The notes under the pieces: model-generated
What the model was told of the DNA's origin: nothing
The model's input: the letters and a program-made list of their open reading frames with translations, nothing else
Database searches by the model: none
Made by a program: the position numbers and the translations under genes
Source of the DNA: Oryzias latipes
Lineage: Eukaryota > Chordata > Actinopteri > Beloniformes > Adrianichthyidae
DNA length: 64,000 nucleotides
Reading direction: 5' to 3'
Assembly: GCF_002234675.1 (NCBI RefSeq)
Contig: NC_019863.2
Span: 364,109 to 428,108 of the forward strand
In this document: piece by piece, positions 1 to 64,000 of the stretch
How positions within the stretch are numbered: the first letter of the stretch is position 1
Layout: each line of letters opens with the position of its first letter

Positions 1-196
1 ATACCATTTTCATTATCATTTTAATTAAGTGACAGAATAAGCAGTGTTGAGGAAGGAAATGAAAAAGCATTTTGGTGGATTGCTTTTTCATTTCAATTTT
101 GAGTCAAAAAATGCAGCTTCATTTTGAAAATGAAAAAGCATTTCTGGTTTTGACTTTTCTTTTTATTTATGCTACACAATCGCTTCCATACACGGC
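1..196 (-). repeat. Dispersed AT-rich repeat, copy 1 (inverted partner at 16331-16527)
   Basis: Bases 1-196 match, in reverse complement, 16331-16527. Shared blocks include the end ataccattttcattatcatt, several gaaaaagcattt/tgctttttc motifs and the segment gtatggaagcgatt near the other end. The two copies are diverged. The class is not recognised; it behaves like a mobile repeat and this copy may be cut by the window edge. Confidence 0.6.
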
Positions 197-1460
197 CACC
201 TGAGGTGTGCCATATTTAAAAAAAAAAACTTTTATAATGCACATTTTTTTTGGACCAAACATAGTATTTGATTTCTTTCGATCTAAACCCAGAAGGCTCT
301 TCAGCGTCTCATCTATGCTGAAACTGACGTCTGCAACGCAGCGTGACTACCAACAGAAGGCAGCAAAAGCCTGTTTTTACAGAACATTTGTCAGCTACAG
401 TTCATGATCACAGGAGGATGCTTCTACATTTTATTTGTAAGTAAAGTATGACAAATGGGTGACAGAATACTGCAAAAGCTGCATTAATTCATCTTTTGCT
501 CTTAAAGACTTTCCAAGAAACAACCATCCTAATGCTGACGACCTTTTCCGTGTCTTTTCTCCATCAAGTTTTCAGTAAACTCTATTACAGAAGTCTATTC
601 TCTTATGATTCAGTGGTGAACAGTATAATGAGTTTATTCACACAGCAGTCAGGTAACCTAAATACTGTGACGACACGCCTGCCCCACATGCATGTTGGGA
701 TGCATTGATTCATTTGGAGGTTTTTTGCCTGCACTGCGGTCACAGCACGCAGAGCTTCTTTTGGTTTGTTCAAATGTTTTTGGAGCTCAACAGAGTCTCA
801 GACTCCTCCTTGCAGTCCACCTCCTGTTGGCCCTCCCCTCGGCTCTCAAAGCTGTTCTGGTTCTCCGGTCCACATCAGTTCCATCTGAACCTGGTTACAG
901 CCGCTGGCACGCTGTGGGGTTGGCTGTGTGATCTTTAAATGTGTATGGTTATTTTTGCACCGGTAAGTTTCCCCTTTTCTAAGGTTTTTCTCTCTGCAGT
1001 TTGCTTTTTTTGCTGTAATTATGCTCCTGCTTGGGCTCTGAAATTTAAACTAATTAAAATGTGACAAATGCAGTTTATTTGTGACATTGTATCATTTGTT
1101 GTCTCTGCAGATCAAAAGAAATCTGTCTTTTCTGAGTCTTTGAAATAAAATATAGCAAAGATAAAACAAAGCTATAATCTTTTAATTGGGATAGAAAAAA
1201 GAAAAACGGTGTCATACATGCCAGCCAAAGCCCAGTGTGTCGCTGTGGCCTCCCTCTGGTGCACAGAAAGCAGCTCCATTAGTTATCTCCTACCTATGAA
1301 TTATTGATGTTTGTCTTCAGACCAGTTATAAACCCCAATAATCTGGCATGTAGGTTATTGACGTTCATTCACAATGGAGGGATGTCTATGCTCAGTTATT
1401 GGATATCTAAAGAATCCCTGGATGTTGGCATCATTTTGTGTCCCGATTTGTCCTTTCTAG

Positions 1461-5987
<4,527 letters not shown>

Positions 5988-6290
5988 AAGAGCAAACCCA
6001 GAGGATTCTTCAGGACCCATTCTTTTTCTCAGTGACATTTGACTAGAGGTTTAAGCGCCAAATGGCGCCATTGAGCGCTTGTGAGGGCAAGTTTTACTGC
6101 TCAGTTAAAGTATTAGGTAGTACCTGCAGTTAAAGCAAAACCTACACAAAACATATGAACATTTAACATCATGCCATTTGCATTAAAGTCCCACTGCAAT
6201 CATCTTTTGATCTGTTGTTAAAGCCTTCCCAGTGGTCTTTTAATCATCATGATGCCCATTTTAACCCAAATCAAAAACCTGCCATTTTCT

Positions 6291-6366
6291 ATCAATTCAA
6301 TTCAATTGAATTTTATTTGTGTAGCCCAGAATCAAAACAACAGTTGTGTCGATGGGCTTTGAGGCT
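6291..6366 (-). repeat. Reversed LINE 3' tail fragment
   Basis: The stretch ttcaattgaattttatttgt followed by a block ending in gatgggctttg is the reverse complement of the LINE 3' end at about 58020-58085, with a few mismatches. It lies about 300 bp after the synpr stop. The rest of 5988-7364 shows no gene. Confidence 0.6.
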
Positions 6367-7364
6367 TCTAGGACATAGTTACTGCAGAGCTGCAGGAGTT
6401 CATTAGAAATGTTGAGTTGTAGGCAACCCTATTCTAATTGTAGTGTTTCCATGGAGCAACCCTGCCCTTACTTCCCAACATCCATCTGTGTTCACTCTCG
6501 CCCACTAGCTTACAGCCCTTCACACCCCCAACCTAACATTAGCGATGCAAGACAAACAGCAGCAGCATCATAGCTTTCCCTCCGTCCAGTTCTGATCCAG
6601 ATTCCAGCTCAGACCAGAGAAACAGAGACGTTCATGGATCTGTGTGTCTGACAGTGGATGATCAGAATGGAGCAGAGCAGGGGGCTGGTGGTCTGCAGAT
6701 TGTATTTTCTGCAGAAGAACTACCAGCTTTATCTGTATTTTCATCTGCTCCTGATGCACAATGATTTGATTCAAGAAATTATTCAGAAATGCAATTTTAC
6801 GCTCAAATTTCTGTGAATATGTCCTCCATCATCAGAAAACAGTAGAAAGAATCGGAGTGGGTCTAAAATGACACATTCAACTTTGTTGGTAATGTTTCTG
6901 AGTCAAGAATTTTGATGAACTATCATAAAAACACTTTCCATAAAAGAAAAGAAAACGTTTTCCTTCATTCCCAAAACAAACATGCATATTGACATTTTAA
7001 TATTGTAGCTTGAAGCACAAATATGTAAAAAAAATATATATATACTTTTTAATGGCTCAAAGTGCAACACTTTAAATTGTTTGTCATGTTTTTTAAGCAA
7101 TTTGCGTCATAAAGTAAAATTGTACACATCATTTAAACTCCATAGATAGAGAAGATTCAATGTTACTGACTCAGACAATAATGATTGTTGAGCAGCATTG
7201 TTGTTTCCTATGAATTTGGACCAGGAAATAGGAAAACAGGCACATGTTTCTTCTAACATGTATGTTGCATTTGTAATTGAAATTGTGTAATCCAGTGTGT
7301 GAACAGTGAAGTGTGAAACCCCGTTCACACCGAACGCAGCACCTCGCCTGGATTTTTGGCAAGA

Positions 7365-8125
7365 CCGGGTGGCTGCAGGGAGGGGGGAGACCAGGCGGCT
7401 GCAGGGAGGGGGGAGACCAGGCAGCTGCAGGGAGGGGGGAGACCAGGTGGCAGCTGCAGGGAGGGGTGAGACCGGGCGGCTGCAGGGAGGGGTGAAAGCG
7501 GTCGGCTGAAGGGAGGGGGGAGACCAGGCGGCTGCAGGGAGGGGGGAGACCAGGCAGCTGCAGGGAGGGGGGAGACCAGGCAGCTGCAGGGAGGGGGGAG
7601 AACGGGCGGCTGCAGGGAGGGGGGAGAACGGGCGGCTGCAGGGAGGGGTGAAACAGGTCGGCTGCAGGGAGGGGTGAAACAGGTCGGCTGCAGGGAGGGG
7701 TGAGACCGGGCGGCTGCAGGGAGGGGTGAAAGCGGTCGGCTGAAGGGAGGGGGGAGACCAGGCGGCTGCAGGGAGGGGGGAGACCAGGCAGCTGCAGGGA
7801 GGGGGGAGAACGGGCGGCTGCAGGGAGGGGTGAAACAGGTCGGCTGCAGGGAGGGGTGAAACAGGTCGGCTGCAGGGAGGGGGGAGACCAGGCGGCTGCA
7901 GGGAGGGGGGAGACCAGGCGGCTGCAGGGAGGGGTGAAACCGGTCGGCTGCAGGGAGGGGTGAAAGCGGTCGGCTGCAGGGAGGGGTGAGACCGGGCGGC
8001 TGCAGGGAGGGGTGAAAGCGGTCGGCTGCAGGGAGGGGGGAGACCAGGCGGCTGCAGGGAGGGGGGAGACCGGGCGGCTGCAGGGAGGGGTAAAACCGGG
8101 CGGCTGCAGGGAGGGGGAGAAGGGC
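7365..8125. repeat. G-rich minisatellite, 26-bp unit, about 29 copies
   Basis: Tandem units of about 26 bp share the core ggctgcagggaggggggaga and end variably (ccaggc, acgggc, aacaggtc, agcggtc). G runs of three or more recur in each unit on the + strand, so G-quadruplex formation is plausible. Several higher-order blocks recur: 7473-7560 resembles 7701-7790. An uninterrupted 280-codon frame on the - strand (8167-7325) is a by-product and is not called as a gene. Confidence 0.95.
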
Positions 8126-11100
8126 GCCTGAGGAATGAGAACAGGAAGTTGTGTTTGTCTTCAACAATTGGTTGAATTTGATTACGCCTCTCCCTTTTAT
8201 TAGGATCTCTGCTATTATGTCTTTATTCTAATTGTAGTGTTTTGCAATATGTGTATTTTTATCAATAGATATTTTAAGTCTCAGCCGCTGGGATCATTCT
8301 GGCTCTTTGCATGTGATGCTTTTAATGTGTCCTTGAGACAGAAATAAAACTAAAGTAAACATTAAAGGCAACAATTAAACACAGAACCGCAGATGATTTG
8401 TGATGCTGTACTCATGAGTTCCTGTTGTTACATAAATGCAGATGTTTCTGATGTTTAGCATCAAAACCAAAAGGACTGTCAGTAGAAAAAATAAAATCAT
8501 TAAATGCTTAATGTCAAATGATATCTATGACAAAGTGATCTGAGTGCTGTGGATTTCAATGACCATAACCATTGACACAAAATAAATCTGCTTTCTTTTT
8601 TCATCAATGATTCATTTTTTGCAGAAATTATTACAGAACACACAGATTACCTTCATTGAGCTCCAGCTGTTTCTGACACGTATCACTTTTAATTTCAAGA
8701 ACTGTCAGGACACCGTTTCCCACAATGCATTGTTGTTTAGTCATCAAGACATGCTAGTTTTTTTGGTTAAATTAGACATTTTTCCAGTTTTCTTAAGCTA
8801 ATTTGGAGTTGAGTTACTATTTTAGCAATATGCTAGCTGTTTTGGGTAAATGATTCTTCTTCTTCCATTTTTGGACGGCCATAGCTCCTCAACCACAGAC
8901 TGCAGGGCCAAGAGGGATAACTCCCCAGGGTGTCTCATCCTGCTTAAGTCTGTTAAAACAACACTAATACCCAGAACCTCTTTAGCATCATGATCTGTTC
9001 ATGTTCATGTTCTGAGCAAACCTCACATGTTCTCCCATATTTCATGGGTCTGAAAGCACTGCTGTTATTTGTGAATCCCAGTACCTGTGGCTTGAAGGTT
9101 TTAGGCTCAGAACTGCAGGTTTTCTGGTTCTTTGTTCTTGTCTCAGCAGGCTCCAGTGGCATTGGCACAAAATGGCACATAGATGCTCAAAATGCAACAA
9201 AAAACAATTCTTTATGAGACATGAAGGTGGAAAAGAATTCTGTTTACAAAAAGGCAACTGTGTTCTAAACATATAATGGTTTGTTGAGGAGTGTCATTCA
9301 TTTAGAAATCATATTGTTTCTCTGAGCTAATGGTTTGTTTGCTGTAAATTCATTATAAATGACCCCAAATCTACCTAAAAGTAAGTTACAACATTTGTCC
9401 GGAAACACATTCAATCAACTGCAACGATTCCTTTTAATCAATCAAAGAGACACTGACAGAATCTCAACCAAAGCAGACCATTAAGAAACCATCAGTTAGT
9501 TTTTATTCAGTTTTTTTAATTATTCAGCAATTTAACGACCATCAGTTCAACATTTTTTTTTGTTGAATTTCCATAGCAATCCCCACAAATTGTTTTCTCC
9601 TTTTTGTGACTTTTTATTGTAAATGATGAAGATTTAAGTAAAATCTCAACTGTAGCTTTGGCTTTTATGTGATAAATATTTCTAAAATGGTAAAAACTGC
9701 CTTGTAAAAGTTAAAGTATAAAGAAAAATCAGTTTTGAATTGAACCTGCACACCAGCGTTCTGAACCCAGACTGAAAAGCACCTGAAATTCTGCTGGTTT
9801 ACTGTTTAATTAATCAGCATTTGAAAATCAAGGCTGTGGTCCTGCAGGTTGTGAGCACACAAACGTTTCCCTCTATTCTTTTGAGCGAACGTTTGCCTCC
9901 AAATTCAATGGGCACTTCCCAGAGCTTGTTATTAATGCCTGTTCTTTCCAATCCGAGCAGTCAGAACAAAAAGAAGTGGTGCTCGCCTCTGCCGGCCCCC
10001 TGACAGAGAGACTAAGCACATGCAGGTGCCCAGAGCTGGCTCTTTGAAGAAAATTACAGTGTGTGTGCCGTCAGCATGACAATTAGGGTCGGGTTATCTG
10101 CTCAAAATGAGGGGCTGCCTCATGAGATAGATGGCCTATCAGGTAGGGAAAAATGCTCGTTTGAAAGTAATTATATCCTCATAAGCAACAATTTGTTTTA
10201 GACCAGCGTGTAGAAGGTTTTACTGGTTTCCTGCAGAAGCATCAAGTAGCTCCCTGCAGGTCAGAGCTGGTTGCTCACCAAACCAGGTCATGTTCTGTCG
10301 TGTCTTCAGAGCACCAGCAGAGGGCGGTGTAACCATTTCTCTGAGCTGCAAGTTGCCCCCCCTGATTTATTGACCAAAGAAAGAGCTGAAAGAAATATCT
10401 CAAATGCAGATGTTTATTTGCAATGTTTCCCTCTTGTCTTTTCCTTGTTCTTTGTGTCTTGTGTTCTTTTTCTGTCAGTGCGACAGGCACCAAGTTTAGC
10501 CCACTAAAGAGCCGTATGTTAGAGCACCACTTCATCACGGCCTATGTAGTGTGGCCTGATTGGGCGGTTTTGGTTCTGAATTAGCAGGCACAAATTGCTT
10601 TGGGTGGGTTGACATAATCTGGGCGGGTTTGAGGTCGGTTTTGCGGTTTTAGTTCCTCATCCAAATGCTTTTCGACCAGCGAGGCGCGGTCAGGGGAGGC
10701 GCATGAGACAGTACCACATATGTCATCGTCCTTGCCATCATGAACCACTCATATTCAAAAAAACATGTGCCCACTAATCTGTTCCATAAATGCAATTTTC
10801 ATGTATCATTTAAATCCTAATTTCCCCTAAAATAGTGTAATTTGCATTTTTCTTGTTCAGTACAGCGCAGGCTGAGAGCTGAAGCAGCCTCACAATCCTG
10901 TAAGCTGGGTTGAATTTGGGCCTTTAGTTTACTTAACGTATTCTGATTATGGAACACTTCAATATCTTTTAATACATTGTTGACATGTTCTGTTACATGT
11001 CCTCACTTTTCTGTTAATACAGAAATTTAGTGCTGACATAAAGCTGAACCTGAAGCGAGGAAAACAGCGGGGCATTTTTGTCAGAAAGAAACAGTCGATC

Positions 11101-11239
11101 ATTTGCTCAGAAACACATGAACGTTTTTGATAAGATTTTTGTTGCTGGTGTTGCATAAAATTAGGAAAACACCAAATAGTTTCTGGAGAAAAACTGAAGT
11201 TATATTTGATTTAGTTTAGAATGTTTATCAATAAGGTAC
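8126..11239. other. Intergenic, no gene seen
   Basis: Between the minisatellite and the first TTAA-type element I see no exon or RNA gene. The part at 9830-10240 is GC-balanced and non-repetitive, unlike its AT-rich surroundings, and may be a conserved noncoding element. Confidence 0.5.
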
Positions 11240-11450
11240 TTAACCCTTGTGCTATCCTAGGCACTTTAACATTGGGAGTTGGGTCATCTAGACCCACTAG
11301 ACAGTGCTCTGAAGCTTTTTTCTTCAATGATTTGTGATCTTCACTGGTGTCCATGGATTACATGAAATCTTTCCACCTTTATCCACCTTTGTCATAGGGA
11401 GAACACGTCAATGGAAGGGGGGGGGGTCATCTAAGATGGCACAAGGGTTA
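11240..11450 (+). mobile_element. TTAA-type MITE, copy a
   Basis: About 211 bp, bounded by ttaacccttgtgctatccta and, inverted, gcacaagggtta. The interior shows the family core: gggtcatctagacccactag, then a Ser/Thr-codon-free stretch with tttttcttcaatgattt and ccacctttatccacctttgt. Four relatives occur in the window. TTAA at the ends suggests piggyBac-like target choice; the class is inferred. Confidence 0.8.
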
Positions 11451-12180
11451 TAAAAAATTAGATTCACAAGGACAGGTTTTTTCTAACTTCCAGCCGCTCT
11501 TTAATATATTACATCAGGACATTATATGTTTCACTTCACATAAATTCACGAAAAGGAAAAATGCAGAAAAAATTATCCAGTTTTGATTATAATAATAAAA
11601 TATTAAATTGCGGAAGAAAAGTCATTAAAAAATGTCTGAAAGTTTGACTTTAAATCAAAATAGGAAGAAACAAACAAAGGAGGAATAATTACAGCTAATT
11701 AATCCCTGATCAACTTTTTGGGCGTCTTTTTGTGAGACCTGGTGGTTTTTGGATGATTATCAGGCTGGAAAACCCAGACTCAATCTGGCAACACTGCTCT
11801 TTTCTCTTCTGGGCAAATCTAGAATCAACTACACAGAATAATGGTAAGGAGCAATTTAATTGTTAAGTAGTGATTTTTAAATCACTTAAGGGATCAAAGC
11901 ATTTGGACTTCCTGCCTCTTAAATGAATGCAGAAATACTAGTAAAGGTTTTCCCCTTTAAAAACAGACCACAAAGTCAATTAATCTTTCATCAGTCAGCA
12001 GTTGCTGACTGATTATCATTTCACCCTTTTTTACTAAACATACAGTTAAAGAGTTTTTCTGTCAAAACAACCCTCATTCATGTACTCTATGTATAGTTGA
12101 TTTCAAGGTCAAATGACGACTGAAGATGCCCAGACTGTAAGAGCAACCAAGCCAGCAAAGATGGAGTCTGTATTTTCATT

Positions 12181-12301
12181 CATTCATTCATTTTCTACAC
12201 CGTTTTTCCCTTTCGGGTTCACGGGGATGCTGGAGCCTATCCCGGCCACTTGTGGGCGAAGGTAGGGGAGACTCTGGACAGGGTGCCAGTCTGTCGCCGG
12301 G
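12181..12301 (-). mobile_element. 5'-truncated tRNA-type SINE, reverse orientation
   Basis: It begins with a CATT-repeat tail (reversed) and runs through the 3' part of the same SINE seen at 16603-16969. It is flanked by a perfect 12-bp direct repeat, tgtattttcatt, at 12169-12180 and 12302-12313. The target duplication, truncation and tail indicate LINE-machinery retroposition. Confidence 0.85.
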
Positions 12302-12990
12302 TGTATTTTCATTTTTACTGGAAAATAAATGAACATTTAGGAAGTTCTATGTGCTTCTATAAGTAAAGTTAATACAATAGAAGACCAAGCACACTAACTT
12401 TTTTCAAACATTTTTCAAAACAACCAAAAATAGAGGAAATAATATGTGAGTTTTTATTAAGCTTTAGTCCTTCAACTTTATTAGAATTGAAGTTTAAATA
12501 CATTTTTTCCCCTAAATCATTGTGTATGCAACCTTGTTTTTTATATGGCATGTGTATGTGAACTGGTGCATGTTCTCACTTTGGTTGGACTGTGTGAACC
12601 CCATCATAAATGGACAAATCAACAGAGGCCATACGATCACACAGGATCTTTTCTTTTAAATGCATGCATTTATTATCTATTCATTACAGATTTTTATCTG
12701 TTTTTCGCAAAATACATAAAAATAATGCAAACAATCAGTAAAGCAAGTTCCCACATGCATTTCTGTGAAAATGCATCACAGATGAGTTCCTCAGAATATG
12801 TTGTTGAAGAAAACCTCCATACTGATGAAACCACAATGAATTCCTTAATTGTTCCAAACTGAAAGATACTTTTTTGGCAAAACATTCCAAACTTTTTCTT
12901 TTTTTAAGTGCTTCCTTTAAAATCTCAAAAGGATCTTTTAAATGAAAGTGTCAGACTTAAAGAGGTTGTTGTAATTAAGACATGTGGTCC

Positions 12991-14473
12991 TTAAGCTGCA
13001 GTTGAGACTTCTGTCTTGCTTGTTGACACTGAGGTCTCATCCTCCACCAAGCCTCCCATTCCAATGGCAGCCAGCATGCAGTTACGGAACTAGAAGAAGG
13101 TAGATCAAGTCAGACGCTACGCGCCAAGAAAACACACAAACAAACTGATATGACTGAATATCACACCAACCTGTTTGTTCAGCAGCACGTAGATAACAGC
13201 ATTGTACAATGCTGAGCTCTTAGCAAAGAAAGCAGGGATGGAGGCAGTCAGGGCAGTGAAGGAAGCTCCTTTATTCAGGAAAATCCAGCCAGCAAAGCTG
13301 GCGTACGGAACCCAAGCTACCAGGAAGCCAAAGACCATCAACAGGCACATACGTGTTACCTCCTTCTCAGCCTTCTGGGTAGAAGCTGAGTCCTGCTGCT
13401 GCGCTGCTGCCTGCACACATGGAGATTGGTAAAACAAAAGATAGATTTACTTAAAGCCATTTAATAGCTGATAGACTCAGCACCAAGGCTTCATTTCTTG
13501 CTAAATTCTTGGGGAAATAGCATAAAACTGAACTCACAGCTTTGACAGTCAACACCAGACTTCCATAAGTGAAGAAAATGAGGAAGACTGGGATGCAGAA
13601 GTGCACGCAGAACATATACATGACGTATGACTCATTGTTGAAGCCAGGAGCCAGAGTGTAGTAGTCGGGTCCACAGGAGCATTGCATGCCTTCAGGGATG
13701 TACCTGGAGGGGACATTTAAATGAAGAAAACTCTAGTTAATAAAATAAAAAAAAAACTATAGTAAATTTCTGAAAAACAACCATTTCGTCCATTTCCTTG
13801 ATTTTGAAACAAACGAGCGTTACCTGGACCAACCAAGCAGTGGAGGAGCAGCACAAGCCAGAGCCATTACCCAGGTGAAAAGGACTCCAGCTGCGGCGTG
13901 AGTTCCTGTGAATTTGAAGCTCCCCATGGGTTTGCAGACAACAATATATCTCTCAACAGCCAGGACAACCAGAGACCAGAGAGCAATTTGACCTGCAGGC
14001 GGAGAAAAGTCAATTAAAAGGCACCCAATGAAAGCAGTTTTAGACAGGAAGCATTCAGCATCTTCCACCTACCATTTGGTTGTTTTCTTACCTCCAAGTG
14101 TGGCCATAAATCCCTCAACGGCACAGAAGGTGGGTCCAAGAACAAAATAGCCATAAAAGCTTGAATTGAGGGTGATGGTGAAGCCAAAGGCGCACATGAT
14201 GAGTCCGGCCACCGCCAGGTTCACCAGGATGAAGTTGAGAGGTTGCTGAAGCTTCTTGTTGGTCGCTGTTACGTACAACGTCAAGCCGTTGATGGGAGTT
14301 CCAGTGCAGATCAGGAAGAACATGTAGAAAGCCAGAATCTTGTACATTATTGGGTCGACCATGTAGTACTGAGGGTATTCATAGGGGCTTCTGACAACCC
14401 CCGTCCGGTTGGACATTGGGATGTAGAAGTTCTTTCCCTCGGTTCCATTTTGCTCTCCTCCATCCCAGCCCAT
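12991..14473 (-). CDS. RH2-C: Green-type cone opsin RH2, third copy (RH2-C type, Q122)
   Basis: Five exons: 14473-14092, 13992-13824, 13703-13538, 13410-13171 and 13089-12991. Their lengths of 382, 169, 166, 240 and 99 nt give 351 residues. Internal exon lengths and phases are those of vertebrate visual opsins. In bovine numbering it keeps the N-glycosylation motifs NGT and NRT, counterion E113 (FCAVEGF), the C110-C187 pair, ERY at TM3 and retinal-binding K296 (AFFAKSS). Site 122 is Gln (GQIALW), which shifts absorption to shorter wavelength than Glu. TM7 reads NAVIY instead of NPVIY. The C tail lacks the rhodopsin palmitoylation Cys pair (IGMGG) and ends in a Ser/Thr-rich segment for kinase phosphorylation. 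The start at 14473 aligns with RH2-B; the N-terminus is three residues longer (WDGGEQ against WEP). Exons 4-5 and introns 3-4 are nearly identical to RH2-B. This is the last gene of the tandem set and converges on synpr. Confidence 0.96.
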
Positions 14474-14570
14474 GTCTGCTTGCTTGGTCTTCTGGAGCTT
14501 CAGCTGATGCAAACTTTCAGCAGTGTCAGAATCGACAAGCTCACAAAGGTAGTATTTGTTCACGTGGCAA

Positions 14571-14616
14571 TTTATACCTTCTTAGGTGTTATCCTTAAAT
14601 TAGCAAAATTAGATTA
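14571..14616 (-). promoter_or_regulatory. RH2-C core promoter (TATA, upstream GATTA)
   Basis: Read on the - strand, TATAAA lies at 14576-14571, about 98 bp before the ATG. Upstream are a GATTA motif on the + strand at 14612-14616 and a GGATTGTGAGG block at about 14621-14631 that is also present upstream of RH2-B. GATTA/TAATC is the core of OTX/CRX photoreceptor sites. The motifs are seen; their function is inferred. Confidence 0.6.
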
Positions 14617-15994
14617 GTGGCGGATTGTGAGGAAGTGAACAGCTCAAGTCCAACTGATAATTAAATCAGATAGCAAGCCAGGGCGATGACCTTAAATGTT
14701 AATTCCCCCGGGTTGACTGATGCATATTTGAGATTTTCAAACCTTATACTGAAATCTAAACAAAGATGAAATAAAAAAGGGACTATTTTGTGCTTCCTAT
14801 TGAGTCTAACGTGTGTGAAAATGGATACATGGTATAGTGCATTTGACATCAACAACAGATTACTGATAAATTAATTAATTTGAAGTGAAGGATTCACACT
14901 ATAAAGTTAGTGGGAGCCCAAACAGACACACTAGTCTTGTTATAAACTGCTCATTCATAACAGCATGCGCTTCTGAGACCATTAAAAAAGTCGCTGGGTT
15001 GAGTAAACTAATCAGCTTTTCTCATGACCTTCAGTTTTCATGGATTTATTGAAATCAAGAAGCTGAGACTTCTAAAAGTGGGACTGTGCAAGTTTTTCTG
15101 CTGCTTTGGTCATAACCAAAACAAGGTTTTTTTAACTGTCAGTAACTCCACAACCTTTCATCTGTTAAATGTCTTTACCTCGTCTACTAAAGTGAACTCC
15201 AGGAATTCTGTGTCTGGAGCTCCTTCTGCTTTCATCATCATCTTTAGGCAAGATCATCCACTTACATTGGTTCAGATTTCACTGCTATCCAGATAATCTG
15301 CTCCATCTGTCACCAAACGATACCGCGGTCCTGGCCAAGTGATCCCCCTGCTTCTCCGAAATTTCTGCTGAACCTGACCAAGACTGAGCTCATTATTAGT
15401 TTAGCTCAACTGTCTATCCAGCATGTTTCAAAAGCAGTAGCACATCATCCTTCCAGGTGAGTAACAAAGCTGGATGGAAGTGATGTTTGTCAATTTAGGA
15501 TAGACATCAGAAATCTTTGACACACTCTTTGTCTGAAATGTTTTTTTTAAACTATTTGTTCTGAATCATCTGTTATCTTTTCTCATTTTGTGATAATCAA
15601 CGTTCACTTTGCAGATGAACTTTTGCTATACGTATAACTAAAAGCGGATTTAAAGAAAAATAAAAGAACAAAAGCAATTTTTGACATTTATTGACGACAT
15701 AGTCCATAGCTATTCTTAAGTTAATCTGTGTCCTACCAAACAAAATGTTATAGTTTACAGTGCTAGCTATAAACCCTTTCATCTTGTTTCAAATATAATA
15801 AGACAGATAGCCTAATAATGTCAAGAAACAAAATAACATAATAATAAAAAAATTCCAAAGAAGAGTAACTTAGAAACTGAGATCCAAACAACCTTGATAA
15901 TAATTGACCACTATCCTTCTAGCCATTTTTTAATAAAATAACTGAAAATAATGTTTTGTCCAGTCATACGTGTTTTTACATGCTTTTATTTGAA
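14617..15994. other. RH2-C upstream region, no gene seen
   Basis: AT-rich noncoding DNA. A stretch at about 15180-15480 has LINE-like composition, but I cannot place it in a reading frame. Confidence 0.4.
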
Positions 15995-16330
15995 AAGCAT
16001 CAATCTGGTTTTCGGATCAACCCCAGTACAGGGACAGCCCTTGTGAAAACAGTTAATGATGGTACATGACTCTCAGAAACTCTGCCCTGGTGGATCTGAG
16101 GACTGCATTTGATAGAGTGGGTCACAACATTTTACCAAACAGGCTGAGAAGTTTGGGTCTCTCTGGTACTGTTAACTGGTTTTATACTTATCTCACAGAT
16201 CGAAGAGTTTTCGTAATTATAGATGCTTGCTCCTTAAGAGTCCATGAAAAATTGTGGAGTTCCCCAAGAATTTATTTTAGACCCACTAGTTTTGAATCGA
16301 TATATGATGCTAAATGGGGACGTCATCAGT
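15995..16330 (+). mobile_element. LINE reverse-transcriptase fragment (L2/CR1-like)
   Basis: From about 16085 the frame reads LVDLRTAFDRVGHNILPNRL and then SLGLSGT...WFYTYLTDR, the RT palm motif region of fish L2/CR1-like LINEs. Upstream, the GFRS motif is visible in another frame. Frame breaks show that it is dead. It ends where the AT-rich repeat 16331-16527 begins. Confidence 0.75.
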
Positions 16331-16527
16331 ATGGAAGCGATTCTGTAGCATAATCAAGAATCAAAGTCAATACCAGAAATGCTTTTTCATTTTCGAAATT
16401 AAGCTGCTTTTTTTTAACTCAAAATTAAAATGAAAAAGCAATCTGCCAACCCGCTTTTTCTTTTTCTTCTTCTTCTTCAACACTGCTTATTCTGTCACTT
16501 AATTAAAATGATAATGAAAATGGTATT
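16331..16527 (+). repeat. Dispersed AT-rich repeat, copy 2
   Basis: Inverted partner of 1-196. It directly follows a LINE reverse-transcriptase fragment whose reading frame is lost at the junction (catcagtatgg), suggesting it inserted into the LINE. Confidence 0.55.
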
Positions 16528-16602
16528 TGACAGTTCATTTTCATTTAATTTCATGCTCTGGTAAATGTGTGGCAAAATTAATTTAGAAATGTCTAATTTG
16601 AC

Positions 16603-16969
16603 GGTGGCGCAGTGGTTAGAACTCTTGCCTCACAGCAAGAAGGCCCCCGGTTCAAGTCCTGGCTGGGGGACCTGAACCAGAACATCAATGGGGTGTGTGG
16701 AGTTTGCATGTTCTCCCCGTGCATGCGTGGGTTTTCTCCGGGATCTCCAGCTTCCTCCCACTGTCCGAAAACATGCTTCATAGGTGAATTGGCAACTCTA
16801 AATTCTCCGTGAGAGTGAATGGGTGTGTGATTGTGGACATTCTGCCCTGTAACAGACTGGCGACCTGTCCAGGGTGTCCCCCTGCCTTCGCCCACAAGTG
16901 TCTGGGATAGGCTCCAGCAGCCCCGTGATCCTGAAAGGGACTAAATGGAATAGAAAATGAATGAATGAA
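16603..16969 (+). mobile_element. tRNA-type SINE, full copy with target duplication
   Basis: The head carries a pol III A-box-like tggcgcagtgg and a B-box-like ggttcaagtcc. The body is the common fish retroposon that includes gtttgcatgttctcccc and gataggctccagcagcccc, with a GAAT-repeat tail. A perfect 9-bp direct repeat, taatttgac, flanks it at 16594-16602 and 16970-16978. Confidence 0.9.
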
Positions 16970-17027
16970 TAATTTGACAATTAAAATGGATTAACAGAAA
17001 TGCTTCAACTCCCCGGAGGATGTAGAG

Positions 17028-17199
17028 CAGGGGTGGGCAATTCCAGGCCTCGAGGGCCGGTGTGTCTGCATGATTTCCAGATAGTCTTGCCCTACTCATG
17101 GCTGATTACCTGGTTCAGGTGTGTCCAGCCAATTAGAACATGCCAGAGCAGGGTATGCTGGAAAACATGCAGGAATGCGGCCCTCAGTGCCCACCTCTG
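17028..17199. mobile_element. hAT-type MITE inserted in the LINE
   Basis: The 172-bp element has imperfect terminal inverted repeats (caggggtgggcaat and, inverted, cagaggtgggcact) and a perfect 8-bp target duplication, atgtagag, at 17020-17027 and 17200-17207. Removing it rejoins the LINE frame EDVETFTYPG. An 8-bp duplication is the hAT signature. Confidence 0.9.
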
Positions 17200-17274
17200 A
17201 TGTAGAGACTTTCACGTATCCAGGCTGTCTGTTGAACTTACAAGGAAGAACACACTCCGATGTAAAAACGCCTG

Positions 17275-17994
17275 TTGGAAAGGCAAGGGCATCCTTCACC
17301 AGCCTCAAGAACATCTAGAGATCGTAGCTCATCACTACTCGCACCAAGATTCGCCTGTTCAACTCAAATGTCAAGTCTGTGCAACTGCACGGAACAGAAA
17401 CAAGGAGAACAACTAAAAGAGAACACTTACATTCATCAATTCTTGTCCGAGAAGAATCCTCAAGAACCACTGGCCTGAAATCATCAGCAATAAAGAACTG
17501 TAGAAAAGGACAAAACATGCGGCAGTGGATGAAGAGATCACAAGGCGGAGATGGGGTTGGCTAGGTCACACTCTGAGAAAACCAACATCTAGCATTACTT
17601 GCTAGGCCCTGAGATGGAATCCTGAGGAGAATAGTTGGAAAGGCAAGGGCATCCTTCACCAGCCTCAAGAACATCTAGAGATCGTAGCTCATCACTACTC
17701 GCACCAAGATTCGCCTGTTCAACTCAAATGTCAAGTCTGTGCAACTGCACGGAACAGAAACAAGGAGAACAACTAAAAGAGAACACTTACATTCATCAAT
17801 TCTTGTCCGAGAAGAATCCTCAAGAACCACTGGCCTGAAATCATCAGCAATAAAGAACTGTAGAAAAGGACAAAACATGCGGCAGTGGATGAAGAGATCA
17901 CAAGGCGGAGATGGGGTTGGCTAGGTCACACTCTGAGAAAACCAACATCTAGCATTACTTGCTAGGCCCTGAGATGGAATCCTGAGGAGAATAG
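17275..17994. repeat. Exact 360-bp tandem duplication
   Basis: Units 17275-17634 and 17635-17994 show no difference that I can find. Both begin ttggaaaggcaagggc and end gaggagaatag. It lies in LINE-derived sequence. Confidence 0.95.
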
Positions 17995-18239
17995 AAACCG
18001 TGGAAGACCATAAAACATGTGGAGGAGGGGCCTGCAGGCTGACGTCAAGCAGACTGGTCATACCTGGGAAGAGCTAAAAAGCATAGCCCTGGACAGAAGA
18101 CAACAGGGAGACATTGTTGTTGGCCCATGCCCCACCAGGGGCTGAAGAGGAGCTACATGCAGATTGTTGAATAAACTTGCACAACAATAAAATGAAATGC
18201 CAGTGGAACGGGGTGATTTTCCCCACCTGTCCCATCTAT

Positions 18240-19300
18240 GTTTTTAAATCTTTTTTATTGATCCTGGTTGTGCAACCTGAAACTGAAAATCCGTGACTCA
18301 AGCTAAACAAAACAATGTAACATATAATAAGGTTGTATTAGGAATGTGAGCGTGGTAAACGAAAAACCGTCGCAAAAAAATGTGCTGACTCAGCTAAAAC
18401 GAAAAAATGTGGAAAAATCTTTTTTTAGAAATGACTAACAAAACCAATATATCCTTGTCAGGGATATCCAAACTGAGTTTTCAAATCATTATGGGATGGT
18501 GACATGACCTACAGTTTGGTGGCCATTTTGTGCCAAAATCTTTGATTTCGCATTTTTCCACAATATGGGAAAAAAACTTTTTTTTTTTTTTTTTTGCGAT
18601 TTTTACAGAATTTTACAAACATGCCTCTAGCTCAAGTCTACAACCACCTTTGGAGTTTTGTCAACCTTTGACCTCGGGAAGAGGCCATCATCTTGAACTT
18701 TCGAAAATTGCCCCTTTAGTACCAGATACAAATGAAAACTTGTTGTTGGGATTTTTATCAATCGTCTTATAACTTCTCGGTCATCAATGGCAAGCAACTG
18801 TTGACAAAATGCTGGAATTAGAAGTTGTAGATTTTGAACAGCGTGCGCGAATTCAGAACTGTTGTGATTTTAGCTAGCTCGTACATTTTTCATCAGAATG
18901 TTGTAAAAAAATGTATGGGATTCCCTGGTCCAAGCTGAACAAAATAATTTAAAATACGATACGACATTTCCTAAAATTGTAGGTGTGGCAAACAAAAAAG
19001 CGTCACAAAAAACATGCTTGGTGTGGCGAGCTCACAAAAGTGGCGTACTTTTATAACTTGCATGTTTTTCAATGGAATACTGTGAAAATTGAATGCATGC
19101 ATTCATGGCTGGAACATATTGAAATACACTGGATATGAACATATAAGGAATGTGGGCGTGTTAGCAAAAAAGCTCCTGCCAAGGACACTCAAATGTTTTT
19201 TTTTAGGATTCGTCTGAAACTGACGTAAATCTGTTTGTTATCACCAGGCGACCAAAACATAAAATGGTTCCTATGGACATCAAATCAACAGGAAAGCCGC
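18240..19300. repeat. Degenerate internal repeats, unclassified
   Basis: Three diverged blocks near 18290, 18915 and 19098 share an order of motifs: a ccaagct(g)aacaaaa-like start, a tgtgggcgtg/gtgagcgtg core, then caaa(a)aa with cgtc(g)c. They may be parts of one unclassified transposon. No coding frame is seen here. Confidence 0.35.
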
Positions 19301-19813
19301 CATTTTGAAAAAATGGATTTTCTATCAATTTATCACATGTAGCTCTTACCAATGTGATAATCGTGGGTTTTTCTTAGTCAGTTGATGATGCTGATAGCAA
19401 TGCCGGTAATTTTAGCCACATGCAGCCTTACAGAAAGAGAACAGAGAGTTAGATGCGCGCAGTGGCTGCTCAGCAATTGGGTTTTGGTCAAAGGTGGGTG
19501 GTGAAAGAGGCGGTGGTGCCTAGACCCAGGTGGCAAGGGTAGTGGTGGTGCGTAGAGGTGGGCAGTGAGGGCGGGTAGCGCATGCGGGCCATAAAACGCA
19601 ACTCATGGCTTCAATTACATTTGTTCCCTTTCATAAGAAAAAGGCCACACGTACTTGTCAAAAACTCTAAAAAATAATTTTGCTTTTTGTCCCCCTCATC
19701 GGATGGGGACTTTAAGACTTGGTGACCTCAGCAGGCAAAGAAAGCAGAGTGCAGATGAACTAACAGATGGATAAAGTTGGAACACCTTTGAGATCAGATT
19801 TATTCTATGTACA

Positions 19814-20088
19814 TGTGACGAGGAACCAAGGAGGAACCCAGGTGCAGGAAAGACACACAAACTAAATAACTCGAAAGGGCTTTTAATGCCAAGAGCAAAG
19901 CTAGAGAAGCCAGTAAACCACAACGCTGCGACAATGACAGAGGGTTCAGAGCAATTTAAGAAGGGCACAAATCAGGAGCACATGAGAACCAGCTGTGAAG
20001 ACCTGAGAGCAGGGAGGGGAGGAGGGGCCTCCAGGAGGAGTGACCTCCAGGAGGAGTGCAGCTGAGCAGCAGGAGGCTTTCCTTGACA
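19814..20088 (-). mobile_element. Solo LTR with 5-bp target duplication
   Basis: The 275-bp element begins TGTGACG and ends TTGACA, so both ends have TG...CA form, and it is flanked by gtaca at 19809-19813 and 20089-20093. On the - strand it has a cattaaaag polyadenylation-like motif before its last part. No internal retroelement genes lie beside it, so it is a recombined single LTR. A 5-bp duplication fits Ty3/gypsy or BEL-type elements. Confidence 0.8.
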
Positions 20089-20093
20089 GTACA

Positions 20094-22960
20094 TCATAAC
20101 AGCAGACAAACAGGTTGAGCATGTTTAGTTTTGAGTTGTTCTCAAATCGAGTGCATTCTGCGGATCTACAATCCATCTACATTGGCGTACCTTTAAGGAG
20201 ATGAGACCTGTTTCAAGGTCCCATACCATTGAGCATCACTGACCTGGAGTGAGGTTCATGGCTACAGAGTAGCTCATTCAACATGTGATTGGCCATAGTA
20301 AAAGTGTGCGGATTTTAATTTCATTTCAACATTTAAAAAAAAAAAAAAAGTTCTTCTGAAGAAACTCATGGATTAGCTGTTTGTTTTTCCTTTTATTAAA
20401 AATCTCTCTGTCTCATTGGAGATTAAACAAATTTCTGAGTTTAGACACATAATCATCCATTTAGAAAATGATGCTATATTACATACAATATTAAAGAAGA
20501 ACTGGACGAATCCGAAATCTTCCCCAAGGCTTAATTCTCCCTCCAACACTTTTCACACTCGGCACAATGCAGTCAAAAATGTACCATTCTCCCGGCAACC
20601 TCCAAACCCAAACTCATCCATAAGATGGCAAAGCATGAATCATCACGCCAGAGAACATGTCTCCACTGCTCTACAGTCCAGTGGCAGCGTGCTGAGCACC
20701 ATTGAATCCAACGCTTTGCATTGCACTTGGTGATGTGGAGTGTAAATTACTTCTAATGAAAACTATATTTATTGACTTTTTGACATGTAAGTGTGGCATT
20801 TTTGTTTTTGAAAGAGAGCAAATGTAATAAAAAAATCATTTCATTGTATTTTCTGTGTAAGGTAATTAACAACAATCTGCATGTGTTAGCATCACATCCG
20901 TTCTGAGCCACAGACAGTGCTGCTTGCTGCTGCAATGCCTAATTTTTAATATAATAAAAAAAAATGTCATGTTCTTAAGTTTTTTTTCATGTGCAATTTT
21001 ACTAAACAGCAGGGTCTGGACAACACATTAGTTTTGTTGTTCCACACATTGTTGAAAAAGGGTCAATTTGGAACCAGAAATGTGTCAATTTTCTTATTGT
21101 TTTTTTATCGCTGAAGAGAAACTTTGGAGAATAGAGACTGTCAGTCGTTTGCGCATGCACCCCCCCCCCCCCCCTTTATGTCAGACTCTTCACTCATGCA
21201 AGACACAGCTGTCATCATCAGAAAGGATCAAGGCAGACGGATATTCAGCTCAGCACCAACGGCCACCCCCCTGTACGGGGGGTTTTGGAAACAATGTGGC
21301 TTTTCTAGACATTTAGGTTGTTGAATTTTGGTAAAAAAAACTTCATAATTGTAATTATACCCCCACTGGAAACATTTTTATTTAAAAAAAAAAGGCATAG
21401 AGAGGCTTTAAGGAGTTGTTGATTACTTGTTTTCAACTACTTTACTTTACTTGTTCCTCAATTTAAAAAGTAATTCATTACTGTTAAATTAAATTTTTCC
21501 ACTAACATAAAAACTCTGAAGGAGTTCCTTTGTAAAATCCATGTTAAACATAGATGCTACACAAGCAAGTACGTTTTAGCCATTGTTAAGAACAATGGCC
21601 AGTTCTCTTGATTTCAATTCAAACTGACAGCATTTTTCTGTATGAGCTCCAGTGTCAGAGAAAACGGAAAAGAGATGTGATATTGAGATTTCAACATGTA
21701 TCAATGATAAACAGGAGGGAATGTGGTAAAAATAAATTGTTTTTATTTTAATCATTGTTTAATTGTGTTTTTAAAGGTTAACTCAAACCGCCCTTTTTTT
21801 TTACTTTTCAGAAACAGTTCTGTGTTTTATTGTCTGCTTCTTACCCCCATCTTGGGGGAGGGGGTTTAACGACATACTGACGTCTAGATGCATTTATCTG
21901 ATGTCCAGCTTCTACAATCCTTTTTGGAAGACCAGAAAGAAGGTTAGTAGTTTTTCAGCCTTGCTGTAGATAAAGAAGTGAAAGCCTCTCTTAATTCAGT
22001 CTGGGGATGAGATTTGTGTGTCTGACTCTTTGTTTCAATTGTTTGGAGGATCATTAAAACTTAATTTCAGTCATCTGAAGCAGAGCTAATCAGTAACTTT
22101 TGCTTGTCATTTCCATCTCTCCATCTATTTTCTTAACCTGCTATGTCTCTTTCGGGGTCACCCAGTCTGCGCCGGCTACTGTTTGGCGAAGCCAGGGTTC
22201 ATCCAGGCAGGTCGCTGGTCTGTCACAGTGTCTGCCATTCCATTAAAAAAATATAACCTGAGATAATAACTGTGAAACTCAACAGAGAGACAGCCAGCAC
22301 TGAATAAAAAGCTGAATGGACCATCTCTTGCAATGGAAAATGTCAGTAAGTTGTTAATTTCTTTGTGCGTTTGGGTTTTCACTGGAAACTCTTTGGGAGG
22401 ATTGAGCTGTGTAAGTGTAATATCAAAGTGTGACCCTTTTTACCTGTTGCTGATCAAGAAGTTTTGTTGCCTGAAGTCTTTTTGGACTGAGCAGGTATTT
22501 ATTGTGAGTGACATCTTTGGCAGTAAGATGTTCCAAATGTCTTAGTGTGGTTAGAGTTGTTAATCAAACTTTAAAATGGAACAAGCAACACCCCTTTTTT
22601 GCATGTACAGGTCAGAGATCACTCTGTTTGTTTTTGTTTTAATAAAAAAAAGTAGGTGTCTGATGTCGTTAATGTTGGGATATGTGTTGCAGTAAAATGA
22701 CATGGCTTTGTATGTTTATTGTTTATTGACCACTCCTGGACACTTGGGGGCACACACTTTAGAGTGTGTTCAGGGAATCACTGGTAAACAGGTAATGGGA
22801 AATGGAAGAAAGTTAAGATTTTCAAATGTGTGTGTTTGTGGCTCGAGTTATCTGCATCTTAGTTCTTGTTTTTGTTTTAATTTTTTTTTCTTATTTTGTC
22901 ATTTCTTGCATTTTTGTTTATTGAATTTTTATCCACTGAAAAATAATGCAAAAATGTTGT
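20094..22960. other. Intergenic, no gene seen
   Basis: AT-rich noncoding DNA with a short C run at 21161-21174. About 22110-22225 faintly resembles the 3' part of the SINE family in reverse (gctatgtctctttcggggtc). No exon is recognised. Confidence 0.45.
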
Positions 22961-22964
22961 TGAG

Positions 22965-23487
22965 GCTGCACGGTGGCGCAGGGGTTAGCACTCTTGCCTC
23001 ACAGCAAGAAGTCCAGGCTGGGGGCCTGAAACAGAACATCAACTGTGTGAAGTTTGCATGTTCTCCCCCCCTGGCATGCATGGGTTCTCTCCGGGGTCTC
23101 CAGCTTCCTCCCACCGTCCAAAAACATGCTTCATAGGTTCATGGGCAACTCTAAATTGTCCCTAGATGTGAATGTGAGAGTGCATGGGTGTGTGATATGT
23201 GTGACACTGTGACAGACTGGCGACCAGTCCAGGGTGTCCCCTGCCTTCACCCACAAGTGGCTGGGATAGGCTCCAGCAGCCCCGTGACCCCGAAATAGAG
23301 GTAAGATCTTAAGCCCGGGCTTCTCTCTCGCTGACTTTTTTAATAAATATATTGTAATGGCCGCAAAGAAGCTCCTTAGGCGCGCGGTTTTCAAACAGAT
23401 CTTTATTAATCCTGTATGTCAGAACGGTTACCGCACGAACCGAAAGGCACAACCAGCTTCTTACTCAGAGGGAGAACGTTCACCGAA

Positions 23488-23522
<35 letters not shown>

Positions 23523-24100
23523 AGACCCCGCCCCCTCTATCCCACCAGTCACCAGCCCACCGTTGATTGACATACACTGTGGTCCAGCAACTGGCAGAAA
23601 GAGGGGGGCGCCGGCCCCCCGTAGCTCTACGCACGTGTCGTGAATGTAATCTTCCCTCCGCAAGCCCGTATCTATTTTGTTTAGGTATCCTCGATATGGA
23701 GCAGCAAGAAGTCAAGGATAAACTGAAGACAGGGGAACTGAAAAGGCAAACACGCACCGCCGAGGCTGCAGTATTTCTCCGCATTAAGCGAGTGCGCATC
23801 AAGATGTCTCTTTCACTCTCTTAGTCTGCCCTCTTATTCTGTGTTCCAGCGTTATTTCATTGTGCAAATGCATTAATCATGATCATAAAAATATGTAGAT
23901 TATTTTAACCCATACTATGGGATAAATTGAAATTTCGGGTTTGCTTCGGGCTCGGGCCTTAATTGGTCGTGTTCTGGCCGGGTTCGGCTATAATGCCCGC
24001 GGGCCTGTGTCGGGTCGGGCTGGATTTTGTAGGCCCGATCTTACCTCTACCCCGAAAGGGATAAAACGGAAGAAGATGAATTAAAAAATGAATGAATAAT
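22965..24100 (+). mobile_element. tRNA-type SINE copy interrupted by a hAT element
   Basis: The SINE head (ctgcacggtggcgcagggg) and body run 22965-23295 and resume at 24050-24100 with the GAAT tail. The break is the hAT insertion 23296-24049. The B-box part is damaged by a small deletion relative to 16603-16969. Confidence 0.85.
23296..24049. mobile_element. hAT-type nonautonomous element, 754 bp
   Basis: The terminal inverted repeat TAGAGGTAAGATC is perfect for 13 bp. An 8-bp target duplication, ccccgaaa, lies at 23288-23295 and 24050-24057, inside a SINE. The interior has an AC microsatellite (23490-23519) and, at 23696-23823, a short frame (EVKDKLKTGELKR) that could be a relic of a transposase N-terminus. 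The right part is rich in cgggc motifs. Confidence 0.9.
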
Positions 24101-26940
24101 GTTGAGTATGCATAATATTCCTCAATTAGCCCATTATGAAAGGTTTATTATTGTCACAAATTAAAAAATTTTTTTTTAAAAAACTGCATAAAATAATAGT
24201 TTGAAATATTTCACAGAAGTAAATCAAAATCCCAAATTTAGACAAAATCTTAAGAAATGTTCACAGTTTGGGAACCAAAGATTTTGTCTTTCTGATTAAT
24301 CTGATGGCTCAATCTGATTCTGACACTTTTGATTTGAAAAAATAAAATGACAAAAAAAACAATTTCTTGTTTTAATGAAGACATTTGGATTGCCTAAGTC
24401 TGGATGAGGTAGAATCTAAACTTGCTTTCAGTGGGCACTTCTGATGGTGAGGTACACCCCAAAGTTGATGCTCAACCTGGTATTTTGTATTTATTTTGCT
24501 ATTTCAAATAAAATCATGTTTAAAAAACTGCCAGTATTTGAGGGAAAAGGTTGTAAAGCTAGGGTAAATGAAGAGTTTTTCTGTCGTTTTTGTTCAGTTT
24601 CATCTTGAAAAGTGGCTAAAATGTATATTTTGTGCCTGATTTTAAGGCTTAGGAGGGTAGGCTTCCAACCAGCTCAATACTTATTGGCAAGAATGGTTGC
24701 CATTGAAACGTTGACTCAGACCAACTCGGACCAATCACTGCTTACTTGTGATTTCTGGTTCCAACACATGCTTCTCCTGAGTGTACTTTCCCCTTATGCA
24801 GGGGGGTTTCTAAGAGTAAAAAGCCTTTGTTAGTGTCATATATGTTTGATAACTAGTGTCTTTGGTATTCAGACCTTATTTTGTGCTGATGAGCAGCATT
24901 CTCTGCTTCCTGTTTAACACCCTTGGTAATGTGTTGAAAGATTTCTTCATACAAAAACAAGAGCGTCTGATTTCTACATCCTGCCTCCCACATAAACTCC
25001 TAACTCCCACTTAGACAGTAAGCAGAGATGGAGACTGGAGTCACACTTAAGCCTCGCATTCTGGGATTTCTATTCCGACTCAAGACTTGACCTTAGCGAC
25101 CTGAGATTTGAGCTTTGGACCTTTAAGCAATGTTGATTTGTTTAATCCTTGTTCTTACCTCAGAATATTACAGTCAAATCTAACAAACAAGGCTTTTTTC
25201 AAATGTAAATGCTTGTTTAAACACATATTTGTTTTTCCCATCTAGTCTGTTACAATAGAAGTAAAAACAGCTTTCTAATCACTATCTATATCATAAAGTT
25301 CTATTTACTTCCTTTTACAGACTACATCTGAATATTTAAAATATTTTCTTTTACTTAATGAACAACAACATTCGGCAGTTATTCACCTTTTTTAAAAGTT
25401 GTGTACTTTTCTGAGGGATGCGAGAAAATGAACCATGAAGACCAAACATTTTAGTTTTTATAAAGATCCACGTGAAAAAGTCTCTGAAATTCGATTTGGT
25501 CAGGAAACATAAAAGGAATATTTGAATTAAAAAACTCCTATTTAACTTTTAGTTATTAACAGTTAGATACAATACTTTTATGTAGGTGCATTAGAAAGTC
25601 CTATTGCACGTGACAGACAAATGGAAACTGCGTCTGAGACTTAATGAGTGTTTCATTAATCTGTGTCGCTCTGATGCTGAGAGCACTTCCCCATTGGATA
25701 CATCAGATTAGCCTCTCTGTCCTTCTTCGCAGACTTTCTTTAAAACATCTAAAGTATTTTACTGCTCCTGGGTCACCGACAGGAGAGAGGAGATTATGGC
25801 AAACACATTGTACTAATGGGCTGTGGCTATTACAGTGACCATTTATTTAATCAGGTTAGGTATGAACAAGAGAGGTCGCACACCGTGAGCTCCTGACAGC
25901 CGTTCATGCTGCCAGCATCAGTACCACCTTCCTTTAAGATAAACTCTGGGGCTTTTATACTTTTACAAAAAGTCATTTCCAGACTTCCTAGGATGAATGT
26001 GGAATTGGGAATCTTCTCTGAGGAGAGAATGATTGTCATGCCTGGCATTTAAACCAACCGACTGACGTCAGCAGCTCAACACCCTGTTGCCTGGTGACCC
26101 AGATTTAAAGTCTGAAAATGCATGATAACTAACTCAGACAGTTAAAAACCATTGTTTTGTGTTACATCTAAATTGCTTAGATTGAGAAAGACCATCATTA
26201 GAGGTGTTAATCTTTAGTTTAGAGGTTGAAACACCCCCATTGTTCAATCTTTTGTTCATTAAATCCTGCTGATTTAATAAAAAGTAAAAACTAATTCAAT
26301 TTTTTGGAAAAATAATGAACACTTCAATATACTGGCTAGTTAGTTCATCTCCTGCTTTGTTTTTGGTGATGCTAAAAATATACAATAGAATAAAATTGAT
26401 TTCCCAAAATAAAACGTTTGAGTAAATAAAGCATAAATGTGTGTAACAGAATTAGAAAATGTTTTAAGATTGACTTACCAATGTCTTTTGTGGGCAAAAA
26501 TATGAGACGCACTTTTCTAATAATCTGTATGTGAAAGATGTAAAGCTTAAACAGTCAGTGATCCATCTTTGGATAAATGAGCCACAGCTACTTCTCCTTT
26601 TATGCATGCATTTATTGTCTACTCCACAAGACGTACAGTTTCAAATCCATAAAAATCCTGCATCAGGTAAACCGGCGAACCTTCAGCTCGTCTATCTGCT
26701 CATTCAGTCACACTGGCTCAAACACACATCAGATGCACTATTCAAGACACTCTCCAAAGCAGATTAACTCCAGCGTGTTTGGAAGTATGCCGATGGAATT
26801 CCTTAGCGAGTCCAACGTTGACAAATCCAAAACCAAAGCTTTGGCAAAGTTCATGACTTTTTTTCCCCTTCTTTTTTTTGGGTTTTTAACGTGCTTCTTT
26901 AAACCTGAAAGCAATCACTGAAAGTGTCCACAAAAGCGAC
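24101..26940. other. RH2-C to RH2-B spacer, no gene seen
   Basis: AT-rich noncoding DNA. The segment 25600-25860 is less AT-biased and non-repetitive and could be regulatory, but nothing more specific is visible. Confidence 0.4.
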
Positions 26941-26969
26941 GAGGTTGTTGTAATTAAGACATGTGGTCC

Positions 26970-28444
26970 TTAAGCTGCAGTTGAGACTTCTGTCTTGCTT
27001 GTTGACACTGAGGTCTCATCCTCCACCAAGCCTCCCATTCCAATGGCAGCCAGCATGCAGTTACGGAACTAGAAGAAGGTAGATCAAGTCAGACGCTACG
27101 CGCCAAGAAAACACACAAACAAACTGATATGACTGAATATCACACCAACCTGTTTGTTCAGCAGCACGTAGATAACAGCATTGTACAATGCTGAGCTCTT
27201 AGCAAAGAAAGCAGGGATGGAGGCAGTCAGGGCAGTGAAGGAAGCTCCTTTATTCAGGAAAATCCAGCCAGCAAAGCTGGCGTACGGAACCCAAGCTACC
27301 AGGAAGCCAAAGACCATCAACAGGCACATACGTGTTACCTCCTTCTCAGCCTTCTGGGTAGAAGCTGAGTCCTGCTGCTGCGCTGCTGCCTGCACACATG
27401 GAGATTGGTAAAACAAAAGATAGATTTACTTAAAGCCATTTAATAGCTGATAGACTCAGCGCCAAGGCTTCATTTCTTGCTAAATTCTTGGGGAAATAGC
27501 ATAAAACTGAACTCACAGCTTTGACAGTCAACACCAGACTTCCATAAGTGAAGAAAATGAGGAAGACTGGGACGAAGAAGTGCACAACAAACATATATAT
27601 GACGTATGACTCATTGTTGAAGCCAGGAGCCAGAGTGTAGTAGTCGGGTCCACAGGAGCATTGCATGCCTTCAGGGATGTACCTGGATGGTAGTCAAAGA
27701 AAATGGGCCATCTATGTGTGTTTTTCTGTTTTTGCGAAATGTTTCTTTTTCTACTTAAAGCAATGTGCTGGTGTTACCTGGACCAGCCGCAAAGTGGAGG
27801 AGCAGCACAAGCCAGAGCCATTACCCAGGTCAGAAGGACTCCAGCTCCGGCGTGAGTTCCTGAGAATTTGAAGCTCCCCATGGGTTTGCAGACAACAATA
27901 TATCTCTCAACAGCCAGGACAACCAGAGACCAGAGAGCAACTTCACCTGAGAGAGAAGTAAAAACAAAAAGGTAAAAGTTTTACAGAAAAATCTCCTTGA
28001 GATGTAGGTTTGAGTACCACCGTCTATTCTTCTTGTGGAGCGTTTTGCTTCCTCTGGTTTTTTTGTTTTACCTCCAAGTGTGGCCATAAATCCCTCAATG
28101 GCACAGAAGGTGGGTCCTAGAACAAAATAGCCATAGAAGCTTGATGTGATGGTGATGGTGAAGCCAAAGGCGCACATGATGAGTCCGGCCACCGCCAGGT
28201 TCACCAGGATGAAGTTGAGAGGTTGCTGAAGCTTCTTGTTGGTCGCTGTTACGTACAACGTCAAGCCGTTGATGGGAGTTCCAGTGCAGATCAGGAAGAA
28301 CATGTAGAAAGCCAGAATCTTGTACATTATTGGGTCGACCATGTAGTACTGAGGGTATTCAAAGGGGCTTCTGACAACCCCCGTCCGGTTGGACATTGGG
28401 ATGTAGAAGTTTTGTCCTTCAGTGCCATTAGGCTCCCAACCCAT
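26970..28444 (-). CDS. RH2-B: Green-type cone opsin RH2, middle copy (RH2-B type, E122)
   Basis: Five exons: 28444-28072, 27946-27778, 27682-27517, 27389-27150 and 27068-26970 (373, 169, 166, 240 and 99 nt), giving 348 residues. It keeps E113 (FCAIEGF), the C110-C187 pair, ERY and K296. Site 122 is Glu (GEVALW), as in long-wavelength RH2 pigments, so this copy should be the most green-shifted of the three. TM7 has NAVIY in place of NPVIY, as in RH2-C. An in-frame ATG at 28501 sits only about 30 bp from the TATA box, so probably at the transcript start. The start at 28444 ([10 protein letters not shown]) is preferred because it aligns with the paralogues. Introns are short: 125, 95, 127 and 81 bp. 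The 3' half is almost identical to RH2-C, while exon 2 and introns 1-2 differ. Confidence 0.96.
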
Positions 28445-28526
28445 TTTTGATGCTCCCTTGGACTCTCTTGAAGCGGAGGATCCGGGACAGTTTCGGAACA
28501 TGCAGCTCAGAGCTTAGCCTTGTGAT

Positions 28527-28593
28527 TTTTATACCTTCCCTCTCTCCTTATTGCTTAATAGCTAAAACGGATTATGTTGGCAGGATTGTGAGG
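28527..28593 (-). promoter_or_regulatory. RH2-B core promoter (TATA, upstream GGATTA)
   Basis: TATAAAA is read on the - strand at 28533-28527, about 85 bp before the ATG. GGATTA (CRX/OTX type, + strand) lies at 28569-28574 and is followed by GGATTGTGAGG, shared with RH2-C, at about 28582-28592. Cone opsin promoters are known to use CRX/OTX sites; activity here is inferred. Confidence 0.6.
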
Positions 28594-28599
28594 CCGTAC

Positions 28600-30978
28600 G
28601 GAAATTAAGAGGCCAGTAATTTATCTTAACACCTGATAATGCTGGGTAACTTGATCGACTTTTCAAGTCCGGATAAACTCCTGTAATCCTAACTGAATGA
28701 ATTTGATGTCAGCTTCCACAGATTAAGACACTTCCGACTGTAATGATTCCTGATGGAAAGTTTCAGTGTCCTGCATGTAACTTTTAATCTCAGGCATCTA
28801 ATAAATAATCAAGTGTAGATTTTTGGGGGGATCATAAGATCATTTCAATATAATCCACTTAATTTGATTCAAATCTGTGGGTATGATGTCTTTTTTTGAG
28901 AGGACTTTGGTATCCTGGTTAGGTTTAGCCAGTTATCATCCCATTCAAAGATTCAAGGATTTAAGGGTTTTAGGATTCTTTATCGTCATTTCACTACAGG
29001 GTAAAACAAAGTTTGGGTCCGGAGCCAGCCAGTTGCAGAGCATAAACAAAAATATATGAGAACACGGGAATAAAACGAAGCTAATGAATATTGGAAATCC
29101 ATTGTTCTTAACTAAAAACGAACAATTGTTGCTTTTCTACCTACAAGTTCATCTCATCTCCAAAAAATGATCCTGTTTACTAAGTGAAAGCTGCAAATCC
29201 TTAATCACTGAGTTTAATAAGGCGTGAAAATGTGTTTATGTGAACAAAACTTCAAAAGGATTGCTTTGTTGCATATCAAATAGCTAAAACATCTTTTGAT
29301 CGGAGTTCCCACCTTGAATAGAACTGTGTTTTTGGCATCTTCTGTAGAGTCTGGATGCACAGCAAACATTAAACTGACTAAAATTGCCACAAAACCTTTA
29401 AAATGGATTAAAAATGAGCATTTTCTTTATTCTAAGCGACTGAAAATTGTGTGATCTGTGGTTTACTCTTTTATTTCTTTTGCCTTGTACAAGATACTTG
29501 ATGTAATAGTGTCTTTTGTTCCTCATCTGCCATTGTTGAATCTCATTTCAGGACTGGTGATGGACCTCACAATAATCCACAAACTTCATTCTTGCTGTGA
29601 CCAGATGACAGAGAGAACATTTAATAATCGAGCATTTGCACCCTAGACGTCCATCTTCATTTAGAGGGGCTGTAATCGGCGGTATCCTGATGGGATTAAC
29701 CTCAATATCCTCTTGTCCTGCAGTGGCCTGACGTGTTGTAGCTACAGCTTACTGTCACAAGTCAAACTCACACGTAGCTTAGCAGCTGTGGCTTTAATCT
29801 GCATCTCCTCCGTCAGAGTTAAGACTGTTGATTATGAAGTGCTGCTAAGGCTGCTCATATTAAAACAGGGAAGGAGGGTACTGCAAATGTGTTCGCTTTT
29901 TTGGCTTTTGTACATTTATACATTTGTATAAAATATACATCTCTAAAAAATGAATTATTTTAGCATTTGTCTGTTTCTCCCTTTTAGGCTAAGAGACAAC
30001 TGATTTACAAATAAAAATTCTGTGTCTTTAAAGTTCCTGGGCAAGAATGTTTTTCACAAAACTACATTTCCTGATTTGATTAACCTAATATGAAACCAAA
30101 CTGATTAAATATATTTTGGGTAAAGCAGTGGCTGAGAAATCTTCCTGAAAGACTGAAGTTAAGGAGTCAAAACGGGATCTGAGATCATTTCAAGTTACTA
30201 GAAAATACAGTATACATTACTTCTGAAGGAATGAAAAATGTATTTAAAAGTAATCCCTGACTTGAAATTGTTTCTGTTGCATAATGGGAGATAACGTCTG
30301 TTCACTTTTGTGTTACTTTCCTTGTAAACATGAAGTAGAGCATCAAATCAACAGCATCAAGGTAACAGATGCACTGCAGAGCATTTGACAGCTAGAAAAG
30401 GGGCCATCTAAATTCATATTTACTTCTAATAATATAGTTTGTTTTTGGTAAACAACAGAATGAAGTATTCTACTTTGAAAAAAGCAGAATGCAGAGACCA
30501 CATGAGGAGCCTGAGGCGTGTGCCTTAAATGACTAACAAATGCTGCACGTTCTTGTCATGTATGGCTTTTTAAAATGAGGAGCTTCTAATAGTGTTGAGG
30601 AGCTGGGGTAAACAAAGTGAAGCTGAATGTGTAAATGCCTCCACGCCGTCAGTAGAGGGCGTCACGTTCCACGCATGAGGATCAGACTAACATCATTGCA
30701 GGCTTTGCACACAGAAAACACTGATGACGTACATATAAACAAGAAAGTCACACAGTTACATGTCAAATGATTTGGTTTAAAAAAAAAACTGCATTTCTGA
30801 CTCAATGACCCTGGTACCACAGTCATTTGATGCTTTTTCTTTCCAAAAACTGGGTGTCTTTTGCAACATTTCTGCCACAACCATCTGTAGCATTTCAACA
30901 GAAATCAATTTTACATTCATTGATTTAGTCAACAACTGTCTTTGTTCTTTTATTGAGCTGCGTATACGCTATTGTTGT
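28600..30978. other. RH2-B upstream region, no gene seen
   Basis: Noncoding. About 1.25 kb before the RH2-B start lie a TAATC at 29673-29677 and a GGGATTAA at 29692-29699, a pair of OTX/CRX-type motifs. No transposon ends were found. Confidence 0.4.
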
Positions 30979-31192
30979 TTAACCCTTGTGCTGTAGATGA
31001 CCCCCCCCCCCCTTACATTGATGTGTTCTCCCTACCATGACAAAGGTGGATAAAGGTGGAAAGATTTCATGTCATCCATGGACACCAGTGAAGATCACAA
31101 ATCACTGAAGAAAAAAGGTTCAGAGCACTGACTAGTGGGTCTAGATGACCCAACTCCCAAAGTTAGAGTGCCTAGGATAGCACAAGGGTTAA
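30979..31192 (-). mobile_element. TTAA-type MITE, copy b
   Basis: Reverse-oriented copy of 11240-11450, bounded by ttaacccttgtgct and agcacaagggttaa, with TTAA at both ends. It contains a C run (31001-31012) where the other copies vary. Confidence 0.85.
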
Positions 31193-31944
31193 ATGTATGT
31201 TTGAAATTAGAGGCTGCACGTCTTCCATGTGTTCTTGTTCCTGTTCAAACATTGACACCGTTGGCTGTCAGTGAATAAACTGAAAACAGTTTTAGTGGCA
31301 ACAAAAGAAAAACAGAGTTCATAACTTAAAGATTGGCTTTTAACACCAGAGAGAATGATAATTAGACAGCTTTTTTAGTGTTTTCTTTTATTGATGATTT
31401 TATTATCGTTTTACTGTGCTTCTTTGAATTTTACCTTTGGTTTTAGTGTATTTATACTTGAGCAGCACTTTGGATGTCTGGCAGATGTGAAAGTGCTATA
31501 TAAATAAAGATTTGATTGATTGATGGATAAAAATGTTTAGGTTAAAATCTAAGATGCTATACAGAACTTGTTAATTTGTAGATAATAGTAAATCTTAACG
31601 CTGGGAGAGAAACAAACTCTAACACAGAAATGTCTTTTACACCAGCCAATACACATTTTGTTAAGTTTTCCTATTTCACTGACACTAACCTTCAGTCACA
31701 TGAAGGTTCCTCTACACAATGAGATTTGAGTTCTAGTAGTGATAACAAATCCTATTTGCTAAAGAAGCTAAAAATTACAGTTATTTTGGATTTGAAATGG
31801 TCAAGTTGTTAAATAACTAAACATCTTTCCTGTCTCATCCTAAATCTAACCAGAAGTCTAGAAAATGTTATTCTGCTAGTAAAATGTCCTAAAATTTCTA
31901 GTAATAAGCTTAGAAAACAGAAATACGACAAATATGAGCATGAC

Positions 31945-32250
31945 ACACAAGCACACACACCAGCACACACACACACACACATGCCCATGCGCAGGCACAC
32001 ACACAAAAACGCACGCACACACACATGCACACACACGCACCCGCGCACGCACACACGTGCACACACAGGCACACACACACACGCATATGCACTTACGCAC
32101 GCACACACACATGCACACACACGCACCCATGCACGCACACACGTGCACACACACATGCACGCACACACACACACGCGCATACACATGCACGCACCAGCAC
32201 ACACACAGACACATGCACGCACACACACGCACGCACACACACACACATCC
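31945..32250. repeat. Compound AC/GCAC microsatellite
   Basis: About 300 bp of interrupted (AC)n with gc, tgc and cgc substitutions. It creates long false frames of His/Thr or Cys/Val on both strands. Confidence 0.97.
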
Positions 32251-34700
32251 ACTTGCCTGTTCAGCTCTATGATCCATGTGATGAATCCCACTCGAACTTT
32301 TCAGAAGGACTTCTGACCTCTAACCTTTTTTCTCTGCACTGGTGGCACACTGCACTGAAGTCCATCCATCCATTCAGAAAGAACTTCGTCAAAGATTTTC
32401 TAAAAAACACACAGGAGGATGACCAATGACATCAGAGTCAAACTTTCTGTACATGTGACCCTGAAACTCTTTTCCGCTTGTTCAGCAGCAGGTTGGCTTT
32501 TATGTTTTCTTCATGATGTGGAATCTGGTGACTTTCCAGGCATTTCTTTGAATGAATCGTCTTTTAAATGTTCATCAGACATTTTAGAAAGGCTTCACCT
32601 GTAATTATACATAAATAGTTGTAAATCTGATGAGAGAAATGATCATCAATGTAACATGAAATTAAAAGATGGAGGGAGAAAGTTTTTGCAGTTTAAAAAA
32701 ACAAACTAAACGAATGCTTTCAGACCCGGACAGCAGTCATGAAAACATCACTTTAAAAGAATGGATTGTGGATCTGGCAGTAAGAACAAGCTCACCACAA
32801 AGCTATCTGCTTTCATCAAAGGTCTGGAGGATGACTTAAGGTTTTGACCTCAAACGCTTAGGGAAGAGCTTTTTTAACGCAGAAAAATGGGTTTTGGTGA
32901 GCCCTTCACCCAGGGTGTCTACTTTAGAAAACGAGGACAGCAACGATGGCTAACTATTGCAAACCCAATGAAGATTGAAGGGTTAAAAGGTCATCAAAAC
33001 ACAAGCTCAGAGTTGAGTCAACAAGAGAGAAACCTAATGCCTAAAAATTTATCCAACTAACCAGGTTACCGAGGGAACCACGAGCTTACGGCAAAGTGGT
33101 TAGCGAGTAAACTAATGCAATTTCCTGACTGAGGTTCTAATTGTGTCAAATCAAGAGAAACACAAGTAAAGCCAATCAAATAAAGTGGGGGGAAGTAAAT
33201 AAGTAAAATGAAGTAAAGAAATGATACCTTGGCTCCATCATTAGATCGCAGCCTCAAACCCGAGCACCGTGGCGGTGGTTGCATCAGGTAAGACATTCGG
33301 CACCAAACCAATGTGTGAAACGCTGACGTGGTGACCCCAGGAAAAAAGGGAGGGGTGGTCAGGAGAAAACAACCAACCGACACCAAAAAACGTTCAAAAA
33401 ACGTGGTAAACCTGACTTGTAACGATTAAGTTTGGATCAAGATAAACTATCAATGAATGTAGATGTAACAAAACAACCTGGATGATCTGTGGAAGGACAA
33501 AGCTTTGAAACTGTAATTGTAGCTGTTACTGTTCACAAGGACTTACAGAGAAATGCAATTAGGAAAAGATGTAAGTCTATTAGACTGAGAACAGAATAAT
33601 CCATTGAAGCTCTTAAGATAACGCACCAGGAGGTGTTGGGGAACGAGGCTGGACGTGTTATCGGCAGCGCATAGGCATCGCTAACGTTTCTGCTTTTACG
33701 CTGAGTTTGCCGCATCACATTTCAAAGCTGTGCTGGTCTCTGTGGGGAAAACAGGCAACATGATTGGGAAGCCCCTCCTAAAATCTGATTCTGGTTGCCT
33801 CTAAATGTCACCGTATACCATATAGTAATGGAAAGAAACCAACATCCCATAATATCTACATAAAAATCTACCATTGTAGAAATGTTGCTCCTAAAGAAGA
33901 GTTTCATTGTTTCAGAAATTTTGAAGGTGATTTTTAGCAAATTACAAACATTTATTTAGAAAAGTTAATATGCATAAACACTATAAAAACTACAAGTTGA
34001 CATAAACTACTCAGCAAGTTTTATTTAAAAACTATAGTTTGGGGAAAAATCCTTAAACTTTTTAAAAGCAACTCCCATGTTACTTTTTCACAAAGTATTC
34101 ATAAATAGTTAACATTTTTGAAGTGGGCTAAAAATGGAAAATGACCCCGAACAGTCACACAGTATTTACAGTTTTACGATCTTAAACAACCTGTTTCAGC
34201 CACAACCTTCTTTTAACATCGTGCCCATTTTTTTCCAACCGACAGAATCAATTCTTGCTAGGTTTTTTTCTTAAATAAAGCAGAGAGTCAAAGGTTCAGG
34301 CCTGTAACCATTAGGCTTGTTTTGTGCTTTGCCCAGAGCGGATCAGGAAAAATCCTGCATTTGGGTCTCTTCTGCTGAAGAGGATTGTCCTGTGAAGGAC
34401 CGGGACGGGATGAGGACGCATGGATCGCCAAAGAGAGCTCTTCTTTATACTTTCAAATGTTTACAGGTTGATGTGAGCAAAAGAGGCCAGTAAACATTTG
34501 GACACTAGTTTTAGTAATCTTAGAGGCAATTGTTGTCCTTTTTTTAACCTTTAAATAACTTTCCCATGAAATGGGCAGCCTCCATTTACTTTGTAATTGG
34601 CAGTTATATCAGAAAAGCTGCACAAATAAAAATCTACTTTTTTCTCTCTCTGTAGCTTTTACAATCCACTTTCATTGACGCTGTGGAACGTTTTTATGCA
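32251..34700. other. Intergenic, no gene seen
   Basis: AT-rich noncoding DNA between the AC and AT microsatellites, with no exon or transposon end recognised. Confidence 0.4.
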
Positions 34701-34702
34701 GA

Positions 34703-36749
<2,047 letters not shown>

Positions 36750-38962
36750 TTAAGCAGCAGTAGAGACTTCTGTCTTGCTGGTGGACACTGAAGTCTCATC
36801 TTCAACCATGCCGCCCATTCCAATTGTAGCCAGCATGCAGTTACGGAACTGAAGGGGAGAGAAAAAAGCGATCCAGGAATGAATGTGTGATAGAAAAACT
36901 GCTACCAATTTCAGTTCTGAATGAAACGCTGTCAGATTAGAACCCATAACCCCTATGACTGATGGCACATAGGAATAAAAGTTGTGTTAACCCTATACCT
37001 GTTTGTTCAACAAAATATAGATGATAGGATTGAACAGGGCTGAGCTCTTTGAAAAGAAGGATGGGATGGCCATGGACATGGCTGAGAAGGCGGCTCCTCT
37101 GTTGAAGAAGATCCAGGCGGCGTAGGAAGCATAAGGGACCCAAGCCAGGAGGAACCCCAGCACCATCAGGAAGCACATCCGAGTCACTTCCTTCTCTGCT
37201 TTCTGAGTAGAAGCTGAGTCTTGCTGCTGGGCTGCAGCCTGAAAAGGAGGTCAACAATGTTAAATATTTCTGTTGTAATTATAAATCCAGATATCTTCTG
37301 TTTCCTAACAGGAAAGCGTTTTCGGTTTTAAGAAAGAAAACGTCTAAATTCAGTCATTTTATTGCTGATATTAGCTTATAAACCATCACCTGTTGATTTA
37401 ATTTATGGCATAGCAAAATCAGAAACAAAAACAATGGAGCTGCCTTCATCCACGTGCATTGCTTTCTACACAACATTGTTCTTGAAACTCCCAGACCAGT
37501 AACAATGAAACATGGTCAATAAACGCTGTTTTTTCTGTCTGGATGCCACTCAAAGCTCTTTTCTGCAACAAGCATCAAACTGTTGTTATGTAAGAACGAC
37601 CCTTTGAGGGGCTCACGGTGATGCTGGGCAGGATTCATGACCAGATGTGTCGTTTTCACAGATGTTTAAACGTTTAAGAAACAGTGAGAAAGAGAGCAAG
37701 TCTGAATGGAAATGGAAAAAAGGAATTAGGGAATGGGATGAACAGGCATTAGGCAGCATGTGAGCAGTCTATAGCTGCAACACGTTCTTGGAAGCAGGAA
37801 GAATTTGGAGGCACAGATGGCTTAGAGGAGATCTAAGTGGGGTTGGCAGGGCAACGGATCATCTTAACAATGACTCATTTTATGGCATTTCACTGAAAAA
37901 CATGACCCTGTCTGTCTCATCAAGGTTTTAGAGGATGTGATTGGACCATAGCTGCATTAAATGGAGATCCATTCTTGGACTTGAATGAAAACTTAACATT
38001 TATCCAGCTGAGGAACATTTCAATGAGCACCAAGTGGAACAGAACATTCTGGGTATGCTTTGGTCTGAAAGTTTGAGTCCACAAGAAAACATCTGTTTAC
38101 AGATGGATCTTCTGTTTCACTTTAACTTCACTTTGCTGCAGATTTATCTAATTTGCCTCTAAAATAGAAATGTCTATTAAGTCTGACTAAGATTTGTTTG
38201 AGTCACAAGACGGAGAAAATATTCCATGTTGTGTGTTGATGGATCTGCTGCTTGCAGGCCGTGAAACTAGGTCAAAAACGGTGAGCTCATGGTAGTTTGG
38301 AAATTGATCGTGCATTGAGATTTGCTCCAATAACACATTGGCTAACTGCATGCTGAAGCACAGCCTACGCAAACAGTGAAAGCTATTTAAGCTTCAGTAC
38401 TTACAGCCTTTACTGTCATCACAAGGCTGCCATAGGTGAAGAAGATGGTGAAGACAGGCACACAGAAGTGGCAGGAAAACATGTACATGACAAAGGATTC
38501 GTTGTTAAAGCCTGGGGCCAAAGTGTAATAGTCAGGTCCGCAGGAAACCTGAATGCCCTCTGGAATATACCTGTGAATGTAAAAACATGAAACATCAAAT
38601 ATTTTAGCAATGCTGCTCCTGAAATTCTAGTGTCACTAAAAACGGAAGTCTCCAAGTTCTCAAAAGCTCTGGAAACCTTCAGCTGAGGCATTAAATGTCT
38701 CAATTCAGTTCAATTCTGTTTTATTTCTCTAGCCCAAGTTCACAACAACAGTTGTCTCAATGGCCTTCGTACCAGGATTTTGTAAAGTGAACATACAATC
38801 AAGCAAAAGTTCTTGTAATCCTGAGTGACTGGAATTGTCTTTAAATGCCTTAAATCTTGTTGCTTCCAGTGGGCCACTGCAGCGTCCTCAAAGCTAAGCG
38901 TGCCAACTTTCAGGTAAATAGGAAATAGCTGAAGCATAGCTTCAAAATTACTTTCTCAAACA

Positions 38963-39041
<79 letters not shown>

Positions 39042-39968
39042 ATGTATCTGTTCTCATTTACATTATGATGCTGTATTGCTGCCTATATTTTTCCTTCAAT
39101 CCATAAAAATAAATGATAACACAACAACAACACACATTTGTCATGTTTGAGGTCCTAATGCAGTGAAACACAAGGACTCATACTTGATGAAACCGAACCT
39201 AAACCTGTTTTTAAAGCTAGACTTCAGAGAGAAATGTGGAGGATTAGATGGAAGTCCAGTATAAAGTCCCAGTCAAATGAACCATGGCCTCAGGATGCAG
39301 ACAGCTAGCTCACTGTCTCTTTGGTAATGTATCTCATTACCTTGACCAGCCAACCAAAGGAGGGACTGCACAGGAGCTGGCCATTATCCAGGTGAACGCG
39401 CAGCCGGCTGCAGAGTGGGTTGCAGTGAATTTGAAACTTCCCATGGGTTTACAGACCACAATGTATCTCTCAATAGCTAAGACCACAAGAGACCACAGAG
39501 ACACTTGACCTGTTGATGAGATGCACAAGAGTCAGAGTATGAGCAGAAGCATTGGATTCTGCCATCAGCCACGATTTGCTCTTCAGCATTTTGCATCAGT
39601 TTACCTCCAAGTGTTGCCATGAATCCCTCTATTGTACAGCCCAGGGGTCCCAGAGAGAAATAGCCCACCATGCAAGAATAAATGCAAACCGTGAATCCAA
39701 AGCAGACCATGATCAGTCCAGCCACCGCCAAGTTCACCAGGATGAAGTTGAGAGGTTGGCGGAGCTTCTTGTTCTGAGCTGTGACCACGAGTGTTAGAGC
39801 GTTGATGGGGAAGCCGGTGAGGATCAGGAAAAACATGTAGATGCCCAATAACTTGAACTGCCATGGATCTGCCAAATAATACTGCGGATATTCATAAGGA
39901 CTCCTCACAAGCCCGGTCCTATTGTTCATGGGGATGTAGAAGTTCTTGCCCTCTGTGCCGTTCTCCAT
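36750..39968 (-). CDS. RH2-A: Green-type cone opsin RH2, first copy (RH2-A type, Q122 and S292)
   Basis: Five exons: 39968-39605, 39509-39341, 38570-38405, 37238-36999 and 36848-36750 (364, 169, 166, 240 and 99 nt), giving 345 residues. It keeps NGT and NRT glycosylation sites, E113 (GCTIEGF), the C110-C187 pair, ERY, K296 (SFFSKSS) and a canonical NPIIY in TM7. Site 122 is Gln (GQVSLW) and site 292 is Ser (IPSFFSK). Both are known short-wavelength-shifting states, so this copy should absorb bluest. It is clearly diverged from the RH2-B/RH2-C pair. Introns 2 (770 bp) and 3 (1166 bp) are much longer than in the other copies; intron 2 holds a long TATC microsatellite and a reversed LINE tail. 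It is the most upstream gene of the array. Confidence 0.96.
38701..38765 (-). repeat. Reversed LINE 3' tail fragment in RH2-A intron 2
   Basis: The stretch caattcagttcaattctgtt followed by tagccca...caacaacagttgtctcaatgg matches the reverse complement of the LINE end near 58080. It lies in the 770-bp intron 2 of RH2-A. Confidence 0.6.
38963..39039. repeat. (TATC)n microsatellite in RH2-A intron 2
   Basis: About 19 uninterrupted tetranucleotide units. Confidence 0.97.
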
Positions 39969-40063
39969 CTTTGCAAGTTAGGATCTGGATTAGCCAAGCA
40001 GAGTTACTGTTGAGCTCTGTCTATGCAGCTGTCCAGCTCCTTACATGTGATTCAGGAGCCATG

Positions 40064-40143
40064 TTTATATACCTCCTAAGGGCGTTATAAGAAGATGAGC
40101 TAAGACGATCAGCCGATAATCTGAGTATAATCACTTGTTAATC
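40064..40143 (-). promoter_or_regulatory. RH2-A core promoter with three clustered GATTA sites
   Basis: TATATAAA is read on the - strand at 40071-40064, about 96 bp before the ATG. Three TAATC motifs (GATTA on the gene strand) lie within 27 bp at 40117-40121, 40128-40132 and 40139-40143, all in the same orientation. The spacing is close to one helical turn (11 bp each). This is a typical arrangement for OTX/CRX binding in photoreceptor genes; binding is inferred. Confidence 0.6.
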
Positions 40144-41595
40144 AGTGATCCCTTTTTTCTATGTTTTTAGGACAGGTTTGCTGATTAGAGGTATCTGTGT
40201 CACAGCATCCTTATGCTGGCATTCCTGGAGGTAATTTTCCTGGTTTTCCATATTTTCTCCCCGTCTTTCTTCTCCTCTCAGTTGTAGAAATGTAGTCTCT
40301 TCTTTGCTCCATTTTTAAACATTTTATTTCTGCTGCTCTTTCAGTTGGATTGCTTCCTCTCTTCACACAAATACCTTTGTAATCTAAGGGATATCAATCA
40401 AAATGACCCTTTTCCATCACATACATGAAGCTTCATCATAACTGCTGATATTAGTCAAACTAGCAGCAGTTCTCAGTTTTGTTCTGTTTCGTCCAACGAT
40501 GACTCTAAATCAAGCTAGACTGGTTAAAAGAATTGCTTGATGCAAATCTTTAAACCAGAATCACCTGATGGTAGTTTCAAGAACTTAAAACCAAAAATTC
40601 TAGTTATTTGCATTTCTAAATGTCAAAAAACAAAACACAGAGTTAAGTTGTATTTCCTCGTCAGGTCTTGACAATTGTTCTATCTTTACAGACAGAACTG
40701 CTATCTTTCATAAAAGAAGGTGTTGCTACTACATTCATGTATTTGCAAGTTGTCTACAAGTTTTTATAGACTTTACATTTGCTGATGAATGACACGGCTT
40801 AGTGACTGCTGTCATTGTCTCGTTTGTTTTACTTCCTGTATTCCTCGTGTTTGGCACTGAATGCTTCCTAGCAGAGACAGACAGAGATAGGCGTCTCACT
40901 TCACAGTCAGTATTGGATTACACGAGACAACCAAAGACAGGGAGACAACCTCAATCCACAGAAGAAAGTTTTAAGAAGCTGCAGCACCCTAGTGCTCTAT
41001 AGAAATCCCTGGAAGGAGGAACGCAGAAGCAGAAAAGACACTGTCTGCTGCACTTCACAGTCGACTCAATGTGACTCACCATCAGTCACAAGTTCTGAAA
41101 AAAAACTTTAAAATGCATTGATTTTAAACATTTACTTAGTTAAATAGTTTTGCCAGGAAAAAGATTTGCTATATTATTATTTTGGTTTTGTTATTGTATT
41201 GTATTGTTTATTTCTTCATCTTTTTACCTGTCTGACAACAAACCCACTGCTGGTGTCTCACTTCTCTACACTTCCGTTTTTGAGTGATGCAATGCTTAAT
41301 ATAGCAAACTAAATAGGTGGTTTACGTAAGAAACTTTTCTGAATTCATTGTCTGCATCATTTTGATGCGTTTTTGATGGCTTTGCTATTTTGCTGCCAAA
41401 AATGGCCTGAAAGCATAAGATTTGAACTTTTTCTATGGTGGCCCTGAAGTGTAAATCAAACCAACAAACGTATCGATGTAAAAATATTTTAAAATTCCAA
41501 AAACCAAAACACAAAAAAAAAGAAAAGAAAAAAATTTTGGAAAACGAAAGAAATCAAAACAAAATGCTAGAAAAACAAAACACAATAAGAAATCA

Positions 41596-42782
41596 GGGGC
41601 CTGTTTCAGAAAGGAGGTTAAGTGTAAACTCTGAGTGCGTTAACCCTGAAATCAGGGAAACCCTGGGTTTTCCGTTTCAGAATGGGAGGTTTGTTAAACC
41701 AGAGAAAGCAGAGTAAGTCAAACCCGTTTCTGAAAGAGAGGTAACTTATACTCGGAGTCAGTGTCCATGGTTACTTACGCTGTGAACCTAACCTGGTCGG
41801 GAGCAGGTTTTATTCTCTAAACTCAAGGTTTCTGCCGGTCCCCTCCCCTATTTAAAGACGAAGCGGTATTTTTTGCTTTAACCTTCATTGCCCAAATTTC
41901 CGTCACACAGAGACCAGTGACAAGAATGGCTTGTCCTTTTTTGGAGGACCCAATAGACGAGGAGGCTGCATTAATTCCTAGAGAATTACATTTACGTCGT
42001 GCGAGGATTTTGAGACCTAGACTCGATTTTTTTGTCATTGCTCCATACGTTTTTGTTTGAGCGTTACCGTCTTTCGTTGCAATCAATTACATATATACAA
42101 TGAAAACAACATTAGATATCTATTGCTATGTAGATGTTTCATATGTCAAATATTGTCAACAAAGCCTACATCCATGACATGCTCAAATTTGACCTGATTA
42201 AATTATGTTTTTATACTTCATTTTTAGCTGCTGCCATGTTCTTTTAATTCCTGCAGGATTGCATCTACATGGAAATGAAATCAGGGACATTGAATTAGAT
42301 GAATGTAACAATTACTTTTTGAAAACACAATTTGCTAGTAGTACTGCTTAATTTCTTAATCCCATATAAACCTATACCACTTGATCAATACAAGGGTAGA
42401 CAAAAGTTCACTTTTAAAAACACAATTGCATGTATTAATATTAAACTGACCAACGTTTGCAAGAGGGGAAGGTTAATAAAAAAGTCCTCTAAACATTACC
42501 GACGTTAAATGCATTTTCCCCCAGATTGGTTCTGTACACTATGCAGCATTTCATGCAATTACACCAGGAATAACACTTCAAAAGTACACCTAAATATCGC
42601 CATTTTTTATTTCACACCTTACGCTATTTAGAAAGTTATTACAGCCAATTTTTATAACAATGATTTAAATGCAAACTTGCGCATTAACCTGGGCAGCTAT
42701 GTTTTCCCACGCTAACTCAAGTTCTAACTCAGTTCAAGTTTAACCTCAGAGTTGGTTGAACCTCCTTTCTGAAACAGGCCCC
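41596..42782. mobile_element. PIF/Harbinger-type nonautonomous element with transposase relic
   Basis: The 1187-bp element is bounded by perfect 24-bp inverted repeats beginning ggggcctgtttcagaaagg. On the + strand an ATG at 41926 opens 44 codons (MACPFLEDPIDEEAALIPRE, then HLRRARILRPR) to a stop at 42060. This resembles the N-terminus of Harbinger transposases. The remainder of the transposase is absent. No clean 3-bp target duplication is visible. Confidence 0.75.
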
Positions 42783-43096
42783 AGGAAAGGTAGGTACTGT
42801 GTACATCGCTGATTAGATGTTGACGTTTGTCCAGTTTTTTTAACCAGAAGTTATTTGACATAAAGCGGTTTTGGATATCATCATCCAATCTTTACTATCT
42901 AAACAGAATGACTTTGATGTTGGCAGCAGTAAGCTGAAGTTTACTAAAGACTACTTCTGTACATTGTGCTTATTGTAATGTACTGAGTGTGTCGTCATGG
43001 TGACAGTGATAGTTAGAGATACTGCTTTTGCTAGGCAGCGCGCAGGCTTTCTGCCAACATTTGTAAATGTTTCTCCGCTTTTTATATCCCAATATA

Positions 43097-43312
43097 CCTT
43101 GGGCTATCCTATGGGGTCAAAATGACCCCACCCTTGCATTGACGTGTTCTCCCTACCATGACAAAGGTGGATAAAGGTGGAAAGATTTCATGTAATCCAT
43201 GGACACCAGTGAAAACCACGAATCATTGAAGAAAAAAGGTTCAGAACACTGTCTAGTGGGTCTAGATGACCCAACTCCCAATATTAAAGGGCCTAGGATG
43301 ACAGAAGGGTAA
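43097..43312 (-). mobile_element. TTAA-type MITE, copy c (diverged ends)
   Basis: Same core as copies a, b and d (ccatgacaaaggtggataaa, ggtctagatgacccaactcc). The ends are degraded: cttgggctatcctatgggg on one side and gatgacagaagggta on the other. Its last part is included in the block copied to 46325. Confidence 0.7.
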
Positions 43313-43319
43313 AAGTGAC

Positions 43320-43663
43320 TGTTTTGAGTCTGGATTATTGGAACTCTCCCCTGGCAAGACGTAGCATCAAACTGGTGACAAGGATACGGCTTTTCTCTGG
43401 AAAATCGATGAGTTCATACCTGAAAGTGAGCCGTGGTTAGCCTATGTGGAACATGTCGAACATTTCGGCGAGGCTAATGTTAGCAATGACAAGCAAAGGC
43501 GATGCTGCTCAGCTCTGTGGGAGCGGCGACACACGGACTCCTGCAGAACCTTTTCAAAAAGAAACGCTTTTGAAGAAACTGTGGACATTTTGGGAGTTCC
43601 TTTTGCCCTTGGTGATAGCCGTTTGAACCAGTGCATTCAAAAACAGGGAGAGGCTGTCTAGCA
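43320..43663 (+). mobile_element. Decayed gypsy-type Gag fragment
   Basis: Frames read KIDEFIPESEPWLAYVEHVE, then HFGEANVSND and ETVDILGVPFALG. This matches the usual N-terminal Gag pattern of fish Ty3/gypsy elements, where WxxYVERxE(H/Y)FFxAN is typical. A frameshift near 43500 and a stop before 43663 mark it as dead. An identical copy lies at 46426-46769. Confidence 0.55.
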
Positions 43664-43921
43664 CTCATCACATCACTGATGCAGAAAGAGTTCAGCGTCT
43701 GGTGAGCTCGTTGTAATATTGAGCTAAATCAATAAAATGGAATTGAATTGAATCAGAGCTAGAACAACATCCAAAACTTACACATAGACATGTACAACAG
43801 GCGGTTTAGGTTCATTTTAACCTTGTTTTTCTGGTTTAGTTACATGGTAACAATTTTTACTTTGTTTTTTGTTTTTTTGACTTTCTTAAATTATCAACAT
43901 TTAGATAACATTTGTATAAAC

Positions 43922-44090
43922 CAGGGATGGGCAAACTTTTTGCCTCGTGGGCCACTAAGGGTTTCTGAATTTAAAAGAAGGGCTGGACCAGGAGCAGATG
44001 CACGGAGTGTTCTGGAAATCCCCCTTATAACTGAAAGAAATGACACGGAATCTGGACCAAAACATTTTGATTGAAAATTGATATATAATT
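43922..44090. mobile_element. hAT-type MITE fragment
   Basis: It begins cagggatgggcaaactt, close to the terminal repeat of the MITE at 17028. The right end and target duplication are not visible. Confidence 0.45.
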
Positions 44091-44359
44091 TAAAACAGAA
44101 CATTTTTGAGGTTTTATTTCAAAACTATGGTTTTTTATGGAGGTATTTGTGTAGCAATAATAATAATAATAATAAGTTTTATTTAGAATGCGCTTTACAT
44201 TTTAGATAAAATCCCAAAGCTCTACAATGGAGGCAGAAATAAAAATGATTTACAATAAGAACAAGGTAAGACAAAAATAAAACAACAATGAAAGTACTAA
44301 AAAGCATTATTAAAAAGAAAAGTTTTTTAGCATAATTAAAAATAAAATTCCAAAATGCT

Positions 44360-45313
44360 TTTCCATGTTCTTCCTCAAGACTGACACATTTATGTCCCTC
44401 TATGTGAGGGACCATCGCACAATTAACACATTAACTGACTGCCTTGCTGAAGACAGGCCGTGGATGTCAGCTAACTTTCTTGACCTAAATGAAAGCAAAA
44501 CTGAGGTTATTGTTTTTACCCCTGGTGGTAGAAAAGATCATGGTCTTGATCTCCTCTCTCTTCCCCCTTTTGAACAGTCTGTGGTCACAGTTCTGGGCGT
44601 GAAACTTGTTGCAGCTCTGAAGCTCGACCTCCAAAAAAACGTTGTAATCAGCTCCTGCTTTCTTCAGATGTGATGTCTGGCTGGGACTGAGTCTTTCACA
44701 TCAAAAACAAATGTTGACACTGTCGCCCATGCCTTCGTCAGACTAAATTATTGCAGTTCTTTGTATGCTGGGTTACCCAAAGCTTCAAAATACAGACTGC
44801 AGCTGGTCCAAAATGCAGCAGCCAGATTTATTTGTGAGGCAAAGAAGTTTGGCCCCAAAACACCGATCTTGGCCTCTTTGAACTGTCTGCAGATTTTTAT
44901 TCAAATTCTGGTCCTAACTTTTCAGTCCCTGGCAGGTACGACACCCCCTTACCTCTCCAGTCTGCTTTACAAACACTCCCCCCTAAAGTCCTTAAGTTCC
45001 AAGACCGGTTTGTGTTCATGGTTCCCAGAACTAAACGTAAGTTTCGGTGCGTTTATGTGTCGGCTCCTAAACTATGGAATCAGTTCCACCGGCGATTAGA
45101 GAGGTCACCGTTTTAAAAAAGAATTGTTTCTCCATTTCAGTGCTTTAGCATCAGCCTGGTCCTGTTATTATGCTATTTGAATCTCCCTTTTTATGGGTTT
45201 TATGCTTTTTATTGTTTTGTGTTTTATAATTGTACAATGTTGTGTTCTCCCTGTTTACAGCACTTTGGGCCTCTTTGGCTGTTGGTGGAAGGTACTTTAT
45301 AAATAAATAAATA
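44360..45313 (+). mobile_element. LINE (L2-like) reverse-transcriptase C-terminal part and 3' end
   Basis: Broken frames read MSANFLDLNESKTEVIVF, VTVLGVKL, YAGLPKASKYRLQLVQNAAA and TTPPYLSSLLYKHSP, the thumb and C-terminal region of L2-like fish LINEs. A 3' end with agcactttgggcc and an ATAA tail follows. Internal stops show that it is inactive. Confidence 0.8.
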
Positions 45314-45314
45314 A

Positions 45315-45382
<68 letters not shown>
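45314..45382. repeat. (ATG)n microsatellite
   Basis: About 23 trinucleotide units directly after the LINE tail, probably grown from it. Confidence 0.95.
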
Positions 45383-46238
45383 ACAGGTTTCAGGGAAATT
45401 TCTTTATTTGAATTTATTGTATTGTGTTAAATGTTTAAATGTTTCCACCGTCGGTTCAAAGCTTTATTTGAAATGATACAACGGTAAAGTGATTGTTAAG
45501 AAATGAAGCAGTGAAAATGACATTTTTGATTTAATTTGTCACATTCTTTCTGTCCACTTGTTCATTTTGATTGTCAATTTTGTTTTTTCACTAAAAACTG
45601 CTAAAAAGAGGGAAAATAAAGGCCCCACAGTATTATCTTAGAAGCTTGTGTATCATTAAATCCGACTTTATGTTTTTGAAGCAACAGTTGGCTCCAGAGT
45701 GGCTGAAAAAGAGAGAAAGTGAGGCAAATATGGATTAAAGGGAGGATATAAAGTGGGGAAAGGCACAACAAATCTATTAGCATTAGAGAAAAACATTCAA
45801 ATGAAATTGAAATTGACAATGAAATTGCTGCAGGTCTGACATTATGGCTGTCAGTTGTTTAAAAAAGGGCTGCATTTCTGTGCACAATTACACAAATCTA
45901 CACACTCAAGTGTTCACACAAACACAAAAAGCAAACGTCACCACTGTCTGCAAAAAGCTCACACATATAATATACTAATGAATGATTAATATTATTAATA
46001 TAGATACACACTGAGAACTGTACATGCTACATTTACAAATGATGCCAACACGTGTTTAACACCACACACAAATGCGCATATGAATATGTCCATGCATTAA
46101 AATAAAAAATGTTTGTGCAGAGATGACAATTACGAGTTTTTTTACAATCAACTTTGATTTTATGAAGTGATATTAATGCCAACGCATTGCAAATAAAAAC
46201 TTTCTAAGTAGCAAATAAAAATATTAAATATTTTCTTT

Positions 46239-46855
46239 CAAATTTTTATTTTTTTTACTTTCAAAAACTTTTTCTTTTTACTTTTTTCCCTGTAAAATTG
46301 TTTTTTGCATGAATTTTTTTTTTTCGAATCATTGAAGAAAAAAGGTTCAGAACACTGTCTAGTGGGTCTAGATGACCCAACTCCCAATATTAAAGGGCCT
46401 AGGATGACAGAAGGGTAAAAGTGACTGTTTTGAGTCTGGATTATTGGAACTCTCCCCTGGCAAGACGTAGCATCAAACTGGTGACAAGGATACGGCTTTT
46501 CTCTGGAAAATCGATGAGTTCATACCTGAAAGTGAGCCGTGGTTAGCCTATGTGGAACATGTCGAACATTTCGGCGAGGCTAATGTTAGCAATGACAAGC
46601 AAAGGCGATGCTGCTCAGCTCTGTGGGAGCGGCGACACACGGACTCCTGCAGAACCTTTTCAAAAAGAAACGCTTTTGAAGAAACTGTGGACATTTTGGG
46701 AGTTCCTTTTGCCCTTGGTGATAGCCGTTTGAACCAGTGCATTCAAAAACAGGGAGAGGCTGTCTAGCAAATTTTTATTTTTTTTACTTTCAAAAACTTT
46801 TTCTTTTTACTTTTTTCCCTGTAAAATTGTTTTTTGCATGAATTTTTTTTTTTCG
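46239..46855. repeat. 445-bp copied block between 88-bp direct repeats
   Basis: 46325-46769 is identical, as far as I can see, to 43219-43663 (offset 3106). It is flanked by an 88-bp direct repeat, 46239-46326 and 46768-46855, which is unrelated to the block. The block holds the end of a TTAA-type MITE plus a decayed Gag fragment. Confidence 0.9.
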
Positions 46856-49800
46856 TTTTGCTTTCGTTTGCAACACAAATGTTTTAGATGTATTGTGTGT
46901 CATCTCACTTTTTTACTATATTTGATTTTGCGGTCATAAGTTTCAGTTTAGCGTGACAAAGCTGCCATCAAACAGCTCCTGATTGGTCCAGATTCTAAAC
47001 AAACAGGTGTCTCTGTCTCGTATTGTGCTTGGAGACGGACACTGACTTTGGACTTTGCATCAGTTCAGTTCAACCGGGATTCTGCAGTCTTCAACCATCC
47101 TGGCCCGTTTCTCTCAGAGTAAAACCCAGAAGGAGCAGCAAAGCAGCTAAAATCAAACAGGTTTGAATTGATTTATGTCAGTGTAGCGACCAGCAGGTTT
47201 AAAATGTCTGCAGCAGAAAAAAACCTCTGAGCTCCGACTCCATCCAGCTGGAAGTTACATTTGATTACTATGAAGATTCTGAACTATTATTTTATTTTCA
47301 TCAATAAATGTTGAAATATGAGCAGAAAATAGCATTTTTTTCACGAGTAATTGTTTTTTTACTTTTGACAAAAACATAGGAGTTCTTAAAAATAAGACCC
47401 TGTGAAAATTAACATAAAGTTAAAAATGCTTCTTCTGCTAAATACATTTAGTCTACCTTAGGTTATTTTACTGATTACTGCTGTTAATCTATTCCAAAAT
47501 ACTGTTGTGCATCATAAGATAATATCAGCTTTAAATCTTCTTTTTCCAAACAGATCTTAAAGAAAATCAAACTTTCAACAATATTTTTCTCTGGAGGATT
47601 CACAGATTAAACACAGGGCTGTTGATTTAATGTCAGCAGATAAACGTTACAGTTTATTTTACTGTTTCAGGAGATCCTCAGTCATAAATTCACTAAATAA
47701 AAAATAACCAATGCAATAAATAAATAAAATTAAAAATCATATGTTATTTTTTAAATTGATTAAAATTGAATTTCTTTTTCAGCCACAGGGTCAATCGAGG
47801 GTAAAGAGCTGGTTCAGCTTCTGAGCCTCACAGACACCATGTCGTTTGCGTTGTGGTGGCATAAATATCACTTCATACGATCTATTGTGACAGAGTCCAC
47901 AGTGAGCTGCGTGGCTGCAGAGGTGGCCAGGGGCCGACCCAGGGTCCCCCATGACAGGGGCCCCGACTGCCAAGAAGCCAAACAGCACAGAACTAGGGAG
48001 AGCATGAGGCAGAAGCTGCAGACACCTAAGTTTGAAAGGTTTGTAAATAGGACTCCCTATCAGCTGCACAGAAATCGCTGCACACTCTCTGCAGTCTTCA
48101 ATAAAGCGTATCCTTCAGTCAGTCTGACTGTGAAAATATGAAACGGGATCTCTGAGAGCTTTAGCAGCACTTGTCTTTCAGGGCACCAGAGCAACTTTGA
48201 CTCCAAGCCTCCGGATGCCCCTGGAGACCCACGGGTGTTTAAAATCAACAGCTCTTCACCTAAGAGTGGACTAATACTGTTTAACATAAACAATTCACAA
48301 GACATTCACGATGAGGTAATAGGTTTCTGGCATGAGTAATTCAATCAGGACAGGATCCACTGTTGTCTCGCAGTCAAGTACACAATGTCGACTCAACTTA
48401 CCTCCACCAGATGCAAATCACAAGCCACCAATGATGAAGTAATTGGATCCTGTTAATTAAACCAGATCCCTTCCTAATTAAACTATAGTGATGGCTTTAG
48501 ACGTGTTTGCCAAACAGTTAAGTTACAGTTAACATCCAAGTCTCCTTGATATTCTTATTTTTGATGGGAGATTATATTCATCAAATGTTAAATGAAACCT
48601 TTACATGACAGAGTGAAGCTCAACACAGGTCTGTGAATTATCAAAGTTCAGTGTCTTTTATTGAAAAAAGTATCATTGACCTTTTACTCCCCATTTATTC
48701 AACCCTTCTGCGGAAATGTATCTGCCTTCAATGGATGCAAATCTTCAGGGTTTATGATTTGCTGCAAGCTCTAATCTGAATCACATTATCTGGAGTTTTT
48801 TTAACAAAACTGTTCCAACTTTGTCATATTTCATTTGTACGTCTTTTTAATGTTCCCGTGGCTTCTAATCAATATTTTTGATATTCTGTCTTATTTAGTT
48901 CATGATATTGCTCCCCAAACCAGAACTATAGTATCAGGCCCCCCTGGAGGCTGATTCAGTACTACAAATCAGAATGGAGCATCCATCCCATGTCTGAGCC
49001 TGTACTTATGGGGAGCCTGAAGGCGGCATACTCCCTGGACCGGTCGCCCGTCTGTCACAGGCCATGGAACATGTTATGCTTTTAACTACACAAAAATCAA
49101 GAGTTTCTGAATTACAGAAATAAAAAATGATGACAATTGTAGAATGAGCTGAAACAGCAGCAACGGTGGAGCGGGACGTTTGGGCACCCTTGATTCATAG
49201 GGATTCTAACACCTATTCAAATAACCAGATTAGTGGCGGGGTGAAGAAAGTTTGGGAGCACCTGAGGTAATCCCTTTACAGGTAGGGCCTGCCTGTGATG
49301 ATGAATGCAAGCTTACACCATTAGAGACCCAAAATCCTATTAACTCTCTACATTTTCAGAAAATGACCTAATAAAGGAACCCAAAGGCAGTGATTTCCTT
49401 AAAGTCAATGTGTTTCTGTCTTGACCATCCATTACAAAGGAAAGCATCTGAGTAGTTCCACTGCCAACAAGAACTTCAAGTCTTTTTCCTCAAGTCTGTT
49501 CATTGGAGGATTAGTTTGCAATCATTTTAAGAAATCATTACAATACACTGTGATGCAAAAATAAACATGTCTTTTTATGCACTATGCATCACATATTTCA
49601 AAGAAATGAGCTGTTGAGTGGAAGTTATGTAGCACTAAAACATGTTTCTGCAGTTACAGAATGAAAAGAAAGTTCTGTCTGGATTACAGGGCTGCATGAT
49701 CATTAGGCAGAATAATCTTGAACATTTGCTATGCTTGTCTTGTTAAAATGCCAAAAAAAAGTCTTGACAGTTTTTGATTTATTTGTTGAATCTCTTTTGA

Positions 49801-51321
49801 ACAAATTCTACTGGCGAAATCCAATGTCTGCAAACCTAAAATGTTCTGCTTCCTGAATCAAAACAGGTGCGATCTGGGACCTTTTCACCCACTTTGTGAA
49901 CTGTTTTTATCATAATCATAAGCTCAAAATTCTAATGCACAGCATGCATGGTTTTAAAAAAATGTTCAATATATTTATCTGTGTCTCTAGAATTGGTTGC
50001 TCATCACGTAGATATGGGTTATTAGTAAATTACAGGTTAGACAGTCTCTCTGCAAGATCTAGATTCGTATTTGTCTGTCTGTCTGTTTGTTTGTTTGCTT
50101 GTGAGCTGCATCAAGACAATTTCATCAGTGGAAATAGAATAGAATATTTCTACAGGAGTTCTTTTTCAAATTTGGATGGGAATGAAGGGAATATCTTTTA
50201 ACTGAGTGTCTAAGCTGCTTAACTCGTAGGTGACTGTGCATTAAATGCTGTTTCCCACCGACTGCGTTTCATAAATGTCAACAGTTCTCTCCGTAATCTC
50301 GCTTTGCTTTTATTTTTACAAAATTCAACTGAAAGACCAACAGATGAGAAGGTTGTAGAGGATCAGTGAACTGTTAGTGTTCATGATCTATTGCTTTACT
50401 GTTTCAAGGTTCGATTCCTTGGCATTTGTTGTCATTGCAGGGCCAATTGAATTGTGGGTGGTCCCGCAGCACCAATGCACAATTAAATACAAAACACACA
50501 AAGACATGCAGTAATAGATAAAGGAAGAGAAATAATAATAGCAGATCAATCCTTTTAAACCATTTCCCACTGTTCGTTCCTTTCTGTAATTCATTTTACA
50601 ATGAAACTTCTTAAATGTCCCAATAGGATCTAACCTTAAAAATACAACCTCAGCTTCGTGTCAAGAATCCCAGCAGCTTTACAGCTAAGCTTCACAGTTT
50701 CATCCAACAGGAGAACTAAACTGTTCCCTGATGGAACACTTTATTACTGCAAAAAGATGATGTGCACTGGTTTTGTGATGCTTAGAGGACTTCCTGGACA
50801 CGGTGACAGAAAACCATCTGTCCCCCAGCTTTCATAAGACTGACCATTCCCACCAGTGGGATTTCCAGATCAAGAAGCTTGTGTTCATCCGCTTAGCATC
50901 CAAAAATTGTCACCAGCAAGCTGTTAAACCGGAGGAGTTTCAATCCCTCAATCCTTACAAATTGGATTCACACCTTGTGCACAAGTCAGAGTTGATAAGT
51001 AGGCTAAGAAGTCTGGAAATGTTAGAGGTGACTCCTGTCTTATTTACTTCATAAAGGCTTTAAACGTAGTCACCACAGTGGCAGGTGAGCTATTTTCTAT
51101 CTTTTAAAAAATAAAACCAGTTTCCAGAGAAAAGGCTCTTTGTGACAAATGCAGTGTCACTTGTTGTGTTGCACAATGTCCACCGTTTGAATGTCTGTAT
51201 GTTGGATGAATCAATGGATTTATGATGTCATCAGCATTGAAAGGGCACTAAAGTCTTAAACTACCTGCTCAACTAAATGGTGGAGCACGTTTAGAATACT
51301 TGTTAAAAACATTGATTGTGT
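46856..51321. other. RH2-A to slc6a13 spacer, no firm gene
   Basis: Mostly noncoding. It includes the weak ORF at 47839 and a homeobox-motif-rich stretch at 48411-48480 (ATGCAAAT, TAATT, TTAATTAA, TAATTA), which may be a distal enhancer of the opsin array. Confidence 0.35.
47839..48141 (+). CDS. Possible small ORF in a two-exon transcript, hypothetical
   Basis: A good acceptor (tttctttttcag) ends at 47782. The sequence after it holds an ATG at 47839 with a 100-residue basic, Arg/Gln-rich ORF to 48141. AATAAA lies at 48100-48105, inside the ORF. Upstream, 47040-47160 looks like a possible 5' exon: moderate GC, an inverted CCAAT (gattggtcc) just before it at 46980-46990, and a possible donor (aaacag|gtttg) at 47161. 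No domain is recognised. The polyA signal inside the ORF argues against a real protein, and a noncoding RNA or chance is equally possible. Confidence 0.15.
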   Translation: MSFALWWHKYHFIRSIVTESTVSCVAAEVARGRPRVPHDRGPDCQEAKQHRTRESMRQKLQTPKFERFVNRTPYQLHRNRCTLSAVFNKAYPSVSLTVKI

Positions 51322-51348
51322 GCCCCCCCCCCCCCCCCCCCCCCCCCC
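51322..51348. repeat. Poly-C run, 27 bp
   Basis: Uninterrupted C, which may vary in length or be a sequencing artefact. Confidence 0.9.
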
Positions 51349-54300
51349 GAGGCAATAAGCAGCAGAAAAGACATTTTATTGACTTTGTCTTGGGTAAGTG
51401 GTTAAGGGGCTAAAGCTTCTGGAAAAAGCTGTTTCTGAATTTATGTTCAGAAATGCATATCCAGCAAACATTTGTTGTCAACTGCAGTGCTTCATGTCAG
51501 ATTGTCAGGGATTTCAGCTTCATTTGCTGCCACTCTTCATTGACCTTACCACTGAAGCTTTCAGGCATCAGTCGTAGTTAAACACCGCGGTTACACCAAA
51601 GCTTTGAATTCACCATAGAACAGAGGAAAACCAGGAGTTAGGAGGGGTCCGCTGTCTAGTTGAAGTTAGCCTGAATTCAGTGAGTGGAGGAAAACAAAGA
51701 ACAGCAGAAATAAAAAATGATGCCAAAGGAAAAATTTGTGTTTTTTTTATTTGGTTTTATCATTTACATCATATCCATTTTTGTACTTTCACTTTTTTTT
51801 TCTTTCCAATTGGTCTATTCTGATTTTTACTCTGGAAACATTTGCAAACAAATGTCCACAGTGTTCAAATGTAAAGGAAAGTGGACCCAGACCCCCCCAT
51901 AACAACATGAGACACTCATACCTGCTGACAGAAAAGGTCAGCTAAACTTCAGGTTTCGGTGGTTTTTTCCCATTAGTTCACTAAACAGCTGTGCTTCTTG
52001 TTGTTTTTGCTGGATTTGGGGCTCTTCATCAAAAGTTGAGCTCATCGAGTGTTAAACTTCAGTTATAAACAGATCTTCTGTTAATAATGTCATTCAAACG
52101 TAGAATTTCAAGAGGCTTTGATTTTTGTCATGTCCAGAGTTACGGGGGGGTCAAACTGAAGATTTGCTTTGCTGAGGGGCATCTGGTGTCACAGGGATCT
52201 GAGGAGTTGAGCGCTAAATGAGATTTCTAAAAGCTTGACTAAGGTGAGAAGGTCCAAGAAAGCTTAGATCACTGGGGTGCCTGTCACATTTCTACATTCA
52301 TGCGTAAACAACAGCTAATTCCTTCGCAGCTCGGGGTACTTAGCACACTTGTTGGGGACTAAAGGGCATTGAAACTGTAACAGGAAGCAAACAGGAACTG
52401 CAAATGATCTGTCAGTAGGTAACTAAGACACATTACATGAGAGACACAGAACAGTTTGTGACCCACTTAGTATTTCAATTGGTTTAGAAAATGGAGAAAA
52501 GTCCTTTTCCAGCCGTGCTTTGCAACAGAATCTGAACATTTCATGACAAAAGGTGACGGTTTTCAGTGTCAGCTGATGTCTTTATTGTTTTATCAGATGC
52601 AAGAATAATTCATTTTCGTTAAGTTTGCATGTCAATTTCATTGCAGAAACCCTTATAAAGAAATATTGTTTTTAAGTTGTGCAATTTTTGTTTGTTTTCT
52701 TATGTCATGGAAAATGTACCGATTCTGAATGAACAGTGAATTCACACGCAGTAGTGACTGTTTGTCTCCACTTTCTTGTGCGTTTTCATAGTGTTGTGGT
52801 CATAAGTACTAGTTGGTTTTAGGTCTACAGCCTGAAAACATGGTAAGAGCAGCCCAGAATAAACATGTTAACATCATTCTGGATGGAACATTGGAGTCAG
52901 TAACAAAGATGTTATCGTTTCAACTTGTTCATTTTCATATTTAAATTCTAATTGTAATTCATTTTATTTCTAAAGCACCTTTCATGAAAAAAAGAACAGC
53001 TCAAGGTGCTGCACATAAAAAACAAGAACACAAAAACACCACTAAAATACTAGAATAAGCCCCTCATGATAAAACAAACAAAGACAAATAAAAGAGAAAT
53101 GATTCTAAAAAGCTCAAGAAGAGAGAACCCAGAAGGCGCCGCCCGCCCTGTCCTCCTGCTGGACGTGGCGTCATTTTACTTTCACCATCCAGGTTTTTCT
53201 TTTATTCAAAAATGATCGATCCTGATTCATGAAAAAGACTCTGATCAGGTAAAGGTCATTGTGTTCAGCCTTCACACAGTTTGCCTTTACTGCATTAATG
53301 CATTAATGTATTGCGTGCCTCAGAAAATGAAGACTGATCATTTTCAGAGCTGCTGCTCCACGACCTTCATGGCTCTGATCAGTGTCACGTCTGATTTTGC
53401 CTTCTGGAGTGACAGACGACTGAGCCGACCGGGGATTACAGCCTCACGCAGAGCGACTCTCGCTTCCTCTGCCGTCACATCTAAATAAAGTATCAGACTT
53501 ACATAAGCATGAAACAATAACTAATTAATTCCAGCAGGAATTCCTTACTATGAACACAGCTTCCAAACTCCGGATTTGCGTAAATGATTCTACTAAAGTG
53601 TAATTCCCCACTTTGCTTAGCATCAGCAGTGCAGAAAACATCCAAAAGATCCTTTTCAGAAGTTTGACTTTTCCTCAATCCTGTCAAATACTTGTAATCT
53701 TTTTAAAGTTTTATTTCTATTTCTTCTTTTATTTGAAAAACCAAACAGAAATTCACTGAAGGCTCCACAGAACAGGTCTGTCATGTCTGTTATTACATTC
53801 TTTAAAAACATTGGTTTAAATATTTTTACGTTTCAAGGAGGCGCTTCCTGTTTTAATGAAGCTTTTGGAGTTCAAGAGTCTGACTGAAGATGGACGGCTG
53901 GGACCATCAGCTGTTTTACTCTGACGGGGAGTCAATCCAAATTAGTGGTTAAAAACATGTATTAATAACACGTAATATATTATAATTAAACCATACTGTA
54001 TGGCAGAAACAACTTGGTCACATAAAAGGTAAGTGGAATGTTTTCTCTGGTGAAAAGGCTTATTGAGAGACGGAGCTTTAGCGCCTCCCAGAGGACAAAA
54101 TCAGAATCATTCACAGAAACATCTATCATCTGTTTTTGGATTATGAAGAAATTATGAAATTAATCTCACATTTTTAAGGATCTTCATGTTCAAATAGCAA
54201 CAACAGAAGAAGGAATGTCCAATAAAATGCCGTGGACATAAACGGTTTATAAAACAATAAAGAAAATACAACAAGCGCCTGGAAAGGAAGGGACTTCTTG

Positions 54301-54823
54301 ACTAAAAGTATTTATTTGTAGTTGGTAGAAATGAGGAAAAATACTTCTTTGTAACAAAAGCTGTTCTTTACATGAAGGATGCAGACGTGTCCTCAGATGG
54401 ACTCCAGATGGCGCTAAAGTACCTGCTTTTTGCACAGCTTGCTCAGTTTTTAATTTTTATTTTTGCAGCACATCTTTGGATTGAAGACGTTTTGCAAACA
54501 TGAATAAAAAGCAAAGAGATCATTACTTTGCACCTTAAACTGGACACACATGTTTTGATATTTTAAATCAATTTAACTTAGTCTCAATATTTCATTATTT
54601 GTAACCACTCCATTTATTCACATTTATTTGAACTTTTTTTGCATTTATATAATACAGCCATGTTTCTCTGTTGTCATTTCTATGAAGAATATGTTCTGAA
54701 ATTTTTTTTTTTATCTTGAAGTTTTTTTAAATGATTGGCTTTGATGTGATGTGAAAAATGTGGCATTTTAGCCTCTTAAGAGCCAAACTAATATTTGAGA
54801 TAACCCTCTACATGTAGTCAAAC
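51349..54823. other. Spacer with one orphan exon
   Basis: Apart from the exon at 53344-53480, a reversed LINE-type tail lies near 52955-53010 (tttctaaagcacctttcatg). No other gene is recognised. Confidence 0.4.
53344..53480 (-). CDS. Orphan terminal coding exon, unrecognised
   Basis: On the - strand an acceptor (tttatttag) at 53481 is followed by 137 nt open to a TGA at 53346-53344. A leading AT presumably completes an Asp codon. The 44 residues read as coherent protein (AEEARVALREAVIPGRL, then SLQKAKSDVTLIRAMKVVEQQL split over the end) with mixed charged and aliphatic residues. A polyadenylation signal AATAAA follows at 53206-53201. No convincing upstream exon was found in the next 3 kb. 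I do not recognise the family. It could be the 3' exon of an unseen gene, a relic left by a rearrangement, or chance. Confidence 0.35.
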
Positions 54824-55045
54824 TTAACCCGTGTGCTATCCTAGGCTCTTTAACATTAGGAGTTGGGTCATCTAGACCCACTAGACAGTGCTCTGAACCT
54901 TTTTTCTTCAATGATTTGTGTTCTTCACTGGTGTCCATGGATTACATGAAATCTTTCCACCTTTATCCACCTTTGTCATGGTAGGGAGAACACGTCAATG
55001 GAAGGATCGGGTCATCTGGACCCCATAGGATAGCACAACGGTTAA
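54824..55045 (+). mobile_element. TTAA-type MITE, copy d (best preserved ends)
   Basis: Bounded by ttaacccgtgtgctatccta and, inverted, aggatagcacaacggttaa, with TTAA on both sides. The core is the same as in copies a-c. Confidence 0.88.
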
Positions 55046-55907
55046 GCAGAATTCACTACTGTGGTCTGTTAACCATTCCAACTGTAAAAACTAAAACCTA
55101 TGGAGAAGCTGCATTTCAGCACTATGGTCCCCGTTTATGGAAGAGTCTGCCGGAGGACCTGAGAGCCGCAGAGAGCATTAATGCTTTTAAGAAAAGGCTC
55201 AAGACCCATCTTTTTAACCTGGCTCTTAGCTAATTTTTTACTACTTTTATATATTTATTCAGTTATTTATTTATATGTACTTTTTATTTTATTTATTTAT
55301 TCATCCATTTTATCTTGTTTTATGAACTTGAATCTGATTTTAACGCGTTATCTTAATTTACCTTATTTTAATGTTTTATTGTTTTTATCAATATGTTTAC
55401 TTGTTTATTCTCATTTTTATTCATTTTTATTTCCGGTGCTTCCTCAGCTGGAACCTCTCCCTCTGGGTCGGCTGCTGTTCAGCCACTGCAGCTCTAGATG
55501 GGGACCTGCATCACCACTTAGCTGTGGTGGAGCGGTCCCCGCCTGTGAAGCTGCATTTGGCTGTCTATGCGGCTGTTCACGGAGGGGGAGGTTCCAATTA
55601 TTAGCGTTTCCAGCATCCTGTTTTTGTGCTCAGCCTATTTTTCATTGTCCTTTGCCATCACTTAGGGGGTGGGAGGTGTGAAAGGAGTGGGGGGCTAGGT
55701 ACGGGGAGGGGGGCCCTATTTATTTATTTATTTTTATTTTATTTATTTTTAAATCGTCAATGCTTGTTTTTATATTTTGTTGTGTTTTAATGTAAAGCAC
55801 TTTGTGTTATATTTGTATATGAAAAGTGCTTTATAAATAAAGTTTGATTTGATTTGATTTGATTTGATTTGATTTGATTTGATTTGATTTGATTTGATTT
55901 GATTTGT
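55046..55907 (+). mobile_element. LINE 3' end with GATTT-repeat tail
   Basis: The frame at about 55095-55230 reads HYGPRLWKSLPEDLRAAES then FKKRLKTHLFNLALS and a stop, the C-terminal end of an L2-like LINE. The 3' end, agtgctttataaataaagt, is followed by (GATTT)n to 55907. A GC-rich segment at 55430-55690 looks inserted. Confidence 0.8.
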
Positions 55908-56673
55908 TACTATAACCCAAAATGTGATGTTCAGGTGTGCGGATGCAGATCTGAAGAGGTATAAACAATAAGAACGCAGAATTACTGAATGTGGGATCTC
56001 ACAGCATGAACACTGCAGGATCCTTCCATTTTTTGAATAATTAAATGTGTTGTGTTTGTGTGTTTCAGTGTTGTTGTACTTTCCTTCTTTCTACTGAGGT
56101 ATTCTGTTACATTCCAGATAAGATGTACTTACTGCATAAAGAAGAATTGTCTGATGTTTTAAAGTGATGTTTTAAATTACTCTGTAATTAGTCGACAAAA
56201 AAAAAAAATTCTCACAGTTTCTTGTGTCGAGGATCTGAGGTGTTTTCTTTCAAACACACATGTAAACATCAGAGCTCGTGTGTTTCAAGAAACCACACGA
56301 AACAGCCAAGACTTTAGTTTAGGCATCTGCAGACAAAAGTCTTTGCCTTTCCAAACACATAAGTGGTTAGGTACACTTTCAAAGACTACATGAGCACATC
56401 CTCCATTCACAGTGTTGATTGGAAATACGACTTACGACTTACGACAAAAACTCAAACCAACAACTACCAGTAAAGTCAATGAAAAACCTGTCAAATCCTT
56501 GAATCCTATCCATTAATGTGTTAAATCTAAACTCCTTTGTGATGGAGCACTTAAATGTAAAACTTAAGGCCATGTTGTTGTAGTCTTCATGTGGACGCTC
56601 CTTCTTGCTGTGTTTTAATTGCCAGCTTTGGAACTGTATTCATAAAAATTACGTCACCATTGTCTCCAGCGTT

Positions 56674-59600
56674 TCAGACCATCAATACTCGCTGATTTTC
56701 TGCGTCGGTTGGACTCTGGTTTGTGCGTAATGTGTGAAGGTCTGTGAAAGTCTGAAATGCTTCAAAGTTTGATGCTTTCTTGGACGGTGGGCTTGGTAAG
56801 TCCTTGGATGGGGTGCAAAGAAGTTTCAGCCTCTGAGTAATAAAAGAAAAAAACTGGAGACGTGAGACGAGTTTAACACATTTGATCCAACCAATAAATG
56901 ATTGTGAATATAAGTAAACAGTACATTATCTTACACACAAGAACATTTATATATATACATTATTTTTACGTTTGGCTGTCATAACTTACTTTTGTTAGGG
57001 ATCCAGGTTTGCTTGTTACGGCATAAAGCATCCATAGAGGAACCATCAATGTGGAAGAAAGAGTAAAGAATCCTCCGAGGGCGTATCCCCACCAAGGGTA
57101 TTCGTATACGTTGTTGAATTTGAGAGGAGTATATTTGACTAAAGAAAACACAAATGTGCACTAGAAAAAAAAGTGAAAAGAGATGCTGAGGTAGAGCGTT
57201 TAGCCACCAAGCCCCTGTCTTATGGAATAAACTCCCAGCTCATGTAAGAGAGGCCGACTCAGTTTCTACATTCAAAGTTAGACTGAAAACATTCCTCTTT
57301 GGACAGGCTTATTGTCAGACTAGTTAGTATTCAGAGATTATTTAACTTAATTTTAATTTGTTTAAATTAAACTTAATAACTATTTCTTTTAAAAGGCTGC
57401 TAGAAGTTGAAGCTGGGGTAACTATGGTGCACTGGGGTTCTGTCCTCTTTTCTCTTCTACTTCTACCCTTCCTCTCTTCTCCATTCTTGATCATTATTCA
57501 TCATTTAGTTCTCCATGCCTCTGTTTGGTGCAGTGCGATTCATGTATTGTCCCTCTTTTCCTCTCCCCTCCTGGGGATGGGAGTGCTTCCAGATTCCAGT
57601 TGGCCCATCCGTGCTCCAGTTCCTGACCGTGTACCTCGCCTTTGCTCGCGCTCCTACACCTGGCTGTGGTTCCTGTCTCCGGCTCGACTCGCGCCCCTGA
57701 CTGTCCCCCCGACCACGGCTGGATGAAGCTCGTCTGCTGGACTTTTATATATGTAGTTGTAGATTTAGATAAGTTAATTCTTCTCTAAGAGTTCTGGTAA
57801 ATCGCCTGTCCGTCCTGGGGGAGGATCCCTCCTTCATGTGGACACCCCTGAGGTTTCTTCGTTTTTTCCGGAATCCTGTTTTTTTAGGAGTTTTTCCTTA
57901 CCGCGAAGGGGGGTCTAAGGGCAGGGATGCCAGTATAGCTTAGTCAGATTGTTAGTTCATTTTAGTATTTTCCTATTGAACTCTTTGTATTCGTGATCCT
58001 TTTGAGTTCATGTTTACTTCGAAGCCCATCGAGACGACTGTTGTTGTGATTTTGGGCTATACAAATAAAATTGAATTTAATTGAATTGAATTGCTGGCGG
58101 TGAGTGTGGAGGACAGAGATTGCATTGAAAAGGATCCCATCTGTGTTCTAAAAATGAAATGTCCCTGTTAGAAAACTAGGATGTGGTTTCATGAATATGC
58201 TAAGCAGCAAATATTTTAATAAGAAAGCTGCTGCTGTGAATCCTTTCTATACGCTGCCTGGCTTCGTACCACATTCCAACAGTAAAAATATTTTGCGTTG
58301 TGGCTTGAAATGCTGTTTGAGTGTGCATGTTTTCTGTTTTTAGTCTATTCATGGCCCTGGGCCCCATCCCTCTCTGAAAGGCTGAAGCAGCTCACGTTCT
58401 ACTTCTGTAAATATTATAAAGAAGGTAGCTTAAAGTAGCACGGGACTCTTGTAACACAATGCTGAGTGAGTAATAGTGTACGATAAGGGATTACTAGTCT
58501 GTGACGAGTTACTGCTTGATCATTCAACAATGATTATTCCTAACAGGCATTAGGTACTTTCACAAACAAAGGTTTTCTATTTTGCCTTTCTCCGTTTTTT
58601 AAACAAGAATGTAATATTGATGAACCAATGGTTTTGAAAAAAGTTGAAAGATTTCCACCTCAAATGACTCAGGACAGCTGCTTTCTACCAAAAGACAACA
58701 CACTGACAAAAGGAACACAAAAGCCTAGACGTGCACGTGTGGAACACTTACAGTGCAGATGGCCGGCGTCAAGTATTTCCAGCAGTATTTCATGAAGGGC
58801 CAGGGATGATAACCAATCATGTCCTTTATGTTGTCATAGTGACGATCTGAACCTGATGAAAAATGTTAAACTTTATTGACCACCAGAAAACAATCGTCAA
58901 ACACAGTCACTGGAGAAGTGAGAGAGGTCCGAAAAATGGCCTACCTACCGACTTTTACAAAACAGTACAAAAACACACACCTATAACAGTTGTTGTTGTA
59001 CTTGTTGTAGCTTCCTAATGATGTCAAAACCCCTGTGCAAACTCCATAGGAGTAGAAAATCTGGCTTCCAGCATCCATCCATACCTGGGAAGTGTCAACA
59101 AGGTCATGTTTTAATACTTTCAATTCAAATAGTTGTTATTTTTTGCACAAAAAAGTTCTTAAAATAGAGCTGAGTGATGAATCAATACTTCATTTCTGAT
59201 GTAAAAATCTCTTCAACATCAATTCATGACATCTTCTTTACAGTTTGACCCTTACACCCTTGAAAAATATATATTTACTCAACCGAAGGGATTGTGATTA
59301 AAGGGAAGTATTACAAATTAATCGACTGCAGCTGAAAACGCAGGAAGAGGCGCAAACCCGCCAGATGCAACTGGAAATCAAAAGAATGGAGATCGAAGCC
59401 GAGACAGCGTCAGGATCCGACAGCTGGAGTTGGAGGCCAAAGCTGGCACTCCTGTAACCCGATGCAGCGGCACAAACCCGCTTTCCCCCGGTTTACCTAG
59501 TTCACTTGACATCAGTAAATTGCTCTGTCTCGTTCCCGTTTTCAGGGAATCAGAAGTTGATTCCTATTTTGCATCATTTGGATGCATAGCTGGTTCTCTG

Positions 59601-62600
59601 AAGTGGAAACATGATTCCTCAGGTTTTCACCATGTGGCCTTTACTCCACTGTAAACTGAGTGAAAATGCCCAGGGGGTTGTAGCGTCCCTCCCTCTTGAG
59701 GATTCACCATCTAAGGTTTGGGTTAAAATGGCTGTTGTGGAGTTTGGTCGTGAAAAGAGCATTCTCTTTGATCAATGGTGTACAGTACAGTTGATGGTTT
59801 TGTTTCTCTTCGGGAACTGATGTTGTTCAAACGAAGTTTGCCAGAGAGTCTTGTGGTTTCCCTGAATGAGCAGAAGGTTAACTCTGTGACGTCAGCAGCG
59901 GCGCTGGCTGATGAGTATGTGTTAACTCACAAAACATCCTTCCCTGTGCCAAACAACCACCTGAGAGCAGCTGCTGTACATCAGCCGTCTCACAATAAAC
60001 CCTGTACATCCAGAGAAATACGCGAGTGTTTTTATTGTCACAAAACCCGACATGTCATCGCTGACTGCGTTCTCCTGCAAAATAAAGCTGAAAACACCCA
60101 ACAGATTCCTTCTAGTCCAAAAGGGGTGGGAGTTATCTCAAAGCCAGGTAATGGTAAGACACACCCAGCCTCCTGCTTTATCTTGCTGAACAGCAAACGC
60201 ACGGATGAGCGCTCAGTGCGCATTTGAGCGACACAGGTCGGTCCCAGACCTTGATTTTAGCAAATGCACTGCTGTTTTTAGATTCATGGGTATACCTGCA
60301 TGCTTCGTGGTGTTGGCATGGAGTGTTCTCCTCGCTCTGTTCACCTGGTCCATCTGAAATCTGAATCAATTACAGGTATTTTTCCCATGGCAGTTTGTCC
60401 GGAACTACCATAAAAGAGTTACGGTTTTGCTGGGAAATTATGTGGCTGGCGAAAAGATTGTGCCACATCCCGAGGTATCGCCGAAAACCACCTTAGTGCC
60501 ACCGAAACATCAGCACAGAATACCAGTGCGCAGGCCGTATCCAGTCTGCGCCATCACGCGTGCACAGCTCCGAGATGACTTGTCTGATAACTTTTCTAAG
60601 CCTGTTCATTCAGGTGGTAATCGCGTTACGACCTGAGCCCGACAGTTTTTCTCACAGACAGGTGACGATGAGAAAGGATTAGACGTCTGATTTGAAGCAC
60701 TGAAGGAAGTCCACACTCCCCGATGCACACAACCCATGACACACAGAGAGCTGATCAAATTTTACGGACGGGTTTTTTCGTTTATTGATATTCTGCACGT
60801 GACCCGCTAGAAGGGGCACTCGTATTTAGACCGAGAAAATTAGGAAGCGTTCCCACCCCGCGACGTTCCCCTCATGGCTTTAGCATGAGTTCCAGCCCGG
60901 AAATCCCAACCTACGCATCCGGCGCTCGGTTTTGTTGGAAAAGGAGAACCAGTTAGGTGATGACCTGTCCAGATTAGGTTAAGTTCTTCTGCAAAGTGAG
61001 TTGTACATCACACACTTCATTTCATAACCTGTCTATTTAAAGGTTTGCAGCTTAAGGGGAGGGGTGTTACGACTTCTGGTAGTGTCTGCTTGTTTTGTGG
61101 TGTGTGTATGTGTTTGAGTTTCAGCTCCTGCAGAAGTCAGCTGCTGCACAGCGGCTGACTCCGCCCCCCTGCAGAGCTGATTGAGGCTGCTTCTAATCGC
61201 CTGGCTTTAAAAGCTCCCAGGATCCTCTGCTCCAGGGGCCGCTGCATTCCTGAGTGGGAATTTGTTTTCCAGCCTGCCCCTGATGTCTGCCTGGCCTCAG
61301 CTTGAGAAAGCCTCTGGTTTCCCCCTTAGTTTGATTCTGGTTTTGTCCTTTTGTCACATTTATTCTTGCTTTTCTGTCATAGTTGTACAGCTACAAAGCC
61401 TGAGAATTTAATTTATACCATCATTTATTCCACCTTTGGTGTTTTGGTGGTTATTTTCCTTTAGCTCCCTTTGATTCCTTTATATGTCACCGAATAAACA
61501 GCTGTGTGGCCAACTTTTTGCAGTTTCCACCTGCAATATCCTGTGCAGTGTATCCTGAGATGATTGTATTGAGGCTCGCCATGTACATTTTTTTTTACTT
61601 TAGAAAAAGATTAGTAATTTCGATTTTAGGATATGCACACTCCTGCTTTAGATTTTTTCTTAGAAAAAAAATATACTGCTCGCTTTTTTATGGCTACAGG
61701 AGCAAGAAAGGCAGACTGAAAAAATTGTGTTGTGTCATTCAGAACAAAACGGTTCTTATTTCATATAAATATTTCTCATATTTTACATTAGACTAGAAAA
61801 TGCAATTTGCCTCTTTTTGTCCCCCTGTATTTCCTGCTTCTGCTCCGTGGACGAACACACCACCCTCCTCTTCCTCAGCGCGTGATTGTGGATACATCTG
61901 ATGACCAATCGCTTGGCTCTTTACAGCAAACGACAAGAACCCTTTTTTAACTGTCCTTCATTCTGTCTTACTTCTTCTTCTCTTCAAGTCGCTCATAAAT
62001 GGTCAATACGTGTTCACGTTGAGCGGGGGAGGGGCAGCAAAAGCTCGATACATGTGCAGCGGCGGCAGCGACAGCCGCATGGAATAAAGCGCCAGCGTCA
62101 ACACAATAACGTGCAGAAATGAGTGACACTGGGAAAAAAGCAAAATCTGGAACCACTTCACTTCAATTGATGATGTGAAAAGAGAATTTAGAGTCTGCAA
62201 GAAAACAATTCCATCTAGAACCGGATCCAGAACCAACCTGGACCTGAGAGAATCTTCTAAACAGAGCAGATCATTGCTGACTGAAGAAACCAGATCAGCT
62301 CAAAGATGAGATACTTAGTGTTTATGAATGTCAACCTTTACTGTGACCATAAATCACACACAGTGGGCGTGCCTCAGCGCCTTTAACTCCTCCAATGTGG
62401 TACTTCTTAGTCTGCACGCCTCAGTCAGGGGCAGTTGATTTGAGTGGCCAGAGTTGAAATATTGAAACTTTGGCGAGGTCACCGCATCACCTCAACCAAT
62501 CAGGGCCTCAACTTTGGGCATGTGACGTTTTCAGTGACTATATCAGCAACTAGAATACACATCCAACATGGTGGATCAATGCGATATTTCTCCTCCTGAT

Positions 62601-63887
62601 CTTTATCCATTTTCTTAACCTGCTGCAACAGATGTCTATGTTACTGTTGGGCAAAGTCTAGTGAGCCCTGGAAGTCTGTCTGCCCCATAAGGCGAGCTAG
62701 CTTACTACGCCGGCCCCTGGGAGGCACGCTGGCGGGTAGTAGGGACAACGGCTGGGGCATGGGGAGGCCGACACAGCTACCGATGCATGACTGATGCTCA
62801 CCATACCAGGAAAGACTCTGGGTCAGAGGTCAGAGCTCTGACTCCACTTTTGGTCACCGATGGGAAGCATCTCCAGAGTTCTGACTGCTTTGTAAATGAG
62901 ATAAACCCAGATACCACTCTATGTAGCGATCAGGCTAAAAGCATTTGGCAGTAGCACCTCCCTCACGCGTCTGGGGCGTCAAGCTATGAACACATTTTTG
63001 GACAGGCACGAATTTGACGCACGAATCGCGCTCTGTGTGATTGCAGCATCAGAGTATGACCTGGCTTAATAAAAGTCTTGTAGTGACTTTCTAAACTCCA
63101 CATTAACTTTTTTGCAACAATCATACCTCTGGGTCAGCGAGGCGAGACGGGTCTGGGTAGAGGTAAAACATAATGCCTTCTTTTGCTCCGGGTAATGTAA
63201 GGCCACGGACAAGCAACACCACCAGCATCACATATGGGAATGTTGCTGTGAAGTACACCACCTAAAGAATAACTATATTTCAATCATTTTGCAACCTCTC
63301 AAGAACAGATTCGTCCTAGAAGTAGGATTAAATGTGATGAAACCCCAAATGAGAGAAGGCCGTACCTTTCCGGTGGATTTCACTCCATTCCAAACACAGA
63401 AGTAACACAAGATCCAAGCAAGAAGTAAACAAAGAGCCAGGTCCCAACGAATGCTCCCAATCTCATCAATTCCATGAGATAGCCCCAGAATTCTCCTTCT
63501 TTGAAAAAGGAAAATGACAAAAATGAATGTTTTCTAATGAAAACACATGGAACTAAAGTCTTGATATGTTATGCTTTAATACTTGATACTTACTCCCAAA
63601 ACTCTACTACTGATGATGAAGTATTTCCAGTTTGATTGTGACTGTGCTGAAAGCAACTATCTTCATGAAGGAAAAGGAGATTCAGAGGTTAATATGGTAG
63701 ACCCACAGCAACACAGCACTCTAGATTTAGGAAAAAACCGTGTTACCTGTGTTCCAGCTGTTATTGCAGCTCACCCATGGAATCTCAGAACCAAACGATG
63801 AGAACAGGTACAGAAAGGTCCACGCCAGGATAATGATGTAATAAACCCCAGTGTACAACACTACCACTTGGCTCCCATAACCTATGC
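56674..63887 (-). CDS. slc6a13: Sodium/chloride-dependent GABA-type transporter (SLC6), 3' part, four internal exons absent
   Basis: Exons in order: 63887-63747, 63660-63594, 63498-63366, 63261-63127, 59084-58981, 58852-58752, 57160-56990 and 56832-56674 (stop 56676-56674). They encode TM3 ([14 protein letters not shown]), the large extracellular loop with Cys pair and N-glycosylation sites (SCNNSWN), TM4-TM5 ([15 protein letters not shown]), the [10 protein letters not shown] helix, the [10 protein letters not shown] sodium-site helix, the late [13 protein letters not shown] segment, the TM12 region with [10 protein letters not shown], and a C tail. These match the GABA/taurine-type SLC6 branch, which imports GABA with Na+ and Cl-. 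The N-terminal exons lie beyond the window. The four exons that normally encode TM7-TM10 are missing: only 128 bp separate exons 58981 and 58852, and their phases do not match, so direct splicing reads into a stop after six codons. It may be broken or misassembled. Gypsy and LINE insertions fill its introns. The exact paralogue is inferred from synteny. Confidence 0.8.
57185..58092 (+). mobile_element. LINE 3' end in slc6a13 intron
   Basis: The frame at 57200-57330 reads [19 protein letters not shown] then [14 protein letters not shown] and a stop. The 3' end holds ttgggctatacaaataaaat and a TTGAA tail. Reversed tail fragments of the same family occur at 6291 and 38701. It is antisense to slc6a13. 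Confidence 0.8.
59290..60640 (+). mobile_element. Decayed Ty3/gypsy Gag and protease-region fragment
   Basis: A coiled-coil-like start ([14 protein letters not shown]) leads to a Gag core with [13 protein letters not shown] and [18 protein letters not shown] zinc knuckle follows at about 60027-60068 (C-x2-C-x4-H-x4-C). A further piece, [17 protein letters not shown], is from the protease-RT linker of fish gypsy elements. Frameshifts split it, and the polymerase is absent. It lies in the 4-kb slc6a13 intron, antisense to the gene. Confidence 0.8.
61065..61560 (+). mobile_element. Probable 3' LTR of the gypsy element
   Basis: A polypurine tract (ttaaggggagggg) ends just before TGTTACG at 61065. 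Inside are a TATA-like ctttaaaag at about 61204 and a gaataaac polyadenylation signal at about 61492. The right end is not certain, and no matching 5' LTR was found near 59290. Confidence 0.55.
61561..63126. other. slc6a13 intron remainder, no gene seen
   Basis: Mixed AT-rich and GC-balanced noncoding DNA. A 62680-62780 segment (cgccggcccctgggaggcac) has no recognised relatives in the window. Confidence 0.4.
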
Positions 63888-64000
63888 CTACAAAGACAGG
63901 TTTTTCATGGATTAAAACCACTCAAAGAAAAGGGGTTATGTTTGCAAATATAAGGTTAAAATTTATGAATTCCAGTTTTTAAAATCCACTGACACAAACA

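Follow-up and report, generated by a model that had tools for sequence, protein, structure and literature searches.

A 445-bp local copy between 88-bp direct repeats in an opsin-bearing region of Oryzias latipes

Introduction

Repair-mediated duplications of vertebrates, as set out in the portions of Pace 2009 drawn on here (PMC2671141), carry inserts of 50-619 bp with 2-9 nt of microhomology, and their donors lie less than 5 kb away in 824 of 1,136 human cases and in 80 zebrafish cases. Among the 39 proximal cases examined in that work, 31 showed microhomology, 6 had a flanking duplication (4-21 nt) and none had a poly(A/T) tail, and the authors attribute the class to SDSA at double-strand breaks. 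The pipeline behind the survey relied on interrupted TE coordinates that meet within 30 bp, and inserts that were part of a repeat were excluded (PMC2671141).

Related structures have been described in somatic human cancers, where cycles of templated insertion re-replicate a host segment (Li et al. 2020, PMC7025897) and cis reciprocal duplications place a segment E of 50 bp-1 kb between two copies of a segment B, an arrangement provisionally assigned to MMBIR (Setton et al. 2023, PMC10482687). According to the excerpts of these two papers used here, the templates of such ABEBC or rDup events are typically far away or on other chromosomes, and the reported size range of B in the cis cases is 1-300 kb. 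Templated sequence insertion polymorphisms (TSIPs) are also copied from donors that are kept; in the parts of the source consulted (PMC5110952) their donors are distant, class 1 is LINE-mediated with poly(A) and a TTTT/A site, and class 2 has microhomology and is described without a flanking duplication. Here we describe a locus in a 64,000-nucleotide stretch of the Oryzias latipes genome, the whole of which is called the window throughout, and compare it with these classes.

Results

A perfect copy between perfect flanks

The window contains two full-length copies of a 445-bp block (E) in direct orientation, the donor being kept and its copy lying between two copies of an 88-bp repeat (B) (Table 1). 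The initial annotation had described the block as reappearing unchanged, the copy as bracketed by an 88-bp duplication and the joins as retaining 2-bp overlaps (cg and ca), and the identities and junction positions in Table 1 bear out all of these statements. The maximal exact repeats are 445 and 88 bp long, with the adjoining base mismatched on all four outer sides; one alignment extended the B pair to 93 by adding five bases on the left, three of which match. With the two overlaps subtracted, the parts account exactly for the span from 46239 to 46855 (88 + 445 + 88 - 2 - 2 = 617). B is rich in pyrimidines (65 of 88 bases) and its 3' end reads T11-CG; the T11 run beside the join belongs to B in both copies.

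Table 1 Coordinates of the duplicated block, its flanking repeats and the junctions, in window positions.
Feature	Position	Strand	Evidence or remark
Donor block E, 445 bp	43219..43663	+	Exact copy at 46325-46769; MITE alignment with three other copies
Make-up of block E: 5' part, half of a presumably piggyBac-like MITE; remainder, unclassified relic sequence	43219..43663		
MITE whose middle is the start of the donor block	43099..43313	+	Extent from BLAST match to 54824-55038
Acceptor copy of E, direct orientation	46325..46769	+	445/445 identical; 3106 bp start-to-start from donor
88-bp flanking repeat B, left copy	46239..46326	+	Exact match to 46768-46855
88-bp flanking repeat B, right copy	46768..46855	+	88/88 identical
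Junction 1, B-to-E join, overlap cg (2 bp)	46325..46326	+	
Junction 2, E-to-B join, overlap ca (2 bp)	46768..46769	+	

Chance, age and other repeats

When the local 6.5 kb was shuffled 100 times under an order-3 Markov model, exact direct repeats reached 18 bp at most, and since this length was never exceeded the block and flank repeats are not attributable to chance. The 2-bp overlaps are of a different order: the probability of an overlap of at least 2 bp at a random junction in the region is 0.18, and at two independent junctions 0.033. Given that value, we rejected 2-bp microhomology as proof of mechanism; the overlaps are weak evidence for one, and they do not discriminate between routes. 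Across the 533 aligned bases of block and flank there are zero differences, which bounds pairwise divergence below about 0.56% (rule of three) and means that the duplication event or events were recent.

The whole window was also scanned for inserts between repeats, taking exact matches of 20 bp or longer whose two copies lie no more than 5 kb apart and are separated by at least 30 bp, with no more than five later copies per seed. The scan returned 99 pairs, 94 of which start at 7300-8200 in a 26-bp minisatellite; of the rest, three lie in a CA-rich tract at 32 kb and two are the E and B pairs of the present event. The minisatellite (7362-8117) is G-rich, has 29 copies and leaves all three minus-strand frames open. 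Elsewhere, 17274-17994 is a perfect tandem duplication (361/361 bp identical, period 360, 1-bp overlap at the join) within what we take to be a LINE-like relic, which makes it the second recent duplication of perfect identity in the window. Around the acceptor site lies a 38-bp inverted pair (46156-46193 and 47845-47882) that is 82% complementary, the pattern of its 20-bp core having two matches against none in 100 shuffles.

Ends of the block

The start of the donor block falls in the middle of a MITE that is present four times in the window (11238-11461, 30969-31202, 43099-43324 and 54822-55038; 89-96% alike in BLAST pieces) and that we assume, from its TTAA sites and CCCTTGTGC ends, to be of a piggyBac-like family. 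All three of the other copies run uninterrupted through the position equivalent to 43219. This agrees with the earlier statement that the block starts inside a MITE, and this continuity shows that no element ends at 43219 and that the donor is 43219-43663. At the other end, where a Gag relic had been proposed, Pfam returned no family for any of four pieces (4/4), a weak negative given that the pieces overlap and are only 27-97 residues long; the peptide there nevertheless looks Gypsy-Gag-like to us, an impression that we treat as an assumption.

A search for TIRs or other inverted repeats at the block ends and for poly(A) found none, and together with the arbitrary start within a MITE this accords with the description of a block that has no transposon ends of its own. 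A flank of 88 bp exceeds the duplications that transposases make. Insertion of a DNA transposon or MITE was rejected on the length of this flank and on the mid-MITE position of 43219 in 3/3 other copies, and a mobile element more generally was rejected on the block ends and on the count of two full-length copies within the window. A scan of IMG/VR with a 24-base stretch of the block gave 0 matches.

Position beside opsin-like exons

Three opsin-like first exons were found in the window. Minus-strand frames 39480-39977 and 14072-14500 match Rhodopsin_N (E 1.8e-25 and 6.3e-26, respectively), and a third opsin-like exon, in the minus-strand frame 27830-28513, has a 211-bp exact stretch in common with the exon at 14072-14500. 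We take the window to be a teleost RH2 green-opsin array and use the labels RH2A and RH2B on that assumption. The insert lies approximately 6.3 kb, and the donor approximately 3.2 kb, upstream of the RH2B-like first exon, which is on the minus strand.

Two RH2A-like opsin copies (12892-14455 and 26871-28435) stand approximately 13.98 kb apart. BLAST aligns them in two pieces, 86.7 and 95.5% alike, yet they also match exactly over 520 bp (12962/26941) and 211 bp (14171/28151), which looks like gene conversion. To the left are exons that are presumably synaptoporin-like, with MARVEL matches at E 1.9e-4 and 1e-3 that both fall below the curated cut-off. The segment 44314-45382, which we take from its peptide to be the 3' end of a broken non-LTR (LINE-like) retrotransposon, is followed by 22.7 copies of ATG; it has no Pfam match above the cut-off and one at E 0.19.

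Comparison with described classes

The locus resembles the proximal repair-mediated duplications in several respects: the donor is retained within 5 kb (3106 bp apart), the 445-bp insert falls inside the published 50-619 bp, the joins have the 2-bp microhomologies cg and ca without filler, and there is no poly(A/T) tail. It differs in its flank, which is 88 bp here against 4-21 nt there, the latter being an observed range and not a defining property, and perhaps in its acceptor, the survey having dealt with insertions into annotated TEs. A MITE with three further copies in the window makes up part of the block, and the single-copy rule of the Pace screen would fail for that part. Because of its 30-bp limit and its exclusion of repeat inserts, that screen would miss the present case, and the rarity of such events therefore cannot be judged from it.

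Patch-mediated tandem duplications at adjacent nicks, reportedly the subject of work by Vaughn and Bennetzen in 2014 and Schiml in 2016, offer a second comparison. The sources drawn on in part here (PMC7971508, PMC5730883, PMC8355091) describe short, perfect local duplications under about 125 bp, which B resembles, but these are plain, whereas the present locus has a 445-bp insert. With the ABEBC and rDup structures (PMC7025897, PMC10482687) the locus shares its layout as those excerpts give it, that is, a short E between two B copies, a kept donor and two junctions with little homology, but the published cases are somatic, with mostly remote templates, and 88 bp falls outside the B sizes reported for the cis cases. 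Its copied insert, kept donor and microhomology recall class 2 TSIPs, from which it differs, on the text available from that source (PMC5110952), in having a flanking duplication and a nearby donor; unlike class 1 TSIPs, it has no tail, and its target is one base off.

Discussion

A donor that is kept and proximal, arbitrary ends and the absence of TIRs and poly(A) support reading the locus as the scar of repair-type copy-and-paste, in which the insert was templated, as opposed to a transposon. The initial annotation had proposed repair of a staggered double-strand break with filled-in overhangs and a template-derived insert. The repair-type templated insert stands, given the retained, proximal donor and the arbitrary ends, but a staggered break with fill-in is not required because other routes give the same letters: template switch, staggered break, and tandem duplication followed by deletion all yield an identical sequence. 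We lean towards a single, recent, germline local duplication by repair or replication, either a repair-mediated duplication or a cis cycle of templated insertion, as the likelier origin.

The template switch may be pictured as follows. Whether at a collapsed fork or at a break that is copying the sister by SDSA, an extending 3' end would reach the T11-CG at 46326 and quit its template, prime on the CG at 43219 on the same strand 3.1 kb upstream, copy 445 nt and exit at CA; re-landing on the CA at 46239 would cause 46239-46326 (88 bp) to be synthesized twice before normal synthesis resumed. We infer one event, in the germline, from a DNA and not an RNA template, with the second 88-bp copy made by re-synthesis and not by overhang fill-in. 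Template switch is preferred because it takes one event, because it explains the cis position, the direct orientation and the short distance, and because its form matches both the vertebrate germline and the ABEBC classes. Counting against it are the length of B, which at 88 bp is far shorter than in the cancer cis cases (1-300 kb) and longer than the flanking duplications of the vertebrate cases (4-21 nt), the two-step route, which produces an identical sequence, and the 2-bp overlaps, which are frequent by chance. When the four breakpoint stretches were folded as DNA, no fold-back stood out against shuffles (z-scores 0.07, 0.77, -0.45 and 0.67), and hairpin-driven stalling was rejected because none of these folds was clearly better than the shuffled ones.

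A staggered break, in which opposite-strand nicks 88 nt apart leave overhangs that are filled in and a 445-bp nearby copy is joined between the ends, we consider unlikely. Its components have precedents in the excerpts used here: fill-in of complementary overhangs yields tandem duplications in mouse ES cells, where 46-nt overhangs were tested (PMC5730883), 3' overhangs can be filled in through CST and Pol alpha-primase (PMC8355091), and in rice the tandem-duplication share of insertions above 50 bp starts at 70% and drops only beyond 125 bp, a range into which 88 bp fits (PMC7971508). However, this route needs a long stagger plus a separate templated insert, for which the sequence gives no reason over template switch, and joining the filled-in ends to each other would be expected to leave a plain tandem duplication without an insert. 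With 3' overhangs, 11 of the last 15 bases at the right (bottom-strand) tip would be purines (hand count), making this tip less suitable for primase than the T-rich left one.

The same letters could also have come from two steps, which we regard as distinctly unlikely: 43221-46326 (3106 bp, junction cg) would first have been duplicated in tandem, and 2577 bp (43664-46240, junction ca) would then have been deleted from the second copy, so that the apparent 88-bp target duplication would be no such thing but the remainder of the second tandem copy. A simulation of these steps from the inferred empty site equals the window letter for letter, and the cis position and direct orientation of donor and copy need no extra assumption; against this, both events would have to fall on one allele within the span of zero substitutions in 533 aligned bases.

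An assembly artefact is more doubtful again. Contig ends with an 88-bp overlap in a T-rich stretch could have been left unmerged and the gap filled with reads from approximately 3 kb off, a usual separation for mate pairs; 88 bp is also near common k-mer sizes, the flank is of low complexity, both duplicates are perfectly identical, and the window holds the further perfect 361-bp tandem duplication at 17274-17994. Short-read assemblies, however, tend to break on long simple repeats, and the window contains no N and passes through (TA)68, (TATC)19 and 26 consecutive C; a misfilled gap that ends in two clean overlap joins also seems improbable. That a LINE reverse-transcribed a block transcript by target priming and left 88 bp of target-site duplication is barely credible: a flanking duplication is present, the left edge of B falls within TTT/CAAA on the top strand, which departs by a single base from the TT/AAAA geometry of LINE-1 type targets, and the presumed LINE-like 3' end at 44314-45382 is nearby, but the insert ends without poly(A) beyond B's own and, by eye, without AATAAA near its 3' end. 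This RNA route was rejected on the missing tail and on the donor, which is just 3.1 kb off, in line with the tailless proximal cases in the excerpted part of Pace 2009 (PMC2671141).

The sequence feature itself is most likely real, and it most likely belongs to an established kind of scar left by local repair or replication; the sole unusual feature of the event is the length of its 88-bp flank. That it is instead the hallmark 'long-flank' insert of a fish germline route, in which long staggered breaks (tens to 100 nt) are filled in and a nearby template is captured, strikes us as improbable. A single locus leaves existing knowledge unchanged, but it exposes an ascertainment gap, in that screens capping flank overlap at 30 bp are blind to such events. 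As a vertebrate case of local copy-and-paste it is clean and recent, with a flank of 88 bp copied anew, and it lies upstream of a colour-vision gene array, in a region where regulatory elements could be shifted by short local duplications.
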